DNA of 64,000 bases, taken from NCBI GenBank assembly GCA_019637955.1, contig JAHBUS010000003.1:62001-126000 (forward strand), given 5' to 3'. Position numbers and translations under genes: made by a program. The DNA comes from Pseudobdellovibrionaceae bacterium (GTDB lineage: Bacteria > Bdellovibrionota > Bdellovibrionia > Bdellovibrionales > Bdellovibrionaceae). The notes beneath the pieces are model-generated. The model was not told the DNA's origin, did no database searches, and saw only the letters and a list, made by a program, of their open reading frames with translations. This document shows positions 1 through 64,000 of the stretch, piece after piece. Numbering within the stretch: position 1 is the first letter of the stretch; each line of letters begins with the position of its first letter.

Positions 1-1308
1 GCGTCTGAAACGCTCGAAAATGAGCCGCTCTTCGCCTTCGGGGATCCCTTTGCCAGAGTCCTTCACCGTCAGGTGCTGGCCGTCACGCGCCTGTTCGAGC
101 GTCACCGCGACGGTGCCGTCGTCGGGCGAGTATTTCACCGCATTTTCGACGAGATTCAACACGAGATGAAACAGCAGATCTTCCGCGCCCTCGAAGGACG
201 AGTCTTCTTCGGCCTCGCTGCCGGTGATATTGAACGAGATCTTGATTCCGCGAGCGCGCGCGATTTTCTCGGTCCGGGCAATCGCCTCGAGAACGATATC
301 CTCGAGCTGCACGGCGCGGAACTCCAGGCGCGACTGCCCGGCATCCACGCGCGCGAGCAAGAGCAGGTCCTGCACAAGTTTGGTGAGACGGTCGACCTCT
401 TGAAGGAGCGAGGAGATGTCGGTGGGCGTGGTCCCGCCATGACGCTGGGCCTGTTCAAGCTCGCCCTTGAGGATCGTGAGCGGCGTGAGCAGTTGATGAG
501 AGGCATCGGCAACGAAGCGCTCTTGGCTTAAGAAAGACTTCTCCAGGCGGTCGAGCATGCCGTTGATGGTGATCGCCAACGCTTGGACCTCGTCGCGCGC
601 TCCCGGCGTGGGGAGCCGCTCCGAGAGGTTGGTCGCGCCCACCACGCGGGCCTTTTCGATCATCTCGTTGATCGGGCGCAGGGCCCGCGAGGACAAAAAG
701 TAGGAGGCCATCGAGGCGATCAAAAGAATGAGCGGGATCCCAAACTCAAAAGCCCACTTGCGATTGGTGAGCTGATTCTCGAGCAGGGTCATCGGCACCG
801 CGATTTGTAAAATCAACTGCGGCGGATTGCTCGTGTCGATGGCAAAGCTGATCACGCGGTAACTTTCGGCCTCTTTCGAAGGCAGGCCCTCGACTTTGCT
901 GATCGTGCGGTAAACGGCGTCCTCACCCTTCGATAAACGTTCGACCTCGTGCTTGTAGGGGAGTTCGAAGTTTCCGAAGTTGTCGAGCTGCTCCAGGATT
1001 TTACCGCTGCGGTGACGGATCTGAATGAGCGCCGTGCCGAGCGAAAAGGGATAAACTTTAAACCGATCGAGCTGAGGCGGCGTGAGCGACAGATCGCCCG
1101 AGGGGTCGAGCGTGACCGACTCGGTCACGTCGACCGCGTAGTTGTAAAGAGCGTCGTCGAATTCTTTGGCCAGCGAGTTGGCCAGGTACTCGAAGGTCAC
1201 GATCCCGAAAGCGGTGAGGCTCGCCCCGAAAATTGCCACGAAAAGCAGCGAGAGGCGCAGCCGGATCGAAACGCGTTTGGTGAGATTACGGAGATTCTTT
1301 AAGAACAT
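1..1308 (-). CDS. Sensor histidine kinase, C-terminus beyond the window start
   Basis: Membrane sensor kinase of an OmpR-type two-component system. Read from the minus strand, it starts at the ATG at 1308 (MFLKNLRNLTKRVS) and overlaps the end of the response regulator by 23 bases, so the pair is translationally coupled. A first hydrophobic segment lies near residues 18-35 and a second just before a HAMP-like stretch; the roughly 140 residues between them form a periplasmic sensor. The H-box reads ADASHQLLTPLTILKGELE, with His as phosphoacceptor. The N-box is LVLNLVENAVKYSPDDG and the G1 box VKDSGKGIPEG; the frame is still open at base 1, so the last ATP-binding motifs are missing. The neighbour upstream of the regulator is an LtaS-like sulfatase, suggesting a cell-envelope signal. 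That link is inference. Confidence 0.93.
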   Translation of the reverse strand, partial: MFLKNLRNLTKRVSIRLRLSLLFVAIFGASLTAFGIVTFEYLANSLAKEFDDALYNYAVDVTESVTLDPSGDLSLTPPQLDRFKVYPFSLGTALIQIRHRSGKILEQLDNFGNFELPYKHEVERLSKGEDAVYRTISKVEGLPSKEAESYRVISFAIDTSNPPQLILQIAVPMTLLENQLTNRKWAFEFGIPLILLIASMASYFLSSRALRPINEMIEKARVVGATNLSERLPTPGARDEVQALAITINGMLDRLEKSFLSQERFVADASHQLLTPLTILKGELEQAQRHGGTTPTDISSLLQEVDRLTKLVQDLLLLARVDAGQSRLEFRAVQLEDIVLEAIARTEKIARARGIKISFNITGSEAEEDSSFEGAEDLLFHLVLNLVENAVKYSPDDGTVAVTLEQARDGQHLTVKDSGKGIPEGEERLIFERFRR

Positions 1309-1972
1309 AACCGACGCCCACCAGCGTCTGGATCAGCTTTTTATTGAAGGGCGCATCGATCTTTTTACGAAGCAGGTTGATGTACACGTCGATCACGTTC
1401 GACTCGCTATCGAAGTGAATGTCCCAGACGTGTTCGGCGATGTTCACGCGGCCCAGCGGCCTTTCGGCATTGCGCATGAGATACTCGAGGAGCGAAAACT
1501 CTTTGGCGGTGAGCGAGATCTCTTTGGACTGGCGCTTGGCTTTGCGTGAAATCAAATCCAGTTCAAGGTCCGCATAGCGAAGCGAGGAGCCCGTGCTGGA
1601 GGTGTGGGCGCCGGGTTTGCGGCGCAGGAGCGCGCGCACACGTGCGAGCAGTTCGTCGAACGAGTAGGGCTTCGTCAAATAATCATCGGCCCCCGCGTCC
1701 AGGCCATGAACCTTGTCTTTGGTGGTCGAGAGGGCGGTCACCATGAGGATCGGCCCCTCAAAGCCGTCGCGCCGCAAGTGCCTGGCGGTGTCGATCCCAT
1801 TTTGATCGGGGAGCATGAGATCCAAGATGATCAGGTCGTAGTCATTTTCGGAGGCGAGCGCTTCGGTCGAGAGGCCCCCCTCGGCGATATCCACGCTGTA
1901 GCCCACCTCTTGCAGGCCACGCTTTAAAAATTGCGCCATTTTAGCTTCGTCGTCGACGACCAAGATCCTCAT
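1286..1972 (-). CDS. OmpR-family response regulator
   Basis: DNA-binding response regulator of 228 residues, the usual OmpR/PhoB length. The receiver domain shows the acidic pair D7/D8, phosphoacceptor D51 in LIILDLMLPDQNG, switch residue T78 and K100 in LTKPYSF. The C-terminal half is a winged helix ending in VIDVYINLLRKKID and VGVGYVLKES, typical of the family. It overlaps the upstream sulfatase gene by ATGA (1969-1972), and the kinase start lies inside its 3' end, so the three genes form one operon. The target genes are not visible; autoregulation and control of the first gene of the operon are inference. Confidence 0.96.
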   Translation of the reverse strand: MRILVVDDEAKMAQFLKRGLQEVGYSVDIAEGGLSTEALASENDYDLIILDLMLPDQNGIDTARHLRRDGFEGPILMVTALSTTKDKVHGLDAGADDYLTKPYSFDELLARVRALLRRKPGAHTSSTGSSLRYADLELDLISRKAKRQSKEISLTAKEFSLLEYLMRNAERPLGRVNIAEHVWDIHFDSESNVIDVYINLLRKKIDAPFNKKLIQTLVGVGYVLKESP

Positions 1973-3993
1973 AAACCCGTCCTCAAACCATGTTTGCGCT
2001 CATACTCGTAATATTCATCTAAAAAAGACATCAACGCCTTGTAGCGTTTGGCCATCGCCTCCAGGTCACTCTTTGGCGACGTGGGTTGCAGACGCTCGCG
2101 GTCTTCGCGCCAATCAAAAAAGCGTGTTCTTTGGGCATTCTCGACCAAGACGGCGCCTTCGCTCGAAAAGGCCAGGCGCGAGAAATGATAAGCCTCGTGG
2201 CGCACGTCCGGGTCCAACATGTTGGACCCGATCATCGGGACCTGCCGGCCGGGGAGCGAGAGCGACATCAGCGTGGGAAAAATATCGGCATGCGAACCGA
2301 AGACGCGCGTGTCGATTTTGGCAGGCTTCAGCGCGGTCGGAATGTACAGGTAAAAGGGCACCTGCCATTTCTGGAGAAGTTCGGAGTCGTTAAAGTTCAC
2401 GATCAAAAAACCGTGATCGCCGGTGGCCGCCACCAAGGTTTTTTCGGCCAAGGGCGAAGCCTTGAGCGTGGTCATAAACTCGCCAAGCTTTTGATTGGAA
2501 TATTGAAAGGCGCGAAAGCGCGCGAGCGCCAAACTGGGATCGACGTTCAGGCGCGATCTTAAATCGATCGGCATCTCGAGCGGCAAAGGTTGGTAGGTCG
2601 ACGGCAATTGGTAGGGAGGGTGATTGGTCGTGGTCATGACGACGACGAGCTCGGGCGTGGTCGCTTCGCTCAATGTTTTTTGCACATACGCCCAGACGTC
2701 TTCGTCGAAAAGCCCCCAGTCATGCGTTTCGAGTTTGCGGCCCAGGGCTTTTTGAATTTCAAAGTCGCCCTCGACGGACTCAAATCCTTGAGTGCGCGCG
2801 AACTTGTCGATGTCGCGCCAACCCACCGCGCCGCCATAGATGAAGCGGGTTTTGTAACCCGCTTCTTGATAAATGCGAGCGGGCGCCGTGCGAAAAGGAA
2901 CCTGCAAGTACCGGTTCTCGGTCAGAAAGCCCCCATCGGGCCGGTGAGGGGTGTTGATCATCAGCGCCGAGAGGCTCCCGATGGTCGCGGTCATCGACGG
3001 CACGAAATTCAAAAACAGCGTGTCCTCACGAAAGTGTTTTTGCAGTTCGCCGGTGAGGTTAAAGCCGGGCGTTTCCAGTGAGAGCCAATAGGAGCCAAAG
3101 CTCTCCATCATCAAAACCACGACGTGCGGAGACGGCGCGCCTTTTCCCTTGTGGGCGGGAATCGTTTTTTGGAACCAGGTGAGCGGATCGTCTGCAGCGG
3201 GAAGGTCCTGCCGTCCCAAAAAATCTTGGGCCGCCGTGCGCGCATCCTGGTAGCCATAAGTTTTGGCGTTGATGTTCCAAACCGAAGTTTCGCGCAGGCG
3301 CAGTTTGATCGCACGGTGCAGGCTGTGCAGACCACTAAAAGCAAGGTAGTTCACAAAAGGCTTGTTTGAAATTGTCGCGTCGGCAACGCCCAACGGAAAA
3401 AGGCCCAAGCTTCCGCGCGCGCCCAATGCAATCACGAAGATCACCGCGAACGAGGCAAGGGCGCGCTGCCAAAAAGGGCGGTCCTTCGACGCCGCAAAGA
3501 GAGGGGCGTGAAAGACGAGACGGAGCAGCTTCCAGATCACAACAAAGGTCAAGGCCAGTCCACCCAAGATCCAGACGGCCGGGTAGTTCTTCCACATGGT
3601 GGAAATCAGCGCCTTGGTGTCGTCTTCGAAGAAGCCGAAGACCATGATGTTGAAGTGGTCTTGAAAGTACGTGTAATAAATCAAATTCATCACACTCAAG
3701 AACACGACCGCGAACGAGATCACACTGAAATAAACAACTAAGCTTGAGTTCAAGTAACGTGAAGATCTCGTCAATCCGAGCGCGTAAAGCGCCGTTAAGA
3801 TGAGAGTGGGAAGCGCGAGCGCGTAACACACCGCACTCAGGTCAAAGCGAAAGCCGAGAATCAAGGCCGCAAAAAGTTCACCGCTTTCGATATCACCGGT
3901 TCGTGTGAACAGCGACCAAGCCAAAAGGCGAAATCCCATGAGAACGGCGAGCGTGGCCAGGGACCAAATAAGAAATGGACGGAATGCACGCAT
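1969..3993 (-). CDS. LTA-synthase/OpgB-like membrane sulfatase family protein
   Basis: Inner-membrane phosphoglycerol-transferase-type enzyme of 674 residues. The N-terminal third has five hydrophobic helices (about residues 8-28, 40-73, 83-110, 138-158 and 176-192), the LtaS/OpgB plan, followed by a large periplasmic alkaline-phosphatase-like catalytic domain. Visible metal-site elements are E297 in VVLMMESFGSYW, a Thr/Ser-rich nucleophile region (SMTATIGSLSA, about 333-342) and TGDHGF further on. Known relatives polymerise lipoteichoic acid or add phosphoglycerol to periplasmic glucans. In a Gram-negative-type cell the second role is more likely, but the substrate cannot be read from sequence. 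It is the first gene of an operon with a two-component system. Its start is only 18 bases from the divergent gene at 4012. Confidence 0.88.
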   Translation of the reverse strand: MRAFRPFLIWSLATLAVLMGFRLLAWSLFTRTGDIESGELFAALILGFRFDLSAVCYALALPTLILTALYALGLTRSSRYLNSSLVVYFSVISFAVVFLSVMNLIYYTYFQDHFNIMVFGFFEDDTKALISTMWKNYPAVWILGGLALTFVVIWKLLRLVFHAPLFAASKDRPFWQRALASFAVIFVIALGARGSLGLFPLGVADATISNKPFVNYLAFSGLHSLHRAIKLRLRETSVWNINAKTYGYQDARTAAQDFLGRQDLPAADDPLTWFQKTIPAHKGKGAPSPHVVVLMMESFGSYWLSLETPGFNLTGELQKHFREDTLFLNFVPSMTATIGSLSALMINTPHRPDGGFLTENRYLQVPFRTAPARIYQEAGYKTRFIYGGAVGWRDIDKFARTQGFESVEGDFEIQKALGRKLETHDWGLFDEDVWAYVQKTLSEATTPELVVVMTTTNHPPYQLPSTYQPLPLEMPIDLRSRLNVDPSLALARFRAFQYSNQKLGEFMTTLKASPLAEKTLVAATGDHGFLIVNFNDSELLQKWQVPFYLYIPTALKPAKIDTRVFGSHADIFPTLMSLSLPGRQVPMIGSNMLDPDVRHEAYHFSRLAFSSEGAVLVENAQRTRFFDWREDRERLQPTSPKSDLEAMAKRYKALMSFLDEYYEYERKHGLRTGL

Positions 3994-3994
3994 G

Positions 3995-4011
3995 CCCCTA
4001 TTCTATAGGGG
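3995..4011. promoter_or_regulatory. Perfect palindrome filling the gap between divergent start codons
   Basis: CCCCTAT-TCT-ATAGGGG has 7-base arms and a 3-base spacer. It occupies essentially the whole 18-base gap between the ATG at 3993 (minus) and the ATG at 4012 (plus). Each arm ends in AGGGG next to a start codon, so one palindrome supplies a purine-rich ribosome-binding stretch to both genes. The promoters must then lie inside the opposing coding regions. Confidence 0.6.
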
Positions 4012-4722
4012 ATGTTACAGGGAAAAGCCATTCTTGTTGTCGATGATGAACCTGATTTGCGCGAAATTCTGTGCGATGAATTTCAGCTTGAAGGGGCCGA
4101 GGTCAATAACGCTCCCAACGGTCAAGAGGCCTTGAAAAAGGTGGAAGCGAATCCGCCCGATATCGTGGTGTCGGATCTGCGCATGCCCGGTGGGGATGGC
4201 GTCACTTTGGCGAAAGAACTCAAAAACCGCAACGCGGTGTCTCCGCTCGTGGTGCTGATGACCGGCTTCGCCGATTTGACGGCCGAAGAGGCCTACGAGA
4301 TCGGCGCCGAAGGGTTCATGACCAAGCCCTTTCATTTGGAATCGGTGCGCGAGAATTTGTCCCGTTTGCTCATGCCCTCGCGCGAACGTTGGGCGCAAAC
4401 ACCCTTCAAGGCCCCCGCAAAAACCGTCAGCGAAAGCGCGGACACCTTCCGCGCGCAGCCGGCATCGAGCTACCTGGCTCGTGGCGGGATGTTCTGGCCG
4501 GGCGAGCGCCTGCCGGTTCGCGTGGGTGATGAAGTTTCGTTCGATGCCGGTCACCATTTGAAGGGAACCGCCATTGTCCGATGGGTGCGCTCGAGCGGCC
4601 AGAATGGCCGCGGACCGGGAATGGGGCTCGAGTTTATGTCGCTCGCGCCCGAGAGTTTGATTTGGGTGGAAGAGCAGCTTCTCGATCTCAAGCCCGTGGC
4701 GTTCTTGCCCCGGGGATTTTAA
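4012..4722 (+). CDS. Response regulator with C-terminal PilZ-like domain
   Basis: A 236-residue protein with no DNA-binding domain. The receiver domain (about residues 5-120) has D12/D13 in VVDDEPD, phosphoacceptor D55 in VVSDLRMPGGDG, T84 and K105 in MTKPFHLE. After a linker, residues 150-220 resemble the PilZ domains common in deltaproteobacteria and Bdellovibrio: YLARGGMFW, then VGDEVSF, TAIVRWVRS and GPGMGLEFMS. I see no RxxxR motif ahead of it, so cyclic-di-GMP binding is uncertain. Such proteins usually relay signals to motility or cell-surface machinery by protein contact. It diverges from the LtaS-like operon, whose kinase is not necessarily its partner. The ATG at 4012 has only a very close GGGG as Shine-Dalgarno. 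Confidence 0.85.
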   Translation: MLQGKAILVVDDEPDLREILCDEFQLEGAEVNNAPNGQEALKKVEANPPDIVVSDLRMPGGDGVTLAKELKNRNAVSPLVVLMTGFADLTAEEAYEIGAEGFMTKPFHLESVRENLSRLLMPSRERWAQTPFKAPAKTVSESADTFRAQPASSYLARGGMFWPGERLPVRVGDEVSFDAGHHLKGTAIVRWVRSSGQNGRGPGMGLEFMSLAPESLIWVEEQLLDLKPVAFLPRGF

Positions 4723-4729
4723 GTCACGA

Positions 4730-5191
4730 TCAGCGACCGGGAGCGGATCCCGCGCCTGCGCCGGCACCGCCTCCGCCCAGCATCGCCGAGATCACGCGCC
4801 GGTTTTCATCATCCACTTTGACGATCACGCGCGATTTGGTTTTTTCGGCTTCGACCAAAATCGCTTGGTGATCGCCGCTCACGGTGTAAAAGCCGGTCAC
4901 GCCTTCGAACATCACTTCCCACTGACCTTGGAACTCGCGAATCACTTTCACTTTTGCCGTGAAGCTTCGGCTGGTGCTGTCTTTTTCGTAAATGTTGGTG
5001 TTCAAGCCGCCTTTCTTTGTCGCGGCGGAACCCGCCGATGCGCCGGAACCGGCGCCGCCAGCGGCGGGAGCCGGCGGGCTGTCAGACGGCGGCGGAGTTG
5101 CGGTCGTTTGAACGCCGGGAATTTGAATTTGCGTGGTGACTTGCGCACCCGCGAACAGGGGAAGCAGAACCAAAGCCAACATCAATTTCAC
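4730..5191 (-). CDS. Small exported protein of unknown function
   Basis: The start is taken as the GTG at 5191, because AAGGAGGAGA stands at the right distance before it. This gives 153 residues beginning MKLMLALVLLPLFAGA, a clean signal peptide with cleavage before QVTTQ. A Pro/Ala/Gly/Ser-rich linker follows (about residues 30-60), then a compact beta-rich region (about 65-130: FTAKVKVIREFQGQWEV, VTGFYTVSGDHQAIL, SRVIVKVDDENRRVISAML), and a Gly/Ala-rich tail. I do not recognise the fold. It is the last gene of a run with the aldehyde dehydrogenase and the EamA transporter, separated from the former by 17 bases. It is likely periplasmic or surface-exposed. Confidence 0.8.
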   Translation of the reverse strand: MKLMLALVLLPLFAGAQVTTQIQIPGVQTTATPPPSDSPPAPAAGGAGSGASAGSAATKKGGLNTNIYEKDSTSRSFTAKVKVIREFQGQWEVMFEGVTGFYTVSGDHQAILVEAEKTKSRVIVKVDDENRRVISAMLGGGGAGAGAGSAPGR

Positions 5192-5208
5192 GGATCTCCT
5201 CCTTGAAG

Positions 5209-6612
5209 TTAGATTTTCAATAAACGGCGGGCCCATTGGAGTTTGGCGGCCGAGTAGGGCGGTTGAAAAAAGCGCGCCGCGAATTTGATCGGGCCTTGCT
5301 TGAGCACGGCTTTTTCATGTGAAAAGGCGCGGAATCCGAAGTGGCCATGGTAGTGCCCCTGGCCGCTCGTGCCCACGCCGCCAAAGGGCAGCTCGGGATT
5401 GGCCAAGTGCACGAGCACGTCGTTGATCACCAGTCCGCCGCTCGTGGTCTCGCGAAGGATGCGCTCTTGCGTGCGCTTGTCTTTTGAAAACAAATAGAGC
5501 GCGAGCGGTTTGTCTTCGCGGCCCAGCCGGTCGATCACCATCGAAAGGTCGTCGTAGATCACGGTGGCCATCAAGGGCCCAAAAATCTCTTCGCGGGCGA
5601 GTGAGGTGTAGCTCGCCAGGCCCGCATTCTCGAGTTCGAAAAACTGCACGGGCCAGCGGCGCTCGTTGTCGCTCGTCGAATCCGGACCGACTTGCACCGC
5701 GAGTTTCCAACCCGCCGACTGCTTGGACATTTGCTTGAGACGCTCGAAATGGCGGGGCGAAATGATTTGGCTCAGATCCTCGTTCGTGCGCTGGGCAAAG
5801 CGCGCGCCGGCTTTGCGGATCTCGTCTTGCAGGTTCGGCCAAACGCTTCGGTGAACGAACAGCGTATCGGGGGCGACGCACGTTTGACCGCCATTCACCC
5901 ATTTTCCCCAGAGCAGGCGTTCGGCCGCCCAAGCAAGATCCGCGGTTTCGTCGACGATCGCGGGCGATTTCCCGCCGAGTTCGAGCGTCACGCTTGAAAG
6001 ATGGCGGCTGGCGGCCTGCATGACCACTTTACCGACGGCGGTGGATCCGGTGAAAAAGATGTGATCGAACGGCAGGGCGAGAAGTTCGGTGGACGTGTCT
6101 TTGTCGCCAAGAACGACCGCGACCTCGTCCTCGCTAAAAATTTCGCCGAGGATCTTTTGCAAAAGCGCCGAGCAATGGGGCGTGAGTTCGCTGGGTTTCA
6201 TGATGACCGTGTTGCCCGCGGCGAGAGCGGCGGCCAGGGGCGAAAGCGCGAGCTGCCAAGGATAGTTCCACGGTCCGATGATCAGGCAGACGCCGCGCGG
6301 GTCCGAGTGGACTTCACAGCGGGCGCCCAGCAAGAACAAACCGCTCGAGACCGAGCGCGGGCGCATCCACTCCTCGACGTTTTTGATCGCGTGGGTGATC
6401 TCGTGCACCGAGAGCAAAAGTTCGGTGAGCACGGTCTCCACCGCCGGCTTGCCAAAATCTTTTTGCGTGGCTTCGAGAATCTGATCTTCGTAGCGGCTGA
6501 CCGCTTCGAGAAGTTTTTTGAGGCGCGCGCGCCGCTCCGGTGCGGTCGATCGGCGCCACTCGAGAGCCTTGGCTTTTTGCTTTTGAAAAAGAACCGTCGA
6601 ATCTGTTTTCAT
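5209..6612 (-). CDS. Aldehyde dehydrogenase, class-3 type
   Basis: NAD(P)-dependent oxidation of an aldehyde to a carboxylic acid. The start chosen is the ATG at 6612, preceded by AAGGAC and overlapping the upstream transporter stop by ATGA; this gives 467 residues. Family landmarks are GPWNYPWQLALSPL with N115, KPSEL (139-143), FFTGSTAVGK (187-195), ELGGKSPAIV with general base E211, and the nucleophile C245 in NGGQTCVAPD. The short N-terminus and the HSDPRGVCLIIGPWNYPW signature place it with ALDH3-like fatty or aromatic aldehyde dehydrogenases. The substrate cannot be assigned. Cytoplasmic, possibly membrane-associated. Confidence 0.95.
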   Translation of the reverse strand: MKTDSTVLFQKQKAKALEWRRSTAPERRARLKKLLEAVSRYEDQILEATQKDFGKPAVETVLTELLLSVHEITHAIKNVEEWMRPRSVSSGLFLLGARCEVHSDPRGVCLIIGPWNYPWQLALSPLAAALAAGNTVIMKPSELTPHCSALLQKILGEIFSEDEVAVVLGDKDTSTELLALPFDHIFFTGSTAVGKVVMQAASRHLSSVTLELGGKSPAIVDETADLAWAAERLLWGKWVNGGQTCVAPDTLFVHRSVWPNLQDEIRKAGARFAQRTNEDLSQIISPRHFERLKQMSKQSAGWKLAVQVGPDSTSDNERRWPVQFFELENAGLASYTSLAREEIFGPLMATVIYDDLSMVIDRLGREDKPLALYLFSKDKRTQERILRETTSGGLVINDVLVHLANPELPFGGVGTSGQGHYHGHFGFRAFSHEKAVLKQGPIKFAARFFQPPYSAAKLQWARRLLKI

Positions 6613-7487
6613 GTTGTCCTTTTTGCCGGCAGCCACTTGTTCGGCCAAAGTAAAATCAGCACCGCTCCCGCCGTGAGCGCAAAGGCGATCACCGTGCGTG
6701 GACCGATCCGCTCCTGAAAGAAGAGAAATGCCATGGCGGAGGACATCCCAGGTTCCAGCAGCTTTCCGAAGCTTAGAATACTCAGGTCCATTTTATTGAC
6801 AAGGTTTGTCATGAGGGCATGGCCCAAAAAGGTCGGAAACAAAATGAGTCCGGCCACCGCGCCCCAGGCGGAGGCGTGCTCGACCTGAAACGGAGCGCCG
6901 CGAATCAGAGACGTCAGGGCAAAAAGGAGGGCGGCGGTGGCGTAAAGACCAATTGAAAAGGGCACATTCTCAAAGGTCTTTCGCGCTTGCTTACTGCACA
7001 ACAAATAAGCGGCGTGAAGCGCGGCCGAAATCACCGCGAGGGTGTCGCCGTAGGCCGAGTTCGGGGAGTGACTCACTTTGTCTTGAATCAGAATCCACAG
7101 TCCGAAAAAGGCGAGCGGATAAACAATCCAGAGACGCTTTTTGAGTGTTTCTCCGAAGAAAAAATAAGCCCCGAGCGCCGTAAAGATGGGGTTGGTGGCG
7201 AACAAGATCACGAGGTGAGCGACCGAGGTGTTTTGCGCGGACGCCACGTAGGTCCAAAGATGAAGAAAGAAGAAGACGCCCGCGAGGGTGGGCCATTTCT
7301 TGTCGGACTGATAGCGGGATTTCAGCCGCGACCAGCCGTGGCGAGTCAGTTCCCAGGCAAGAAAGATCAAGCCCGCCAGAGTCAGGCGCCAGAAGCCTAA
7401 AAATTCGACCGGCGCTTGCGCCCATTTCACAAAAATCGGCGAGGAGGAAAGGCTGATCAGCGCGGTCAGAAAGAAAAGACCCGTCAT
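6609..7487 (-). CDS. EamA/DMT-family membrane transporter
   Basis: About ten hydrophobic helices in two repeated five-helix halves, the EamA plan. Examples are LTALISLSSSPIFVKWAQ near the start, LAGVFFFLHLWTYVASAQNT in the first half and VIAFALTAGAVLILLWPN at the end. I take the ATG at 7487 (MTGLFFL, 292 residues). The longer reading would run into the divergent FKBP gene and add a hydrophilic Lys-rich tail. Family members export amino acids or other metabolites; the substrate is unknown. The stop overlaps the aldehyde dehydrogenase start by ATGA, so the two are co-transcribed. Confidence 0.9.
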   Translation of the reverse strand: MTGLFFLTALISLSSSPIFVKWAQAPVEFLGFWRLTLAGLIFLAWELTRHGWSRLKSRYQSDKKWPTLAGVFFFLHLWTYVASAQNTSVAHLVILFATNPIFTALGAYFFFGETLKKRLWIVYPLAFFGLWILIQDKVSHSPNSAYGDTLAVISAALHAAYLLCSKQARKTFENVPFSIGLYATAALLFALTSLIRGAPFQVEHASAWGAVAGLILFPTFLGHALMTNLVNKMDLSILSFGKLLEPGMSSAMAFLFFQERIGPRTVIAFALTAGAVLILLWPNKWLPAKRTT

Positions 7488-7578
7488 CTTTTTCGCTTTC
7501 TTTTTGGTTTGCTTTTGTAAGTAAGATCGGCTGAGATCATGAGGTCCAGAATCAATTTTATAAGGAGAAAGAGCAATC

Positions 7579-8265
7579 ATGAAAACGAGCAATGTTATTT
7601 TGGCGATCGCGGCCGTCGGCACCTTGGTGATGGGTTGTGAACGTAAACCTAAATTGGATACAGATCTGCAAAAAGCCAGCTACGCCATCGGCCAGCAAAT
7701 CGGTCAAAACTTGAAAAACCAAAACATCGATTTCGACAAAGACACTTTGGCGGCGTCGATCATCGAAGCGGCTTCGGGTAAAGAGCCCCGTTTGAAACCC
7801 GAAGAGATGCAGGCGGCGTTGATGAAGCTCCAAGAGGGCATCAACAAAAAACAAATGGAAGTGGCCGAGACCAACGCGGCTGAAGGCAAAGCCTTCCTCG
7901 AAAAAAACAAATCGGCTCAAGGCGTTCAAACCACCTCTTCGGGTCTGCAATACCAAATCGTTGAAGAAGGCAAAGGCAAAAAGCCGACCGAAAAAGACAC
8001 CGTTAAAGTTCACTACAAAGGAACTTTGGTCGGTGGCCAGCAATTCGACTCGTCGTACGACCGTGGTCAACCCGCCGAGTTCCCCGTGAACGCGGTCATC
8101 AAAGGCTGGAGCGAAGCTCTGCAATTGATGAAAACCGGCACCAAGGCGAAACTCTTCATTCCGCCTGAACTCGCTTACGGTCCCACACCCCGTCCTGGCA
8201 TCCCGGCCAACTCGGTTCTCGTTTTCGACGTTGAGTTGATCGACGTTGTTTCGGCGAAAAAGTAA
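7579..8265 (+). CDS. FKBP-type peptidyl-prolyl isomerase lipoprotein (FkpA/Mip-like)
   Basis: Periplasmic folding factor of 228 residues. The signal sequence ends in the lipobox LVMGC, giving lipid-modified Cys20. The next hundred residues form the helical dimerisation domain of the FkpA/Mip class (DLQKASYAIGQQIGQNLKNQ). The FKBP domain follows at about 130-225 (DTVKVHYKGTLVGGQQFDSS, VIKGWSEALQLM, LFIPPELAYG, LVFDVELIDV). AAGGAGAAAG lies 7 bases before the ATG. A strong terminator follows at 8294, so the gene is likely monocistronic. Confidence 0.96.
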   Translation: MKTSNVILAIAAVGTLVMGCERKPKLDTDLQKASYAIGQQIGQNLKNQNIDFDKDTLAASIIEAASGKEPRLKPEEMQAALMKLQEGINKKQMEVAETNAAEGKAFLEKNKSAQGVQTTSSGLQYQIVEEGKGKKPTEKDTVKVHYKGTLVGGQQFDSSYDRGQPAEFPVNAVIKGWSEALQLMKTGTKAKLFIPPELAYGPTPRPGIPANSVLVFDVELIDVVSAKK

Positions 8266-8293
8266 TCCGTTCGCGTCTCGTGTGAGACAAGAC

Positions 8294-8330
8294 AAAATAA
8301 AAAAGGCCCGCTAAGGGCCTTTTTTATTTT
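8294..8330 (+). terminator. Rho-independent terminator, usable on both strands
   Basis: Perfect 16-base inverted repeat (AAAATAAAAAAGGCCC and its complement) around the loop GCTAA, with T-runs in the right arm. It follows the FKBP gene by 28 bases. Confidence 0.92.
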
Positions 8331-8402
8331 GATCGGTGTCGCACCTCGTAGAAATGATTGATTGATCTGGTCTCCGGCTCTAAAAGTAAGGGGGGAGTGA
8401 TT

Positions 8403-8996
8403 ATGTCTTTTCCGTCCCAAGATCCGTTCTCCTGGTTTGAGTCCGAGTACCAAAAGGCCGTGCAGGCCAAGGTGCCGGAGCCCAATGCCATGCAGCTCGC
8501 CACCGTTGACGGCGAGGGCACTCCCAGCATCCGCGTCGTTTACTTCAAAGGCTTCGTTCGCGGCGGGTTTTCGTTTTACACCAATTACAACTCGCAAAAA
8601 GCCCGCGAGCTGGCCCGTTCCGGCCGCGCCTCGGTGAACTTTTTCTGGCCCCAACTCGCACAGCAAGTCCGCGTGACCGGCATCGCCGAAAAGCTCACGC
8701 GCGAAGAGAGCGAAGCCTACTTCCGCACCCGCGCGCGTTTGAGCCAAATTGGCGCCTGGGCCTCGGAGCAGAGCCAAGAGATCGACGGTCCCCAGTGGCT
8801 CGAGAGGCGCGTCGAAGACTTCGAAAAGCGTTTTCAAGGACAAGAGGTGCCGTGCCCGCTCGATTGGGGCGGATACCATTTGCTGCCGCTGCAAATCGAG
8901 TTCTGGTTCGGACAAGAGGGCCGTCTTCACAACCGCTACGTTTTTGAACGCTTCGGCATCGAGTCGGCGTGGCGCATGTACATGAAGAGTCCCTGA
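8403..8996 (+). CDS. pdxH: Pyridoxamine/pyridoxine 5'-phosphate oxidase
   Basis: FMN-dependent last step of pyridoxal-phosphate synthesis and salvage. The ATG at 8403 is chosen because GGGGGAG precedes it by 5 bases; the product is 197 residues, close to the family norm. Recognisable blocks are NAMQLATVDGEGTPSIRVVY, FYTNYNSQKARELA (FMN-phosphate site), VNFFWPQLAQQVRVTG, the Q/E/W-rich middle ARLSQIGAWASEQSQEI, and the C-terminal RLHNRYVFER and WRMYMKSP, which replaces the more usual WRLxRLxP. The stop overlaps the pcp start (TGATG), so the two genes are coupled. Confidence 0.95.
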   Translation: MSFPSQDPFSWFESEYQKAVQAKVPEPNAMQLATVDGEGTPSIRVVYFKGFVRGGFSFYTNYNSQKARELARSGRASVNFFWPQLAQQVRVTGIAEKLTREESEAYFRTRARLSQIGAWASEQSQEIDGPQWLERRVEDFEKRFQGQEVPCPLDWGGYHLLPLQIEFWFGQEGRLHNRYVFERFGIESAWRMYMKSP

Positions 8997-9607
8997 TGAG
9001 TCTTTTGATCACGGGCTTTGAGCCTTTTAACGGTGAGACTTTGAATCCCAGTCAGCTGCTGGCGCAAAAATTGGCCCGCAGCCGCGGGCTCGATGTCGAG
9101 ATCTTACCCGTGTCTTACAAGCGCAGCTTTGAGGTGCTTCGGGACCGGCTCGAGTCGGGCCGTTACAAGGGGCTGCTGAGCATCGGCCAGGCCGCTGGGC
9201 GCAGCAAGGTGTGCCTCGAGCGGGTGGCGCTGAATCTCGAAGATGCCGATCTTGCCGATGCCGATTTGGTCACGAAAGTCGAAAGCGCGATCGATCTCAA
9301 TGGACCGACAGCGCACCTCAATCCGCTTCCACTCCGTCAGTACGTTCGCGAATTCAAGATGCGCGGGCGCCCGGTTGAAATTTCAACCAGTGCTGGAGCG
9401 TATGTTTGCAACTCCTTGTATTACCAGACTTTTCGCTGGATGGAAAAGAACCCGCGAGCGCTGGCGTTTCAGCTCTTTGTTCATGTTCCGTTCCTGCCCG
9501 AGCAGGCCGAGCGCAAGCCAGGGCTGGTGCCGTCTCTCGAAATGAGCGAGATGGAAGCCTCTTTGTCCGAACTGATCGACCTCTTAATTGAGCGTCTCCC
9601 GTCGTAA
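8996..9607 (+). CDS. pcp: Pyroglutamyl peptidase I (peptidase family C15)
   Basis: Cytoplasmic cysteine peptidase that removes N-terminal pyroglutamate from peptides. Starting at the ATG that overlaps the pdxH stop, it has 203 residues, in line with about 210 for the family. MSLLITGFEPFNGETLNPS is the family's N-terminal signature. The catalytic residues are in context: Glu in GQAAGRSKVCLERVALN, Cys in STSAGAYVCNSLYYQ, and His in LFVHVPFLPEQ. It could serve recycling of peptides, for instance from digested prey or nutrient protein; that link is inference. Confidence 0.93.
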   Translation: MSLLITGFEPFNGETLNPSQLLAQKLARSRGLDVEILPVSYKRSFEVLRDRLESGRYKGLLSIGQAAGRSKVCLERVALNLEDADLADADLVTKVESAIDLNGPTAHLNPLPLRQYVREFKMRGRPVEISTSAGAYVCNSLYYQTFRWMEKNPRALAFQLFVHVPFLPEQAERKPGLVPSLEMSEMEASLSELIDLLIERLPS

Positions 9608-9795
9608 AACCCACGCCGTCAATTGTGGAGCCACTGTTTATTTTGCGGCTTCCTGGTGCCCCTTTTCGGCGGCCCCCAGGGACTTCGTCAAAGAGGACCT
9701 TTTCCACGGTGTTTCCATCATTTCAAAAAGCCTCTGAACTCTGTGCATTTACCGCCGAGCCGGGCGAGGGCGCTGGGTTTGCTCTAGAGAGAGGC

Positions 9796-10356
9796 ATGAA
9801 AACACGAATCAAAAATCTGATCTTGGTGGCGCTCTTTCTTCCGCTTTCGATGCTGACGCTGGCCTGCGCGAAAACGGACAACTCTTCATCCACGGGAACG
9901 ACCGCGACATCGTACTACCTCAACAACGGAACCTGCTACTCCTCGAGCGGGACGGTGGTGGCCTCAAGCTACTGCACCTCGGCGGGCTACTACACGAACA
10001 ACGGCGTTTGCTACGCGAGCAATGGGACCGCGGTGAGTTCGACTTATTGCGGGCTGACCGGTTACACGATGACCAATGGCTATTGCTACAACAGCTCGGG
10101 CCAAATGGTGTCGACGACTCTGTGTTCTTCGACCGGGTACTACATGAACAATGGCTACTGCTACACCTCATCGGGTTCGATCGTGGCGACCGCGCTTTGC
10201 ACCGGGACGGCCACCGCCACGACGGGATATCAGTGCAACGGTTACTATTACTACGCCTCGGCTTACGGGACGCAGATGGTGATGTGTTCAGGCGCCTCGT
10301 GCCGCGGGTATCAGCTCTACGAAATCACGACGCAGCGATGGGTTCTTTGTCAGTAA
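9796..10356 (+). CDS. Lipoprotein built of tandem Cys/Tyr/Asn-rich repeats
   Basis: The start is the ATG at 9796, which gives a signal peptide ending in the lipobox LTLAC; the upstream in-frame extension lacks these features. After Cys24 the 186-residue protein is four clear copies of a 25-residue unit, GYYxNNGxCYxSSGxxVxxxxC (about residues 40-140), plus a degenerate fifth and a different Cys-rich end (MCSGASCRGYQLYEITTQRW). Each unit carries two Cys spaced about 13 apart, suggesting one disulfide per repeat in an elongated surface rod. I recognise no enzyme motif. It stands alone between pcp and the convergent apaG gene. Confidence 0.82.
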   Translation: MKTRIKNLILVALFLPLSMLTLACAKTDNSSSTGTTATSYYLNNGTCYSSSGTVVASSYCTSAGYYTNNGVCYASNGTAVSSTYCGLTGYTMTNGYCYNSSGQMVSTTLCSSTGYYMNNGYCYTSSGSIVATALCTGTATATTGYQCNGYYYYASAYGTQMVMCSGASCRGYQLYEITTQRWVLCQ

Positions 10357-10368
10357 TGAAAAGTAAAA

Positions 10369-10758
10369 TCAGTGAAGGGCGTGAGGGGCGATGAGATAGA
10401 ACTCGGGAATCTCGACTTCGAAACTCTCGCCCATGTCGGACACCATCTGGTAGGTGCCGCGCATTTGACCCGAAGCGGTCACGAGCGGGCAGGCACTTTC
10501 GTACTCAAAACTTTGGCCGGGTTGAATCTTGGGCTGAACGCCCACGACACCAGCCCCACGAACTTCTTCGACCTGTCCGATGCTATCGGTGATGATCCAA
10601 TGACGGGACATCAACTGGGCGGGCGCGGTGCTCTTGTTGGTGATGTTGACTTTGTACGCAAAGAAGTACTGATTCTGATCAGGACGGCTCTCAGATTCCA
10701 CGTAAGTGACGTGAACTTTGACTTCGAAATGAGGGTTCATTTGCTTCTGTACGGACAT
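10369..10758 (-). CDS. apaG: ApaG-family protein
   Basis: 129 residues with the all-beta ApaG/DUF525 pattern: FEVKVHVTYVESESRPDQNQ, YFFAYKVNITNKS, LMSRHWIITDSIGQVEEVRG, GVVGVQPKIQPGQSFEYES, and the closing MRGTYQMVSDMGESFEVEIP. The family has been linked to Co2+/Mg2+ homeostasis and binds no well-established partner; the biochemical role remains unsettled. It follows the phosphodiesterase-fold gene by 47 bases on the same strand and may share its transcript. Confidence 0.95.
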   Translation of the reverse strand: MSVQKQMNPHFEVKVHVTYVESESRPDQNQYFFAYKVNITNKSTAPAQLMSRHWIITDSIGQVEEVRGAGVVGVQPKIQPGQSFEYESACPLVTASGQMRGTYQMVSDMGESFEVEIPEFYLIAPHALH

Positions 10759-10805
10759 CGAGATCCGAATTTAAATTTTTGCCCCGAAGGGGTCAAGCGG
10801 CTCGA

Positions 10806-11840
10806 TCAAAAGATCGGGATTCCTGTCAATTCAAAGACCAAAGGGTAGTGGTCGCTTGGAAGCAGCATTTTGGCATCCAGCGTCGTTGGCGGGTCCATCG
10901 GGAGCCCCAAATGGTCCTTATAGCGGTAGACGTGGACCGAGTCCTTTTTGAGGTGTCTTTGCAGGAGTGGAGACAGAAAACAGTAGTCGATCTGACGTCC
11001 ATCGGGAGGGCGGTGCGAGCGGCCCACTTGGTAGTAAGTGGCGCGCTGATCCACGGGTAAACCTGCCACCTCACACACATCTTCAAGCTCGGTCTTCTGG
11101 TAAATCTGCAGGAACTCGGTTTCGGGCGATGCTTTCAGGGCAAGTCCGTTCATGTCGCCGGCGATCGCGATGGGGACTTTGCGATGAAATTTGGTTTCAA
11201 GTTCTTGGTAGATTTCGAGCAAGGCCGTGCACTCGGCCTGGCGGCGCTCAAAGCCGCCCGGATCTTTGAATTGCGGATCAAGGCGCGATTTCAAGTGCGT
11301 GAGAATCACGATCAGAAAGGGTTGATTGCGATCGCGCATGAAGAGGTGCAGCTCGGCGGCGTCGCGCGAAAACTTATGACTCTGGATCGGCTTTCCGCCG
11401 ATGGTCGTCATGCCGGCATCGAGCGAATCGCGCTCGTGCGGGTAGAGGTAGTTGATGCTGCGATTTTTATTGGTCGTGATGTCGAAGTAAACACCCAGGT
11501 CTTTGCGGATTAAAAAGCCCACGTCGATGTTGCGGTCCGAGTTGCCCTCGACGAGCGCGGCCGAATACTGATCGTTCAAAAAGAGCTGGTTAAAATTGCG
11601 AAGCGATTCGAGACCGCCGACCTCGCACAAAAGAATCAGGTCGGGCTTGGTTTCAAAGATGACGTTGGCGAGCGCCTTTGCTTTTTGCAAGGGCTTGTTG
11701 TTGTAGATCGAGGTCGAGAGTTTTTGCCACTGAATCTCGTCAAGCTTCAAATGCTCGGGCGTGAACTGCTGATCAGAGAGCAGAAACAGGTTCTCGACAT
11801 TTAAAAGTAGAACCTTGAGGTTCAAACTGAGAGGGGTCAC
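10806..11840 (-). CDS. Endonuclease/exonuclease/phosphatase-family protein
   Basis: 344 residues of the DNase I-like metal-dependent phosphodiesterase fold. Catalytic landmarks are N15/E17 in LLLNVENLF, E in LILLCEVGGL, H in VILTHLKSR, D and N in IAGDMNG, and the terminal SDHYPLVFEL with the catalytic His. No signal peptide is visible, so it probably acts in the cytoplasm; the substrate (nucleic acid, lipid phosphate or other) is open. The GTG start at 11840 sits in the loop of a palindrome (see 11831-11847), 5 bases after the stop of the upstream gene. Confidence 0.88.
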   Translation of the reverse strand: MTPLSLNLKVLLLNVENLFLLSDQQFTPEHLKLDEIQWQKLSTSIYNNKPLQKAKALANVIFETKPDLILLCEVGGLESLRNFNQLFLNDQYSAALVEGNSDRNIDVGFLIRKDLGVYFDITTNKNRSINYLYPHERDSLDAGMTTIGGKPIQSHKFSRDAAELHLFMRDRNQPFLIVILTHLKSRLDPQFKDPGGFERRQAECTALLEIYQELETKFHRKVPIAIAGDMNGLALKASPETEFLQIYQKTELEDVCEVAGLPVDQRATYYQVGRSHRPPDGRQIDYCFLSPLLQRHLKKDSVHVYRYKDHLGLPMDPPTTLDAKMLLPSDHYPLVFELTGIPIF

Positions 11841-11847
11841 ACCCCTC
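11831..11847 (-). promoter_or_regulatory. Hairpin holding the GTG start codon in its loop
   Basis: On the minus strand the sequence is GAGGGGT-GTG-ACCCCTC: 7-base perfect arms with the presumed GTG start as the 3-base loop and the Shine-Dalgarno-like AGGGG buried in the stem. In mRNA this would hide the ribosome-binding site unless the ribosome terminating just upstream melts it. Confidence 0.5.
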
Positions 11848-12979
11848 AGTGTAAGAAAACGCGTCCGCAGAGTCGAGAGCCGAAGAACAGTGTACGCAGC
11901 GAGTTGATCGCTTTTTCAACCGGGCTCACGAAAAATCGGAGGGTTGAAAGGCCCAGACCCGTTTCCATGCGCACAAAGCCCTTCATCATGGGCGAAAACG
12001 TGAAGCGCAAGAGAACTTTATTGTCGAGCGTGTTGGTGTACGTCAGCAGATCACCCAACGGCGACGGCGGCCAGGTGAGCCCGGTGCTCAGACCCGTCTG
12101 AAACTGACTCGGGGTCATCGCCGAATACCCGGGAATCATGGGCGGGTAGAAGCTGATGCCGTGCCTCGCCATTTCGCCGGGGCGCTGGTTCGACATGTAC
12201 ATCCCGGCTTTGCCTAAAATTCCGGCGACAAAAACGGCTTTCATCGTCGTGCTCTGAAACTTTTCGAAATCGCGGTAGATCTGAATGGCCAGAGCATGAG
12301 TGTCGCGGTTGTAACCGATCGAGATCCCGATATCGAAGAGACCGCCCCAGCCTTTTTTATCCATCCCGGCCAGCATCTCCAGTCCGCCCGAGGCCATCAC
12401 GCCGAATTCGTTCGAGTGCGCGAAGAGAAGGGCTTGGGACCAGAGTTTTTGATCGAGGCCGTGCAGAAAACCTTGAATGATGGTTTCCGAACGTTGCTTG
12501 AGGGTTGTCTGCAGGCGGCGCTCGTTTTCCTCGGCGCGCTTCTCCATCTCGAGGTCGCGCGCGCGCGCAACATCGGCCCGCACGAGCGGATCGAGCTCGT
12601 TCATCGCGATGCGGGCGCTCTCATCTTTAAGTGAACGGATGCCGAATTTGATTTTCTCTTTCACGACACTGCCGAGACCGAAACCATATTTGAGCATCTG
12701 CAGGGCTTTCGCGGCCTGGGTCAAAAAGGCGCCGCGGTTGCGCATGAACACCTTCTGTTCCTCTTGGCTGAGCTGTTCAAAGTTCACGCGCTCAGCCGAG
12801 CCTGGCTTGGGGTCTTCGAGGGTGTAAACCCGCGAGGCCATTTTGATCTCAAGGCGCTCGGCGGATTGAACCGTTTCGGCTTTGGGAGCATCGATCTCGA
12901 TCTCGGTTTGCGCGTAGGCCGGCAAAGCCATGAGCGAGGCCGCAAGAAGAGGAAGGGCGAATGTCAGGCGACGGACCAT
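11846..12979 (-). CDS. Conserved-looking exported protein of unknown function
   Basis: The start is the ATG at 12979 with GGAGA 4 bases upstream, giving 377 residues; MVRRLTFALPLLAASLMALPAYA is a signal peptide cut before QTEIE. Residues 25-120 are charged and helical (SQEEQKVFMRNRGAFLTQA), including a coiled-coil-like stretch RARDLEMEKRAEENERRLQ. The rest is rich in aromatic and Gly residues (GGLFDIGISIGYNRDTHAL, LRFTFSPMMKGFVRMETGLG), suggesting beta-strands, perhaps in the outer membrane. I do not recognise the family. The C-terminus ends in CGRVFLH, not in the aromatic residue typical of beta-barrels. Confidence 0.8.
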   Translation of the reverse strand: MVRRLTFALPLLAASLMALPAYAQTEIEIDAPKAETVQSAERLEIKMASRVYTLEDPKPGSAERVNFEQLSQEEQKVFMRNRGAFLTQAAKALQMLKYGFGLGSVVKEKIKFGIRSLKDESARIAMNELDPLVRADVARARDLEMEKRAEENERRLQTTLKQRSETIIQGFLHGLDQKLWSQALLFAHSNEFGVMASGGLEMLAGMDKKGWGGLFDIGISIGYNRDTHALAIQIYRDFEKFQSTTMKAVFVAGILGKAGMYMSNQRPGEMARHGISFYPPMIPGYSAMTPSQFQTGLSTGLTWPPSPLGDLLTYTNTLDNKVLLRFTFSPMMKGFVRMETGLGLSTLRFFVSPVEKAINSLRTLFFGSRLCGRVFLH

Positions 12980-13064
12980 ATTGTCTCCAATGGATGGACG
13001 CCCAAACAGGTACAAGTTCGGGGCCAGGGTCGAGGCGCCGCGGCGGTCCGTTGTGGTGAAGCCG

Positions 13065-13112
13065 GGCCCTTGCTGAGGATCTTCGCCGTGTCGAGGAGTT
13101 CGACACAGGGCC
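13065..13112. repeat. Nested inverted repeats in a divergent promoter region
   Basis: An outer stem GGCCCT (13065-13070)/AGGGCC (13107-13112) encloses a perfect inner stem GTGTCGA-GGAGT-TCGACAC (13088-13106), followed by TTTTCTTG. It lies between the divergent starts at 12979 and 13219. It may be an operator or a leader hairpin. Confidence 0.5.
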
Positions 13113-13128
13113 TTTTCTTGACCCCGGC

Positions 13129-13183
13129 CCAAGGAGCCAGGCACCCTGACTGGAGCCAGGCACCTTGGGCCTTTGCTCCTTGG
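13129..13183. repeat. Composite repeat: tandem GGAGCCAGGCACC inside inverted ends
   Basis: Inverted ends CCAAGGAGC (13129-13137) and GCTCCTTGG (13175-13183) enclose two exact copies of GGAGCCAGGCACC (13133-13145 and 13152-13164). The layout resembles a REP/BIME-type extragenic element. It is immediately upstream of the aminopeptidase gene. Confidence 0.55.
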
Positions 13184-13218
13184 TGGGATTTTTATTTTGG
13201 TCTTCGATGGGAGTGTTT

Positions 13219-14742
13219 ATGAGCCGTAAGCGGATTGCGCTGAATGATGTGTTGAAAGTTCCGGCCTCTTTTCTTGAAACGAAGGTGGTGTCCACGAAGC
13301 TCGGCAAAAAAGCCGGTCAGCTTGTGGTCTTTGGGGTTGAAGATAAGAATGCGCTGTCGCAGCTCTTGGTGAAGGCCGCGCCGGCTTGGCGCCGATCGTC
13401 CGAAAACTTTCTAAACCGTGACAACTTCGTGCTCGAAACCGAAAACGGTCCGATGTGGGTGATCTACCGCCGCCGTCCGCAAGGCCCTTTCTCGCACGCG
13501 GGAGCCCTCGAAGAATCCGAGTACGCCTGGTACCGCGATCAAGCGGGGTGGGCGCTGGGGCAAATGAAAGCCTCGGGCATCTCGCAAGTTTTGATCGACT
13601 TCCGCGGGACCGAGCCCGCGATGGAGCGCGGCCTGCTCGTCGGGTTGGAACTCGCGGCCTACAACTACAAGAACCTGATGCACGGCAAAGAGTTCGAGGG
13701 CCTGCCGGATCTCTCCGTCCGCAAAATGCCCGGCGCCGTTTTGAAAGACGTGATCGCCGAAGCGTCCGCGGAGGGACGCGCTTTGAACTTGGCTCGTCAC
13801 CTCGTCAACTTGCCGCCGAACTTTGCCAACCCCACGACGGTGGCGCAGCTGGCGCGCACCAAGTTTCCGAAATCGCCCGACATGAAGGTCGAAGTTTGGG
13901 ACATGAAGCGTCTGGAGAAAGAGGGCATGGGCCTGCACGTGGGTGTCGGTCAGGGATCGGTCAATCTGCCATGCATGGTGCGCTTTCGTTATCGTCCCAA
14001 AGGCGTGACGCAAAAACCGATCGCCTTTGTCGGTAAAGGCGTGACCTTCGACACCGGTGGCCTCGACATCAAACCCTCGAGTGCGATGCGCCTGATGAAA
14101 AAAGACATGGGCGGTTCGGCGGGCGTGATGGGACTTGCGCTCTACGCCGTTCTTTCGAAAATCAAGATCCCGATGGATTTCTACTTGGGCTTGGCCGAAA
14201 ATTCGGTGGACGCCGCGAGCATGCGCCCGAGTGATGTCTTGCAGGCGCGTAGCGGTCAGCTCGTCGAAATTCACAACACCGACGCCGAGGGGCGCTTGGT
14301 GCTGGCCGATGTTCTTGACGTGGCGGTCACCGAGACCGGCAAAGATGAGCCGCAGTTCGTGATTGATTTGGCGACGCTCACGGGCGCGATCAAGACCGCG
14401 CTCGGGACCGAGATCGGCGGCTTGTTCTCGAATCACGATGAGTTGGCGCAAGATCTGTTGATGGCCGGAACGCGCGCCGGTGACTTGGCTTGGCGCATGC
14501 CTCTCTACTCGCGCTACACGGCTTCGTTCCCCACCGCCTTCGGCGATATGGTGAACGCGGTCGACGGTTGGGGCGGCCCCATCACGGCGGCGTTATTCTT
14601 AGAAAAATTCGTGCGCAACAAACCTTGGGCGCACTTCGACATTTATGCCTGGGCCGACAAGGCTTCGGGCGCGATGTCGTCAAGTGGCGGCAACGCGCAG
14701 AGCCTGCAAGGTCTGATCGAATTCTTAAAATCAAAGGCCTAA
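13219..14742 (+). CDS. Leucyl aminopeptidase family protein (peptidase M17)
   Basis: Cytoplasmic two-metal aminopeptidase. The ATG at 13219 (MSRKRIALND) is chosen, giving 507 residues; an in-frame ATG 12 bases upstream is also possible. The catalytic domain has the expected ligands in order: K273 and D278 in VGKGVTFDTGGLDIKPSS, K285, D296 in KKDMGGSAGV, and D355/E357 in the family signature NTDAEGRLVLADVL. The N-terminal 180 residues form the regulatory macro-like domain. It would release N-terminal residues from peptides in protein turnover, and works alongside Pcp and PepN found elsewhere in this window. Confidence 0.95.
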   Translation: MSRKRIALNDVLKVPASFLETKVVSTKLGKKAGQLVVFGVEDKNALSQLLVKAAPAWRRSSENFLNRDNFVLETENGPMWVIYRRRPQGPFSHAGALEESEYAWYRDQAGWALGQMKASGISQVLIDFRGTEPAMERGLLVGLELAAYNYKNLMHGKEFEGLPDLSVRKMPGAVLKDVIAEASAEGRALNLARHLVNLPPNFANPTTVAQLARTKFPKSPDMKVEVWDMKRLEKEGMGLHVGVGQGSVNLPCMVRFRYRPKGVTQKPIAFVGKGVTFDTGGLDIKPSSAMRLMKKDMGGSAGVMGLALYAVLSKIKIPMDFYLGLAENSVDAASMRPSDVLQARSGQLVEIHNTDAEGRLVLADVLDVAVTETGKDEPQFVIDLATLTGAIKTALGTEIGGLFSNHDELAQDLLMAGTRAGDLAWRMPLYSRYTASFPTAFGDMVNAVDGWGGPITAALFLEKFVRNKPWAHFDIYAWADKASGAMSSSGGNAQSLQGLIEFLKSKA

Positions 14743-14743
14743 A

Positions 14744-14758
14744 TCCCGCTTAGCGGGA
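14744..14758. terminator. Short hairpin between convergent genes with a stop codon in its loop
   Basis: TCCCGC-TTA-GCGGGA: the 3-base loop TTA is the complement of the TAA stop of the minus-strand gene ending at 14750. The M17 gene ends 2 bases to the left. There is no T-run, so it is a weak or factor-assisted terminator at best. Confidence 0.4.
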
Positions 14759-15253
14759 CGCGTTTTGAATATCCGCGAGAGCGGTGTTCAGGGCTTGATC
14801 GGCGGGAACTCCCGAACTCGGCTCCAGCCGGGCCGGGAGCGCGGCGAAGGCCTCGTTGAACGCATCGACCACCAAACCAATCGGGTGGCCGGTTTCAAGA
14901 TGCGCGATGAGCAGCCGCAGTTGCACGCGGTTCGGAACCATCTGACGTAGCCTGCGGCCCGTCATGGGGCGCTCCGCGCGCACGCCCTTGAGCAAAATGT
15001 CGAGCTTGTTGCTCAACGCGGGAACCGAGAGACCTTTTTCAATCGAGATTCTCGCCAAGTGCCTGAGCAGCGCGGGCTCGGCCACGAGATTGTACTCGTA
15101 AGTCGACCACACTTCGAGCTGCCGAAAGCGGTCTTCAATGTCGCGCGCACTTTTATGGTGCACGATCGCGCATTTCACGTCGATCGCGTGCGCGGGCACG
15201 GTGATGGTCAAAAATGTGAAGGCGGCGAGGAGGCGGCAGGTGAGCTGTTTCAT
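14750..15253 (-). CDS. Exported protein of unknown function, last gene of a regulator-led operon
   Basis: 167 residues; MKQLTCRLLAAFTFLTITVPAHA is a signal peptide cut before IDVKC. The mature part is mostly helical and charged (KSARDIEDRFRQLEVWSTYE, LLRHLARISIEKGLSV, RRLRQMVPNRVQLRLLIAHL) with a single Cys. I do not recognise it. It overlaps the preceding gene by ATGA at 15250-15253, so it is the fourth cistron of the operon that begins with the TIGR02147 regulator. Confidence 0.82.
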   Translation of the reverse strand: MKQLTCRLLAAFTFLTITVPAHAIDVKCAIVHHKSARDIEDRFRQLEVWSTYEYNLVAEPALLRHLARISIEKGLSVPALSNKLDILLKGVRAERPMTGRRLRQMVPNRVQLRLLIAHLETGHPIGLVVDAFNEAFAALPARLEPSSGVPADQALNTALADIQNASR

Positions 15254-17103
15254 CGGGACTCCAGTTTCATGATGGACTTACAAAACGGGGCCAGGATTCG
15301 GGGACGAACTTTGATGAACTCTTGCGTGTACACTTTGAGCGAGGGGCTCAAGAGGCGGACCTCGCTGTTCAGGCCGGCATCGGTGACCACATACTCTTTC
15401 AGCACGCGTTGGCCTTGATCGACGGCGCCGATGATCTCGGCTCTTTCGGGGAGGCGCGCGGCCTCAAAGACCTCGCGGCTTTCGAATTCGTAAAATCCGC
15501 CTTCGGTTTTTTTCGGGCGGAGCGTCTCTTCGCTCACGGCGGCGTAGGTACCAAAAATATTTTCGGATTTTTGCCAGGTGAGCGCGGCGCCCTTGTTCCA
15601 GCGCAGACGGATCTGCGTCAGCGGGACCGTAGATTCGATGCGAAGTTTGAGCACACCTTCGCTCGAGAGTTCGGAGATGCGTTGGTCTTGCAGTTCGCTC
15701 AAGGTTTGCCATGTTCCGTTGTTCAAGACTTGAAGCGGCCCCAGGCGCCCGCCGGTTCGTTCCGCCGAAACGGATTTCAGGATGAGAACTTCGGGGAGCG
15801 CGGTTTGCGCCGAACCTTCGATCACGATCTGCGACGCGCGAACGTCGCCTGCCGCATGGAGCGGGGCGGGAAGTTCAAACATCAAGGCGCCGTTCACGGA
15901 TCGACCGCGCACGAGCAGGCTGCCGCCCTCGGTTTCAAGTAAGAGCTCGGCGCGCGCACGGGGCGCGAGGTTTTCAACTTGAGCGAACACGCGTCCTGAA
16001 CCGTCAAGATGGGCTTGGCGCACCGGATATTTGAGCGACGCTTCGGCATAATCCCAGGCGCCCATCTCGGCGACGTAAAACTGGGTGAAGTCTCCGGGAT
16101 GGGGGGCATTCATGCGAGCTTCGGCGCGCAAGTTGGTGATCGAGGCCTCCATCAACGGCAAGAGCCTGGGATTCGGGATCATGGCTTGACGGTTTCCGGT
16201 GATCGCGCCCGGGCGCAGGTTCAGATCGGGATCGAGCATCATCATTTGCGATTTGGATTCGATTTCGAATTGAAGCCGCACTTGAAAGCCGTTCAGTGTG
16301 CCCGAGAGATGCGAGAGGCGGGTCTCATGGACCTCCATGATATTACCCGAGCCTTCAGGAACGCTGACAAAACGGCCCTGGTGGGCCGCCACGCGCGCCA
16401 GATCCAAATCGTGCGCAACGACATGGCCGTTGTGACTCAAAATCACGCGCGTTCGCGCGGGTCCGCCATCGAAAGTGACGCGCTTAAACTCGCTGGGGAG
16501 CGCGAGCATCTCGGCTTTGCCTCCGCCTTTGAGTTCGGTGCTCAAGAGGTACGGGTCCGCGAAGGTCATGATCTTCACGGCCAAAGCATCGACGACCGAT
16601 TGGACTTTGCTCGGTCCGATTTTGTGTCCGAGCTCGTGGATCATGAGTTGGAGCATCGACTTGTAAGAAGGCTCCCGGCTGGCCGAATTCAAAAGTCGCA
16701 GATTGATCAGAATCGGATCCGCCAAACGCTCGGTCGTCACGGCCGAGCGTTCGGGCTCATCGGGGTTCAGGCGGAATTCACCCGCGTCGCTCGAGAACTT
16801 CAACACGGGTGATGGGCTTTTGAGCTGCTCGAGAACCCAATCGGGTGGGTCCATGATGCGCATCAAGCGCTGATGGGCTTTGACGTTCTCGGTGATCTGG
16901 TAAAGAGCGGCCAAGTGCTTGGTTTCGGCCTCGGTCAGCTGGCCGCGCAAGCGCGGCGAGCGCACGGCGAAGTCGACCAAATCGCCCACCTGGTAAAGCG
17001 CCATTTCGGCCAGGACTTGGCGGCTGGGCGCGGGCGACGCAAAAGCGCTGGCCGCCGCCAAAAAGATCGACAAGAAGAGAAGGGCCAGTCGCGGCCTAGT
17101 CAT
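15250..17103 (-). CDS. Large exported protein with an HELGH zincin-like motif
   Basis: I take the ATG at 17103 (617 residues); a GTG 12 bases upstream is possible. The signal peptide MTRPRLALLFLSIFLAAASAFA is followed by a helical region, then MLQLMIHELGHKIGPSK near residue 160. This HExxH with a following Gly is characteristic of zinc metallopeptidases, but I cannot identify a third zinc ligand. The remaining 430 residues look like beta-sandwich repeats (for example FQVRLQFEIESKSQMMMLDP and IRLRWNKGAALTW). It may be a secreted peptidase, or a binding protein that keeps the fold. It is the third cistron of the regulator-led operon; the operon context suggests co-regulated envelope or secreted function. 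Confidence 0.78.
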   Translation of the reverse strand: MTRPRLALLFLSIFLAAASAFASPAPSRQVLAEMALYQVGDLVDFAVRSPRLRGQLTEAETKHLAALYQITENVKAHQRLMRIMDPPDWVLEQLKSPSPVLKFSSDAGEFRLNPDEPERSAVTTERLADPILINLRLLNSASREPSYKSMLQLMIHELGHKIGPSKVQSVVDALAVKIMTFADPYLLSTELKGGGKAEMLALPSEFKRVTFDGGPARTRVILSHNGHVVAHDLDLARVAAHQGRFVSVPEGSGNIMEVHETRLSHLSGTLNGFQVRLQFEIESKSQMMMLDPDLNLRPGAITGNRQAMIPNPRLLPLMEASITNLRAEARMNAPHPGDFTQFYVAEMGAWDYAEASLKYPVRQAHLDGSGRVFAQVENLAPRARAELLLETEGGSLLVRGRSVNGALMFELPAPLHAAGDVRASQIVIEGSAQTALPEVLILKSVSAERTGGRLGPLQVLNNGTWQTLSELQDQRISELSSEGVLKLRIESTVPLTQIRLRWNKGAALTWQKSENIFGTYAAVSEETLRPKKTEGGFYEFESREVFEAARLPERAEIIGAVDQGQRVLKEYVVTDAGLNSEVRLLSPSLKVYTQEFIKVRPRILAPFCKSIMKLESR

Positions 17104-17157
17104 GCCCAGATTCACGCCCTGCTAAAATTGCAAGGCGTGAGCCATAGACTCCCGATT

Positions 17158-17988
17158 TTACAGGCGGATTCGGCGAAGGATCCTGACCAAATGCTGACGA
17201 AGTTCACCGCCCTCAAACTCCAAACCAAGAAGCAGTTCGCCGCGGAAACTTTGCCCTCCGCAGCTCCACGCCAAGGCGGCTTGCGCTTCGGTGCGAGTCG
17301 TGGACCGCTCTTGGAACCGGGGCGTTTGCAGGTCCCATGTGAGTGAGTTCTCGCAGCCGAGTTGGGCTTCGAGGTCTTTGGTGAGATCCACGGAGCGGGT
17401 GACGCCCTCGAAGGTCAGGCGGTTGATGGTCTTGGCGCCCAAGCGCACCGACCAGTCGTGAAGCGTGAGGCCGCTCACCGCTTGCGGCACCGGGTAGCTT
17501 CGAGCCTCGCGCACGCTTTCAAACGCGAGCAAAAGTTTTTCGCGGACGGCGCGAAGGTCCTCGGGTTTCTCTTGAGGGTGCACGCGCAAGAGCGAGGCTT
17601 GAAGAACGAGCTTCATGATGTCGCGCACGTCTCGCGGCGTTCGAAGATCCTTCGTTCTCTCTTGGTAGAGCGCGCAGGCCTCGATCGAAACCGATCCCTC
17701 GGCATCACGACGGATCATCGGCTCCAGGCAGGTCACGTTGATTTTCAGGAGCGGGCGCCGGGAGTCTTGAAGGTCTCGGTCAAGCGCCTGGACCCATTCG
17801 GTCTCTTGCGGGGTGAGGCGGCAAGGGTTGTTGTTTTGAAGGCAAACGGTCGTGATCGAGCGTTGGCTTTGATCGAACTCGTAGGCCTGCATTTCGGCGA
17901 AGCCGCCGCCTTTGCCAACGACCACCACGCCGCCCGCAAAGGCAAGAGCGCTCAAAAAGAGGGAGGCCGCGATCAAGAGTGATGTCAT
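17158..17988 (-). CDS. Exported protein of unknown function, second gene of the operon
   Basis: The ATG at 17988 overlaps the regulator stop by ATGA, so this start is preferred over one 18 bases upstream. 276 residues begin MTSLLIAASLFLSALAFAGG, a signal peptide. The mature region opens GVVVVGKGGGFAEMQAYEF and has paired Cys (VCLQNNNPCRL, VTCLEP, EACALY, LGCENS, WSCGGQ). A helical middle (RDVRDIMKLVLQASLLRVH) and a C-terminal beta region follow. I know proteins with this GGxVVVGKGGGFAE opening only as uncharacterised exported proteins in this lineage. Confidence 0.8.
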   Translation of the reverse strand: MTSLLIAASLFLSALAFAGGVVVVGKGGGFAEMQAYEFDQSQRSITTVCLQNNNPCRLTPQETEWVQALDRDLQDSRRPLLKINVTCLEPMIRRDAEGSVSIEACALYQERTKDLRTPRDVRDIMKLVLQASLLRVHPQEKPEDLRAVREKLLLAFESVREARSYPVPQAVSGLTLHDWSVRLGAKTINRLTFEGVTRSVDLTKDLEAQLGCENSLTWDLQTPRFQERSTTRTEAQAALAWSCGGQSFRGELLLGLEFEGGELRQHLVRILRRIRL

Positions 17989-18794
17989 GACGACTCCTTG
18001 GACCAAACGGGAAACATGTGAAAAGTGAGAGCTTGCACGCTGTCGTGCGGTTCGGGCTGAACGTAATGGCTGAGCGTTTTCAAAATGACCTCGCGCAGCT
18101 CCTGCTCGAGCAGCGGGAACTTTTCTTTTTGGATCGAGAACATCAACGACAAGTTCGCACGCTCGGGCATCGGCACCTGGTCGATGGATTGGGCCGCGAG
18201 CTGCAGGACCTGTTGATGAAAAGTGCGGATTGCCTCGGAGGGCGATTCGTCACCCACGCGGTAAGCCGTGTCGGCGGTTTTCCAGCGGCCCATCTGCGAT
18301 TGAACCAAACCCACGCGCTCCAGGCGCTCGAGATATTTGCGGGTTTCGGTGGGCGTGAGGCTTAAGCGCTGCGCGAGATCTTCGGTCATCACGGGCGCGG
18401 ACTCCATCTGCACAAAGACCAAGAGCGCCATGTGCTGCCAGTCCGAAACGACGCGGAATTGATCGAGTGACGTTTTGGCTTTCGCATCTTTGACGCGCGT
18501 TTGGATGCGGAATTTCGCTTTCTTTTTTGCGGGGGCTTGGGCCGAGTACGTGGCGGTGATGAGATCGCAGAAATGTTCGCGGCGTTCGGGGCTCCATTTC
18601 AAAATGCGGCCGATCGAGGCCGCACGGTCTTGACTGATGCCGTAGCGGCCTTTCAAGAAGTCGCATAAATTCGACGGGCTCATGTCCAGATCACGCGCGA
18701 AGGCGCGCAGAGAGTACGCCGGTCTGCGGTGCTTTCGCAGCCGGAACTCGAAGTTCAAATAGTCGGTCGGTTTGTCGAAATAGATCTCGCCCAT
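17985..18794 (-). CDS. TIGR02147-family regulator
   Basis: 269 residues. The opening YLNFEFRLRKHRRPAYSLRAFARDLDMSPSNLC is the family's N-terminal helix-turn-helix (about residues 25-50), continuing with GRYGISQDRAASIGRILKWS. A second winged-helix-like part covers about 130-185 (VMTEDLAQRLSLTPTETRKY, LERVGLVQSQMGRWK). The C-terminal part ends ELREVILKTLSHY. The family is best known from Bdellovibrio and Fibrobacter and is presumed to regulate transcription; the ligand is unknown. It heads an operon with three exported proteins and faces a lipoprotein gene across a gap full of palindromes (18847-18885), which would suit autoregulation. Confidence 0.88.
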   Translation of the reverse strand: MGEIYFDKPTDYLNFEFRLRKHRRPAYSLRAFARDLDMSPSNLCDFLKGRYGISQDRAASIGRILKWSPERREHFCDLITATYSAQAPAKKKAKFRIQTRVKDAKAKTSLDQFRVVSDWQHMALLVFVQMESAPVMTEDLAQRLSLTPTETRKYLERLERVGLVQSQMGRWKTADTAYRVGDESPSEAIRTFHQQVLQLAAQSIDQVPMPERANLSLMFSIQKEKFPLLEQELREVILKTLSHYVQPEPHDSVQALTFHMFPVWSKESS

Positions 18795-18846
18795 GAACGC
18801 GGTTTAACCAGGACAAATCCATAGAGGCAACCCGTTTCACGCGCGT

Positions 18847-18885
18847 TCCGTACAGCTCCGTACACAATGAACGGAGCGTTCATTG
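18847..18885. promoter_or_regulatory. Operator-like repeats between divergent genes
   Basis: The direct repeat TCCGTACA occurs at 18847-18854 and 18857-18864 (10-base period, one helical turn). It is followed by a perfect palindrome CAATGAACG-GAG-CGTTCATTG at 18865-18885. A further pairing CTCCGT/ACGGAG links the two. The block sits between the TIGR02147 regulator start (18794) and the lipoprotein start (18941). Confidence 0.6.
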
Positions 18886-18940
18886 CCGCCGCGCCCGCCG
18901 GCGTCTACTCGTGGGACCACAACCTTTTCCAGGAGTTCAA

Positions 18941-19459
18941 ATGAAAACATTACACGTGAATCTCGCTCTCATCGCCCTGTCTCTCATGCTGGGCGCGTGC
19001 TCGGCTTCGGTGGACGCGGGCAGCCCCTTAGCGCCCTCGATCCCGGCGCAAAAACCCGGTTCCGAACAGGTTCTTGCTCAACCGGTCACCGGTCAAATTT
19101 CAAACCGCGAATGGCAAGGCCGTACGGCCCTGGCCACCATCGTGAAATACTCGGACGGCAGCGAGATGCTCAAGATCGAGATCGTCGCCGATCAACTCGT
19201 GAGCTGCGTGAAAAACACCTCTTACGGGTGGACGGGTTTGGTGGAAATCTTTGTTCCCGTGGCGACGGGGACCTACCAGGGTTTCGGCGCGACCGTTTTT
19301 ATTCGCGGTTACGGTGCCGATGGCGAAGTCCGTTCGGATGACAAAACCGTGGTGGTCGAACGCATCGATTCGCAAAAAGTGGATCTGGGTATTTTCGCGG
19401 CCGCCGGTGTTCACAAAGTGAACGGCAAAATCACCGCACGTCTGTGCCCTTCACTCTAA
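18941..19459 (+). CDS. Lipoprotein of unknown function
   Basis: The ATG at 18941 has AGGAG 5 bases upstream and gives 172 residues. MKTLHVNLALIALSLMLGAC is a lipoprotein signal with lipid-modified Cys20. The mature protein starts Ser/Pro-rich (SASVDAGSPLAPSIPAQKPG). It continues as a beta-rich domain (LATIVKYSDGSEMLKIEIVA, TGLVEIFVPVATGTYQGFGA, VVVERIDSQKVDLGIFA). It diverges from the TIGR02147 regulator and may be its target. A second lipoprotein follows 18 bases later. Confidence 0.83.
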   Translation: MKTLHVNLALIALSLMLGACSASVDAGSPLAPSIPAQKPGSEQVLAQPVTGQISNREWQGRTALATIVKYSDGSEMLKIEIVADQLVSCVKNTSYGWTGLVEIFVPVATGTYQGFGATVFIRGYGADGEVRSDDKTVVVERIDSQKVDLGIFAAAGVHKVNGKITARLCPSL

Positions 19460-19477
19460 AAATTAAGGACAACAAAA

Positions 19478-20275
19478 ATGAAAACTTTCCTGTTATTTCT
19501 CTCGGCCGCGCTCTTGACGGCCGGCTGCACGAGTCTGCTTAAAAAAGCGATCCCGCCCGAAGGCTACAAAGAGGCCGAGGTGCAAAAGGTCAAGAGCGTC
19601 GCGATCATCGCGTTCGAGTTGAAGCCTTACTTTTCCAGCGGCGTCGCCGGCAAAGTGACCAGCGCCACTGTCGGCTCGGCCGTGGCCACCGGCCAGGCCG
19701 TGCACTCGGCGCAGCCGGTGGAGCACGTGCAGGCGGCCCAAGTTTACGGCGCGCTCGCGGATCATTTGGCCAAAACCAAGGGCTGGACGGTGCTTGCGCT
19801 TGAAAAGGTCGTGAACAATCCGACTTACGTGTCCATCGTACGTCCGAAACTTTCGGGGTACCGTGGTCAGGCCGTGGCGCTGCCGAACAACCGGACTTAT
19901 TTGGTGAAGGGGCTCGCCAATCCCTGGAACACCAAATACATCTTTTCCCAGGAGGACCGCGATCAACTCGCCAAAGCTTTGGGTGTGGATGCCGTTCTGG
20001 TCATGGGCCTTCGCTACATGACGACGCAGGATCAGATCTTGGGGATCGGTGCGTTCGGTCAGATCCATCTGACCAACACCATGTTCTTCTATCTCTTTGC
20101 TCCCGGGCAGGCGGACCCGATCTGGTTCGCCAACGGTTACCACCGCAAAGACGACGAGAATCTCGGCCGGGTGTACGGGATGGAAGACCAACCGCTGATC
20201 GACAAGATCACGCCGGGACTGGCGAACGAGACGCTCGTGGCCTTTCTCAAGAAAAAACCGCTGGCAGAGGATTGA
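19478..20275 (+). CDS. Lipoprotein of unknown function
   Basis: 265 residues with lipobox LLTAGC (Cys17). The mature region has a beta-alpha pattern (VKSVAIIAFELKP near residue 45; HVQAAQVYGALADHLAKTK; ALGVDAVLVMGLRYM), reminiscent of envelope lipoproteins of the CsgG/curli-assembly or GNA1162 type, in which a conserved small domain binds at the outer membrane. The resemblance is loose and I do not assign it. It ends exactly where the convergent cytochrome gene ends (20275/20276), with no terminator between. Confidence 0.82.
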   Translation: MKTFLLFLSAALLTAGCTSLLKKAIPPEGYKEAEVQKVKSVAIIAFELKPYFSSGVAGKVTSATVGSAVATGQAVHSAQPVEHVQAAQVYGALADHLAKTKGWTVLALEKVVNNPTYVSIVRPKLSGYRGQAVALPNNRTYLVKGLANPWNTKYIFSQEDRDQLAKALGVDAVLVMGLRYMTTQDQILGIGAFGQIHLTNTMFFYLFAPGQADPIWFANGYHRKDDENLGRVYGMEDQPLIDKITPGLANETLVAFLKKKPLAED

Positions 20276-20935
20276 TCACGGCAGTCCGAGGCGGATCCAC
20301 TCCTCGAGGACCAAGATTTGCGCGTCTTGCAGGCGCTCAAGATTGGACCAGACCGGCGGCATGGGCTCGGTTTCGTCTCGCACCACGCGGATCAGGTAAC
20401 TGGCCGCGGGATTTTCGAAATCCAGAAGCTTCGTGCCGTCGGCAAAGACGCGGTCGCGGGCTTGGAACCAGGCCTGACGGGTGGAGAGGTCCAAAAACCG
20501 CGCCTGTCCATTGGGGCTGTGACAAACCGTGCAGCGCGGGTGCACCAATTGCGAGGAGACCGAGGCCCAAGTGGGCTCAAGTTCGGCCGGTGCCGTGGGC
20601 GGCGGGGCTCCGATTTTTTCGGGCGCACCGTTTTGAATCCAGTCTCGGAGCAGGGCTTTGAGGGGGCCCGGGAGCGGCGCTCCCTTGGGCATTCGATTCG
20701 ACTCGACCGCCTTGGCGATGGCCTCAAGTTCCGCGCGCACGCCCGTGTAGGTGGCGTACTGAACGTGGCACGACAGGCAGCGCGGTCCAAAGAGGTGCTC
20801 ACTCAGGAGTGCAAAATCCAGGGTACCGGCGGCCTGCACGTCGGGCGAGGCTCCGCCGGTCTTGTCTTCGATGCTGTTACAGCCCGACAGGATCACCAAG
20901 ATCACGGGCGCCAAGGCTTTGAGAAACGCTTGCAT
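20276..20935 (-). CDS. Lipoprotein with two c-type heme motifs
   Basis: 219 residues; lipobox VILSGC (Cys19). Two CXXCH heme-attachment motifs are present, CLSCH (53-57) and CTVCH (135-139), each followed by a possible axial Met, M82 in NRMPKGAPLPGP and M192 in TEPMPPVW. Each half ends in a matching W-I helix (LLRDWIQNG, LEEWIRLGL), so the protein is two tandem cytochrome c-like domains. It should sit on the periplasmic face as an electron carrier. GGAGGG precedes the ATG. It is downstream of, and probably co-transcribed with, the YHS-domain gene. Confidence 0.88.
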   Translation of the reverse strand: MQAFLKALAPVILVILSGCNSIEDKTGGASPDVQAAGTLDFALLSEHLFGPRCLSCHVQYATYTGVRAELEAIAKAVESNRMPKGAPLPGPLKALLRDWIQNGAPEKIGAPPPTAPAELEPTWASVSSQLVHPRCTVCHSPNGQARFLDLSTRQAWFQARDRVFADGTKLLDFENPAASYLIRVVRDETEPMPPVWSNLERLQDAQILVLEEWIRLGLP

Positions 20936-20943
20936 GAACCCTC

Positions 20944-21429
20944 CTAGAAGCGGGGGTCTTCGCCCGAAATCTGTTTCCAGAACTGGTCGGCGCGCTCTTC
21001 ATGCCCCCTCACGTCGCGGTCGAAATTTTGTTTGGCCCTTTGCGAGACGAAGTAGTGGGCCCGGTTTCCGTGCAGCGTGAAGAGTTGGGGCTGAATGTCC
21101 ACCTTGGTTCCCGACGCCATCGCGTAGGCGCACCATCCCCCGTACGTCGGTTCGTACTTGTCGGGGTTTTGCACGAAGAGATCCAAGTTTTCGGCGCGCG
21201 CAAAAAGATAAACGACGCCCATGTAATCCAAACGCAGTTCGGCTTTGCCCGGCGTGGGCGTGCCGCCGCCCTCTGGAAAGACCGCGACCGGGTCGAAACC
21301 TTTGAGGGCCATCTGATTCTGTAAGTTGTAAACGGACGGGTTGCGCGCAGAGTTCTGGGCGTGAGCGGTGCTCAAGAGCAAAGTGAGCAAAGACATCAAA
21401 ACGGTGGTGGTGAGAAAAAATCGTCGCAT
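20944..21429 (-). CDS. Exported YHS-domain protein
   Basis: 161 residues with signal peptide MRRFFLTTTVLMSLLTLLLSTAHA cut before QNSAR. The YHS pattern is clear: ALKGFDPVAVFPEGG, GKAELRLDYMGVVYLFARAE, NPDKYEPTYGGWCAYAMASG (including the Cys of the motif), then the short C-terminal helix EERADQFWKQIS. YHS domains are found in metal- and oxidation-related proteins; in secreted proteins of this size no enzyme activity is established. The 8-base gap to the diheme gene indicates an operon. A redox or metal link between the two is inference. Confidence 0.87.
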   Translation of the reverse strand: MRRFFLTTTVLMSLLTLLLSTAHAQNSARNPSVYNLQNQMALKGFDPVAVFPEGGGTPTPGKAELRLDYMGVVYLFARAENLDLFVQNPDKYEPTYGGWCAYAMASGTKVDIQPQLFTLHGNRAHYFVSQRAKQNFDRDVRGHEERADQFWKQISGEDPRF

Positions 21430-21525
21430 GAGAGCCTCCTAGGACTCCCGTTTTACGGGAATCACCGAAGGCTCGCCAGCCAAGAGGATCTTCATCGCCG
21501 GATAAGCAGAACTGATTTGGAGCGG

Positions 21526-22923
21526 TTAGAAGCCGAAAAGATGATCTTTCTTGATCAAATGGGCGACGGGCTCGGGAACGAGTTGCTCCCAACCCGTCTC
21601 CTTTTTGACGATGCGCTGGCGCACGTCTTCGGAGTGGATGTACTCGTCGGCTTCGTCGCAACCGGCAAGATCCAAGATCCATTTCTGGTTGCGGAAGTAC
21701 TGGTAGATCGGCAGCAGCTCCGCCGACGGGAAAAAACTTTGCGCCGTCGTGCAGAGATCTTTGATCTTGTGCGGGTACACGAAAAGGTGGGTGCCTTCGT
21801 CCAAAAATTTTCCCATGCCTTCGAGCAAGCCGCCGTCGAGATCTTGATAGTGTTTCGGATCGAAAACGCGCTCCAGGTGATTGGCGGGGATGATCAGCCC
21901 GATCGACTCACGGGTCGAATTGCGCAAAAATTGCTTCAGACGGTAGAACTGCAGAAAGTTGCTGACCATGACGTGATGGCCCGTCGACGCCAGCGCGCGC
22001 ACGCGCTCGAGAAAGTCCTTCTCGTCCAAGTTGTCGGTGCCGTCGGCTTTGAGGCTGCGCATGGGGAGTTCAAACAGAACGAGCGGCTCTTTCTTGCAGT
22101 CGGGGAACTCTTTGCCGAACTGGGCTTTGGCTTTTTGCAAGAGGTCCATGTGCGTGCGCGTGACGGGGCGGAAGTTGCCGCGCTCGATGATCAGGGGCTT
22201 TGAAAAAAGTTGATCCCCCAAGCTCAAAATCGAGGCGTCGGGACCGAACAGGATCGCTTCGGCGAGACCGCGTTTGACGAGTTCGAGATTGAGCAAATGG
22301 TTGTTCATGTGTTTCAAGTCGGGCCCCGAGCAGCGGATCATGTCGATCGCGACCTGGCCCTCTTTAAGATTGTCGACGATGGCGGGGATCAGGGTCTCCA
22401 TTTTGTCGGACGCGTGATAGGCCGCCCACGCGAGATTCACGCCCAAAACGCCGAGCGCTTCCTGCTGTTGCAGGCGGTATTTGTCGAGCATGCGCACGTG
22501 CAAAACGATGTCGTTGTGAGGTCCCAGGGGTTTTTTCTGAAACCGAATGCCCATCCAGCCATGGCACGAGCGGCGCTTTTGATCGCCGGTTGCGACCGTG
22601 TTCGCAAAAGCGAAAAAGGTCGTGCGCGGCCCGCGGGTTTGATCCAGTCGGCGGTGCAAGAGGTGGAACTCTTTGTCGAGCATTTTGCCGAGGCGCGATT
22701 CGCAGACGTAGCGTCCGTTCTCTTCGCGGCCGTAGATCTCGTCGCTGTAAATCATGTCGTAGGCCGAAATGGTTTTGGCGATGGTTTGCGAGGCGTGGCC
22801 CGCTTGAAAGAAGAACCGGGCGACCTCTTGACCCGCGCCGATCTCGGCGAACGCGCCGTAAATCTCGGGGTTCTTGTTGATCTCGAGCGCTTTGGCGAGC
22901 GTGCTTTGCTGCGTTTTAGACAT
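21526..22923 (-). CDS. Conserved cytoplasmic protein of about 465 residues, function unknown
   Basis: No signal peptide. The N-terminal stretch FAEIGAGQEVARFFFQAGHA and TIAKTISAYDMIYSDEIYG is a pattern I recognise from a conserved bacterial family that databases label inconsistently, so I give no function. Other blocks are GWMGIRFQKKPLGPHNDIVL, LGVLGVNLAWAAYHASDKME, IDMIRCSGPDLKHMNNHLLN and LLPIYQYFRNQKWILDLAGC. It could be an enzyme or a scaffold. Its ATG lies inside the last codons of the DUF502 gene (8-base overlap), so the two are translationally coupled. Confidence 0.82.
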   Translation of the reverse strand: MSKTQQSTLAKALEINKNPEIYGAFAEIGAGQEVARFFFQAGHASQTIAKTISAYDMIYSDEIYGREENGRYVCESRLGKMLDKEFHLLHRRLDQTRGPRTTFFAFANTVATGDQKRRSCHGWMGIRFQKKPLGPHNDIVLHVRMLDKYRLQQQEALGVLGVNLAWAAYHASDKMETLIPAIVDNLKEGQVAIDMIRCSGPDLKHMNNHLLNLELVKRGLAEAILFGPDASILSLGDQLFSKPLIIERGNFRPVTRTHMDLLQKAKAQFGKEFPDCKKEPLVLFELPMRSLKADGTDNLDEKDFLERVRALASTGHHVMVSNFLQFYRLKQFLRNSTRESIGLIIPANHLERVFDPKHYQDLDGGLLEGMGKFLDEGTHLFVYPHKIKDLCTTAQSFFPSAELLPIYQYFRNQKWILDLAGCDEADEYIHSEDVRQRIVKKETGWEQLVPEPVAHLIKKDHLFGF

Positions 22924-23521
22924 CGCGGACTCCGGGAGGCTTGGTGTCGGTTTTGACCCAACCGGTGATGGCCAAGCTCATGGCTTTTTCGATCGGGATG
23001 TTGACTTCGGTGACTTGCGATTTTTCAACCAGCAGCGTGTAGCCGCCGAGTCCGTAACTGAAGGGAACGTACACACTGACTTTGTCTTGGCCGAGCGCCC
23101 CAAAGTTCAAGTCCGTAAAGCTCTCCCGGGTGACGATGCCGAGCATGCGAATTCCCGAGTCTCCGATTTTCACGAGGACCACTTTGCCCATTTCTTTGGG
23201 CTCTTTCTGCGAGAACAGATTCATCAAATCACGCAGCGGGGAGTAGATCGCTTTCAAGAACGGAACGCGCGTGAGGCGCTCCTCCAGGCTCATCAAAATG
23301 CGGCCGGTGATGTAGTTGTTCAGCAAAAGGCCGAACATGTAAATCAACACCAGCGTGAGCACCAACCCCAATCCGGGGATGTAGGTCGGCAGCAAAATGC
23401 GCAAGAACGAGCCGAGCAGATTCTCCAAAATGATGATCGCCGAGTACAGGATGTAAACGGTGAGGGTGATGGGGAGAAGGGTGATCAGGCCGCGGAAGAA
23501 GACTTTATTAATTGACGCCAT
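22916..23521 (-). CDS. DUF502-family membrane protein
   Basis: 201 residues. Two transmembrane helices near the N-terminus (about 8-33, FRGLITLLPITLTVYILYSA; and 48-70, GLGLVLTLVLIYMFGLLLNN) are followed by the family hallmarks FLKAIYSPLRDLMNLFS and GVRMLG-like IGDSGIRMLGIVT, then VSVYVPFSYGLGGYTLLVEK. DUF502 proteins are widespread in bacteria, with unknown molecular function. The gene overlaps the next one by 8 bases. The upstream gap to 23680 holds divergent promoters. Confidence 0.92.
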   Translation of the reverse strand: MASINKVFFRGLITLLPITLTVYILYSAIIILENLLGSFLRILLPTYIPGLGLVLTLVLIYMFGLLLNNYITGRILMSLEERLTRVPFLKAIYSPLRDLMNLFSQKEPKEMGKVVLVKIGDSGIRMLGIVTRESFTDLNFGALGQDKVSVYVPFSYGLGGYTLLVEKSQVTEVNIPIEKAMSLAITGWVKTDTKPPGVRDV

Positions 23522-23679
23522 GTCACCTCATCTTAGTCCAGTGTCTCATTTTGTGTCACGAGGATCCTCGGGTTCTCAACCTGGCACGATCACCGTGAGA
23601 ATTGCGTGAAGGCTCTTAACTCGACTGGACTTTCCTCCGAAAGGGCTGGGGTAAGCACTTCACGTTAGAGGGAGAGCCC

Positions 23680-25539
23680 GTGGTTAAACGCATCTGCACA
23701 TTATTGCTGGTTTTGGCGGCGCCTTACGCGATGGCGCAAGACTACGTGCCCGGCGAGATCCTCGTCAAAATGAAGGGGCGTCCTTCGGGATCCAAATCCG
23801 CTCTGTTCATGGGCCAGATGCAGGGCAAGCTCGCGCTGAAGTCGACTTTTGGCAAATTGAACATGCACCACATGAGCCTCAAAGCCGGCGAAGACATGCA
23901 AAAGGTCCTCGGCGAGCTGCGTGAGAATCCCGATGTCGAGTACGCGGAACCCAACTACATTTTGCGCAAAGCGGATGGCGAGCAAGCCGGCGCTGACAAC
24001 CGCCGTTATTCGGCGGAAGAGGCGGCTTCGGTTTCGGCGCAAAGTGGCAGCAGCGGCACCTACCGTCAATCCTACGCGGCGACCAAAACGACCGAGTCGT
24101 GGGCGCAAATGAACTCGGGCAGTGAAGACGTGGTCGTGGCGGTGGTTGACACGGGCGTGGATTACACGCACTCGGTGTTCACCTCGACGAGCGCCATTTG
24201 GACGAATCCCGGCGAAACCCCCAACAACGGCATCGACGATGACGGCAACGGTTACATCGACGACGTTCGTGGCTGGAACTTCTATGCCGGCAATAAAAAT
24301 CCCATGGATGATGACGAGCACGGCACGCACGTGGCCGGCATCATCGTCGGCGCCGGTCAAGACATCATGAGCGGTCCGTTTCAGTACTCGCACATCAAAA
24401 TCATGCCTCTCAAATTTTTGGGCGCGGACGGTTCGGGTTCGACCTCGAACGCGATCTCGGCGATTTATTACGCCGTGAACAACCACGCGCAGGTGATCAA
24501 CAACTCGTGGGGTGGTGGCAGTTACAGCCAGGCGCTGCACGATGCGCTCGCGTACGCTTACGCTCAAGGCGTGGTGCTCGTCGCGGCCGCGGGCAATGCC
24601 CATAGCAATAACGACAGCTCCGCGATGTACCCCGCCAATTACCCCGTGCCGAGCCAAATCTCGGTCGCGGCGACAAATGACTGGGACACGCTCGCGTCGT
24701 TCTCAAATTACGGAATCTCGACCGTGCACATGGCGGCTCCCGGGGTGGGTATCTATTCGACCGTTCCCGGCAACTACTACCGCTACATGAGCGGAACGTC
24801 GATGGCCGCGCCGTTTGTGTCAGGCCTCGCGGCGCTGGCGATTCGCGAAGCTCCGCATCTCTCGGCTTACCAAATCCGCAACTTGGTGATCAATTCGTCC
24901 AACCAGGTGGCAGGATTGGCGACTAAGATGTCGTCGGGATCGCGTGCGAACAGTCTGAACACGATCGTGAATGCGAAAAACAACGTCAACACTCAGGCCT
25001 TGGATCAGCCGTCTTACGTGGCGTCGGCGCCCGCGGGTTACCGCAGTCCCGATTCGATCGAGGCCAAAGGTGGCTGCGGTCTGGTCTCGACGGCCGTGAT
25101 GCGCCAGTCATTTGGCAATGGTGCGGGCCCTCAAGGCCCTTCGCCTCTCGGTGCGATCGCGGCGCTCACGCTGCTGCCGGTCCTGGCTTGGCAGGTGATC
25201 CGCATGCGTGCTTTGGCGAACCCGAAAAACCGCCGCCGCTTCGAGCGCTTCGTGATGAACTCGGAGATCAAAGTCCGCGTCGGTGACCGTGAACTGGTCG
25301 GTCAGATGAACACGATCTCGATGGGCGGGGTGTCGTTCAAAGCCGACGCTCTCTTGGAACGCGGAGGCGTGGTCACGCTGCAGATCGCAAGCCCCGATGG
25401 TCAGGAGCAGGTGCAGGTCGAAGGCCGCATCGTCTGGAGCGAACAGAACCAAGCCTACGGCGTTCAGTTCGGCGAAACGAAAGACACCGTCCTCGACAGC
25501 ATCAAAGGCTGGACAAAAGATCTCGCCAAAGCCTCATAA
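23680..25539 (+). CDS. Subtilase (S8) with C-terminal transmembrane segment and PilZ domain
   Basis: 619 residues in an unusual order. Signal peptide 1-19 (MVKRICTLLLVLAAPYAMA), an I9-like prodomain (about 24-97: VPGEILVKMKG ... VEYAEPNYILRK), then an S8 catalytic domain with D157 (VVDTGVDYTH), H214 (DEHGTHVAG), oxyanion Asn (INNSWGG, about 274) and S374 (GTSMAAP). After a Cys-containing linker (KGGCGLVS, about 463-470) comes one hydrophobic helix (about 489-507, LGAIAALTLLPVLAWQVIR) ending in Arg. Residues 517-600 form a PilZ-like domain: RRRFERF, then TISMGGVSF, RIVWSEQNQAYGVQFGE. With the signal peptide, the protease faces the periplasm or outside and PilZ the cytoplasm. The RxxxR motif is present, but the D/N of the D/NxSxxG motif is Thr. 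Alternatively the helix is a C-terminal sorting signal. The GTG-like start context is GAGAGCCCGTGG. Confidence 0.9.
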   Translation: MVKRICTLLLVLAAPYAMAQDYVPGEILVKMKGRPSGSKSALFMGQMQGKLALKSTFGKLNMHHMSLKAGEDMQKVLGELRENPDVEYAEPNYILRKADGEQAGADNRRYSAEEAASVSAQSGSSGTYRQSYAATKTTESWAQMNSGSEDVVVAVVDTGVDYTHSVFTSTSAIWTNPGETPNNGIDDDGNGYIDDVRGWNFYAGNKNPMDDDEHGTHVAGIIVGAGQDIMSGPFQYSHIKIMPLKFLGADGSGSTSNAISAIYYAVNNHAQVINNSWGGGSYSQALHDALAYAYAQGVVLVAAAGNAHSNNDSSAMYPANYPVPSQISVAATNDWDTLASFSNYGISTVHMAAPGVGIYSTVPGNYYRYMSGTSMAAPFVSGLAALAIREAPHLSAYQIRNLVINSSNQVAGLATKMSSGSRANSLNTIVNAKNNVNTQALDQPSYVASAPAGYRSPDSIEAKGGCGLVSTAVMRQSFGNGAGPQGPSPLGAIAALTLLPVLAWQVIRMRALANPKNRRRFERFVMNSEIKVRVGDRELVGQMNTISMGGVSFKADALLERGGVVTLQIASPDGQEQVQVEGRIVWSEQNQAYGVQFGETKDTVLDSIKGWTKDLAKAS

Positions 25540-25581
25540 GGTCGCTGCTACATTTTGGTTGAGATCTGCGTTAGAAAATAA

Positions 25582-25607
25582 AAAACCCCACCGCGAGGTG
25601 GGGTTTT
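25582..25607. terminator. Bidirectional rho-independent terminator
   Basis: AAAACCCCACC-GCGA-GGTGGGGTTTT: 11-base perfect arms flanked by A- and T-runs, between the convergent protease gene and the beta-barrel gene. Confidence 0.93.
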
Positions 25608-25629
25608 CAATTTCAAGTCAGGATGTGAA

Positions 25630-26205
25630 TTACAGATTGAACGGAGCCGACACGCTCAAGATCAAGCCGTTATTGTCGCGTGTATCGTAAGAGCCATAAT
25701 CAATCGTCGCGCTTCCGACCGTAGCTTCTTTTGCTTTAGACATAAAATACTCGAGATTGACTGAAACAATAGGCAAGAAAGTAAAGCCGATGCCCACTTT
25801 CAGGGGCGATTCCAGTTTGATTTCGCTGCTAGAGCCTGTGTCGGGTGTCGCTTTGTAGGAGCGAGCGAGACCGTATCCAGCCCACACGCGGGCAAGAACG
25901 GGAAGATCGAAGCCGACATCGAAATACAGATTCGAAGAGTCGATTTTGTCGTCGGCTCCGCCCGAATCATTTTTCGCTGTTCCACCAGTGATCATGCTGT
26001 AATCCAAAGCGAACCAAAGCATCATCGGCATCTTGTAGCCTGCACGCAAGCCGAGTGCGGGACCCGTGACCTTGTCGGTCGAGGTGCCGATTTTGATTTC
26101 GGAAGATTCGTATCCGAGATAGGGCTCGAGCAAAAGACCCGCGTTTGCGTGCGACGCAAATCCGAGAGCCAAAACCAAACTTGCTGCTTTCAAAAATGTT
26201 TTCAT
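25630..26205 (-). CDS. Outer-membrane beta-barrel protein
   Basis: 191 residues; signal peptide MKTFLKAASLVLALGFASHANA cut before GLLLEP. The mature chain alternates as in eight-stranded barrels: LLLEPYLGYESSEIKIG, GPALGLRAGYKMP, LWFALDYSMITGG, SNLYFDVGFDLP, RVWAGYGLARSYK, PLKVGIGFTFLPIVSVNLEY, LILSVSAPFNL. It resembles OmpW/OmpA-barrel-sized porin-like proteins without a periplasmic domain. The usual terminal Phe is replaced by PFNL, with F two from the end. Function unknown. Confidence 0.85.
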   Translation of the reverse strand: MKTFLKAASLVLALGFASHANAGLLLEPYLGYESSEIKIGTSTDKVTGPALGLRAGYKMPMMLWFALDYSMITGGTAKNDSGGADDKIDSSNLYFDVGFDLPVLARVWAGYGLARSYKATPDTGSSSEIKLESPLKVGIGFTFLPIVSVNLEYFMSKAKEATVGSATIDYGSYDTRDNNGLILSVSAPFNL

Positions 26206-26292
26206 GAAAAGTCTCCTTTGATCATTTGAGCCTGGACCGAATCGATCTGGCTGTAAAGTAAAAATCCGTTGATCTCCGCGCCGAGCTTGGAA

Positions 26293-26329
26293 CCTGGCGC
26301 TCCCTTAGGTTCGCCTTTGCACCGCCAGG
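26293..26329. repeat. Long-loop hairpin in the gap between the barrel and RluA-type genes
   Basis: CCTGGCG (26293-26299) pairs with CGCCAGG (26323-26329) across a 23-base loop. The 222-base gap 26206-26427 holds nothing else I can support. A 123-residue open frame there overlaps the synthase and looks non-coding. Confidence 0.35.
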
Positions 26330-26427
26330 AGTAAAGCCAGGAAAACATCACAGTTTCAAAACCCTCAGCGGACGTCGGGGAAAAACGGCCCATCAACCCC
26401 TCTTTACAGGGTCTGGTGGTTAAAAGG

Positions 26428-27102
26428 TCACGGGTCCAGTGAGAGAAAGGCTTCGAACGCCGCGCGGGCGCCGGGCATGTGCTTTTCGAAAAACTCGGGG
26501 ATCTCGGCCCTGATTTCACCGGGACTCCATTGCAGAACTCCGGCATGCAAACCCAAGCGCAAATCTGGAACATAACTGTTCAAGGACCCCAGGTATTTCG
26601 AATCGCCGTAACGGAAGTCGCCAACGATCTCGCAGCGGGCCAGGGCGGCATGCTTGCGGATTTGGTGCTGACGCCCCGATTCCAAAACCATCGCGCTCAA
26701 AACAAAGTAGCGAGTTTCGAGCAAGGGCGTGAAGAGGGTGCGCGAGGGCACGCGGTCTTTCGAGAGACCCTGCGGGTTTTTGCGGCCTTCGGTTTTATCG
26801 GTCAACGGGAGGTCCCAAACTTGCGGCTTCATCTCGAACCCGTTCGGACGCCGGTGAAGACCGATGTAGATCTTGCGGGTCGATGCCTGTTGCCAAAGGT
26901 CTTGGTACTCTTTCATTTTTGCGGGGTCGCGAACGGTGACAACGATGCCGCTCGTGACGGCATCAAGCCGGTTCAAAAAATTCACGGGCCCCGGCCGAAT
27001 CTTTTGAATCTCCGCTTGAAGCGAGGGCTCCTCGTTGTGAGTGCTCATGGTGTTGGGTTTGTTCCAAGCCTCAAAATCAGGGTGCGAGACGATCGGCTTC
27101 AT
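26428..27102 (-). CDS. RluA-family RNA pseudouridine synthase
   Basis: 224 residues. Isomerises uridine to pseudouridine in rRNA or tRNA. The catalytic Asp lies in LNRLDAVTSGIVV, the RluA HRLDxxTSG motif with Asn in place of His. The remaining blocks are RKIYIGLHRRP, LESGRQHQIRKHAALARC and EIVGDFRYGDSKYLG, followed by LHAGVLQW. No S4 domain is visible at the N-terminus. Its start lies 1 base after the end of mgtE on the same strand. The target site cannot be read. Confidence 0.9.
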   Translation of the reverse strand: MKPIVSHPDFEAWNKPNTMSTHNEEPSLQAEIQKIRPGPVNFLNRLDAVTSGIVVTVRDPAKMKEYQDLWQQASTRKIYIGLHRRPNGFEMKPQVWDLPLTDKTEGRKNPQGLSKDRVPSRTLFTPLLETRYFVLSAMVLESGRQHQIRKHAALARCEIVGDFRYGDSKYLGSLNSYVPDLRLGLHAGVLQWSPGEIRAEIPEFFEKHMPGARAAFEAFLSLDP

Positions 27103-27103
27103 G

Positions 27104-28510
27104 TCAGAGCAGGGTGCCGGCCATGATCAGGCTGGCGACGGTGAAGTAAATGATCAAACCGGTCACATCGACCAGCGTCGCCACGAACGGCGCCGAGGCG
27201 GTCGCCGGGTCCAACTTGCAAAGACGTAAAACGAAGGGGAGCATCGAGCCCGAGATCGTGCCCCAGAGCACGCAGCCCAAAACGCTGCAAGCCACGGTGA
27301 TGGCGACGATCACGTAGTGCTCGCCGTACAAAGAGCTGCGGGTGGGCCAAAGCAAAATGCGCATCATCCCCACAAGACCCAAGATTAAACCCAAGCAAAG
27401 ACCCGCGCCCAATTCACGCGCGAACACGCGCCACCAATCCTTGATCCGCACCTCACCCAAGGCCATGGCACGGATGATGAGCGTGGAGGCCTGCGAGCCC
27501 GAGTTCCCGCCGCTGGAGATGATGAGCGGGATGAACAGCGCCAGGATCACGGCCTTTTCGATTTCGTGTTGGAAGTAGCCCATCGCGGTCGCGGTGAACA
27601 TCTCGCCGACAAAGAGAATGATCAGCCACCCGGCGCGTTTGCGAACGAGCTCAAAAAAACCGATCTTCATGTAAGGCGCATCCAAAGTTTCGACCGCCGC
27701 GAGTTTGTGCATGTCCTCGGTGGCCTCTTCTTGCAAAACGTGCGCGACGTCATCGAAGGTGACGATCCCTTTGATGTGCCCCCACTCATCGACAACCGGC
27801 ACGGCCATGAACTCGTTGGCCGAGAAAATTTTGGCGACTTCTTCCTGATCGAGGCCGACGGGGATTTTGATCAGGTCGGTTTTCATCACGTCGCGGATTT
27901 TTTTGTGCGCTTGCGCCGAGAAGAGCTCGCGGAACGACACCACGCCGAGCAGCGTTTGATCGGCGTCGATCACGTAGGCGTAGTAGATCGTCTCCACTTG
28001 CGTCTTTGCCTGAATGCGCAGGTAGCTGATCGCCTCGTCCACGCTCATATCCGGCCGCAGGCGGATAAAGCGCGAGCTCATGAGACCCCCGGCGTTGTCT
28101 TCGGCGTAGGCGAGAAGCGCGGTGACTTCGCGGCGGGTTTGGTTGTCGAGACAATCCAAAATTTCGTCACGGTGCTCGAAGCCCATCTCTTGAATCAAAT
28201 CGGCCACGTCATCGGGCGCGAGCAAGCGGACCCAGGCGCGCTTTTCTTTGGGCTGGGCTTCCAGTAGCAGCTCGGCCTGCAAGTGGGCTTTGAGACTTAA
28301 GAACAATTCGACGGCTTCGGGCCGCGCGAGCGCCTCGAAGGCTGTTTTGCGCTCGAGCGGCGCCATGGCGCCCCAGTTTTCGACCATCGCGGTGAAAGGA
28401 TCGACCTCATCGGGTGAGGGCTGATCGATCATGGGCGCGTGATCGCCCTCGGCCTCGGAGGCCGGCGTGTCGGGAGCATGGGGCTGGAATTTATCGTCGA
28501 TTTCGCTCAC
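27104..28510 (-). CDS. mgtE: MgtE-type magnesium transporter
   Basis: 468 residues in standard order: an acidic N-terminal tail, the cytoplasmic superhelical N domain (about 35-140, ending DEILDCLDNQTRREVTALL), two CBS domains (about 145-270; IYYAYVIDADQTLLGVVSFR and MAVPVVDEWGHIKGIVTFDD) and five membrane helices. The pore signature PLIISSGGNSGSQASTLIIR is intact, as is VALGEV-like AMALGEVRIKDW. MgtE is a Mg2+-gated Mg2+ channel in which the CBS domains sense cytoplasmic Mg2+. Its start overlaps the upstream ABC gene by 4 bases. Confidence 0.96.
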   Translation of the reverse strand: MSEIDDKFQPHAPDTPASEAEGDHAPMIDQPSPDEVDPFTAMVENWGAMAPLERKTAFEALARPEAVELFLSLKAHLQAELLLEAQPKEKRAWVRLLAPDDVADLIQEMGFEHRDEILDCLDNQTRREVTALLAYAEDNAGGLMSSRFIRLRPDMSVDEAISYLRIQAKTQVETIYYAYVIDADQTLLGVVSFRELFSAQAHKKIRDVMKTDLIKIPVGLDQEEVAKIFSANEFMAVPVVDEWGHIKGIVTFDDVAHVLQEEATEDMHKLAAVETLDAPYMKIGFFELVRKRAGWLIILFVGEMFTATAMGYFQHEIEKAVILALFIPLIISSGGNSGSQASTLIIRAMALGEVRIKDWWRVFARELGAGLCLGLILGLVGMMRILLWPTRSSLYGEHYVIVAITVACSVLGCVLWGTISGSMLPFVLRLCKLDPATASAPFVATLVDVTGLIIYFTVASLIMAGTLL

Positions 28511-30408
28511 TCACCTAAAATGCCCGAGCTTGCGGGAAAGGACAAGTTGGCCTTTTCAAATTCCTGCAAGACTTCGCGCATGGGCCCCAGCATCCGAACC
28601 TGCCCGTTTTGTAGCCACAAGATCCGGTCGCAAGACCGCAGGGTCGAGAGACGGTGGGCGATGATGATTTGGGTGCGCTCGGCAAAGAACTCCTCGGTCG
28701 CGCGGACCAAGATTTCTTCACTTTTGGGGTCAATGGAGCTGGTGGCTTCGTCCATCACGACGACCGGGCTGTTCTGCAAGAGGCAGCGCGAAAGGCAGAC
28801 GAGCTGCTTTTCACCCACGGAGAGGTTGCGCCCCTTTTCTTCGATGTGTTTTTCGAGACCGGCCTCATGCGCCCATTCCTCCAGGCCGACCCGGGTGAGC
28901 GCACCGATCAGCTCGGCATCGGTATGGCTGAAGTCGACATCGAGATTCTCGCGCAACGTCCCGCGGAACAGGGCCGGGTCCTGCGCGATGAAGGCGATCG
29001 AGCGGCGGTAAGCCTTCAGATCCAAAGAGGCCGGGTCGGTGCTCGCCGGGTCTGTGCGCGGTGACAAACCATTGATGGTGATGCTTCCCTGATCGATGGG
29101 GTAGAGGTGAAACAGGGCTTGGATCAGGCTTGATTTGCCCGAGCCCGTGCGGCCCACGATCCCAAAACGCTCGCCAGCCTTGATTTCGAAATTCAAGTCT
29201 TTCAGCACCCAAGGCAGATCGGGCGAGTAGCGAAAACTCACGTTTTCAAAGCGCACGGGCGCCGCGCGTAAATCCGAGAGCGGATTGGTTTTGCGCTCTT
29301 GGATGTCGCGCTGGGTGTCGGTGACGTGATCGGTTTTGAAAAGAACTTGAGCGGGCAGCAGAGCGCCGGGCTCCGAAGGCGTGCGCAGATATTGGTTCAT
29401 GCGCTCAACGCCGACCATCGCCTCTTCAAACTGCGCGAGCCAGTCAAAGAACATTTGCACGGTGTTCCCCGACAGCGTGATAAAGCCAAAGGCCACACCC
29501 ACCGCGCCGACGCTCATGTAGCCGTTCGCGATCCCCCACATCGCCATCCCGGCCGAGCCGACCAGCAGCAGGGCCGTGAGGACGTTCATCTGCAAGGCAA
29601 AGCTCACGATCGCCTTGGTGGTTTTCAGTTTCTGCAAGAGATAGTAATTGTCCAAACCTTCAAAGCGTTTTGAAAAGCTGTCCTGCTTGATGAAACTGCG
29701 GATGGTCGAGGCCCCTTGCGCCGTCTCGGAGAAATGCGCCACCGAAGGGGAGCGGCTCGCCGAAAGCTCGCGGCGGCATTCACGCAGACGGGTTTGGTTG
29801 GCTTTGTAAACGAGGTACTGGCCATAACCCAAAATCAGGATCAGGGGTAAGAACAGGGGACCTGCGACCGCCGTGAGTGCCAGCATCCAGAACAGGTCAA
29901 AGATGATCGAAAGAAATTCGGCCAAGGGCCCGCCAAACAGGCGGAACACGTTGCCGTAGTCGCTCGAGAAACGCGTGACCACGCGGCCCACCGGCGTGAT
30001 GTCGAAGAACGACATCGGAAAACGCGAGGTTCGCAGCGTCGTCTCGTCGTAGAGAGTCGAGACGGCCTGGGCGGAGACGCCCGAAAATCCCACGCGGAAC
30101 ACCCAGGTCAAAACAAAACCGGCGGCGACCATCACGCCGAGCAGGGTCACGAAATCAGAATTGCTAAATTGACCCAACCAACCCGGAAGCGCCCGGCAGC
30201 CCGGTCCCTGGCAGAGCGAGTCCACCCACCAGCCGATCACGTTGGCGTTGGCCAGCAAAAGGGCACGGCCAAAAAATCCGAGCAGCAAGAAAAAGATCAA
30301 GCTCCATTTGTAAGGCGCGTAAGCGAACTTGAGCGTTTCAAAAACGGCGGGATCGAATTTGCCCTGAAAGCGGCTTTCGTTCTGAATCAATTTGTCTGGC
30401 TTCATCAA
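28507..30408 (-). CDS. ABC transporter half B, ABCC-like, with the consensus ATPase site
   Basis: 633 residues: six-helix exporter domain (about 30-330) then a nucleotide-binding domain. Walker A is GRTGSGKSSLI. The signature NLSVGEKQLVCLSR is the LSVGE variant seen in the second NBD of ABCC/MRP proteins. Walker B VVMDEATSSID keeps the catalytic Glu, and the H-loop is IIIAHRLSTL. It pairs with the gene that overlaps it by ATGA at 30405-30408. Together they form a heterodimeric exporter equivalent to a split full-length ABCC transporter. The substrate is unknown. Confidence 0.92.
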   Translation of the reverse strand: MMKPDKLIQNESRFQGKFDPAVFETLKFAYAPYKWSLIFFLLLGFFGRALLLANANVIGWWVDSLCQGPGCRALPGWLGQFSNSDFVTLLGVMVAAGFVLTWVFRVGFSGVSAQAVSTLYDETTLRTSRFPMSFFDITPVGRVVTRFSSDYGNVFRLFGGPLAEFLSIIFDLFWMLALTAVAGPLFLPLILILGYGQYLVYKANQTRLRECRRELSASRSPSVAHFSETAQGASTIRSFIKQDSFSKRFEGLDNYYLLQKLKTTKAIVSFALQMNVLTALLLVGSAGMAMWGIANGYMSVGAVGVAFGFITLSGNTVQMFFDWLAQFEEAMVGVERMNQYLRTPSEPGALLPAQVLFKTDHVTDTQRDIQERKTNPLSDLRAAPVRFENVSFRYSPDLPWVLKDLNFEIKAGERFGIVGRTGSGKSSLIQALFHLYPIDQGSITINGLSPRTDPASTDPASLDLKAYRRSIAFIAQDPALFRGTLRENLDVDFSHTDAELIGALTRVGLEEWAHEAGLEKHIEEKGRNLSVGEKQLVCLSRCLLQNSPVVVMDEATSSIDPKSEEILVRATEEFFAERTQIIIAHRLSTLRSCDRILWLQNGQVRMLGPMREVLQEFEKANLSFPASSGILGE

Positions 30409-32327
30409 CCCTCCTGGCCTTCGCCCAGATCCACGGCCGGATCTTCGATGACGGTTTCGGGTTCGGGCTTGGGAGGCTGGGTCGAACTCACTTCGTGGCG
30501 CTCGAGACTGGCGGTGTACTCGCGGAATTCGGCGCTGCTGCGCATGAGGTCCTCAAAGCGGCCTTCGGCTTTCAGACGCCCCTGCTCCATAAAGAGAATG
30601 CGGTCCACTTGGCGCAGAACGCTCAGGCGGTGCGTGACCAAAAGTCGCGAGCGGTTTTTCCAGCCCCCGCCGTCTCCGACGGCTGGCGAGGGCCCGGCGA
30701 GAAGATCACGGATGAGCTTTTTTTCGGTGTCGACATCAACCGCGCTGAGACAGTCATCCAGAAGAACGATCGGCGATTGGTAAAAATCGACGCGCGCCAA
30801 GCTCACGCGCTGTTTTTGCCCGCCCGAAAGGTTCACGCCGCGCTCGCCGATCTCGGTGTCGAGACCGTTTTCGACGCGCTCTTTGTCGATATCGAACTGC
30901 GCCCGGCGCAGCGAGGCCCGGATGTTGTCGTCGTGCTCGGTGCCCACGTGATAGTTGAACGCGACGTTCTCGCGCAAAGAGGCCGACATGATAAAGCCCT
31001 CTTGGGGAACGAACGTGTAAAACTGGCGCAGTTGATCCAAGGGGAGGCGGCGGGCATCGTTCTCGCCGATCCAATATTGTTCGAAGGTGGCGCCCGTTTC
31101 GCCCATCAGCGAGTAGAGCAAAAGGCTCTTGCCGCTGCCGACCTCGCCGACGATGGCCAAAAACTCGCCGACCTTCACGTCAAAGTTGATGTCATGCAAG
31201 AGATGGTGGCCGTCAATGTCCAGCGAGAGCCCCCGCACGCGCAGCGCCGGGACCGGAGTGTCTGCTCCGCCCGTGCCGCCTCCGGCGGCGCTCCAACTGA
31301 TGAGTTTTTGAAACTCGCGCGAGCGCGGGAGCGGTTCGCGGTTGCGCAGTTGCAAAAGTTCGCTGATGCGTTTGATCGAGGTCCACGCATCGAAGACGAA
31401 AGTGAAGAACCAGGGCATTTGCCGGAACGGACGGGTCATGAAAACCGCGACGATCCAAAGCAGCGCGAGCAAGGTGCCCGAGGTGATGGGTTCGGACTGC
31501 GAATGGAGCAAGACCGAAATCAAAACCACGTTGAGCACGAACGTGATGCTCGAGGCGATGCCGTTCATGGTTTGCCCGTTGTTGAGCATCTGAATGCGGT
31601 TGCGGGTCTCGACCTTGCGGACGTGAAACATCTTGGCTTCAAACGCCGCGATCCAGCCCAAAATGCGCAGCGTGCGCATGTTTTGAATCCACTCGTTCAC
31701 GTAACCCACGCGGTCGGCCGCGAGGCGCTTGAACTGAAAAAAGAATTTGCTCTGGCGGAACGCCAGCAAAAAGTTGAGAACCAAAACGACGGCCAAAAAA
31801 GGCATCAAGATCGAGGCGGGCACGCTTAAAAACGTGACCAGCGCCCAGGGGCCGAGCAGCAGCGGGAACAAAATCCCTAAGAACTGCGGCAGGCTCTGCT
31901 CGAGCAGGATGGTCGCGCCCGGCACGTCGATGGTGTAGATCGAAACGATCTCGCCGACCGGCTTTCCGTGCAAGGATTCGGTCCGTAGCGACAGCGTGTG
32001 ATCATACAGGCGCTGCGAAAGGTGCCGCTGCATCCACAGCGATTCGCGGGTGCCCAGGTAAATCACGCCTTGATAAAACGCGAGCGCGCCCAAAAGACTC
32101 AAGAACGTCAGCACCAAGAGCCCCCACTGCGGGATCTGGTTCACGCTCTCAAACTGCAAAAACGAAAACTGAGCGGCGCCCGATAAACGGTCGAGAAAAA
32201 CTTTTTGAAACAAAGGACCGAGCAGACCGCAAACCGCCGACAAAAGCCCCATGGTGAGCATCAGGGCCCGGACCCAAAACCGGGTGAACAGGATCTCGAG
32301 CAAGAGGTGGCGGGGAGAGGCGTTCAT
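30405..32327 (-). CDS. ABC transporter half A, ABCC-like, with a degenerate ATPase site
   Basis: The ATG at 32327 (640 residues) is preferred; a GTG-type start 30 bases upstream would overlap the oxygenase gene. Six helices, then an NBD whose features match the first NBD of ABCC/MRP proteins: Walker A GEVGSGKSLLL, signature NLSGGQKQRVSLAR, and Walker B IVLLDDCLSAVD, where Asp replaces the catalytic Glu. Such halves bind but hydrolyse ATP poorly. Two Gly/Ala/Pro-rich insertions (near residues 344-356, SAAGGGTGG, and after the D-loop, GPSPAVGDGGG) coincide with short GC palindromes in the DNA. Confidence 0.9.
   Translation of the reverse strand: MNASPRHLLLEILFTRFWVRALMLTMGLLSAVCGLLGPLFQKVFLDRLSGAAQFSFLQFESVNQIPQWGLLVLTFLSLLGALAFYQGVIYLGTRESLWMQRHLSQRLYDHTLSLRTESLHGKPVGEIVSIYTIDVPGATILLEQSLPQFLGILFPLLLGPWALVTFLSVPASILMPFLAVVLVLNFLLAFRQSKFFFQFKRLAADRVGYVNEWIQNMRTLRILGWIAAFEAKMFHVRKVETRNRIQMLNNGQTMNGIASSITFVLNVVLISVLLHSQSEPITSGTLLALLWIVAVFMTRPFRQMPWFFTFVFDAWTSIKRISELLQLRNREPLPRSREFQKLISWSAAGGGTGGADTPVPALRVRGLSLDIDGHHLLHDINFDVKVGEFLAIVGEVGSGKSLLLYSLMGETGATFEQYWIGENDARRLPLDQLRQFYTFVPQEGFIMSASLRENVAFNYHVGTEHDDNIRASLRRAQFDIDKERVENGLDTEIGERGVNLSGGQKQRVSLARVDFYQSPIVLLDDCLSAVDVDTEKKLIRDLLAGPSPAVGDGGGWKNRSRLLVTHRLSVLRQVDRILFMEQGRLKAEGRFEDLMRSSAEFREYTASLERHEVSSTQPPKPEPETVIEDPAVDLGEGQEG
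30669..30683. repeat. Coding palindrome GCCGTC-TCC-GACGGC
   Basis: Perfect 6-base arms around TCC, inside half A of the ABC transporter, encoding the AVGDGG insertion. It has the same design as 31275-31289 and, with shorter arms, 56803-56815. Confidence 0.4.
31275..31289. repeat. Coding palindrome GCCGCC-TCC-GGCGGC
   Basis: Perfect 6-base arms around TCC, encoding the Gly-rich linker just before the NBD of half A. Confidence 0.4.
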
Positions 32328-32338
32328 GCCCCGGTAGA

Positions 32339-32923
32339 TTAGAGCGTGCGCAACCAAGCGGTCAAACTGTAGCGCCGTCTTTTCGGCGCAAGGACCTCAT
32401 GCAGGATCGTGTCAGAGCGGAAGAGCACCATCCGTCCCCCTTCGGGCAAAATCCGAATTTCTTGCCCGTTCTGGTGAATGACGAGTTCTCCGCCGTCCTC
32501 AGGCTGCCAGTTCGAATTGAGGTACAAGAGAAAAGAGACGGCGCGCTGCGACCCCGCCTGGGGTGGGTTCGAGGCTTTGCGGTCCACATGTTTGGCGTAA
32601 AACTGACCAGGCTCGTAAACGGCAAAATGAGCCTCGAAATGATCAAGGCCCAAAAAAAGTTCGGCGTTGAGCTGATGCCGCAAAAGTGTGAGCTTTTCTT
32701 GGACCCACGGCCAAACGGCGTCTTGCTCGCCCAGCCAAAGAATGCGGTCACTGCGAATGGCCGGGGTGAGCACGCCGTCGGCAATTCCGGCCGGGCGAAA
32801 GCGGGCGTCGGCGTCTTGGCGCTCGGCTTCGGCGCGCAGCCAGGCGCACTCCTCGGGCGTCACCCAATCATTCTGCACCGTCCAAGATTTTTCGACCAGT
32901 TCGTCGATGAGTGACAAGCCCAT
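32339..32923 (-). CDS. 2-oxoglutarate/Fe(II)-dependent oxygenase, prolyl-4-hydroxylase-like
   Basis: 194 residues. The double-stranded beta-helix core shows the iron ligands H112 and D114 (YAKHVDRKASNPP) and H175 (DTILHEVLAP), and the 2-oxoglutarate-binding Arg near 184 (RRRYSLTAWLRT). AVSFLLYLNSNWQPEDGGEL is typical of the P4Hc subgroup that hydroxylates prolines or other residues in proteins. The target is unknown. It ends 11 bases before the ABC half A start and may share its transcript; its own upstream region faces the amine oxidase gene (25 bases). Confidence 0.92.
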   Translation of the reverse strand: MGLSLIDELVEKSWTVQNDWVTPEECAWLRAEAERQDADARFRPAGIADGVLTPAIRSDRILWLGEQDAVWPWVQEKLTLLRHQLNAELFLGLDHFEAHFAVYEPGQFYAKHVDRKASNPPQAGSQRAVSFLLYLNSNWQPEDGGELVIHQNGQEIRILPEGGRMVLFRSDTILHEVLAPKRRRYSLTAWLRTL

Positions 32924-32948
32924 GGGGCCTTCTTACACTGATTGTCGG

Positions 32949-34391
32949 ATGAAGGCTATGCAGCGCAGGCAATTTTTAAAGAACGCAGGACTCACGGGCG
33001 CAGCTCTAGCGCTGCCGGGATGTTCGTCTTTGGACCGGATGTTCATGGGTCAATCGGGCGATCTTTCGGACCGCACCGTGATCTTGGGCGGTGGGCTTGC
33101 GGGACTGCGTGCCGCCTACGAACTGCGCAAGCGCGGTCAGGCGTACCGCATTTTCGAGGGCAGCACCCGCATTGGCGGGCGGGCCTGGACGCTTCAGTCG
33201 CTGACGCCGGCAAGCCAGTCCGGTGAGATCGGCTTTGAATGGTTTTCTCAAGATCAGCCCGTGTTTTGGTCATTGGCCAAAGAGTTGAAGCTCGAAATTC
33301 TGGAAGTTCGCAATCAGCGCACCCAGCTTTTTTTGCAAACCCGCGGAGGCCTCTCGCCAGTTCCCGAAGCCGATTTGCGCCGCGTGCGCGATCTGGCCCG
33401 CAAGCGTGAAGGTCTTCAAGGCGAACGCAGCAAGCTGGCGCTCCAGCGCCACGTCTGGCGCGAAGGCCTTTTGGCGAAGTCACCTCAATCGGTTCAAGAT
33501 TGGGCGTCGGCGCAGTCGGGCGATGCCGCGTGGAGCGAACTCGTCCAGGCTTGGTGCGCGTTGAATTACGGCGCCGCTCCCTCGCAGATTCATGCGTGGG
33601 CGTTCGCGCAGCCGTTTCTTTTTGGTGAGTCCATGGTGGACCTTTGGTCCTCCTCGCGTTTTAAGTTCCGCGGTGGAAGCTCCTCGCTGGCCGAGGCCTT
33701 GCTCGACCGTGTGATGGGCGCGATTCCCGGCGACCGCCTGCGGATGGGCCATAAACTGGTGCGGGTTGAAAAACTCAAAGACGGTTTCGAGCTGACGTTC
33801 GAGACGCCCGAGGGACGTCGACGCTTTAAAGCCGGCAACGTGATCTGCGCGCTGCCGTGGTCGGTGCTCAAAAACATCGAAGGCTTCGACAAATTTGAAG
33901 AGGCACCCAAGCTTCTGGCGCCGCAAATGTCGTCGCAAGCCAAAGCCGTTTTGAGCTTTCGCGAACGTTACTGGCGCCGCAAATGGGATCAGGGCCGCGT
34001 GCTCGGATCGCCGCTCGTGTGGGAGTCGACCTACCGGTCGCAGGCCCTCATCGAGAACTCGTGGGGGCTCTTGTCGCTGACGTGGTCGGCGGCCGCCGCC
34101 GAGAAGGCGGGTCCTCATTTGGTGAAGAAATGGATCGATGAATCCCAGGCTGCCGAGAAGCGCCCCGATCTTCCGCTCGTCGAGACTCATATGCACGATT
34201 GGACCCGCCACCCTTGGAGCTTGGGCTCTCGGGCCTATCCGGGTCTGGAGCAAAACGAGAAGGTTTTTGAAAAAACGCAAGGGGCGTGGATCTGGGCGGG
34301 GGATCATTGCGGCCAGGACTCAATTGGCACCGCCGCCGGGGCCTTGATCAGCGGCGCGAAAGCCGCTGCCTTGATCCGAGATCAAAAGTAG
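32949..34391 (+). CDS. Tat-exported flavin amine oxidase lipoprotein
   Basis: 480 residues from the ATG at 32949 (an ATG 9 bases later is also possible). QRRQFLKNAGLTGAALALPGC combines a twin-arginine motif (RR6-7) with a lipobox ending in Cys25, so it is probably exported folded with FAD and anchored to a membrane. The Rossmann motif VILGGGLAGLRAAYELRKRG, E70 at the end of strand 2 and IGGRAW are the FAD site of the monoamine oxidase family. The C-terminal WIWAGDHCGQDSIGTAAGAL closes the FAD fold. It oxidises an amine, giving aldehyde and peroxide; the substrate is unknown. Confidence 0.92.
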   Translation: MKAMQRRQFLKNAGLTGAALALPGCSSLDRMFMGQSGDLSDRTVILGGGLAGLRAAYELRKRGQAYRIFEGSTRIGGRAWTLQSLTPASQSGEIGFEWFSQDQPVFWSLAKELKLEILEVRNQRTQLFLQTRGGLSPVPEADLRRVRDLARKREGLQGERSKLALQRHVWREGLLAKSPQSVQDWASAQSGDAAWSELVQAWCALNYGAAPSQIHAWAFAQPFLFGESMVDLWSSSRFKFRGGSSSLAEALLDRVMGAIPGDRLRMGHKLVRVEKLKDGFELTFETPEGRRRFKAGNVICALPWSVLKNIEGFDKFEEAPKLLAPQMSSQAKAVLSFRERYWRRKWDQGRVLGSPLVWESTYRSQALIENSWGLLSLTWSAAAAEKAGPHLVKKWIDESQAAEKRPDLPLVETHMHDWTRHPWSLGSRAYPGLEQNEKVFEKTQGAWIWAGDHCGQDSIGTAAGALISGAKAAALIRDQK

Positions 34392-34420
34392 GGTAGCTAG
34401 GGCCCTTGAAAAGGGGTCCC

Positions 34421-35092
34421 ATGGCCAAAACCAGAACCACCAAAAAACGCCACACCGCCGACAATATTTTGGCCCGCGTGCGTCCGACCCCCATGAAAGA
34501 CAACGGTCTTTCGGATGAAGAAAAAATCGCCTCCATTGCCGATAAATTCACCGACATCATGAACGTTCTGGGTTTGGACTTGAGCAACGATTCTTTGCGC
34601 GAGACACCCCGCCGGATCGCCAAGATGTACGTCAACGAGATCTTCAGCGGCCTGAAAAGCGAGACGTTTCCCAAAATGACCGTGATCGAAAACGAAATGG
34701 ACTACGACCAGATGGTGTTGGTTCAGGACATTCAGGTCATCAGCGTGTGCGAGCACCATTTTCAGACCATCGATGGCCTCGCCACGGTGGCCTACATTCC
34801 GAATAAAAAAGTGATCGGTCTTTCGAAGATCAACCGCATCGTGCGCTACTTCTCGCGCCGTCCGCAGGTGCAAGAACGCTTGACGAAGCAGATCGCCGAT
34901 TGTCTTCAATACGTGTTGGGAACCGATCACGTCGCGGTTCATATCAATGCCCGCCACTACTGCGTGATCGCGCGCGGGATCGAAGATCATCACAGTTCGA
35001 CGAGCACGTCGGATTTGCGCGGCCACTTCAAGTCGCGTCCCGAGACCCGTTCGGAGTTCTTGCAGCACTGCCAAACCCGTCTGCGAATCTAA
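34421..35092 (+). CDS. folE: GTP cyclohydrolase I
   Basis: Converts GTP to 7,8-dihydroneopterin triphosphate, the first step of folate synthesis. The ATG at 34421 has AAGGGG 4 bases upstream and gives 223 residues. With this start the zinc ligands are C110, H113 (CEHHF) and C181 (HYCVIARGI), the same numbers as in the E. coli enzyme. Other family blocks are [51 protein letters not shown] and [12 protein letters not shown]. The trmK-like gene follows after 7 bases. Confidence 0.97.
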
Positions 35093-35099
35093 GAGCACC

Positions 35100-35558
35100 A
35101 TGACGCCGCGACTGAAATACCTGCTTTCAAAAGCGGATCCGGCTCGTCCTTTGTGGGACATTGGCTGTGACCATGGCTACCTGGGCGAAGGGGCGCTTCT
35201 CGCGGGGTTTCCGCGCGTGGAGTTCGTGGACCCGGCCGCTCACCTCGTCGACAAGCTCAAACGCCGTTTGGCCTTTCGCTTTGGAAACACCGGTTACCAT
35301 GCGCTTCGCGGTCAGGATCTTGCGGCTCCGGTCACGGGCAATATCGTGATGGCGGGCTTTGGCGGCGATCAGATGCGCGAGATTCTCGAAGCTTGGCTTG
35401 AGCGAGGGCTCTTGCGCGAGGGGCGCTTGATCCTGTCTCCACATAAAGATGAAGACAAGCTGCGTGCGTGGATTGAAGAGACGTTCACGATTTCAGAGCA
35501 GAGCTCTTTCGACGAGCGTGGACGAGTCCGACCGATTTTCGTCTGCGAGCAAAAATAA
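35100..35558 (+). CDS. TrmK-like SAM-dependent methyltransferase (short)
   Basis: 152 residues. The SAM-binding motif LWDIGCDHGYLGEGALLAG, then VEFVDPAAHLVDKLKRRL, GNIVMAGFGGDQMREILEAW and GRLILSPHKDEDKLRAWIEE follow the order of TrmK, which methylates N1 of A22 in tRNA. It is shorter than typical TrmK (about 220-240), because the C-terminal helical region is absent. It may be a truncated paralogue with a different target. It directly follows folE. Its stop is 2 bases from the convergent cupin gene's stop. Confidence 0.75.
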   Translation: MTPRLKYLLSKADPARPLWDIGCDHGYLGEGALLAGFPRVEFVDPAAHLVDKLKRRLAFRFGNTGYHALRGQDLAAPVTGNIVMAGFGGDQMREILEAWLERGLLREGRLILSPHKDEDKLRAWIEETFTISEQSSFDERGRVRPIFVCEQK

Positions 35559-35560
35559 AA

Positions 35561-36226
35561 CTAAAATTCGCGGTACGTGCGGCTGAGCATCGGATTTTGT
35601 TGATCCGAAGGCCCGACATCCGAATCGGGATGATAGGCGATGATCAGCATGCCGTTGTCAAACGAGCGGAAGTTGTGCGGATAGGCCTCTTCCAAGATAA
35701 AGACTTTGCCGGCCTGAAGCGGAACTTCCGGGCGGCCCGGTGACACGCACACGCCCTCACCCGAAACGACGGTGCCCAAGCGGATGCTCGGGTGCACGTG
35801 CAGGGTTTGGTTCACGTTCGGGGGAAACGACAACAGGTTGAGGACGGGATCGCCCACGCGGGGCGGGGAGACCAAGATCGAATTCATGCAGTTGTCGATG
35901 TAACCGAGGCGGCCGGTTTTTTCGACGGGTCCCCCAAACTGGGTCAGGCCGCGAAAGCCGATGCGCTGAAACAGGCACGCGCTGCCGGTGCCCGAGATCT
36001 TAAAGGCGCCCGCGACTGAAATGTGCATGCCCTTCACAAGCGTGATTTCGATTCCGTTCTGGTAAGTGATTTTGAGTTGACCGTCATGAACAAAACCAAA
36101 GGTGTGCGTGAACTCTTCGGTGAAGCTTTGCTCGCCGCTGACGTGACCGATCAGGCGGGACGGGTACATGCACGTCGACTGGTCGAAGATAAGGCCGTTT
36201 TGAATGGCTTTGAAGTCGGCTTTCAT
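35561..36226 (-). CDS. Bicupin protein
   Basis: The ATG at 36226 with AAAGGGG upstream gives 221 residues. Two cupin-like barrels are visible. The N-terminal one (about 15-95, TFGFVHDGQLKITYQNG) lacks His ligands. The C-terminal one (about 125-205) has HVHPSIRLGTVVSGEGVCV, with two His, and LQAGKVFILEEAYPHNFRSF with another, a plausible metal site. No DNA-binding domain is attached. It could be an enzyme or a small-molecule sensor. Confidence 0.8.
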   Translation of the reverse strand: MKADFKAIQNGLIFDQSTCMYPSRLIGHVSGEQSFTEEFTHTFGFVHDGQLKITYQNGIEITLVKGMHISVAGAFKISGTGSACLFQRIGFRGLTQFGGPVEKTGRLGYIDNCMNSILVSPPRVGDPVLNLLSFPPNVNQTLHVHPSIRLGTVVSGEGVCVSPGRPEVPLQAGKVFILEEAYPHNFRSFDNGMLIIAYHPDSDVGPSDQQNPMLSRTYREF

Positions 36227-36371
36227 GAAACCCCTTTCGGCTGATTTGAGCAAATTCTCGAATGATCTTGCGGAAAGGTCAAACGTCCTGTTTTGAGAAA
36301 TTCTGACCGCAAGTCCCGTCAATCCCGGCCGTTCTCGTGCCGATAAGTCAGGCAGAAAGGTGGTTTACCAC

Positions 36372-36671
36372 ATGAGTGCACAATACGATTTGCCGGGTCT
36401 TTATCAGTTCCTGGCGCAAACACCCGAGCAAGGCCTTCGCAAAATGTTTGTTGATGGAAAGCCGATGACCGACGCTCACTTTTCGTTGCTGCTCAAAGTT
36501 GTCCGCGCGGGTCATGAACCCGAATTCTGCGGCTTCGCCGAAAAGAAAGACTTCCCCAAATTGAAGTTCTCGCCCGGCGAGACCAAGATCAAAGAGAAGT
36601 TCTGGGACGACTGCTTCACGACCTTCAAGTCGCGCGGCATCTTGAACCCCTCTTCGGCCAAAGCGGCTTAA
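36372..36671 (+). CDS. Small soluble protein of unknown function
   Basis: 99 residues from the ATG at 36372, with AGGTGG 8 bases upstream; the spacer and SD form the palindrome GTGGTTTACCAC. No signal peptide or membrane segment. Sequence features are a predicted helix LPGLYQFLAQTPEQGLRKMF, a DGKPMTDAHFSLLLKVV stretch, one Cys in FCGFAEKKDFP, and KFWDDCFTTFKSRGIL. I do not recognise it. A strong terminator follows, so it is transcribed alone. Confidence 0.75.
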   Translation: MSAQYDLPGLYQFLAQTPEQGLRKMFVDGKPMTDAHFSLLLKVVRAGHEPEFCGFAEKKDFPKLKFSPGETKIKEKFWDDCFTTFKSRGILNPSSAKAA

Positions 36672-36705
36672 GCGGCCTTCAAGGCTAACCAAATTGTCTC
36701 AATTT

Positions 36706-36736
36706 AAAACAGGCTCTCCGACGGAGGGCCTGTTTT
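36706..36736 (+). terminator. Rho-independent terminator
   Basis: Arms AAAACAGGC/GCCTGTTTT extended inward by CTCCG-A-CGGAG, then GTTTTTG. It lies 34 bases after the small gene. Confidence 0.9.
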
Positions 36737-36829
36737 GTTTTTGAAAGCGCCTCGATCCTGCCGAATCTGGACCTGGCTCGAAGCGGGATTTCATCAAGAT
36801 CAAAAACCCGTAAGCCGAAAAGTAACTTG

Positions 36830-37381
36830 ATGAGAAGACTGGTTTTTATGCTCATTTTAGGTTTGATCGGGTGTTCGAAAGTGGACCCCACCATCGAAAG
36901 CGCCGAAAGCGTTTCGTCGCTCTCGCTGAATAAAACCGTTTTTTCCAGTAAGAATCCGGCGGCGCTCGACCTGGCGTTCTCGGGAACGTGCGACAAACTC
37001 GTGACTTCTTTTCAAGTGGCGGACTCTTCGGCCAACTGGCGCACGCCGCAAAGCATGGGCGGCACGGTCACCAACGAATGTTTGAGCAAAGGATCGTTCA
37101 CCATTCGCATCCCGGCGGTGGGTGCGGCTTTGAGCGCGATCGGCGCTTTGGCCGAAGGCGCGTCGGGCTCGATCTCGGTGCGTGGTCTTTCGGATTACGG
37201 CGCGACCTCGCAAGCTTCGCTGCAAATCACGCATCTCACATCGGCCTACACCATTCGCGGCAAGACCGACGGCACCACCTCGATGGCGCCGGGCTCTTTG
37301 ACGCCGGGTTTGAAGTCAAACCCGATCAAACCACAACGAGTTTTGGCGGGCGGGTACAAGATCCGCGCGGGACTGAGGTAA
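36830..37381 (+). CDS. Lipoprotein in the same operon as the fibre protein
   Basis: 183 residues; MRRLVFMLILGLIGC is a short lipoprotein signal (Cys15). The mature part is beta-rich and Ser/Thr-rich (SSLSLNKTVFSSKNPAALDL, VTSFQVADSSANWRTPQSMG, GSFTIRIPAVGAAL) and ends GGYKIRAGLR. It contains two Cys (GTCDKL, NECLSKG). The 4-base gap to the fibre gene implies coupling. It may anchor, present or assemble the fibre at the outer membrane; that role is inference from position only. Confidence 0.83.
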   Translation: MRRLVFMLILGLIGCSKVDPTIESAESVSSLSLNKTVFSSKNPAALDLAFSGTCDKLVTSFQVADSSANWRTPQSMGGTVTNECLSKGSFTIRIPAVGAALSAIGALAEGASGSISVRGLSDYGATSQASLQITHLTSAYTIRGKTDGTTSMAPGSLTPGLKSNPIKPQRVLAGGYKIRAGLR

Positions 37382-37385
37382 CGAC

Positions 37386-39740
37386 ATGAAACCCATCACG
37401 TTGATTTTCGCGATCCTCGCCGTTTGCACCCTGTTCTCAACCACGAGCTGGGCGGTCGGCGCGCTGTCTTACGAGGGGCAAATCCTAAAGCCCAATGATG
37501 ACCCCTTCGAAAACTCATCGGTGGATTTTACCGTGGAGCTGTGGAACACCCCCGGCACCTGCTTGATTTACAAAACCGTGATCAACCGCGATATGAGCGG
37601 CTCTTCGGGGATGTTCCAGCTCGTGATCGGCTCGATTGCTCCCACGGTCTATGGTCCGACCGATATCACCGTGGCGTTCGCGAACGGAACTTCGCACACG
37701 TGTAAAGCGCCGGAGTCGGGGATTCCCACGTACAATCCCGGTCCCAACGACCGCCGCCGGATCAAAGTTTACTTCTACGACGGGACGACGGACGTCATGG
37801 CCGATGATTTTGAAACCGTGGACGCGCCTTCGGCCGTGACCTCGCAATCGGTGTCGGGCTACCGCGCCGAGAACTTGTTTAAGGTCAACGGTTCGATCGC
37901 GTCGACCTTCAGCGTGACCGCCTTCAATGCGGTCTATGATTTTGCCAATAAACTGGGACTTAACACCAACGTTTCGAGTTTGCCCGCACCCACCACCTTT
38001 GGTGATGCGACCAACTTTCCGGTTCTGGAGATCGACGCCTTGGGGCGGATCACCAATGTGACCTTGCAGCCGATCAGTCTGGGTTCGAGCTCGATCGGTG
38101 ACGGTTCGATCATCACCAATAAACTCGCCGACGGCGCCGTGACGACCGTCAAGCTCGCCGACGGTGCGGTGTCGACTTTGAAAATCGGCAACTTGCAAGT
38201 GACCGACGCGAAGATCGCCAGCGTGGATGCCGGCAAAATGACCGGGATCTTGAGCGTCGAAAATGGCGGCTCCGGCGTGGCCGTGGTTCCCGGTGACGCG
38301 AACAAAGTGTTCGCGGTCAATGCGGCGGGAACGGGCGGATCGGTGCGCTCGCTGATCGCGGGGCCTGGCATCGACATCACTCACGGAGCAGGCTCGATCA
38401 CGATCGGCTCGCAAAATTTGGGAACGGTGACCAGCGTGGGATTGACGATGCCGTCATTCTTCAGCGTGGGAACTCCCACCATCACCAACTCCGGAACTTT
38501 CGCCGTGAGCATGGTGGCGCAAACTCAGAACAAAGTCCTGGCCTCGCCGCCCTCGTCGACGGGCGCGCCGACATTCCGCACACTCGCGGAGAACGACATC
38601 CCGACGCTGTCGGTTGCGGGTAAAGTTTTGGATTCGGCCACCTCGGCGACATCGGTCTCAACGCCGGACACGATTATCAAACGAGATGGAACGAACAAGT
38701 TCTTCGCCGGTTCCGCCAATTTGACGACGACCGAGTTCGTCAACGGGGGCGCCACGGTTTCGATGCACGCTTCCGGAATTCCGTTCACTAGTTACGATCT
38801 ATTTTTGCCGACCTCGGCGGGCACCAACGGGCAGGTTCTTCGAACCGACGGGACGGGAACGCTGAGTTGGATGACGCCCGCGGTGGGAACCGTGACCAGC
38901 GTCAATATGACAACACCGTCAATTCTGACAGTGTCGGGTGCACCGGTGACCTCGTCGGGAACCATCGCGTTGGCCCTGGCCAACACGCAGGCGAAGAAGT
39001 TTTTCGCGGGGCCTTTGCATGGCGCCGGTGACAATCAGCCCACGTTCCGCGTGATGGACCCGCGAGATGTGCCCGCGCTTTCGGGCGTCGTGGTTCTTTC
39101 GGCCTCGATTGGCGACGTCGTGGGCAATCCCTACACGATTGATGGCACCGATGAAAAGAAGTCGTTCTTACTTCCCGGATCGACGGGCGAATACTATTTC
39201 TCAGAAACGCTGCCGGTCGGTTCGCAGATCACGATCAGCAACAAGGTGGGCGCGTTCAACTACACCCGCGTCTACATGAACAACACGGCCTCGACGATCA
39301 GCACGAACGACTCGATCTACATGGCGGCGGGCGCTTCGGTCACCTTGGTGAAGCGCGATGCCAACAGCTGGGAAGTCGTGACCTCGCACAAAATGGGCGC
39401 GATCAACTGCGCACCTTCAGGAACCTATCAGGCCGATCTCGTTGGTCTGCCGGGTCTGCAAACGTCGTTCTGTATCGAGCGCACGGCCAGCACCAGCACC
39501 GATTACGACTCGGCGACCATCACTTGTTTTGATCGCGGCCGCAAGCTCTGCAATATGGATGAGCTTCGTTATGCCCGTGCAAAATCGCGGATCCCATCGT
39601 GCACGAGCACGAGCTACAATGTGTGGGCGCAAAACTCGGTGAGCACCACCGAAGCTTTGCATTACAACTGTAACAACAACAGTTACACGGCGGGCCTTTC
39701 GGTGCGCGCCTCTTCGAACCCGTTCCTCTGCTGCTACTAA
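37386..39740 (+). CDS. Secreted phage-tail-fibre-like protein with Cys-rich tip
   Basis: 784 residues. Signal peptide MKPITLIFAILAVCTLFSTTSWA. Residues 25-150 form a beta-sandwich base that begins GALSYEGQILKPNDDPFENS. From about 190 to 620 it has fibre-shaft repeats like those in phage tail fibres: LADGAVTTVKLADGAV, GTVTSVGLTMPSFFSVGTP, GTVTSVNMTTPSILTVSG, NGQVLRTDGTGTLSWMTP. The last 110 residues are Cys-rich (TITCFDRGRKLCNMDELRYA, YNCNNNS, NPFLCCY) and resemble the small C-type-lectin-like tips in such fibres. Bdellovibrio proteins of this architecture are described as mosaic adhesive trimers used in prey contact. Assignment here rests on motif resemblance. Confidence 0.85.
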   Translation: MKPITLIFAILAVCTLFSTTSWAVGALSYEGQILKPNDDPFENSSVDFTVELWNTPGTCLIYKTVINRDMSGSSGMFQLVIGSIAPTVYGPTDITVAFANGTSHTCKAPESGIPTYNPGPNDRRRIKVYFYDGTTDVMADDFETVDAPSAVTSQSVSGYRAENLFKVNGSIASTFSVTAFNAVYDFANKLGLNTNVSSLPAPTTFGDATNFPVLEIDALGRITNVTLQPISLGSSSIGDGSIITNKLADGAVTTVKLADGAVSTLKIGNLQVTDAKIASVDAGKMTGILSVENGGSGVAVVPGDANKVFAVNAAGTGGSVRSLIAGPGIDITHGAGSITIGSQNLGTVTSVGLTMPSFFSVGTPTITNSGTFAVSMVAQTQNKVLASPPSSTGAPTFRTLAENDIPTLSVAGKVLDSATSATSVSTPDTIIKRDGTNKFFAGSANLTTTEFVNGGATVSMHASGIPFTSYDLFLPTSAGTNGQVLRTDGTGTLSWMTPAVGTVTSVNMTTPSILTVSGAPVTSSGTIALALANTQAKKFFAGPLHGAGDNQPTFRVMDPRDVPALSGVVVLSASIGDVVGNPYTIDGTDEKKSFLLPGSTGEYYFSETLPVGSQITISNKVGAFNYTRVYMNNTASTISTNDSIYMAAGASVTLVKRDANSWEVVTSHKMGAINCAPSGTYQADLVGLPGLQTSFCIERTASTSTDYDSATITCFDRGRKLCNMDELRYARAKSRIPSCTSTSYNVWAQNSVSTTEALHYNCNNNSYTAGLSVRASSNPFLCCY

Positions 39741-39766
39741 ATTAAAGGGGCTCTGCGGGCGCCTCG

Positions 39767-40306
39767 TTATCGGATTCTTCTGTAACGACTCAGGACCGCG
39801 TCCTCCGAGCAAAGCCGATCTTGCGCTTTGACTTCGGGGTCTCCGGCAATCGGGTGAACTAGAATGCTCAGGATATTTCCTTCACGCGTGTAAACGTTCT
39901 TGCGTGGCGAAACGAGGGCCGGCGGGATTTCGCAGTCGGCAGAACTGTCAGCCGTCTTTTGCGTTTTGACCTGGCTGACGGTGATCTCTTGAGCGTCAAT
40001 GTCCCAGCGGCTGGTCGTCACCAGCCGGCACTTGGTGGGTTTGCCATCACTCTTCTCAATCGAGTTGATCTCCGAAATGGCTTGAGAACCTTCGACTTTG
40101 ATGACGTGAACAACGGCTCCACGGCGAAGCTGAGAGTTGGCGGCGGCCAGTTGGGGAGTCGACTTCATGTCGAAACAGACCATGTCTTCGAGGGCCCAGG
40201 TGCCACCCAAAGGACTTCCGAATTTCTCGGAGGGCGGGAGGCTGGAGCAGCCCGCAAAAATCGCGAATGAGATGACGGTTAGAAGGCCTTGCAAAGATGT
40301 TTTCAT
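39767..40306 (-). CDS. Lipoprotein of unknown function
   Basis: The ATG at 40306 gives 179 residues with lipobox IFAGC (Cys20). The mature region (SPLGGTWALEDMVCFDMKST, GAVVHVIKVEGSQAISEI, SRWDIDAQEITVSQV, NILSILVHPIAGDPEV, AVLSRYRRI) has the length and pattern of a small lipocalin-like barrel opening with GTW; that reading is tentative. It is convergent with the fibre gene, 26 bases away. Confidence 0.78.
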   Translation of the reverse strand: MKTSLQGLLTVISFAIFAGCSSLPPSEKFGSPLGGTWALEDMVCFDMKSTPQLAAANSQLRRGAVVHVIKVEGSQAISEINSIEKSDGKPTKCRLVTTSRWDIDAQEITVSQVKTQKTADSSADCEIPPALVSPRKNVYTREGNILSILVHPIAGDPEVKAQDRLCSEDAVLSRYRRIR

Positions 40307-40367
40307 GGCCAAATCGTATCAGCTTACCGGCTCGCGCTCAAACACGTAAGTCGTTTTCCCGAAGCTC

Positions 40368-40874
40368 CTAGATCTGGTCGGGGATCAAGTCTCTGCATTC
40401 AAAGTAGGACTTCCCCGGTAAGGTCTGGATAAAGTACGTGTTCACTCCCGATAGCGTGATGGACCCAACGGTCAATTCAAGATTCTCGGCCAAGTAGAGC
40501 TTGCAGTCTTTGTCGGGGTACGCAAAATGGGCCAAGGTTCTCGTCACCAAGACTTTGAGTTTTCCGCCCTGCTTTTCGATCTCAGCCTGGATGGGCTTCA
40601 TCGCTTCATGGCAAGGTGTTGCTCCGCTTTGGTTCGTAAAATAAGTGGTGATGCCCGGCGAATGCTTGAAGTTGTCTCCAAACTCAGCAGGGATGGAGTG
40701 CGCATTCAGTGACAAGGTCGTAAAGAGATAGCCGCCATCGCCAAGAGTGCAGTGAAAGGCCGTGAGCGGGTTTTGAACTTCGACCATCTCGCTTTTGACC
40801 AGGACTGTCGACTGACCCGCATGGGCCTGGAGAAATCCAAGGACTAAAAAGAGGAACAGAACTTTTGCTTTCAT
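40368..40874 (-). CDS. Small exported protein of unknown function
   Basis: 168 residues; MKAKVLFLFLVLGFLQAHA is a signal peptide cut before GQSTV. The mature domain has four Cys (AFHCTL, ATPCHEA, DKDCKLY, FECRDL), enough for two disulfides, and beta-strands such as GGYLFTTLSLNAHSI, KLKVLVTRTLAHFAYP and ELTVGSITLSGVNTYFI. Not recognised. The 208-base gap upstream (40875-41082) holds no gene I can support. Confidence 0.8.
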   Translation of the reverse strand: MKAKVLFLFLVLGFLQAHAGQSTVLVKSEMVEVQNPLTAFHCTLGDGGYLFTTLSLNAHSIPAEFGDNFKHSPGITTYFTNQSGATPCHEAMKPIQAEIEKQGGKLKVLVTRTLAHFAYPDKDCKLYLAENLELTVGSITLSGVNTYFIQTLPGKSYFECRDLIPDQI

Positions 40875-41082
40875 GACACGGTCTCCTGACTTGCCTAGTG
40901 CTTAATAGGCTTCCAGACACTTGGCAAATTGGCCGCGCCATGGGCTGTGATAGATAAAATGAATGGCCCGGTTTAGAAGAAAAGGGAATAGCGGGTTTGA
41001 TCCTCGGGGCTTGCCTGCGGCTTCGCGCTCGCGCCCGCTTAGACAGCTCTGGCCTTCCAGGCCTACGCTTACTAGTCCAAGA

Positions 41083-41649
41083 TTACTTGGACTCCAGATC
41101 AGATTTGAGGGCTTTACCGATTTCTTTCATGAAGATCGCGTTCGGAACATAAGTCCTGTAGGTGTCTGTCGCCTTGTCCTCGAGTTCAAACCATTTGCCC
41201 AAGTAAAAGAGCCAAACACGCTTTTGAATCACGATCTCCTTGTCGAGAAGAACCGTCCCGTTCGATTTCGTGACTGTGACTTGATGGGAGATGTCCTCTG
41301 AGAACGGAATCAATGTCAGCGTTGCAATTGTCAGTAAGCCTTTAACGTAGGTCCATGCGATGTTTTTCTGCGTCAGACTGATGGTGATCTTATAGTTGTC
41401 GACAGGGTTTGGGCAATTCGTGAGAAACCCTAAGTTTTTTAAATCGAAATAGGTCTGACTTTCGTTCACAAATCCTCTGATCGGCCTGATTTCGCCATCG
41501 AGTTCAAGAGATTTGCGCTCAATCGTCACGCCAATACACTTTGGACTTTCGAGTCTTGGGATCTCATCTTTATTGAACAGGCCGTCGGGCGGAAGTGTCA
41601 CGCAGCCGACAAGATAGAATGGGGTGACCATAGCTAGAACTATCTTCAC
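41083..41649 (-). CDS. Lipoprotein, last gene of a small-exported-protein operon
   Basis: The GTG at 41649 is chosen: AAGGA precedes it and it overlaps the upstream stop as GTGA. 188 residues, lipobox FYLVGC (Cys16 in this reading). The mature part has FNKDEIPRLESPKCIGVTIE, a hydrophobic stretch NIAWTYVKGLLTIATLTLIP (about 110-130) that may be a second membrane contact, and a C-terminal amphipathic helix. Such lipoproteins with an internal hydrophobic hairpin occur in surface-polysaccharide and secretion loci, but I do not recognise this one. Confidence 0.75.
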   Translation of the reverse strand: MKIVLAMVTPFYLVGCVTLPPDGLFNKDEIPRLESPKCIGVTIERKSLELDGEIRPIRGFVNESQTYFDLKNLGFLTNCPNPVDNYKITISLTQKNIAWTYVKGLLTIATLTLIPFSEDISHQVTVTKSNGTVLLDKEIVIQKRVWLFYLGKWFELEDKATDTYRTYVPNAIFMKEIGKALKSDLESK

Positions 41650-42416
41650 AATGGGTCCTTGTTGGGGTAGCACTCCGCTTCCGGAAAAATAACCTGAAAC
41701 TTCGATTTCTCAATTTCCTCAAGGCTAAAGGTCTTGTCTCTGCCTTTGATGCTGAACTTGTTCGTAGCATCCTTCACAACAACGCCGGTAATGAGACCGA
41801 CCGAATCCGGAGCGACTTTTTCCGGTTGGGGAGGTTCACTCTGGATTGAGATCAAGGACTTCACTTTTACGAGCGGGTAGCCAGCATCGAATCCCTTGCA
41901 AGCGACTTGAAGCGAAATCACACAAGTGTCATCGTCATTTCGGCATATGAACCCCAGTTCGGGCCCTTCAGTCTGTTCCGACTTGCAACGCATATATTTG
42001 CCAAGATCTGTTTCAATGATCTTCTTCGCCTCGAGTGTCACCTTTCGGCTGCTGCTCTCAAAGTTCGGACCGAACACCTCGTTTTTGTTTTTGATCAGAT
42101 CATTGGCAAGATCGCGGGTGTAGAAGTTGCGATTGCAGCCGAGAGCGCGGACAAATTCGACTAAATGTGGGCCGGGAATTCCAGACTCAACTTCCGTCCT
42201 TATCCATGTCCGACGGCTGTAAAAATAAAACCCAGTCTCGAATCTCAAGTCATCAATCAGTGCGCAATCGCCAATCTGCAAAAGACCCATCGGGTAGGCA
42301 ACCCATCCGTTGAACGGTGTTGCTGCCGCGTTTTTGCAAAGGAAATGGTTGTAAGCGAGGGCCGGCGCGAAGGCGCCTAATGCTGAAATGAAAAGTAGTG
42401 CTCGGACGGGTTTCAC
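41646..42416 (-). CDS. Exported protein of unknown function
   Basis: 256 residues; signal peptide MKPVRALLFISALGAFAPALA cut before YNHFLCK. Seven or more Cys follow (LCKNAA, GDCALID, LGCNRNF, MRCKSE, ICRNDDDTC, VACKGF, AECYPN). It also has helical TRDLANDLIKNKNEVFG. The C-terminal region VGLITGVVVKDATNKFSIKG, EIEKSKFQVIFPE is beta-rich. It is more AT-rich than the core genome. Not recognised. Its stop overlaps the following lipoprotein start. Confidence 0.78.
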   Translation of the reverse strand: MKPVRALLFISALGAFAPALAYNHFLCKNAAATPFNGWVAYPMGLLQIGDCALIDDLRFETGFYFYSRRTWIRTEVESGIPGPHLVEFVRALGCNRNFYTRDLANDLIKNKNEVFGPNFESSSRKVTLEAKKIIETDLGKYMRCKSEQTEGPELGFICRNDDDTCVISLQVACKGFDAGYPLVKVKSLISIQSEPPQPEKVAPDSVGLITGVVVKDATNKFSIKGRDKTFSLEEIEKSKFQVIFPEAECYPNKDPL

Positions 42417-42447
42417 ATGTCAGCCTTTGGCGGGATGCTTTCGACAA

Positions 42448-42744
42448 TCACGCCTTGTTTTTCACACATTTGGCGACGGGGAGAGCGGGCCAGAACGGAT
42501 GGACAAGGAGATGCTGATCGCACTTCTTTTTGTCCATATTAAAGGTCTGGATGACTGTTTTATCTTCCAGAGAAAAGGTGTGGGCGTTGGTTGGCACCGC
42601 GGCTTTAAGGATTGGCATTGGCCGTCGGCATTCGTCGGCAAAGAGGGCGCAGTCGGAGTCTGATGCGCACGGGCCGCGCATGACTTCGGCAGACGAAATG
42701 ACTGAGGTGAGTAATACGGAGGCGCCCAAAAAGTACCTTCTCAT
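42448..42744 (-). CDS. Small Cys-containing exported protein
   Basis: 98 residues; MRRYFLGASVLLTSVISSAEV is a signal peptide. The mature chain has five Cys (RGPCASDSDCALFADECRRP, KKKCDQHLL, VAKCVKN), resembling a small disulfide-knotted module; the CASDSDCALFADEC spacing recalls secreted Cys-rich domains. The ATG overlaps the stop of the TPR membrane protein (ATGA at 42741-42744), so it is in that operon. Confidence 0.72.
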   Translation of the reverse strand: MRRYFLGASVLLTSVISSAEVMRGPCASDSDCALFADECRRPMPILKAAVPTNAHTFSLEDKTVIQTFNMDKKKCDQHLLVHPFWPALPVAKCVKNKA

Positions 42745-44537
42745 TTCAATGCGTCTATTCTCGTTTGAGCAAGGTGACTAAGTTCGGTCCCTGACAATAC
42801 CACCTTTTCATAGTTTTCTCGCGCTCGAGCGCGGTCTCCATGTTTCAGATGCATATCGCCAACTAAAATATAAGAGCGCATGAATGTCGGATACTTCCAT
42901 GTCACCTTTAATGCAGCGCCTAGTGCATCATCGTACTTACCTTGCATGGCTAGGATAGCCGCAATATTATAGAATGGCTCTGGATAGTCCGCCCCGTTTT
43001 CGATCGATTTATGAAAATTATTTTTCGCGATCTCGAGCCTTGATGGATCTTTCGAGTAGATATTTCCGAGATTATTATAAGCTTCGTGGTAAGTCGGGCG
43101 AAGGTGGACCGCTGTCTGATAGTAATCAAGGGCCGATTTTAAGTCGCCTTGTTCGGCCATGATTTCGCCAAGGTTGAAGTACGCAAGTGAGAATCTAGGC
43201 CTGACGGCGATGGCTCGTTCAAATAATGGCCGGGCTTTCAATAGGTCTCCCTGCTTCAGAAATATGATACCAAGGTTATTTAATGGAACTGCGGATTCTT
43301 CGAAAGCAATAACATTACGCCAGAGATTTTCGGAACCGTCCCAAGTCTTTGTCTGGAAGTAAGTCTTATAGGAGAATATGGCAACGACCAGGCCTGCGGC
43401 TGCGTAAAAAGCAGATTTCAAATACTTAGAAAGATTTTTGATAGTTGCTACGAAGCCGATGAAAATGCAAAATCCTGCAACCGAAGTGTAAGCGTATCGG
43501 TCATGGACGATGGAATATTCTCCGAAAGGAACAATCTTTATTGTGGTCAGCAACATGATTGGGAAAAGCAAGATGCCAAAAGCTACAACTCGGCGGATTT
43601 TAGTTTCCGATGACCTAAATGCGATCATCAAAACCGCGATTAGTCCTAGACAGATGAAGATGTCAATTCCGTCAATTCTAAAACTCAAGTAGTCGTAGTA
43701 TGCTCTCAAGTCCCGAGGATATAATGCACGACTAACATAAAATACCAATGAGCGAAATGCAGTGAGCAATCTTCCGATAAGATTCATCTCGAAAATTTCT
43801 GGTATTGGAACTTCCTCGACCCTAGATCTGGAATTTAATGTAACTATGAGTATAGCAATAGACGGAAGTGCGAACAGTGCTTTTTCAAATATACTTCGCA
43901 TGCTAAATCGTCGCTGGAGAATGTCAATGAGAGGGAATAGAGCAGCCCCTGCAACAGCGGACGGACGAGATAAAAGGGCCAATCCAAAAAAAGCTGCCGA
44001 TAAAAGCAGAGCGACGATGTCTCGCTTGCCAGTCGTTCTCGTCCAGTACAGAGTAAGGCTCACCAACAGGAAAAATGTTGATACGACCTGGTTTCGAGAA
44101 GCAATCCAGGAAACTGCCTCAACATTGAATGGGTGCACAGCAAACAGACTCGCACCCATGAATGCCCCCACAATATTTCGACTGCCGACTGTAAAGATGA
44201 GAATGAAAAGAGACATGACGCAAAGGTAATGGAACAGAAGGCTGGTCACATGATAGCATGTAGGATTCGTATCGCAAATTTTCGAGTCGACTGCGAACGT
44301 CACAATCGTGATAGGATAGTAGTTGCCTAGTGTCGTCTCTGAAAAAATACTTTGAACGTCAAAATTCTTTATAGGTTCATAATCTGATACAAAATAGTAG
44401 TCATCCCAATTGGTTGAACGGTTATTTAAGGATTCTGAATACGGGATTAATACTAATAGCAGGAGAAGGCCGCTTACCAGAGCGAACTTTAAAGTAGATT
44501 CTCTGAAAATAGAACGGTCTGAAAGCTTAAAGGTCAC
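42741..44537 (-). CDS. GT-C-type membrane protein with C-terminal TPR repeats
   Basis: 598 residues. About ten membrane helices fill residues 15-395, with acidic residues in the first periplasmic loop (STNWDDYYFV, D45/D46) and the segment HPFNVEAVSWIASRNQVVST, which closely follows TMTC/PMT-like O-mannosyltransferase-family proteins. Residues 415-590 are five TPR units (LNNLGIIFLKQGDLLKARPL, AYFNLGEIMAEQGDLKSALD, and so on). Lipid-linked-sugar glycosyltransfer to exported proteins is the best guess; I cannot name the donor. The gene is clearly more AT-rich than its surroundings, suggesting transfer. It heads the operon that continues with three small exported proteins. Confidence 0.82.
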   Translation of the reverse strand: MTFKLSDRSIFRESTLKFALVSGLLLLLVLIPYSESLNNRSTNWDDYYFVSDYEPIKNFDVQSIFSETTLGNYYPITIVTFAVDSKICDTNPTCYHVTSLLFHYLCVMSLFILIFTVGSRNIVGAFMGASLFAVHPFNVEAVSWIASRNQVVSTFFLLVSLTLYWTRTTGKRDIVALLLSAAFFGLALLSRPSAVAGAALFPLIDILQRRFSMRSIFEKALFALPSIAILIVTLNSRSRVEEVPIPEIFEMNLIGRLLTAFRSLVFYVSRALYPRDLRAYYDYLSFRIDGIDIFICLGLIAVLMIAFRSSETKIRRVVAFGILLFPIMLLTTIKIVPFGEYSIVHDRYAYTSVAGFCIFIGFVATIKNLSKYLKSAFYAAAGLVVAIFSYKTYFQTKTWDGSENLWRNVIAFEESAVPLNNLGIIFLKQGDLLKARPLFERAIAVRPRFSLAYFNLGEIMAEQGDLKSALDYYQTAVHLRPTYHEAYNNLGNIYSKDPSRLEIAKNNFHKSIENGADYPEPFYNIAAILAMQGKYDDALGAALKVTWKYPTFMRSYILVGDMHLKHGDRARARENYEKVVLSGTELSHLAQTRIDALK

Positions 44538-44659
44538 AAATAGATTCTAATGACTCCGAATCTGTAATTGAAGCAAAGACATTTAGCTTGCTGGACCATT
44601 GGCTATCACGATGGTTCTAGGGATCTGAGTCTTGATGATGCCGAGATTTAACGAATATA

Positions 44660-45664
44660 ATGAAGATCATGTTTGGAACTTTTCGGTACATCCTTGCGGT
44701 GTGTGTAGTGATTACACACGTCTACCCTATGAAATTTCAAATAGGCATTTTCGCAGTCATTGGGTTTTTCATGATCTCCGGCTATGTGATGGGGCATTTG
44801 GTATCGCGATATCGCAGCGCTGGACAGATTCAATATTTTTATATTGATAGGCTTCTAAGAATTCTTCCTCAGTATTTATTGTACCTTCTGCTGACGCAGG
44901 TGAGTTTGTTCTTTATAAAGTTCTGGTTTTTTTCAGGGTATTTTTCTCCTGACTTTTCTCTTCCGGCCTTCGTCCTCAATATTTTGCTGATTCCGGTGAA
45001 TTATTTCTTTTGGCTTCCGGAAATTGAAAAATACCTCCTAATTCCCCAGGCTTGGTCGCTGGGACTTGAAGAACAATTCTATCTTATTTTCCCTCTCATT
45101 TTTGTCAGTCCATGGTTTAGAAGAATTTCTGTCATTCTGAGCATGATCGTTTTTGCAATAGGTGCAACAGAGGTTCTTGCGCCAGAGATTTGGACTTATC
45201 GCTTATTGCCGGGAGTCTTTTTTATATTCATTCTTGGAACGAGCTTGTCCAGTTATCAAAGGAATCGGGATAAAGAAAGCTTATCCACAATGTCCTTTAT
45301 CTACATTTTTACAGCAATTTTGTTTTTATGTATGTTTGATCGCGCAAGCATGGAATTCGGACACAATAGAGAAATATTGCTGGCGATACTAACACTTTTC
45401 CCTGTCCTAATCGTACTGAGCCTGATGCCTAGGCGCAAGTGGGACGACTTTATAGGAAAGGCCTCGTACGGAATATTTTTAAACCATGTGTTAGTTTATA
45501 ATTATCTGCAGCATTATGAGCTATTTATGCAGAGTTACGAGAGGCATTTGGTCGCTGGAACCATCATCTCAACTGTTGTTGCGTATCTCAGCTACTACCT
45601 CGTTGAGATAGTAGCTGAAAAATATCGACATCGCATAAGAAGAAATGTCTTCTCTGAGTCCTAG
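44660..45664 (+). CDS. Acyltransferase-3 (OafA/YrhL-like) membrane protein
   Basis: 334 residues with about ten membrane helices. The R-X10-H motif is present as R9 (FRYILAVCVVITHV) to H20. WSLGLEEQFYLIFPL near residue 137 is the second family signature. Members transfer acetyl or other acyl groups from the cytoplasm to surface polysaccharides or peptidoglycan on the outer face of the inner membrane. The gene is AT-rich like the divergent GT-C/TPR gene 122 bases away. Together they look like an acquired surface-glycan set. Start: ATG at 44660, with an alternative 9 bases later. Confidence 0.88.
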   Translation: MKIMFGTFRYILAVCVVITHVYPMKFQIGIFAVIGFFMISGYVMGHLVSRYRSAGQIQYFYIDRLLRILPQYLLYLLLTQVSLFFIKFWFFSGYFSPDFSLPAFVLNILLIPVNYFFWLPEIEKYLLIPQAWSLGLEEQFYLIFPLIFVSPWFRRISVILSMIVFAIGATEVLAPEIWTYRLLPGVFFIFILGTSLSSYQRNRDKESLSTMSFIYIFTAILFLCMFDRASMEFGHNREILLAILTLFPVLIVLSLMPRRKWDDFIGKASYGIFLNHVLVYNYLQHYELFMQSYERHLVAGTIISTVVAYLSYYLVEIVAEKYRHRIRRNVFSES

Positions 45665-45674
45665 AGTTGGAAAG

Positions 45675-45695
45675 CGAGAGCAGTTCATACTCTCG
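45675..45695. terminator. Weak hairpin between convergent genes
   Basis: CGAGAG (45675-45680) and CTCTCG (45690-45695) with a 9-base loop, followed by ACCCCTTATTATT. It lies between the acyltransferase and fibre genes. Confidence 0.35.
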
Positions 45696-45707
45696 ACCCC
45701 TTATTAT

Positions 45708-47720
45708 TCATTGGCGTTTGATAGAGCTGACTTCTTTGCGTAACTGCTGAAGTGCCATTTTTAGCTTTTCGTTCTCTAACTTGAGTTCTTTGACGGATTC
45801 GATAAGCGGAGCAACGAGATTCCCATACATCAACGACTTCGTGCCGGATTCGCCGTCGATTTTCACAACCTCAGGAAATACCTTTTCAACTTCTTGAGCA
45901 ATAAGTCCAATTTGATGAGTGTTCCCGAATCTTTCATCTCGCCAGTCATAGGAGACTCCGCGTAACTTGCGTATGCGGTCAAGTGAGCTCTCGAGCGGTA
46001 GAATATTCTTCTTGAGGCGCGCGTCGGATACAGACGTGCACCCAGAGCCTGAGCAAATAACAGTTCCGGCAACGCGAATTTGCGTGCTTGAATTAATGTC
46101 GCCATCTACATCTAGGCGATATGCCGGATCATTTTTAGCGATGCCGACGAGTACAGACGCCGGAGTTCCAACTGCAGTGCTCAGCCCGGTTGCAAAGACG
46201 GCATTGCCGATATTCATTGTGTGGCTATCGCCAGCGTTTGGTACATCTGTAAACGCTCCTACTAGGATATTGTTGGTAGCAGATCCGGAAAGTTTGATCC
46301 CATAAGATCCACCTAGAACTGTGTTGTAGGATCCGGTTCCTATGCTGCGACCAGAATAATGTCCTACTGTAGTATTATACTCGCCTGTTGTGTTGGAAAA
46401 GAGAGATTCGTAGCCGACGGATGTGTTGTATGAACCAGTCGAGTTGACAGAGGCAAATTCACCTAATGCCGTCTGTACGCCCGTGATATTCGCATTTCCT
46501 GCGCCGTGACCTAGTGCAGTCAGGCGTCCCGTTGTGTTGTTGACACCTGCAATGTTTCCAACGGCCGTCACAATTCCGGAAGTTGTATAACGAGCAGCTT
46601 GATGTCCAACAGCTGTGACAAAGCCATCGGTCGTTGAGTTACCGGCATAAAATCCGAGAGCTGTGAAATATCCTCCCATTGAGTAGTTATAGCTCGTACC
46701 AGCATAGTTTCCGACGGCAACTGCAAATGAGCCTGTTGTAATAGATTTGAGAGCTTCAACGCCAATTGCGGTGTTGCTACTTCCGGTAGTCAAAGCATTT
46801 AATGCTTGGTATCCAACTGCTGTATTGTATGAAGCTGTAGTTTGGTTCTGCAACGTCAGTGCTCCAGCATTTGTATTTTGAGAGCCTGAGCCCGCACCCT
46901 TACCAAAAATTACGCCATTGATATTGGCGTTTCCGCCCAAGACATGGAGCTTTGTGACTGGGGAGTTTGTGCCAATTCCCACATTGCCGGTGTTGTAATA
47001 GATATTAGAGCCAGTCGTGGTCCACTGTGAGCTTCCGCCGCCGCCAGTGATCGTCACATTCGAAACAGCGGTTACGCGGCCTTTTGAATCGACCGTGATT
47101 TGAGGAACTTGAGTCGCTGATCCATAGGTGCCACTCGTGGCACCTGATGCCGCCAGAGTCGGGTTGGGATAAGTTCCAGTCAAATCACCGCCGGCTGAGC
47201 CGCCAGGGGCGACGCCCGAAATCGTGGTGTTGCCGGCAGCCGTCAGGCGACCTTGCGCATCGACGGTCAACGTAGGGACTTGAGTGGCAGAGCCATAAGT
47301 CCCTGCCGTAACTGCCGTGTCGGCCAGGGCAATCGTGCCAGAGCCTGTAATGGGTCCACCCGAAAGGCCTGTACCCGTAGCAATACTTGTCACAGTCCCT
47401 GATCCGCCGCCAGAGCTCCAGCCTGAGGATATTGTTTTACAGTTAGAGCCCGAGCGATCACAAATTTCTGTCGCTCGGATAGTCCCGTCAACGTCAAGCG
47501 CAGATCCAGGGGTGCTCGTACCAATACCAACTTTGCCATTCACCATCAAGGCAGGATCAACTGCGGTGTTGATAGTTACGGGCACACTGAAGTCATAAGA
47601 CGCGCACAGGTACATGTTGTTGCACACGGCGAATGACTTTTCAGAATAGCCAGTGAGGGCCGCGCCAAAGGCGAAGGCCGCAAATGTTCGGCGAGCGAAA
47701 GTCGCGCGAAGAGAATTCAT
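45708..47720 (-). CDS. Secreted trimeric fibre protein with S74 intramolecular chaperone
   Basis: 670 residues, N-terminal signal-like region ending SFAVCNN. Residues 60-260 are tail-fibre shaft repeats ([39 protein letters not shown]). Residues 290-530 carry about ten copies of a head-like repeat of the YadA type ([20 protein letters not shown]). The last 106 residues are a peptidase S74 domain: S565-D566 in [28 protein letters not shown], then a coiled coil [17 protein letters not shown]74 domains trimerise the fibre and cut themselves off at the Ser of SDxRxK. The architecture matches mosaic adhesive trimer proteins described in Bdellovibrio. Prey or surface adhesion is the likely role. 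Confidence 0.9.
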
Positions 47721-47910
47721 CTGATCTCCTAATTCAAGAGTTTGTGTCTAGCGAACCAAGAAATCGTTATATTTAAACAGTATAATTGCAATGCGAACTT
47801 TAAGCCTGAACAGCATTGCATTTTTATGCGGAGAAGGTAATGAGACATTTTCATTGGGGAAAGGTGAAAAAATAGGATCTATAAAATGTTATCGCCTTAG
47901 TGCGGCATAA

Positions 47911-47971
47911 ATAATAATGGTTGAAGTGAGGCTAAGCCTCAACGTCAATATATCTAATAAGTATATATGCG
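47911..47971 (+). promoter_or_regulatory. Upstream block of the first Rhs gene, matching that of the second
   Basis: Within an AT-rich 297-base gap (47721-48017) this block has GTTGAAG (47920), AATATATCTAA (47947) and TATATATGCG (47962), in the same order and almost the same spacing as upstream of the second Rhs gene. The palindrome TGAGGCT-A-AGCCTCA (47927-47941) lies inside. I do not assign a sigma factor. Confidence 0.5.
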
Positions 47972-48017
47972 ATCGCCATCAATTGGGTCTGGTCACGATT
48001 TGAAGAACTGAGGAAAT

Positions 48018-51000
48018 ATGCGCTCACTCGTGTTGGTTATTCTGATTTGCATCTCTTACGCTGCGGCGGTGCAGGCCGATTGTGCTTCAGAGAGACTGAA
48101 TTTGACGGCATGGGCTTCTGCATGCACGAGTCGTGATCCCCTTGTGTGTGACAATCCTCCGAACACAACGGCAAATTTTTCGATTGTTACTTACCCAATG
48201 CCGCTCACGGGTGTACCTACGGGAATCCAATACAATTGTGTCGCTGACTGTGGAAATTTTCCGGTTGTCGGCGGCATTTTCGGTTACAATTGCGCCTCTC
48301 AAATGAAGCCGGCGCTGGCATTTATTGACTATGAGAGGCCAACAAATTCATGTGGTTCCATCGTGCAAAATCACAATCGAGTTCTCGGAGAAGTAATTCC
48401 GGTAACTGGAACATCCTTCAGTTTGATGTACTTTTCCAGTCTGCAGGCTGAGAGGGTGGGGGCATACAAATTCTCAACTGAAGTTTCGGGCTCTTTCGTG
48501 GCTTCCACCGTAACTGGATACACATTTACGTTGAAGGATATGCTTGGAAACATCTTTGACTATCAGACCTTTCCCGCTTCTGCGAATCAGTCTTACTCAT
48601 TTACGTGGGACGGGCTTGATCATTTAGGTCAGCCAACGTTAGGGCCTAAGAAATTTGAGGGCATTCTTGCAGAACAAGCAACGGATGTTCCTAACTCGTT
48701 GCCTGCATTTGTTATTCTAGGTTCTCTAAAGGCGAAGATGCTCGGTCTCGGTGGATGGTTGCCTTCGAATTGGCATTTTTATTCCGAAGATGCCAAGCGC
48801 GTTTATTCGGCAACTGGGGAATTTCGCAACGTTGAAGCCATTGCCGACGGATCCTTTAAGCGAGTGGCGAGCTTGGATGGTGCCTTGGTTCACTATTTTG
48901 ATTCGCAAGGGCGCCTTCGCCTGTCTAAAACGGGAAGAACGGGAGCGACGATTACTGAGTTTACGTACGATTCGAACGGGTTTCTGGAGTCCTTAATCGA
49001 ACCTTTTTCACAGGTGACACTTTTTAATCGTGACAGCTCTGGGAAGCTTTTGTCCATTGAGGCCCCCAATGGAAAAGTATCAACAGCCAATATTGACTCG
49101 AACGGTCGGCTCACGCAGCTAACAAACCCCAAATCAGAAAGCTATACCATGACTTACGGTATCGACGGCTTGTTGGCGTCTTTTACTAAGCCTTCCGGAA
49201 TAGTCTCGTCGTTCGTTTTTGATTCTAACGGACTTCTGGTCTCGGACTCGCACTCTGGTGGGATGAGCCTCACTTTCGGCGGGACTTCGTCAAATTCTAC
49301 GCTAACAACGGCATCGGGTCTTGTTACGACTTTCCAAAAGAATCTAGTCGGTGGACTGATCCTTGAAGACAGGCCCGATGGATCTCGCAAAGAGGTCACG
49401 CAAACAGATACGACGTTCACAATAAGAGACCGTGGATTTGTAGGATCTATATACTACGGTAGCCATCCTCGTTTTGGATCCCAGGCGCGAACCGAGTACC
49501 TGATGACCTCCACGGGGCTAGAGAGCCGTAACGTCAATATATCCCATGCAGCAGTATTATCATCTTCGGACCCGTTCTCGATCACGACAGAAACTAAAGA
49601 ATGGCATCTCGGAAACTCTTTGGTCAAAACCACTCAAGTCTACACGGGATCCACAAAAACGACCGTCTTGACAAGCCCTTTGGGTAAACAGCGGACAATC
49701 GTCGTTGATAACTATGAGCGAGTTACGAGCGATCAAATCGGGTCTCAAGCACCGGTGACCTACACCTATTCATCGGAAAATCTGACCGAAATTGCGCACG
49801 GATCAAGATCTATGACGTTTGCTTACGACAATGTCACAAATCTTCTGACCTCAATAACGAATGCGCTGAACGAGGTGACTTCATTTGGGTATGACTCGGC
49901 GGAAAGACTGACAAGTCAAATTCTGGCAAATCTGAAAGTCATCTACTATGCCTATGATCATGACGGGAACCTCGCCTCAGTCACGCCCCCGGGACGGCCC
50001 GCGCACGCTTTGGTAACTGGCGCAAAAGGTGTTGTGACTTCTTACAATCCACCGCCCCTTGATTTGATCAGTAATTTCTCGACATCTTACACTTACAATA
50101 ACGATCGAAAACTCACGCAGATCACTCAGCCAGGATCGGTCAGTATCACGCTTTCCTATGGATCGACGACGGGTCTCTTGGACTCGGTTTCTATCCCTGG
50201 GTCTACGTATACGTATTCGTATTCACCTTCATCGAGCATCCTGCCTTCGGCAATTAGCGCAAATGGCATGATCATGAGCCTGACCTCAACTGCGGGTCAG
50301 CTTAAAAGTTATAGTCTCTACACACCGTTTACTTCCTTCGGAGCTTACGAGATTTACTCGAGTTTAAGCCAAGGCAAGGTTTCGAGTGAGCGCGTACGAG
50401 ACGGAGCTTCCACGGATTCAACCGTATACTTTGGATATGACAATGACGAACTGCTGACGTCTTCTGGTTCGATCACAATCACCCGAAATTCTGACGACGG
50501 CAGTGTTGAAACTTCTGTGCTCGACAATGTTGCTGATGAGTATGAACGAAATGCATTTGGCGAGATTGAGAGATACACGGTCGAGCACTCAACCAACGGA
50601 GCAATTCTTGAGCAAGAATTCGTTCGAGATGCCGTGGGGCGGGTAACCAAAAAGACGGAGAAATATCGAGGGGCTGATCCGGTCGTCTTTGATTACCTCT
50701 ATGACTCGATTGGGCGTCTGAGCGAAGTAAAGAAGAATACGATTACGACCGCAACCTACACTTATGACGACAATGGCAATCGAACTGGCGGATCGATTCG
50801 CGGCCAATCAACCACAGCAAGTGTCGATGATCAAGACAGGCTCAATGAGTACAATGTCTTCGAATATACCTATTCTTTGAATGGTGTATTGACTTCAAGG
50901 ACGAACGCGATGACTTCGACAACCGTGAATTTCACCTACAATGCTCTGGGCGCTTTGACGGAGGTCGAGCTGACACCGACCAAAACGGTTTCGTACGACT

Positions 51001-51854
51001 TGGATCCTTTGGGCCGACGATTCACAAAAAAGGTGAACGGGGTGGTTGAGCGTAAGTTCATGTACGATCTTCAAGGGCGCATTATTGCTGAGCTCAATTC
51101 CGGCAATGTGTTTCTGCGCCGCTATGTTTACGGAACAAGGTCAAATGTGCCTGATTACTACGTTCAGTCGGGGACAGAGTACCGAATGGTCTCAGATCAA
51201 ATTGGCAGCCTTCGTATGGTCGTGAATGCCTCAACCGGCGAAGTCATCCAATCCATTGAGTATGATGAATTCGGCCGGGTCCAAGTGGATACCAATCCCG
51301 GCCTTACGCCTTTTGGGTTCGCAGGCGGTCTTTATGACTGTGATACCGGGCTCGTGAGATTCGGCGCTCGGGACTATGACCCCTATATCGGACGCTGGAC
51401 CTCGAGAGATCCGATCCTCTTCAGTGGAGGCGATGCGAATCTGTATGGGTATGCGGTGAATGATCCGGTGAACTTCATTGATAGGACTGGTAACAGTCCT
51501 GAGGACGTTCGACGGATTCATGGAGTTTTTGGAAGAACTGTAAATGAACTTACGAATGCCGGAATGCGTATGCCAGGATCGGGTTCGTTGGCTGGAAATC
51601 TCAACAATTTGTCTTCGTTTGTCCATACATACAGCGGAGGTAGCTTAGGTAAACCTTTCTTTGGATGCAGGGATCAGGCTACCGTTGCTCAAGAAAACCT
51701 GAGTAACGCCACTGGCTTTGATGATAAATGGGAATTCTCTGTGCAGCGTGCTCCGACAATCATGTTACACTTCCATGTAATTGGGATCTCGTCTAATCCT
51801 CTAGACCCGGTCTTGGTATTAGATCCTTGGAAAAACACTATCGAAGGACGTTAA
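48018..51854 (+). CDS. Secreted Rhs/YD-repeat protein with a C-H-D (papain-like?) C-terminal domain
   Basis: 1278 residues. Signal peptide MRSLVLVILICISYAAAVQA. A shared N-terminal part (SCGSIVQNHNRVLGE, GLGGWLPSNWHFYS) precedes about 900 residues of YD/RHS repeats (FGYDSAERLTSQILANLKV and many more). The Rhs core ends with the conserved closing motif DPILFSGGDANLYGYAVNDP (about 1135-1155). The final 120 residues are unlike the paralogue. They carry C1217 in FFGCRDQATVAQ, H1251/H1253 in MLHFHVIG and D1269 in VLDPWKN, a Cys-His-Asp order seen in papain-fold toxins. Rhs shells enclose and deliver such C-terminal toxins. Here export would start at the Sec system, as no PAAR domain is present. 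A 71-residue membrane protein follows at once. Confidence 0.88.
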   Translation: MRSLVLVILICISYAAAVQADCASERLNLTAWASACTSRDPLVCDNPPNTTANFSIVTYPMPLTGVPTGIQYNCVADCGNFPVVGGIFGYNCASQMKPALAFIDYERPTNSCGSIVQNHNRVLGEVIPVTGTSFSLMYFSSLQAERVGAYKFSTEVSGSFVASTVTGYTFTLKDMLGNIFDYQTFPASANQSYSFTWDGLDHLGQPTLGPKKFEGILAEQATDVPNSLPAFVILGSLKAKMLGLGGWLPSNWHFYSEDAKRVYSATGEFRNVEAIADGSFKRVASLDGALVHYFDSQGRLRLSKTGRTGATITEFTYDSNGFLESLIEPFSQVTLFNRDSSGKLLSIEAPNGKVSTANIDSNGRLTQLTNPKSESYTMTYGIDGLLASFTKPSGIVSSFVFDSNGLLVSDSHSGGMSLTFGGTSSNSTLTTASGLVTTFQKNLVGGLILEDRPDGSRKEVTQTDTTFTIRDRGFVGSIYYGSHPRFGSQARTEYLMTSTGLESRNVNISHAAVLSSSDPFSITTETKEWHLGNSLVKTTQVYTGSTKTTVLTSPLGKQRTIVVDNYERVTSDQIGSQAPVTYTYSSENLTEIAHGSRSMTFAYDNVTNLLTSITNALNEVTSFGYDSAERLTSQILANLKVIYYAYDHDGNLASVTPPGRPAHALVTGAKGVVTSYNPPPLDLISNFSTSYTYNNDRKLTQITQPGSVSITLSYGSTTGLLDSVSIPGSTYTYSYSPSSSILPSAISANGMIMSLTSTAGQLKSYSLYTPFTSFGAYEIYSSLSQGKVSSERVRDGASTDSTVYFGYDNDELLTSSGSITITRNSDDGSVETSVLDNVADEYERNAFGEIERYTVEHSTNGAILEQEFVRDAVGRVTKKTEKYRGADPVVFDYLYDSIGRLSEVKKNTITTATYTYDDNGNRTGGSIRGQSTTASVDDQDRLNEYNVFEYTYSLNGVLTSRTNAMTSTTVNFTYNALGALTEVELTPTKTVSYDLDPLGRRFTKKVNGVVERKFMYDLQGRIIAELNSGNVFLRRYVYGTRSNVPDYYVQSGTEYRMVSDQIGSLRMVVNASTGEVIQSIEYDEFGRVQVDTNPGLTPFGFAGGLYDCDTGLVRFGARDYDPYIGRWTSRDPILFSGGDANLYGYAVNDPVNFIDRTGNSPEDVRRIHGVFGRTVNELTNAGMRMPGSGSLAGNLNNLSSFVHTYSGGSLGKPFFGCRDQATVAQENLSNATGFDDKWEFSVQRAPTIMLHFHVIGISSNPLDPVLVLDPWKNTIEGR

Positions 51855-52070
51855 GTGGCTAAAAATTCTGAAAATACCGTTGCGTGGGCCCTAACCATTT
51901 TGTCTCCGATTGTTTTGTTAGTTACGGGAGTTCTCCTGCCGAACGCGCTGGATATGAGAGGGGATCCATCGGAACAGGAATTTATGAAGAACATGGGTTT
52001 CGTAATATTTTGGTCCTGTATTGCCGGTCTTGGGCTGGGTTTCGGTCTGCTCTTTAAGAATCGAAAGTGA
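51855..52070 (+). CDS. Two-helix membrane protein, candidate immunity to the first Rhs toxin
   Basis: 71 residues from the GTG that touches the Rhs stop; AAGGA lies in the last Rhs codons, so expression is coupled. Two hydrophobic helices (AWALTILSPIVLLVTGVLLP; IFWSCIAGLGLGFGLLF) flank a short acidic loop (MRGDPSEQEF). Small membrane proteins in this position commonly protect against envelope-acting or cytoplasm-entering toxins. The assignment rests on position and size, not homology. Confidence 0.7.
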   Translation: MAKNSENTVAWALTILSPIVLLVTGVLLPNALDMRGDPSEQEFMKNMGFVIFWSCIAGLGLGFGLLFKNRK

Positions 52071-52178
52071 CGTTAGGGCTCGCCGTATATTTGAAAAGCT
52101 AGGCTATGAAATTACATCTTTTCAGAGTGCTGGTCGGGTCTGTAAGGCATGCCTGTAGTCGCGCGCTGCGATAGTATA

Positions 52179-52243
52179 ATTAATAATAGTTGAACAATGT
52201 CTTTATCGATCGTTTGAATATATCCAAACGATATATAGATGCG
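52179..52243 (+). promoter_or_regulatory. Upstream block of the second Rhs gene
   Basis: GTTGAAC (52189), AATATATCCAA (52217) and TATATAGATGCG (52232) mirror the block before the first Rhs gene. An 8-base inverted repeat, ATCGTTTG and CAAACGAT around AATATATC, spans the centre. The 210-base gap 52071-52280 has no other gene. Confidence 0.5.
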
Positions 52244-52280
52244 CCATCCATGACTAGGGTGTTTGCGCAGGGGGAATTTT

Positions 52281-55200
52281 ATGAAAATGCTAGTTAACTT
52301 GTCTGTGTTTGCTCTAGTGGTTGCTTCCCAGAGCACCTTCGCGCAAACGATCTGCTCAAGCGGAGTTCGAACTAGTGTAAAAAACGTATTCGATTACTGC
52401 GCTAGTCTGAATGCCCTCGGTACACAGTGCTCTCCAGATGGTGGAGTCACCTTCGTCTCCAAAGTCTACATGATGCGGTCGATTCCCATGGTCGTAGGAT
52501 CAAACAAGTACATTCAGTATTCGTGTGATGAGTATATTTGCGGTTCAAATCAAATCCGCTGGTCTGTTGCCGATGCAGCAGGGTGCGCTGACGGGTTATT
52601 TGCAATTCAGCAAAACCAAGACTTCAAAGCGCCCTCGCTTACATGCGGATCTATTATTCAGAATGAAAACCGGAACCTTGGTGAGAGAATTCCTGTCGTT
52701 GGAACCAGCTTCGATCTTGTTTATTTTTCTCAATATCAGTTTGGTAGGACGTCTCATTATTCAGTAAACGTTCCGTTAACCGGTTCAACCTATGATTCAA
52801 ATATTCTAGGGTATTCAGTAACAGTTAAAGACAATCAGGGAAATACCGTAGATGCAGCTAGCTATTCGGTCGCACCGAATCTGTCTTATAATTACCAATG
52901 GGGTGGCAAGGACATCAGTAACATCCTCTTGCAAGGACCTCGTGAGTTCCAGGTCATCGTTTCGCAATCGGGCAGTGATTTCAGCCCATCGCTCACAAAT
53001 AAAGTCGTTGTAGGCACCGTGCTTGCTAAAAAGATTGGATTGGGCGGGTGGCTTCCGAGCAACTGGCACTTCTATTCCTATGATACTCAGACTCTTTTTT
53101 CGGCTGATGGTACCAACAGAAAGGTCATTGGGATTGCCGATTCGGGCTACACGCGGGTTGCTGAGCTCAATGGCCGAGAGGTTTACTATTTTTACTCAAA
53201 CGGGAACCTCGCATTCGTTAAGCTCGGCGTCACGGGCCAGACCGTTCTGACTTTCAATTACGATGGTAGTGGCCGGATCACCTCGATCCAGGAGCCGTTC
53301 TCACGCACCACAACGATTTCAAGGACCTCAGGGGTCGCGACATCCATTACATCACCCTACGGTAAAGTCACCCAGCTCACAATCGACGGAAACAATGACT
53401 TAGTTGGAGTTGAAGACCCAACTTCGGCTGAATATTCAATGACTTATCACTCGACCAGTGGATTGCTCACGACCTTCACCAAGCCGAATCTCGCCACAAA
53501 TTCTTTTACCTACGATTCCGAAGGAAACCTAACTTTAGACTCTCATTCGGGTGGATTAAGCTGGGCATTGTCGCAATCTGGAAACCAGGTAAATCTGACG
53601 AGTGCGGTGGGGAGAGTTTCTAGCTTTCAGAAAGATCTTGTGGCTGAAACGACCCGTGAAGACCGTCCGGACTCATCTAGCCGTGTTGTCCAAAGTTCCG
53701 ACTACCTGGAATCCGTCACGGACCGGCTTTTCTCCAGTAGCACAAACTATTCCAGCCATCCGCGCTTTGGCGCTCAGGCCCGAAAGATTTCCAGTTCTTC
53801 GGCATCAGGTCTAGCTGCCCGATCGACAACATTCAGTCATAGCGAGTCGCTTTCAAACGTAGCAGATCCATTCTCGGTGACGGCACTGCAAACCCAGTTT
53901 CACCATGGAAATAGTTCCGTAATCACGACGGTCTCTTATAGCGGTAGCACGAAGACTGAGACCGTGACCACTCCCTTGAACCGCACACAGGTCACCGAGT
54001 TCGATCAGTACCAGCGCCCGGTGGAAATCCAGTTGGGCAATCAGACGCCAGTGGTGATCTCGTACGACAATGAAAAGCTTGACGAGGTGACTCAAGGATC
54101 GCGTGTTTGGGCGTTTGCGTACGACAGCTTAAGCGGACTGCTGGAGTCTGTAACCGATCCCCTCAGCCAAACGACAATGTTCGGTTATGACAATGCCGAA
54201 AGACTCACTTACAAGATCTTTCCGGATCTGTCTGAAGTTCACTATGGTTACGATGGCGTTGGAAACCTTGTCTCTGTCCAGCCGCCAAATCGCCCAATGC
54301 ACTACTTTACGTTCAACTCAAAGGAACTGCTGGCGACTTATGATCCCCCGAGCCTTTCGGTTGGGCCAACCTACGGAACCTCGTTGACGTATAACTCTGA
54401 TGGGCAGCTCACAAAAATGCTCCGACCGGACGCAAAGGAAATCAACTACACGTATAACGGTACAACTGGACGGCTGACCTCGGTGAATGCCGACGGCGTC
54501 AATACGACATTCGGATACACATGGCAGTCGGCATCGCCACAGACGGTCACCAATGGATCGAAAAGCTTTTACTATGAGTATGCTGGCGGAGTTCCGAATT
54601 ACGTAGACTTTAGTTACACCGGTGCGACCATTCGGTATCTCCTAGAGTCTGTAAACGCTGCGGGAAAAGTCACTGCGGAAAAGATTCGTGATGCGAGCAG
54701 CACCTATGCGACAATTGGATTTAGCTATGACAACGATGAGCTCTTGACTGGTGCGGGAAGTTTAATTTTTACAAGAAACGTTCCAAATGGCCAGATTACG
54801 GCTGCGGTCCTGGACGACGTTGCCGATTCTTGGACTTATAACTCTTTCGGTGAGATCGAGACTTATATTTCCACTCATGCAATTGCGGGCGATCTTTATG
54901 AAGTTGAGTTTAACCGTGACTTAATGGGACGAGTGACTGAGAAGGTCGAGTCCTACAAGGGCGAGCAGCTGAAGAGCACTCAATATGTCTACGATTCCCT
55001 CGGCCGTCTCAGCGAGGTGAAGCGTGATAATGTGACGGAGTCGACTTACACTTACGATTCAAACGGAAATCGCACGGGCGGATCAGTCCGTGGACAAACA
55101 ACAACCGCGACTTATGACGATCAAGACCGTTTAAAAGCCTATAACGTTTTTGCACTGACCTATGGATTGAATGGTGAACTCGCAACAAAAACAAACACGC

Positions 55201-56126
55201 TGACTTCGACAGTTTCGAGCTATACCTATGATGTCAATGGCGCGCTCACTCAAGTGGTCGTTTCGCCGTCGAAGACCATCGATTACGAGCTGGATCCGGT
55301 TGGCCGTAGATTTACAAAAAAAATCAATGGAACTCTGGATCGTAAATTCATCTACGATTTTCAAAACCGTATTGTCGCGGAGCTGGGCTCCAGCAACTTA
55401 ATCACCAAGCGCTACGTTTACGGCTCCAAGGTAAATGTTCCAGATTACTACGTCGCTGGAGGTGTGAACTATCGAATGGTGACTGATCACCTTGGAAGTC
55501 TGCGTATGGTTGTGAATGCTTCCACTGGTGAAGTCATTCAGGTGATGGAATACGACGAGTTCGGCCGCGTCCGATTTGATACAAACCCTGGTCTGACTCC
55601 ATTCGGGTTTGCCGCAGGCTTGTATGACTGTGACACGGGGCTCGTGAGATATGGGACGCGTGATTACGATCCCTATTTCGGCCGCTGGATGAGCAAAGAT
55701 CCGATCCTGTTTAGTGGTGGGGACTCGAATCTGTATGGGTATGTGATGAGTGATCCGGTGAATTGGGTAGATGAATCAGGTCAGAACCGAGTTTCCTCTA
55801 AAAGGATTCATGACCCAGCTGGGTCTGGCGGAGGAGGCGGTGGAGTTGGCTCGGGAAGTGGAGCTGCTGGCGGACTTTCGATTAAAGCCACGCAAAGTTG
55901 TCCTAACATATCTTCGGTTATTTCACCGAAGATACAGAGTCAGATGGTTCAGCGAGGCTGGAATAATGAGATGATTAATAGAGCGATATCCACTCCTGGC
56001 ATCGCAGCGCAAGGAAAGTTCGGTCCAGCTACGCGGTATGTGGATCCAGGATCAGGTCAGTCTATAGTCATCGATAATGCTACAGGCCAGATTTTCCATG
56101 TAGGCGGACCTGGCTTTAAGTATTAG
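52281..56126 (+). CDS. Secreted Rhs/YD-repeat protein with colicin-E5-like RNase domain
   Basis: The ATG at 52281 with GGGGGA upstream gives 1281 residues; signal peptide MKMLVNLSVFALVVASQSTFA. It is a close paralogue of the preceding Rhs protein over the whole shell and the closing motif DPILFSGGDSNLYGY, but then diverges. A Gly/Ser linker (AGSGGGGGGVGSGSGAAGG) leads to about 65 residues that match the colicin E5-type ribonuclease pattern: QSQMVQRGWNNEMINRAIST, GPATRYVDPGSGQSIVIDN, ATGQIFHVGGPGFKY. Colicin E5 cuts the anticodon loop of tRNAs with a queuosine-type first position. An equivalent anti-tRNA toxin is the best reading. The next small gene is its likely immunity. Confidence 0.88.
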   Translation: MKMLVNLSVFALVVASQSTFAQTICSSGVRTSVKNVFDYCASLNALGTQCSPDGGVTFVSKVYMMRSIPMVVGSNKYIQYSCDEYICGSNQIRWSVADAAGCADGLFAIQQNQDFKAPSLTCGSIIQNENRNLGERIPVVGTSFDLVYFSQYQFGRTSHYSVNVPLTGSTYDSNILGYSVTVKDNQGNTVDAASYSVAPNLSYNYQWGGKDISNILLQGPREFQVIVSQSGSDFSPSLTNKVVVGTVLAKKIGLGGWLPSNWHFYSYDTQTLFSADGTNRKVIGIADSGYTRVAELNGREVYYFYSNGNLAFVKLGVTGQTVLTFNYDGSGRITSIQEPFSRTTTISRTSGVATSITSPYGKVTQLTIDGNNDLVGVEDPTSAEYSMTYHSTSGLLTTFTKPNLATNSFTYDSEGNLTLDSHSGGLSWALSQSGNQVNLTSAVGRVSSFQKDLVAETTREDRPDSSSRVVQSSDYLESVTDRLFSSSTNYSSHPRFGAQARKISSSSASGLAARSTTFSHSESLSNVADPFSVTALQTQFHHGNSSVITTVSYSGSTKTETVTTPLNRTQVTEFDQYQRPVEIQLGNQTPVVISYDNEKLDEVTQGSRVWAFAYDSLSGLLESVTDPLSQTTMFGYDNAERLTYKIFPDLSEVHYGYDGVGNLVSVQPPNRPMHYFTFNSKELLATYDPPSLSVGPTYGTSLTYNSDGQLTKMLRPDAKEINYTYNGTTGRLTSVNADGVNTTFGYTWQSASPQTVTNGSKSFYYEYAGGVPNYVDFSYTGATIRYLLESVNAAGKVTAEKIRDASSTYATIGFSYDNDELLTGAGSLIFTRNVPNGQITAAVLDDVADSWTYNSFGEIETYISTHAIAGDLYEVEFNRDLMGRVTEKVESYKGEQLKSTQYVYDSLGRLSEVKRDNVTESTYTYDSNGNRTGGSVRGQTTTATYDDQDRLKAYNVFALTYGLNGELATKTNTLTSTVSSYTYDVNGALTQVVVSPSKTIDYELDPVGRRFTKKINGTLDRKFIYDFQNRIVAELGSSNLITKRYVYGSKVNVPDYYVAGGVNYRMVTDHLGSLRMVVNASTGEVIQVMEYDEFGRVRFDTNPGLTPFGFAAGLYDCDTGLVRYGTRDYDPYFGRWMSKDPILFSGGDSNLYGYVMSDPVNWVDESGQNRVSSKRIHDPAGSGGGGGGVGSGSGAAGGLSIKATQSCPNISSVISPKIQSQMVQRGWNNEMINRAISTPGIAAQGKFGPATRYVDPGSGQSIVIDNATGQIFHVGGPGFKY

Positions 56127-56136
56127 ACTGAGACGT

Positions 56137-56370
56137 ATGACCGAAACGATATTTTTAAGATTGGAAGATGAAGATATTGATGTCTGGCGGCCTGTCTGTG
56201 CAGAAAAAGTTCTCGGGGGAGAGGGATACAGAATTTTGTCCTCGCCCCAGAACTTTATTCCCGATGGCGAAAAATGGGAATTTGACCTCGGTTCGGTTGT
56301 CTTAGTTGAAGAGAGAGAGCTCGAAGGTCGACTGGTAAAAGTCGCAATTTCCAAGATATCGATTAGTTAA
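56137..56370 (+). CDS. Small acidic protein, candidate immunity to the E5-like toxin
   Basis: 77 residues, starting 10 bases after the Rhs stop. It opens MTETIFLRLEDEDIDVWRPV and has EKWEFDLGSVVLVEE. This DVWRPV ... WEF pattern is one I recognise from a widespread family of small soluble proteins with no fixed function. It is strongly acidic, as expected of a protein that mimics tRNA and blocks a basic RNase, as ImmE5 does. The function rests on position and charge. Confidence 0.65.
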   Translation: MTETIFLRLEDEDIDVWRPVCAEKVLGGEGYRILSSPQNFIPDGEKWEFDLGSVVLVEERELEGRLVKVAISKISIS

Positions 56371-56457
56371 GTTTTTTCGAAATAAGGGTGCGGAGCTTGT
56401 GTAAATCAGATGTACATCCCACAACCCAACCTTCCTAAAAACCCTAAGGGTATTTGA

Positions 56458-56652
56458 ATGAAGCCAACTTTTGGTTCAGGCGTTCCATTTAAAACACTTG
56501 CTGTAGTCTTGCTCTTGGGTCCTCTAGGCATCTTTTGCAAAGATTTGGTGGCAAGGCATGATTTAGGCTCCGTAGTTGGAATAGCAATACTCCTTATAGT
56601 TGAAATTTTATTGCTTATTTCCATTTATAGAGATTTCCGAAAACATACCTAG
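56458..56652 (+). CDS. Small two-helix membrane protein, orphan
   Basis: 64 residues: a charged start (MKPTFGSGVPFK), helix TLAVVLLLGPLGIFCKDLVA, loop RHDLGSVVG, helix IAILLIVEILLLISIY and a basic tail. The palindrome ACCCT-A-AGGGT overlaps its ribosome-binding site. Size and layout resemble the 71-residue partner of the first Rhs protein, so it could be an orphan immunity gene left by toxin-tip exchange. That is speculation. Coding status is moderately sure. Confidence 0.5.
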   Translation: MKPTFGSGVPFKTLAVVLLLGPLGIFCKDLVARHDLGSVVGIAILLIVEILLLISIYRDFRKHT

Positions 56653-56733
56653 TGATGAGATAGAGAATCTGCATTTATGACTGCAGAATCTACCCCTGAT
56701 TGCTCCTCCACGAACTCGCTGGTTTTTGGATGT

Positions 56734-56815
56734 GGCTTGGATGGCCTCCTGGAGACTCAGGCGATGTCCTCGTTGGTCGTCCATCCAAGCCTTGACAGTT
56801 CCGCGCCTCCGGCGC
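56734..56815. repeat. Cluster of inverted repeats in a gene-poor stretch
   Basis: GGCTTGGATGG (56734-56744) pairs with CCATCCAAGCC (56781-56791), and GCGCC-TCC-GGCGC lies at 56803-56815. The whole gap 56653-56862 is GC-rich against the AT-rich genes to its left, and reads as an insertion scar or relic rather than a gene. Confidence 0.45.
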
Positions 56816-56862
56816 TGCACCTACATGGCCGCGTTCACAGCTCTGGGCCTCCGCCCCGACGC

Positions 56863-57006
56863 TTAGATGCCTCGGCTGAGGGTGTCTTTGGTGGATTTGA
56901 TATAGTCTTTGAGGAGGATGGACATCACTTCTTTTTCGTTCAGGGAAAGATAAACGATGAACTTTCCGGGAACATCTAAGTGCACTTTCGTGCCCGTTTC
57001 GATCAT
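56863..57006 (-). CDS. Possible 47-residue protein or gene fragment
   Basis: The minus-strand frame from the ATG at 57006 reads MIETGTKVHLDVPG, then FIVYLSLNEKEVMSILLKDY, and ends TLSRGI. Codon choice is normal for this genome and the peptide looks protein-like, but there is no clear ribosome-binding site. It follows the 125-residue gene by 33 bases in the same direction. It may be a small real gene or the end of a broken one. Confidence 0.35.
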   Translation of the reverse strand: MIETGTKVHLDVPGKFIVYLSLNEKEVMSILLKDYIKSTKDTLSRGI

Positions 57007-57039
57007 GGAGACCAGCCGAGCATTTTAACGGCTCGCTTC

Positions 57040-57417
57040 TCATGGACTCTCGGTCTGTCGCTCAAACACGTAAATCAGCTCGTCTTCTCCCAGCGGCAAA
57101 CGCAAGTGCAGCCGATCCCCATGGATCTCAAAGGGCGTAGCCGACGAGCGACCCAGCTGCATGTCGGTGTCCTGCCCGCAAGACGAGTTGTTCTCGGCAT
57201 CGACCTCGGTGATGGTCTGCTTCAAGAGTCCATCCTGGATTTCGTACTTGGCCCAGCGTCGACAAAAGCCGCGTTCGCCGAGGCGGTGGTAAAACAGCTC
57301 GTTGCGGTCACTGGATTCAAACGAAAAGGTGATCTTCAAATCGGGATTCGGGGGCGCCATCGGCGCCCCTTGATAAAGAAGTCCCACAAAAAACCAAACA
57401 CCCAAGATTGAATTCAT
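57040..57417 (-). CDS. Small probable exported protein
   Basis: 125 residues. MNSILGVWFFVGLLYQGAPMA is a short hydrophobic N-terminus that could be a signal peptide or anchor. The mature part, DLKITFSFESSDRNELFYHR, AKYEIQDGLLKQTITEVD, and the end HLRLPLGEDELIYVFER, looks like a small beta-barrel, possibly of lipocalin type. Two Cys (GFCRRW, SSCGQD) could pair. It lies 9 bases after the gene ending at 57427, so the two form an operon. Confidence 0.72.
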   Translation of the reverse strand: MNSILGVWFFVGLLYQGAPMAPPNPDLKITFSFESSDRNELFYHRLGERGFCRRWAKYEIQDGLLKQTITEVDAENNSSCGQDTDMQLGRSSATPFEIHGDRLHLRLPLGEDELIYVFERQTESP

Positions 57418-57426
57418 GGCCCTCAG

Positions 57427-57819
57427 TTACTGGATCACGAGGGTTTTTTCAAGGTAGGTTCCGTCTCCGTTCAAGAAACGCAGTGCGTGCGTCCCGGCCG
57501 GGAGTTTTCCGAGGCGGATGTCTTTCTGAAAGGGCATCAGCACCATCAGGCACATGCCTTGTTTGACGATGGCGATGGACTTGATGTCGTGATGAAACGC
57601 ATCCACGTCCTTTTGCTCCGAGCGCGACCAGCGGTAGCAGCCGTTGGGGAACACGCCGTTGATCACCACGTAGGAGTCCGAATTGGAGTCGAACCCACCC
57701 GGAACAAAGGCCCCGCTGATGCCGATTTGCACTTCTTTTTCATCGGGAGCGAGTTGAGCCTGGGCCAGGGGAGCGGCAACGAGAAGCAAAGCGGCGGTCC
57801 ATTTCGAGAGACGTTTCAT
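57427..57819 (-). CDS. Small exported protein
   Basis: 130 residues; signal peptide MKRLSKWTAALLLVAAPLAQA cut before QLAPDEK. The mature domain is beta-rich: EVQIGISGAFVPGGFDSNSD, YVVINGVFPNGCYRWSRSEQ, SIAIVKQGMCLMVLMPFQKD, GTHALRFLNGDGTYLEKTLV, with two Cys. It has an immunoglobulin-like look but no known family that I can name. A perfect 14-base palindrome lies 73 bases upstream of its start (57892-57905). Confidence 0.8.
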   Translation of the reverse strand: MKRLSKWTAALLLVAAPLAQAQLAPDEKEVQIGISGAFVPGGFDSNSDSYVVINGVFPNGCYRWSRSEQKDVDAFHHDIKSIAIVKQGMCLMVLMPFQKDIRLGKLPAGTHALRFLNGDGTYLEKTLVIQ

Positions 57820-57891
57820 AAATCCTCCAGTGTTGTGAGCCCGGTGGGCTCGGTTTCTGGCACCAACCTAGTCTCTTTGGAGGCAAAACAT

Positions 57892-57905
57892 ATGACGGCC
57901 GTCAT
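57892..57905. promoter_or_regulatory. Perfect palindrome ATGACGGCCGTCAT
   Basis: A 14-base palindrome with no spacer, in the 239-base gap between the divergent genes starting at 57819 and 58059. It is an operator candidate for the minus-strand pair. Confidence 0.4.
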
Positions 57906-58021
57906 GAATGCAGTGCAAAAACTAGGGCCGGGCGTAGGGCTAGCCCAGGTTCGAGATGAGGTTTTCTAAGCTAAAAATAGAGCCCGCTTGTGAAAGGCCG
58001 TGGGAGCCCTCTTGATAATTC

Positions 58022-58053
58022 CCTAATTTAGGACGATAATAACCTAAAGTAGG
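58022..58053 (+). promoter_or_regulatory. Two operator-like palindromes 21 bp apart
   Basis: CCTAA-T-TTAGG (58022-58032) and CCTA-AAG-TAGG (58043-58053) have centres 21 bases apart, two helical turns, just before the ATG at 58059. The second overlaps the ribosome-binding AGG. This is the classic layout for an autorepressing toxin-antitoxin-type regulator. Confidence 0.6.
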
Positions 58054-58058
58054 TAATT

Positions 58059-58388
58059 ATGCTTGTGGAGTTATTTGGAAGCCAAACAACCGTTAAGTGC
58101 CTTCTCTACCTGGAGGCCCTTCGCGAAGGGTATCCTTCCGAAATTTCGAAAGCCTTTGGGATTAGCAATACGCAAGTCAATAGAACATTGGAGAAGCTGG
58201 AGCAAGCCGACATTCTTGTGGCGCAGCCCAAGGGCCGCGCCAGGGTGTACTCTTTCAACAAGAGATGGCTCCTGTTTCCGGAGCTGGATGCTCTTCTGGC
58301 TAAGGTTGTTCGCAACATGCCGATCGAGGACCGAGAAAAGTATTTCGCGACTCGTAAGCGCCCACGCAAGAAGAATAAGACTCTTTAA
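58059..58388 (+). CDS. Winged-helix regulator paired with a nucleotidyltransferase
   Basis: 109 residues. The helix-turn-helix reads LREGYPSEISKAFGISNTQV, then NRTLEKLEQADILVAQPKG and the wing RARVYSFNKRW, an ArsR/MarR-like layout. The basic C-terminus (ATRKRPRKKNKTL) may contact DNA or the partner. It is followed after 4 bases by a nucleotidyltransferase-fold gene, and preceded by two palindromes suited to its own binding. Such pairs are found as toxin-antitoxin or abortive-infection modules (compare AbiEi/AbiEii and MNT pairs); which class this is cannot be told by eye. Confidence 0.85.
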   Translation: MLVELFGSQTTVKCLLYLEALREGYPSEISKAFGISNTQVNRTLEKLEQADILVAQPKGRARVYSFNKRWLLFPELDALLAKVVRNMPIEDREKYFATRKRPRKKNKTL

Positions 58389-58392
58389 TTAA

Positions 58393-58935
58393 ATGAAGAT
58401 CACAAGAAGGCTGAACCGCAAAGCTTTTGCCGCAGCGGTGGTCAAACAACTTAAGAAATACGAAATTTCGGCGGTTCTTGTCGGAGGGGCCTGCGTCTCG
58501 ATCTACACGAATGAGCGTCATGCCTCGCATGATCTGGATTTCATCTCGCCCCAAGCCCACGAAAAAATTGAGCAGGCTCTTGCCGAAATTGGATTCAAGA
58601 GAAAGAATAACTCCTACAAGCACATCGATTCGGATTTCTACGTTGAGTTTCCAAGTGGGCCAGTTGCGATTGGCAATGAAGTCCCGGTCAAGCCTGACGG
58701 CGGGTTCACGTACCGGGGAACTCAGGTTCAGATGCTGTCCCCCACGCAAAGCGTGATGGACCGTCTTTCGGCCTGGTATCATTGGAGTGATCACGGAAGC
58801 CTGATCAACGCCATTTTGATTTGTGAGAGCCAGCCTGTGAATCTCGACAAGGTCCGGCGTTGGTCGAAGCTTGAGGGTGAAGAAAAGAAATACGAACAGT
58901 TTCTCATCGATCTCAAGACCAACAAGAAAAAATAA
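58393..58935 (+). CDS. Nucleotidyltransferase-fold protein, possible toxin or antitoxin partner
   Basis: 180 residues. ISAVLVGGACVSIYTNERHA carries the GG of the nucleotidyltransferase fold (G31-G32) and DLDFI gives the D-x-D pair (D47, D49). The third acidic residue may be in DSDFYVEF. The C-terminal half has PTQSVMDRLSAWYHWSDHGS, LINAILICESQPVNLDKVRR, as in minimal nucleotidyltransferases of the DUF6036-like type. Enzymes of this fold can AMPylate or transfer nucleotides to tRNA or protein. It is translated from the same message as the winged-helix gene. Confidence 0.83.
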   Translation: MKITRRLNRKAFAAAVVKQLKKYEISAVLVGGACVSIYTNERHASHDLDFISPQAHEKIEQALAEIGFKRKNNSYKHIDSDFYVEFPSGPVAIGNEVPVKPDGGFTYRGTQVQMLSPTQSVMDRLSAWYHWSDHGSLINAILICESQPVNLDKVRRWSKLEGEEKKYEQFLIDLKTNKKK

Positions 58936-58953
58936 GGGGCCATCACTGGCCCC
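58936..58953 (-). terminator. Rho-independent terminator of the aminopeptidase N gene
   Basis: GGGGCCA-TCAC-TGGCCCC has 7-base arms. On the minus strand it is followed by TTATTTTTTC, a proper U-tract, so it mainly serves the gene ending at 58961. Confidence 0.85.
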
Positions 58954-58960
58954 GGTTCTG

Positions 58961-61603
58961 CTAGTTCAGCGCCTGCCGCGAGCGGCTCACGACCTCGTAG
59001 CTGTTCTTCGAAAGTCCCTTGTCCAAGATCGAATCCAGCGCGCGGCGGGCCTGCGCCTTGGACTCGGCGTTCACCTTCGCGCACATGTCGAACGCGCCCG
59101 CGATGCGGGTGGCGACTTGCGGGTTGATGCGGTCTAAATCCAGCACGCGGTCGGCGAGCCACTGGTAGTGACGGCCATTGCCCGCATGGAACTGGGTCAG
59201 GTTGTCGCCCCAGCGTCCCAGCAGTGAGTACACGCGGTTCGGATTTTTGGCATTGAACTGCGGATGCGACCACAGCGTTTGCACCGTCTCGGCCGTGAGT
59301 CCGTTTTCGGCCGACGCTTGCAGCGCGAACCACTTGTTCATCGTGAGCGAATCCTTCTCGAATTTTTTCAAGAAGTGCTGGATCGCGTCCTCGCGCTTAC
59401 TGCCATCTTGATCCAGGCACAGGGCGAACGCCGCTTCGTAATCGGTCATGTGAGCGGCGCTTTGCAGCTGATTCCAAATCAGATCGAGGTGCGAGGGGAG
59501 CGTCGACAAGAACATCAAGGCGGTGTTCTTAAACTTGCGCTCGGCCATGTGCGTGTGGTGCAGGCTCTTGTCGTTTTTGCCGTGGAAACGCTTGTAGATC
59601 TCGAGCAGCGTCGATTCGTTGCGGACGGCGAAGGCCCTCATCCAAGACTGCGAGGCTTTCTCAAAATGCTCGGCCGCGAACTCGTCTTCGAGCTGCCACA
59701 GATACGAGTGCGGGGGGATCTCGAGAAGCTTGGATTTCAAATTCGGATCCAGGCTCTCGTCGCGCAGCGACTCGCCGAGCGCCGTGAGCAGACCGTCATC
59801 CGCCTTGGGAGTTTGGCCCGACTTGCTCTGCGCGATCATTTTGGAAAGATCGCGGATCATCAGTTTTTGTCCGGCCTCCCAGCGGTTGAACGCGTCGGTG
59901 TCCTTGGCGAGCAAAAACAACAGGTCCTCTTGTGAGGCGTCCCATTTCAAATGAATCGGCGCCGAGAAGCCGCGGTTGAGCGACAGCACGGGGCGGTTCT
60001 CAAGACCGGTGAACTCGAATGTTTCACGGGGCTCTTTTAGATGCAAGAGCCACTGGCCTTCGGAGTTTTTGATCGCTTTGCCGGAGCGGATCTCCAGCTC
60101 CCGGCCCGTTTTCGAGTCCAAGAGTCCGATCACGAGCGGAATGTGAAAGGGCTTTTTCTCGCTCTGGCCGGGGGAGGGCGCGCACGTCTGTTCGAGCTCG
60201 AGACGGTACGTCTTGGCCGCGGCGTCATACGACTCTTTCACGCGCACTTCGGGCGTTCCGGCTTGAGAGTACCAGAGCTTGAACTGCGACCAGTCTTGGC
60301 CGTTGGGCTCCGCGATCGCCGCCGCGAAATCCTCGATGATGACCGCTTGGCCGTCATGGCGTTTGAAGTACAAATCCATGCCTTTGCGAAAGCCCGGGCG
60401 GCCGACCATGGTTTGCATCATGCGGATCACTTCCGAACCTTTTTCGTAAATCGTCGACGTGAAAAAGTTGTCGACCGCGTAACACGAATCGGGACGGATC
60501 GGGTGGGCGTTGGGCCCCGCATCCTCGGCGAACTGGGCGCTGCGAAGATCGGCCACGGTGTCAATGCGGATCATCGCGCGGCTGTGCAGGTCCATCGAAA
60601 ACTCTTGGTCACGAAAAACGGTGAGGCCCTCTTTGAGCGAGAGGTGGAACCAGTCGCGCAAGGTCACGCGGTTGCCGGTCCAGTTGTGGAAGTACTCGTG
60701 CGCGACGACCGACTCGATCGAGAAGTAATTGAAGTCGGTTGCCGTTTTCGCATCCGCCAGAACCAGGCGCGAATTGAAGATGTTGAGGCCTTTGTTCTCC
60801 ATGGCGCCGGCGTTGAAGTCGTCCATCGCCACGATCATGTAGGTCGAGAGGTCGTACTCCCGGCCAAAGCGCTCTTCGTCCCACTTCATGGATTTTTTCA
60901 AAGACTCCATGGCGAAGTGGCACTTTTCTTGGGTGCCGTGAGCCGAGTAGATCTCCAGGTTCACGGTGCGGCCCGAAGAGGTGACGAAGTGATCGCGGAT
61001 CACGCCCAGATCGCCCGCGACGAGCGCGAACAGGTAGCAAGGCTTTTTGAACGGATCGCGCCAGGTGACGCTGCGGCGGCCGCCCGGCAAAATTTCGGAG
61101 CGGATTTTGTCGCCGTTCGATAGAAGCACCGGGTACGTCTTGTCGTCGGCCTCGATGTGCACCGTGTAGGTCGTCATCACGTCGGGACGGTCGATGAAGT
61201 AGGTCACCTTGCGAAAACCTTGAGCCTCGCACTGGGTGGTGAAGGAGTTGTTCGATTTGTAGAGGCCCTCGAGCGAGGTGTTCTCTTGCGGTTTGGATTT
61301 GATCTGAATCTCGAGCGTCATCTTTGACGGCACATCCAAAATCGTGAGCGTCTCGGGCGTGAGGTGGTAGCGGTCGGCTTCGATTCTATGACCGTTGATG
61401 TGAACGGCTTCGAGTTCCAGATCGACGCCATTGAGCACGAGGTCTTTGACGATGCCGTTGGTCTTTTCGATCTGCATCGAGGAGCGAACTCGACAAAAGT
61501 CCTCCTGCAGGTCGAACCAGAGCTCGATCTGATCCACCTGAAAGTCGGGCGCGCGGTAATCTTTGAGATAAATTTTCTGAGGTTCTTGTTGTGTCGTCGT
61601 CAT
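58961..61603 (-). CDS. pepN: Aminopeptidase N (peptidase M1)
   Basis: 880 residues, the length of E. coli-type PepN. Substrate-binding GAMEN at 266-270 (DDFNAGAMENKGL), zinc site HEYFHNW with H302, E303 and H306, and the third ligand E325 in LSLKEGLTVF. The N-terminal beta domain opens YLKDYRAPDFQVDQIELWFD, and the C-terminal superhelix (about 550-880) is complete. It is a broad-specificity cytoplasmic aminopeptidase for peptide breakdown. It has no signal peptide. A strong terminator follows. Confidence 0.97.
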   Translation of the reverse strand: MTTTQQEPQKIYLKDYRAPDFQVDQIELWFDLQEDFCRVRSSMQIEKTNGIVKDLVLNGVDLELEAVHINGHRIEADRYHLTPETLTILDVPSKMTLEIQIKSKPQENTSLEGLYKSNNSFTTQCEAQGFRKVTYFIDRPDVMTTYTVHIEADDKTYPVLLSNGDKIRSEILPGGRRSVTWRDPFKKPCYLFALVAGDLGVIRDHFVTSSGRTVNLEIYSAHGTQEKCHFAMESLKKSMKWDEERFGREYDLSTYMIVAMDDFNAGAMENKGLNIFNSRLVLADAKTATDFNYFSIESVVAHEYFHNWTGNRVTLRDWFHLSLKEGLTVFRDQEFSMDLHSRAMIRIDTVADLRSAQFAEDAGPNAHPIRPDSCYAVDNFFTSTIYEKGSEVIRMMQTMVGRPGFRKGMDLYFKRHDGQAVIIEDFAAAIAEPNGQDWSQFKLWYSQAGTPEVRVKESYDAAAKTYRLELEQTCAPSPGQSEKKPFHIPLVIGLLDSKTGRELEIRSGKAIKNSEGQWLLHLKEPRETFEFTGLENRPVLSLNRGFSAPIHLKWDASQEDLLFLLAKDTDAFNRWEAGQKLMIRDLSKMIAQSKSGQTPKADDGLLTALGESLRDESLDPNLKSKLLEIPPHSYLWQLEDEFAAEHFEKASQSWMRAFAVRNESTLLEIYKRFHGKNDKSLHHTHMAERKFKNTALMFLSTLPSHLDLIWNQLQSAAHMTDYEAAFALCLDQDGSKREDAIQHFLKKFEKDSLTMNKWFALQASAENGLTAETVQTLWSHPQFNAKNPNRVYSLLGRWGDNLTQFHAGNGRHYQWLADRVLDLDRINPQVATRIAGAFDMCAKVNAESKAQARRALDSILDKGLSKNSYEVVSRSRQALN

Positions 61604-61622
61604 CGCCGTAAACTAACATCCA

Positions 61623-62003
61623 ATGTCCGCAAAACTCCAGACCCTGTCATTTAACTCCAAGCGCCAAAAAGACCTTGCCGCGTTTTACCGCGTTCTGGGT
61701 GCGCGCATGGAGCCGAAAGCGGTGAAAGTGGGTTCGGAGACCTATCAAGGTCAGCTCGGCAGCATGACGGTGGTGATCTACGCCATCGAGAACCGTGACG
61801 GCGTGCAGAGCCCGAATCTGTCGCTTTGTTTTGAGGTGAAGAACCTCACGGGGCTTTTGAGCGAGCTTAAAAAAGTGCCGGGCGTGCAGACGATGATGGA
61901 TGAAGCGCCGATGCCATCTGGCAAATCGGCGGTGGTCTTGGACCCCGATGGCCGCTCGATCGAGCTTGTTGAGCTCTGGGCCGAGCAAGGCGAAGAGGGC
62001 TAG
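61623..62003 (+). CDS. VOC-superfamily (glyoxalase-like) protein
   Basis: 126 residues with the two beta-alpha-beta-beta-beta modules of the VOC fold: LQTLSFNSKRQKDLAAFYRV, LGSMTVVIYAIE, LSLCFEVKNLTGLLSELKKV, GKSAVVLDPDGRSIELVEL. The first metal His is absent (TLSFNS), so glyoxalase I activity is unlikely; binding or another lyase/dioxygenase role remains possible. It diverges from pepN by 19 bases, so their promoters overlap the start regions. Confidence 0.85.
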   Translation: MSAKLQTLSFNSKRQKDLAAFYRVLGARMEPKAVKVGSETYQGQLGSMTVVIYAIENRDGVQSPNLSLCFEVKNLTGLLSELKKVPGVQTMMDEAPMPSGKSAVVLDPDGRSIELVELWAEQGEEG

Positions 62004-62019
62004 GTTTTTCGGAAGGCTC

Positions 62020-62032
62020 ACTTCCGATTCGG
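62020..62032 (+). repeat. Left inverted repeat flanking the HNH gene
   Basis: ACTTCCGATTCGG, the exact reverse complement of 63092-63104. The next 15 inner bases match the right copy at 9 positions, including GAC and GCGT. The outer bases do not match, so the border is sharp. Confidence 0.5.
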
Positions 62033-62156
62033 TGACGATAAGCGTAAATTTGCTGCGTGATGTGATTTCGATTCTCGGAAGCGCGAGGGGATCGGGCCGC
62101 GATTCTTTTTCTGCGGTCTGCGCGCGTCCTTTGCTGAGCTGTCATGCGGAGGCGTG

Positions 62157-63050
62157 ATGCAGCTGCGGTCGATGAGCGATGATCAATTGGAACAAAATCT
62201 GAAGGGCTATGTGGTGCGGGAGCGCAAGCTCCTTTACTGGGTTCTCGAGCATATTCGGGAGGTCGATCGAAGACGCCTTTACTTGGACCGGGCTTATCCT
62301 TCGCTCTATGAGTATCTGATCAAGGAGTGCAGGTACTCGGGAGCCGCGGCCATGCGCCGGCTCGAGGCCGCGCGGCTGTTAGGCGAAGTTCCCGAAATGG
62401 CGGTGCCGCTGCGTGAGGGGTCGCTCAATCTTTCGCAAATCGGCGAATTGGCGCGTGCCGTGAAGCAAAAGGAGCGTCTCACCGGAGAGACGGTGACCGC
62501 CGCCGAGAAACGCGGGTTATTGATGAGAGTCGAGGGGCAAGATTTGCGTGAGACGCAGTTTCGGTTGGCTGGGGCGCTGGGGATTCCGATTCAGAAGACG
62601 GAGGTTTTGCGGGTTCAGCGAGACGGCTCCGTTCTCATCGAGATGACGTTTTCACGTCGTCAGTACGAGAGTTTGCTTCGATGTCGAGATCAATTGTCGC
62701 GCCGACCGGGGGCCTCTGTTTTGATCGCGACGTGGGCGGGTTTGATCGAGTCTTTGTCTCTAGAGTTTTTGGCTGAGCCTGTCGCGAGGAGGCCCATGAG
62801 TTCGAGGCCCGTGAAAACGGATCCGATCCATGTTTCCGAGCAAGCGCGAGCGGATCTTTTGCGTGAAGGCTGCTGCGAGTATGTGGATCAAAAAACCGGA
62901 CGGATTTGCGGAAGCACTTACGGTCTGCAGATTGATCATCGCGTGCCGCGGTGGGCGGGCGGCCTCTCGGGGCGCGAAAATTTGCAGGTCTTGTGCGCCG
63001 TTCACAACCGCCATCGTTACCACAAGCAGGCAGGCCTGCGGCTTCACTAA
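62157..63050 (+). CDS. HNH endonuclease domain protein
   Basis: 297 residues from the ATG at 62157 (a GTG directly before it is possible). The N-terminal half is helical and charged (LEQNLKGYVVRERKLLYWVL, YPSLYEYLIKECRYSGAAAM). The C-terminal HNH nuclease starts with a zinc-binding CCEYVDQKTGRICGSTYGLQ, then IDHRVPRWAGGLSGRENLQV and LCAVHNRHRYHKQAG, with the expected H-N-H residues. I recall proteins of this layout as a multi-copy family in Bdellovibrio. The target is unknown. It is flanked by inverted repeats (62020-62032 and 63092-63104). Confidence 0.87.
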   Translation: MQLRSMSDDQLEQNLKGYVVRERKLLYWVLEHIREVDRRRLYLDRAYPSLYEYLIKECRYSGAAAMRRLEAARLLGEVPEMAVPLREGSLNLSQIGELARAVKQKERLTGETVTAAEKRGLLMRVEGQDLRETQFRLAGALGIPIQKTEVLRVQRDGSVLIEMTFSRRQYESLLRCRDQLSRRPGASVLIATWAGLIESLSLEFLAEPVARRPMSSRPVKTDPIHVSEQARADLLREGCCEYVDQKTGRICGSTYGLQIDHRVPRWAGGLSGRENLQVLCAVHNRHRYHKQAGLRLH

Positions 63051-63091
63051 CGAGGAGTTTTTTGATGGCAGAAGGATAACGCGAACAGTCT

Positions 63092-63104
63092 CCGAATCGG
63101 AAGT
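63092..63104 (-). repeat. Right inverted repeat flanking the HNH gene
   Basis: CCGAATCGGAAGT, the reverse complement of 62020-62032. Its inner extension reaches 63077. It lies 41 bases after the HNH stop and 25 before the end of the aminotransferase gene. Confidence 0.5.
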
Positions 63105-63129
63105 CGCAGTGCGTGAGCTGAAGACAAAA

Positions 63130-64000
63130 TCAAACCGGCTCGATCCAGCCCATGTTGTCGGGTTTCTCGCCGTATTGGATGCCGGTGATTTCTTGCAGCA
63201 GGCGCGAGCTCAAAGGCCCCACTTGCGCATTGTTGATGACGTATTTTTCGTTTCGGTGCGCGAGTTCGCCGACGGGCGAGATCACCGCGGCGGTGCCGGT
63301 GCCGAAGACTTCGAGCAGCTCGCCGGATTTGTGCGCGCTCACGACTTCGGTCATCGTCAGGCGGCGCTCGCTCAGCGGCAAATTCCACGCCTTCAACAGC
63401 TGGATCACGCAGTCACGCGTTCCGCCCGGCAGGATGCTGCCGTTGAGTGCGGGCGTGACGATCTCGTTTTTGAAAACGAAGAACACGTTCATGGTGCCCA
63501 CTTCCTCAATACCTTCGCGGGCGGTGTCGAGCCAGAGAACTTGCGCGTAGCCTTTTTTCTTGGCTTCGAAAGCGGCTTTGAGGCTGCCGGCGTAATTGGC
63601 GCCCGCTTTAACGGCGCCCAGGCCTCCGGGGGCGGCACGCAAGTAATGGTCTTCGACCCAGATCTTCACGGTCTGCGCGCCCTCACCGTAGTAAGCGCCC
63701 ACGGGCGAGAGCATGATGAAGTACAAATAAGTGCGCGACGGACGAACGCCCAAAAAAGCTTCGGTGCCGATCAGCGTGGGGCGGATGTAGAGCGAGGTCC
63801 CTTTGCCTTCAGGCACCCAGCGCTCATCCACTTGAACCAGTTCGCGAACGGCTTGCAGCGTGAGATCGAGCGGAGGCGGCGCCATGCACAGACGCTCGGC
63901 GCCCTCTTGAATGCGGCGGGCGTTGAATTCGGGACGGTACAAAACGACGCGGCCATTTTTTTGACGGAACGCTTTGAGGCCCTCGAACAAGGCCTGGCCG
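63130..64000 (-). CDS. ilvE: Branched-chain amino acid aminotransferase, N-terminus beyond the window end
   Basis: PLP enzyme that transaminates leucine, isoleucine and valine with 2-oxoglutarate. About 290 residues are inside; the frame is open to base 64000, where GQALFEGLKAFR is the usual stretch some 60-70 residues from the start of a roughly 355-residue protein. The PLP lysine is in GGLGAVKAGANYAGSLKAAF. Other class IV landmarks are RPTLIGTEAFLGVRPS, VLWLDTAREGIEEVGTMNVF, LNGSILPGGTRDCVIQLLK and the cofactor-phosphate site EVFGTGTAAVISPVG. It is of the ilvE type II (eukaryotic-like) BCAT group. Confidence 0.95.
   Translation of the reverse strand, partial: GQALFEGLKAFRQKNGRVVLYRPEFNARRIQEGAERLCMAPPPLDLTLQAVRELVQVDERWVPEGKGTSLYIRPTLIGTEAFLGVRPSRTYLYFIMLSPVGAYYGEGAQTVKIWVEDHYLRAAPGGLGAVKAGANYAGSLKAAFEAKKKGYAQVLWLDTAREGIEEVGTMNVFFVFKNEIVTPALNGSILPGGTRDCVIQLLKAWNLPLSERRLTMTEVVSAHKSGELLEVFGTGTAAVISPVGELAHRNEKYVINNAQVGPLSSRLLQEITGIQYGEKPDNMGWIEPV

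Follow-up and report, generated by a model that had tools for sequence, protein, structure and literature searches.

A mosaic adhesive trimer fibre gene with a predicted Bd2740-type lectin tip and a probable lipoprotein partner in the family Bdellovibrionaceae

The window, a stretch of 64,000 nucleotides from the genome of a Pseudobdellovibrionaceae bacterium, carries a gene for a long fibre-like protein and, directly upstream, a gene for a lipoprotein, which raises the question of what the fibre is and whether the lipoprotein belongs to it. For the mosaic adhesive trimers (MATs) of Bdellovibrio, the surface element of the predator that holds the conserved fibre base awaits identification, as stated in the Discussion of Caulton et al. 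2024 (PMC10769870).

The fibre gene (37386..39740; all features are on the plus strand unless noted) starts with ATG and is a frame of 784 codons encoding 784 aa. Residues 1-23 (37386..37454) resemble a signal peptide, judged by eye from the sequence. The MAT N-terminal domain occupies residues 19-165 (37440..37880), where NF053851 (Bdello_MAT_N, NCBIfam) matches with an E-value of 4.2e-24 and 85.2 bits against a cut-off of 60, in line with the first-pass annotation, which had taken the protein for a Bdellovibrio MAT adhesin. The shaft (residues 166-668; 37881..39389) contains tail-fibre-like stretches, with matches to PHROG tail fibres at E 9.4e-5 and 1.3e-3, and a repeated unit of about 85 residues. 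The two copies of this unit found by internal alignment, residues 336-420 (38391..38645) and 491-574 (38856..39107), align with a BLOSUM62 score of 128, whereas 1000 shuffles gave 60 at most, which bears out the shaft repeats noticed earlier. The tip domain follows at residues 669-784 (39390..39737). A Pfam scan of the fibre gave no match, hence no S74 peptidase match. Judged from its sequence, the protein almost certainly belongs to the MAT superfamily: the shaft is predicted to be beta-rich, and the C-terminus would be, through its Bd2740-type tip, of the variable adhesive or S74 kind that marks the superfamily. It represents a new member of an established class.

The tip contains 8 of the 11 cysteines of the fibre, with RGRKLCNMDEL at residue 717 and NPFLCCY at residue 778 as the C-terminus; the first-pass annotation had given "eight or so" cysteines and both motifs for the C-terminal domain. 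In a single-sequence search of the PDB, residues 694-781 match 8OKS (E 9.6e-4), and 8OKS is also the sole PDB match (E 1.2e-8) of a tip profile that excludes Bd2740 and consists of the window tip and the tips of two relatives. Entry 8OKS is the crystallised trimeric variant C-type lectin formed by residues 518-627 of Bd2740 (PMC10769870). A tip profile containing Bd2740 itself (8OKS E 6.1e-43) is circular and was set aside as evidence. Because 8OKS is matched both by the single sequence and by the Bd2740-free profile, the tip is called Bd2740-type; it is very probably a C-type-lectin domain of this type, as the Cys-rich lectin-like tip claimed at first sight had suggested, with about 27% identity to the Bd2740 tip. 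The tip alignment has invariant FC, C, LC, E, W and CC columns. Among 59 genomes (source genome included) the tip is present in four, and in the three other genomes of the family it forms the C-terminus of fibre-like frames. Bd2740 of B. bacteriovorus HD100 resembles the window fibre in having both a MAT N-terminal domain and an 8-Cys C-type-lectin tip; it differs in its length of 627 aa (PMC10769870) against 784 aa, and the window fibre is paired with a lipoprotein gene. In one genome of the same family (G036) the 8OKS sequence recurs unchanged over the stretch shown, and a MAT of 922 aa is identical over 151 residues to chain 8OJN of Bd3182; B. bacteriovorus itself or a strain very close to it therefore belongs to the family, and the species is not without predatory relatives, a lack of which had been named as an argument against an adhesin.

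Binding of prey glycans would be the expected activity of the tip. It might instead bind a protein receptor, as the tip of the Bordetella phage adhesin Mtd does, and not be a glycan-binding lectin: the window tip is of Bd2740 type, and the Bd2740 tip, according to PMC10769870, has lost its calcium site and has a trimer face that matches only Mtd, a face shared between Mtd-type lectin tips and this tip type. This is rated as rather unlikely, as no diversity-generating set-up was seen in the source genome. A search of that genome for a second copy of the tip DNA found none, and its sole reverse transcriptase lies on another contig, with none beside the tip; with the tip DNA single-copy and the reverse transcriptase elsewhere, nothing points to diversification in the manner of Mtd. 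A diversity-generating retroelement was considered for the source genome and not found.

The upstream gene (36830..37381) encodes a predicted outer-membrane-type lipoprotein of 183 aa and is a candidate for a partner or anchor of the fibre. Its frame runs from the ATG at 36830 to the stop codon at 37379-37381, which leaves a gap of 4 bases to the ATG of the fibre gene, as had been reported at the outset. By pattern match the lipobox LIGC lies at residues 12-15, with Cys15 as the lipidation site and serine at +2, and under the +2 residue rule of lipoprotein sorting this would be an outer-membrane protein. Residues 30-139 (36917..37246) form an Ig-like beta domain in an AlphaFold2 model, in which blocks of residues 31-140 reach pLDDT 76-91; Foldseek returns generic Ig-type folds only, the best at E 2.2e-4, with low TM. 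The C-terminal tail (residues 140-183; 37247..37378), which ends in AGGYKIRAGLR, is unstructured in the single-chain model, with pLDDT below 50. A ribosome-binding-site-like GAGG (37375..37378) lies within the last codons of the lipoprotein gene, 7 bases before the fibre ATG. No family was assigned to the lipoprotein at curated cut-off in Pfam or NCBIfam, and none from the PDB.

The lone paralogue of the lipoprotein in the source genome, at C13:82740, overlaps the start of another MAT gene by 4 bases. An initial search showed relatives to be present in 8 of the 59 genomes (source genome included), and a profile built from 8 members gave 37 matches in 22 of the 59. These comprise 15 stand-alone lipoproteins (8 of them rows of the profile, and that of G033 almost the same as a row), 20 matches that form the N-terminal part of a long protein and 2 cut by contig ends. 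Directly downstream of 13 of the 15 stand-alone lipoproteins, on the same strand, lies a MAT or MAT-like gene; 11 of these pairs overlap by 4 bases, one has a gap of 4 (the pair in the window) and one a gap of 83, with the MAT start at L086 and L092 placed inside a longer frame. Of the remaining two lipoproteins, one is divergent from a MAT (G050) and the other is at a contig end (G004). Among the 13 partner fibres NF053851 passes its cut-off in 8, matches below it in 4 (two at about 1e-9, one at 0.0017 and one with the match displaced to residue 404) and has no match in 1 (G028). A separate scan of named genomes gave 5 loci, all Bdellovibrio by title, with the 4-base overlap to a MAT in 5 of 5; one of them (L116) repeats the lipoprotein of G030, a member of the 59 genomes. 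Since MAT_N matches sum to 297 over the 59 genomes, or only about 5 per genome, the pairing, which recurs in more than one genus, lies far beyond chance. In all likelihood, the lipoprotein is a functional partner of the fibre.

In B. bacteriovorus the partner fibre is the S74 MAT Bd3182, whose gene is overlapped by 4 bases by the gene for a relative of the window lipoprotein. The partners differ in their C-termini: the window fibre ends in the lectin tip, the MAT beside the C13 paralogue has no tip, and Bd3182 ends in the crystallised fibre segment and the S74 chaperone (PMC10769870). As the partners differ at the far end and share the base, the pairing follows the base of the fibre and not its tip, and the role of the lipoprotein should therefore concern the base. 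The C13 MAT (L022 4274-6022; C13:83273-85021) consists of base and shaft, and the frame after it starts at its stop codon (ATGATG) and appears by eye to encode an exported repeat protein-like product, possibly a beta-propeller; it is possible that the tip of this MAT is supplied as a separate protein.

The tail of the lipoprotein goes with the MAT-linked form, since the profile match reaches position 167-196 in all 15 stand-alone lipoproteins and stops by 162 in all 20 long proteins; among the six stand-alone members that are neither rows nor near-copies of rows, it extends to at least 167 in every one. The long proteins continue beyond their lipidated Ig part with other surface modules, namely Ig, cadherin-like, GLUG and SPRY (5 scanned, 4 with domains). 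In G040 (L047, L048) the Ig-like part is the lipidated N-terminus of proteins of 688-1463 aa, three of which are in tandem.

MAT_N matches were found in 51 of the 59 genomes (source genome included) and in none of 14 control genomes. The source genome has 8, of which 7 are above the cut-off; the eighth, a MAT-like gene on contig C1 (E 7.2e-7), is below it and gave no match by hmmscan. Four of the eight genes (on C1, C2, C4 and C14) are located close to the end of a contig, as though the assembly had broken at MAT repeats. A tight upstream lipoprotein gene is present at 9 of 37 MAT loci, namely 3 of the 8 in the source genome and 6 of 29 best hits of relatives; most MATs therefore share a lipoprotein in trans or need none. 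Bdellovibrio genomes have about 20 MATs each versus one or two such lipoproteins, a disproportion that, like the low share of loci with a tight lipoprotein gene, tells against the tether proposed below.

Three of the 9 tight upstream lipoproteins are small proteins of about 100 aa, and a profile of these three gave 21 matches in 20 of the 59 genomes. When counted without L130 (fused, 999 aa) and L135 (no lipobox), the small lipoprotein is directly beside a MAT, upstream or downstream, in 13 of 19 cases, or in 10 of 16 without the three seeds. Apart from a lipid anchor, a linker and a tail, these small lipoproteins contain hardly anything. Tandem MAT genes in G036 and G024 have the gene for the small lipoprotein directly 3' of them (L143 11020-11370 and L144 9151-9444, respectively); the product is a tailed lipoprotein of about 97 aa with the C-terminus YKVYSSVQGAIVSN, which is similar to the MAT base in its first strand. 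The tails of the Ig-type and the small family may be related: their profile-profile comparison scored 18.0 (HH probability 8%), whereas none of 30 column shuffles exceeded 9.1 and an Ig control reached 7.9. A third lipoprotein family, unrelated in sequence to the window lipoprotein, is found upstream of the MAT-like gene of C1 (L028 3760-6413; C1:760759-763412); its relative at L075 (E 4e-26) adjoins a MAT of a different genome.

How fibre and lipoprotein might work together can be proposed as follows. The 784-residue protein would be exported and, by analogy with known MATs, would form a trimer with a conserved base and a beta-rich shaft, the Bd2740-type C-type-lectin tip facing outward. The lipid would place the upstream lipoprotein in the outer membrane, the Ig-like domain would serve as a stand-off from the membrane, and the flexible tail would most likely grip the conserved MAT base and so tether the fibre. 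That the gene pair is a coupled unit of this kind, a prey-contact fibre together with a membrane partner that tethers its base, is favoured on balance. For the narrower statement that it is the tail of the lipoprotein that tethers the base at the outer membrane, the chances are put at slightly under even. The first-pass annotation had named the lipoprotein as a possible anchor; its role as a partner has strong genomic support from the pairing of 13 of 15, and anchoring itself would be a further step. More tentatively, the two tailed families (Ig domain and tail, or tail alone) might be the missing surface anchor of MATs at the outer membrane, one per fibre or shared, and the tail might perhaps act as an added beta strand that mimics the first strand of the base. 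A matrix of this first strand, trained on MATs without a paired lipoprotein, gave shuffle p < 0.05 in 13 of 18 rows for tails of the small family, in 7 of 18 for Ig-type tails (including the distant L078) and a p of 0.66 for the tail of the window lipoprotein; the rows are akin to one another and the idea is post hoc, formed after some of them had been seen. Strand imitation by the tails is thus a suggestion from sequence. The model of the MAT base, with a mean pLDDT of 42.6, is too poor for use.

A different role for the lipoprotein, that of an assembly or export helper (a periplasmic chaperone or an outer-membrane translocation factor) absent from the finished MAT fibre, would fit the tight 4-base coupling, as for a cognate chaperone, and the fact that most MATs are without a dedicated lipoprotein. 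The many generic Ig matches in Foldseek also include the pilus chaperones PapD and SfaE and a FimA-FimD chaperone complex; however, these chaperone matches are no better than those to titin or antibody domains. The tail-only lipoproteins, which adjoin MATs with about 100 aa and no Ig domain, are better explained by a tether, and the Ig part is reused as a lipidated N-terminus in long surface proteins. A helper is accordingly considered unlikely, at odds of roughly one in four. A tethering partner at the fibre base is preferred also to a chance neighbour with some unrelated task in the envelope, next to which the fibre alone would matter: the lipoprotein on its own shows no known family, and 5 of the 8 MATs in the source genome are without a lipoprotein gene directly upstream, but the pairing counts among stand-alone relatives, found despite the small number of MAT_N matches per genome, bring this explanation close to refutation and leave it very improbable. 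Least probable is a prophage tail fibre, since the shaft segments shared with phage tail fibres (PHROG 28766 and 35419) stand in a gene with cellular neighbours (GTP cyclohydrolase I, tRNA methyltransferase, cupin) and no phage structural gene around it, the protein has a signal-peptide-like start and a MAT N-domain, a single IMG/VR scan of viral contigs gave no relative of the tip, and the fibre is, unlike phage fibres and Mtd, chromosomal, predicted to be exported and built on a MAT base, with no diversity-generating element found. Just downstream of the fibre gene and convergent with it, several small frames for exported or lipoprotein-like products lie on the minus strand (39767-42416); three of them were scanned and gave no Pfam match.

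As for the tethering partner, the word lipoprotein is absent from the main text of PMC10769870, the available parts of PMC12034629 and PMC11003981 name no lipoprotein partner, and none for MATs is described in the freely accessible journal articles searched. Within the reach of these searches, pairing with a lipoprotein is a feature of the MAT system that has not been described before. Bdellovibrio recognises its prey with MAT fibres, whose base-holding part, sought by their discoverers, may be the lipoprotein. The window fibre indicates that the Bd2740-type lectin tip is also employed in further genera of the family. The pairing turns the question of anchoring into a two-gene test, and B. bacteriovorus itself offers, in a tractable strain, candidate anchors that can be deleted: the gene overlapping bd3182, which encodes one of the MATs with a crystal structure, and the small lipoprotein gene beside two further MATs.

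What the first reader, a model, noticed from the sequence alone, without database searches (positions are those of the whole stretch)
51490..52070. First Rhs protein ends in a Cys-His-Asp domain with a two-helix membrane partner
Seen: the last 120 residues differ from the paralogue and carry C1217, H1251/H1253 and D1269 in motif contexts (FGCRDQA, LHFHVIG, VLDPW) like papain-fold toxin tips; a 71-residue two-helix protein starts at the very next base. Known: Rhs C-termini are exchangeable toxins and the next gene is usually immunity. Inferred: a cysteine-protease or related (deamidase, transglutaminase) toxin whose target may be at the membrane.
Basis: partly seen in the sequence, partly recalled or inferred. 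Interest (0 to 1): 0.72.

Follow-up and report, generated by a model that had tools for sequence, protein, structure and literature searches.

The report
Rhs toxin tip with membrane immunity
A predatory-type bacterium carries a large secreted Rhs toxin protein whose last 120 residues belong to a small, so far uncatalogued family built like a papain-type thiol enzyme, and the very next gene encodes a two-helix membrane protein that is probably its antidote.

Summary
Rhs-1 (window 48018-51854) ends in a 120-residue tip with no Pfam or NCBIfam match; a 71-residue two-helix membrane ORF starts (GTG) on the base after its stop. Searching a whole phylum (369 genomes) found eight relatives of the tip in seven other genomes. 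In all nine, C1217, Q1220, H1251, D1269 and W1271 are invariant and the H-to-D spacing is 18 (17 in the outlier). AlphaFold2 gives a confident model (pLDDT 90.6): Cys at the N-terminus of the core helix, His at the start of strand 2, Asp at the end of strand 3. That is the unpermuted papain/transglutaminase layout. Fold and profile searches, however, reach no significance against any known family. All nine tips are followed by a small ORF of 2-5 membrane helices, but other Rhs tips in this phylum often are too, so the membrane partner is only mildly specific. Best reading: a new thiol-enzyme toxin family of Bdellovibrionota that acts at or outside the inner membrane, neutralised by a membrane immunity protein. 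Substrate unknown; protease or lipid/acyl hydrolase preferred. New family, known kind; interest moderate.

The parts
48018..51854 (+). Rhs-1, 1278 aa: signal-peptide-like N-terminus (MRSLVLVILICISYAAAVQA), YD/RHS repeat shell, Rhs-associated core ending about residue 1158, then the variable tip
   Evidence: TEN_YD-shell E=1.3e-24 and RHS_repeat E=5.6e-24; TIGR03696 E=2.2e-20 at 1082-1158
51480..51851 (+). C-terminal tip (residues 1155-1278), candidate papain/transglutaminase-like thiol-enzyme toxin; candidate triad C1217, H1251, D1269, with invariant Q1220 and W1271
   Evidence: 9-sequence alignment; AlphaFold2 pLDDT 90.6, pTM 0.83; no Pfam/NCBIfam family
51666..51677 (+). codons C1217 to Q1220 (C-R-D-Q): nucleophile at the N-terminus of the core helix, and an invariant Gln three residues on
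   Evidence: coordinates follow from the ORF; invariance; helix 63-76 of the tip
51855..52070 (+). 71-aa two-helix membrane protein, GTG start, candidate immunity protein; predicted N-in/C-in with a 19-residue acidic loop outside
   Evidence: small multi-helix membrane ORF in the same position in 9 of 9 family loci
52281..56126 (+). Rhs-2, paralogue (about 47% identical core) with a different tip, a Colicin E5-type ribonuclease domain
   Evidence: (PF12106 E=7.4e-06, over cut-off)
56137..56370 (+). 77-aa ORF directly after Rhs-2, candidate soluble immunity protein to the E5-type tip (in-window contrast: no family match, not a membrane protein by inspection)

Best explanation
Residues ~1159-1278 of Rhs-1 are an exchangeable toxin: a compact thiol enzyme with papain/transglutaminase-like topology in which C1217 is the nucleophile, H1251 the base and D1269 the orienting acid, with Q1220 and W1271 as conserved active-site or structural residues. 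Inferred working order: Rhs-1 is exported through Sec (signal peptide; no T6SS sheath gene found in this genome), the Rhs shell carries the tip, self-cleavage at the degenerate DPxGL-like motif (..FIDRTGN|SPED..) frees it, and the enzyme attacks a substrate at or outside the inner membrane of a rival or prey cell. The 71-aa two-helix protein sits in the producer's inner membrane and gives immunity by binding the toxin or shielding its target. Shown here: domain, homologues, invariant residues, predicted fold, gene adjacency, partner topology. Inferred: enzymatic activity, toxicity, compartment, immunity. Substrate: I favour peptide-bond cleavage in a membrane or periplasmic protein (about 40%) over lipid/acyl hydrolysis (25%), transglutamination or deamidation (20%) and peptidoglycan amide cleavage (15%).
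For: Eight homologous domains in seven other genomes of the phylum; C, Q, H, D and W invariant at 22-59% pairwise identity, H-D spacing 18 in eight of nine and 17 in the ninth. At least eight of the nine sit directly after an Rhs core end, i.e. as exchangeable tips. AlphaFold2 models of two members agree: Cys is the first residue of the core helix, His begins strand 2, Asp ends strand 3, the element order that PMC10318531 gives for the papain-like core. The C-H-D spacing of 34 and 18 is close to vasohibin-1 C169-H204-S221, i.e. 35 and 17 (PMC4866520). The insignificant Foldseek tails contain several such enzymes: Polyporus lectin with its protease domain, VASH1/2, CPR-C4, Ceg10 (the class of the first, third and fourth partly from my own knowledge). 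A small ORF with 2-5 membrane helices follows every member, within about 25 bases of the stop in eight cases and at +70 in L008. The tip itself has no membrane segment. GC of tip and partner (45.3, 45.8%) differs from the core (48.7%) and the window (54.8%). No VipB/TssC homologue in the 99.94%-complete genome.
Against: No significant structural match (best PDB Foldseek E=0.44 and 0.08, both to DNA gyrase chains) and no significant profile match to Transglut_core, NlpC/P60 or vasohibin-like sequences from the same phylum; a decoy scored as high. No coordinates were available, so the C-H-D distances were not measured. The membrane partner is not specific: 8 of 18 other Rhs tips, and 8 of 8 other cassettes in the G048 array, have one (Fisher p 0.005 against the first set, 0.03 pooled, ignoring relatedness). 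The 71-aa partner has no convincing homologue. Nothing experimental.
Confidence: 0.6

Rival explanations
1. The tip is a lipid- or acyl-processing thiol enzyme (phospholipase/acyltransferase) working on membrane lipids from the periplasmic side, analogous to Tox-Act1 with its two-helix immunity protein Imm-Act1.
For: Tox-Act1 is a papain-like toxin with phospholipase activity whose immunity protein has two transmembrane helices (PMC12994826); here a soluble papain-like tip is always paired with a small membrane protein.
Against: Lipid-targeting members are circularly permuted (His before Cys: H43, C151 in Tox-Act1); here Cys precedes His in all nine. Membrane partners are common with other tips in the phylum.
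Confidence: 0.2
2. The tip is a transglutaminase or deamidase that modifies glutamines of an envelope protein instead of cleaving peptide bonds.
For: Cys-His-Asp order and spacing fit the transglutaminase-like core; the only hhalign overlap with phylum Transglut_core sequences puts His on His and Asp on Asp; vasohibin-type hits recur.
Against: That alignment is not significant (probability 0.7%, a decoy 1.2%); no Pfam transglutaminase or Gln_amidase match.
Confidence: 0.17
3. The tip is a peptidoglycan amidase or endopeptidase acting on the cell wall.
For: Unpermuted papain-like toxins can be cell-wall amidases; other Rhs tips in the phylum look like L,D-transpeptidase (Tlde1-like) domains (L026, L034, by inspection).
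Against: Those cell-wall-like tips are followed by exported-looking soluble or lipoprotein partners, not by two-helix membrane proteins; no NlpC/P60 match by profile.
Confidence: 0.13
4. The C-H-D residues are structural or metal-binding and the domain is not a thiol enzyme; the toxin works by binding or by another chemistry.
For: No fold or profile search reaches significance with a thiol enzyme; other invariant residues (Q1220, W1271, D1263, S1258, F1240) are not part of a classical triad.
Against: Papain-like element order in two confident models and near-invariant H-D spacing.
Confidence: 0.15

Closest known systems
Tox-Act1 / Imm-Act1 (Salmonella T6SS effector; PMC12994826)
   Same: papain-like enzyme toxin acting from the periplasm, next to a two-transmembrane-helix immunity protein
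   Different: Tox-Act1 is circularly permuted NlpC/P60 (His before Cys) and T6SS-delivered; here Cys precedes His, no sequence relation was found, and the carrier is a signal-peptide Rhs in a genome with no detected T6SS sheath gene
Cpe1 / Cpi1 (papain-like interbacterial protease toxin; PMC12136450)
   Same: antibacterial papain-like toxin with a Cys-His-Asp triad and an adjacent immunity gene
   Different: Cpe1 resembles ComA/LahT peptidase domains, cleaves cytoplasmic GyrB/ParE and has an immunity protein that was co-purified and crystallised with it; here the partner is a membrane protein and no sequence relation was found
Tox-PL1, Tox-PL-2, Tox-PLDMTX, Tox-TGase clades of polymorphic toxins (PMC3482391)
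   Same: papain-like C-H-D toxin domains at the C-terminus of polymorphic toxins, including RHS proteins
   Different: no Pfam hit for any of the nine members, and the conserved signature here (GC..Q ... DD.W.F ... H ... SSNP.DP...DPW) is not the NC-H-DxQ of Tox-PL1
Vasohibin / transglutaminase-like cysteine proteases (PMC4866520)
   Same: C-H-third-residue spacing 35 and 17 in VASH1 against 34 and 18 here; recurrent weak fold hits
   Different: third residue Ser/Thr in vasohibins, Asp here; homology not significant in any test
Imm17 and Imm-CdiI two-TM immunity proteins (PMC3482391)
   Same: short two-helix membrane immunity proteins next to polymorphic toxins
   Different: the 71-aa protein lacks Imm17's WxW signature, has no Pfam match and no convincing homologue in 369 genomes

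Membership tests
Rhs polymorphic toxin | YD/RHS repeat shell and Rhs-associated core followed by a variable C-terminal domain | tested here: met
   identity to the paralogue falls from 85% to 15% across the boundary
Rhs polymorphic toxin | immunity gene directly downstream | tested here: inconclusive
   an ORF is directly downstream in nine of nine loci; immunity itself not tested
Rhs polymorphic toxin | paired DPxGL-type self-cleavage motifs at the end of the core | tested here: inconclusive
   present but degenerate (RDPILF ... FIDRTGN) in the window protein; relatives have IDPSGLS, IDSSGLS and similar; motif as in PMC8636562
Papain-like (clan CA) cysteine enzymes | Cys at the N-terminus of the core helix, followed by antiparallel strands with His on strand 2 and a polar residue on strand 3 | tested here: met
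   two AlphaFold2 models, definition in PMC10318531; judged from secondary structure only
Papain-like (clan CA) cysteine enzymes | significant fold or profile similarity to a known member | tested here: not met
   Foldseek PDB E of 0.08 or worse and best hits unrelated; PDB sequence search; Pfam/NCBIfam; hhalign
Papain-like (clan CA) cysteine enzymes | triad atoms within hydrogen-bonding distance | not testable with these tools
   model coordinates are not returned
Permuted NlpC/P60 lipid-targeting toxins (Tox-Act1, TseH) | circular permutation, catalytic His before Cys | tested here: not met
   Cys precedes His by 32-39 residues in all nine
Canonical NlpC/P60 | PF00877 or profile similarity | tested here: not met
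Transglutaminase core / vasohibin-like | PF01841 or PF14822 match or significant profile similarity | tested here: not met
   hhalign probability 0.7% and 0.3%, decoy 1.2%
Tox-PL / Gln_amidase papain-fold toxins | Pfam match (e.g. PF15644) | tested here: not met
   no match for any of the nine
Toxin (any) | inhibits growth, abolished by C1217 substitution and by the partner | not testable with these tools
   needs an expression assay

The most novel reading that the evidence does not exclude
A previously undescribed toxin family, so far seen only in Bdellovibrionota, of minimal (about 120 residue) unpermuted thiol enzymes that attack a membrane-embedded or periplasmic target and are neutralised inside the membrane by helix-pair proteins that change freely while the enzyme stays conserved, delivered by Sec-exported Rhs shells without a T6SS by predator-type bacteria.
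Probability: 0.3. Interest if true: 0.62.

Novelty: new variant of a known kind. Interest (0 to 1): 0.45.

Why it matters
It adds an uncatalogued enzyme family, with named candidate catalytic residues, to the polymorphic-toxin repertoire, in a phylum known for predators. It also gives a testable case of a soluble thiol enzyme whose cognate partner is an integral membrane protein. If confirmed it would point to an envelope target for a papain-like toxin, and to Rhs delivery without a T6SS in these bacteria.

Tried and rejected
H1253 as catalytic: rejected, not conserved. Weak matches dismissed as chance: Phage_VG64 E=0.25, BLR5658 protein E=0.64, search hit L009 (E=0.0098, lost with the profile). 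A pore-forming tip: rejected, no membrane-length hydrophobic segment (highest 19-residue mean 1.1). Plasmid, viral-contig and pattern-based genome-contig scans gave nothing beyond the same three Bdellovibrionota contigs; the patterns were narrow, so this does not prove restriction to the phylum. A Gln_amidase (PF15644) search found nothing even in the control genomes, so it says nothing. The one LapG-type sequence (L100) was read out of frame, so that comparison is void; three loci of the other sets gave empty sequences there. The idea that a membrane partner is peculiar to this tip: weakened by matched controls.

Full report
The observation. Rhs-1 occupies window 48018-51854 (+), 1278 residues, and its stop codon is followed without a gap by a 71-codon GTG ORF at 51855-52070. 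Rhs-2 follows at 52281-56126; the two cores are about 47% identical, 85% over residues 1081-1140, and similarity ends at the end of the Rhs-associated core. Rhs-2 carries a different tip, a Colicin E5 ribonuclease domain (PF12106, E=7.4e-06). This is the normal anatomy of an exchangeable Rhs tip.

No catalogued family. The tip has no Pfam or NCBIfam match at any useful E-value, nor do its relatives, and no PDB sequence relative. A six-frame search of 369 genomes of the phylum found eight relatives in seven other genomes besides G000. Three of them, found again in named records, come from MAGs labelled Bdellovibrionaceae, Bdellovibrionales and Bacteriovoracaceae, which places the window in Bdellovibrionota. 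All sit at the end of an Rhs core or of a degenerate Rhs-like end (L008).

Conserved residues. In the nine-sequence alignment the invariant columns include C1217, Q1220, F1240, H1251, S1258, D1263, D1269 and W1271. The Cys-to-His distance is 32-39 and the His-to-Asp distance 18 in eight members, 17 in the most divergent; H1253 is replaced in every other member.

Fold. AlphaFold2 with these nine sequences gives pLDDT 90.6 and pTM 0.83 for the window tip and 88.9 and 0.83 for a second member. Both show two N-terminal helices, a core helix whose first residue is the Cys, then four strands, with His at the start of the second and Asp at the end of the third. PMC10318531 defines the papain-like core by this order. 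No coordinates were returned, so distances could not be measured. Foldseek found no significant relative. Among the insignificant hits, thiol enzymes of papain/transglutaminase topology recur (Polyporus lectin protease domain, vasohibins, CPR-C4), but DNA gyrase chains score better. Profile comparison with transglutaminase-core, NlpC/P60 and vasohibin-like sequences of the same phylum was not significant; its best stretch against the transglutaminase core does put His on His and Asp on Asp, but a decoy scored equally. The layout is therefore supported; descent from a known family is not.

The partner. All nine tips are followed by a small ORF with two to five predicted membrane helices. Some partners are related to each other (L002/L003/L006; L004/L007), others not detectably, while the tips remain clearly homologous. 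The window partner is predicted N-in/C-in with an acidic 19-residue outer loop. It has no convincing homologue in 369 genomes.

Control for the partner. In 18 other Rhs loci of the phylum the following ORF has at least two membrane helices in eight cases. In a tandem array of orphan Rhs tips in G048 (L064) all eight other cassettes have membrane partners. The association with this tip is stronger than background (Fisher p 0.005, 0.013 or 0.03, depending on the set), but the tests ignore relatedness and the effect is modest. Tips that by eye look like cell-wall L,D-transpeptidases (L026, L034) have exported soluble partners, which suggests that partner topology follows the compartment in which the toxin works (inference).

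Mechanism. Rhs-1 starts with a signal-peptide-like sequence, and no T6SS sheath gene was found in this nearly complete genome, so Sec export is the likely first step. Tip release by core self-cleavage is inferred from the Rhs literature (PMC8636562); the motif in the window is degenerate. The tip has no membrane segment. The favoured reading is a thiol enzyme acting at or outside the inner membrane, with the membrane protein as immunity. Tox-Act1/Imm-Act1 is a precedent for a papain-like toxin with a two-helix immunity protein (PMC12994826), but it is permuted and lipid-directed. Cpe1/Cpi1 is a precedent for a papain-like protease toxin with an adjacent immunity gene, but with a cytoplasmic target and an inhibitor that co-purifies with it (PMC12136450).

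Verdict. Real, conserved and more than chance; a new toxin-domain family of a known kind. The substrate and the immunity function remain to be shown.

Noticed in passing
L064 (G048:C6:566000-582000), about 2819-12907: Tandem array of ten short ORFs, each a stub of the Rhs core end plus a different tip, each followed by a membrane-protein ORF with 2-6 helices; two of the ten tips belong to the family studied here.
   Followed up: partly
L066 (G139:C1:1347500-1354500), 774-2026: Two transposase-like ORFs interrupt an Rhs gene upstream of a family tip; the downstream 721-aa frame with tip and membrane partner is still open.
   Followed up: no
window 55760-56370: Rhs-2 tip is a Colicin E5-type ribonuclease (PF12106); the next ORF (56137-56370, 77 aa) is a candidate immunity protein without a Pfam match.
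   Followed up: partly
L026, L034 (Rhs loci of G050 and G245): Rhs tips resembling L,D-transpeptidase (Tlde1-like) domains by eye, followed by signal-peptide or lipoprotein ORFs.
   Followed up: no
window 58059-58935: Adjacent ORFs with a weak HTH match and a borderline DUF2204 nucleotidyltransferase match, possibly a two-gene regulatory or toxin-antitoxin-like pair.
   Followed up: no
window 45708-47720 (-): 670-aa exported-looking repeat protein ending in a Peptidase_S74 (endosialidase chaperone) domain, transcribed away from Rhs-1.
   Followed up: no
L067 (G289:C87): Sub-threshold vasohibin-profile match (E=1.2e-4) in a genome of the same phylum, about 2 kb from a Transglut_core match.
   Followed up: no
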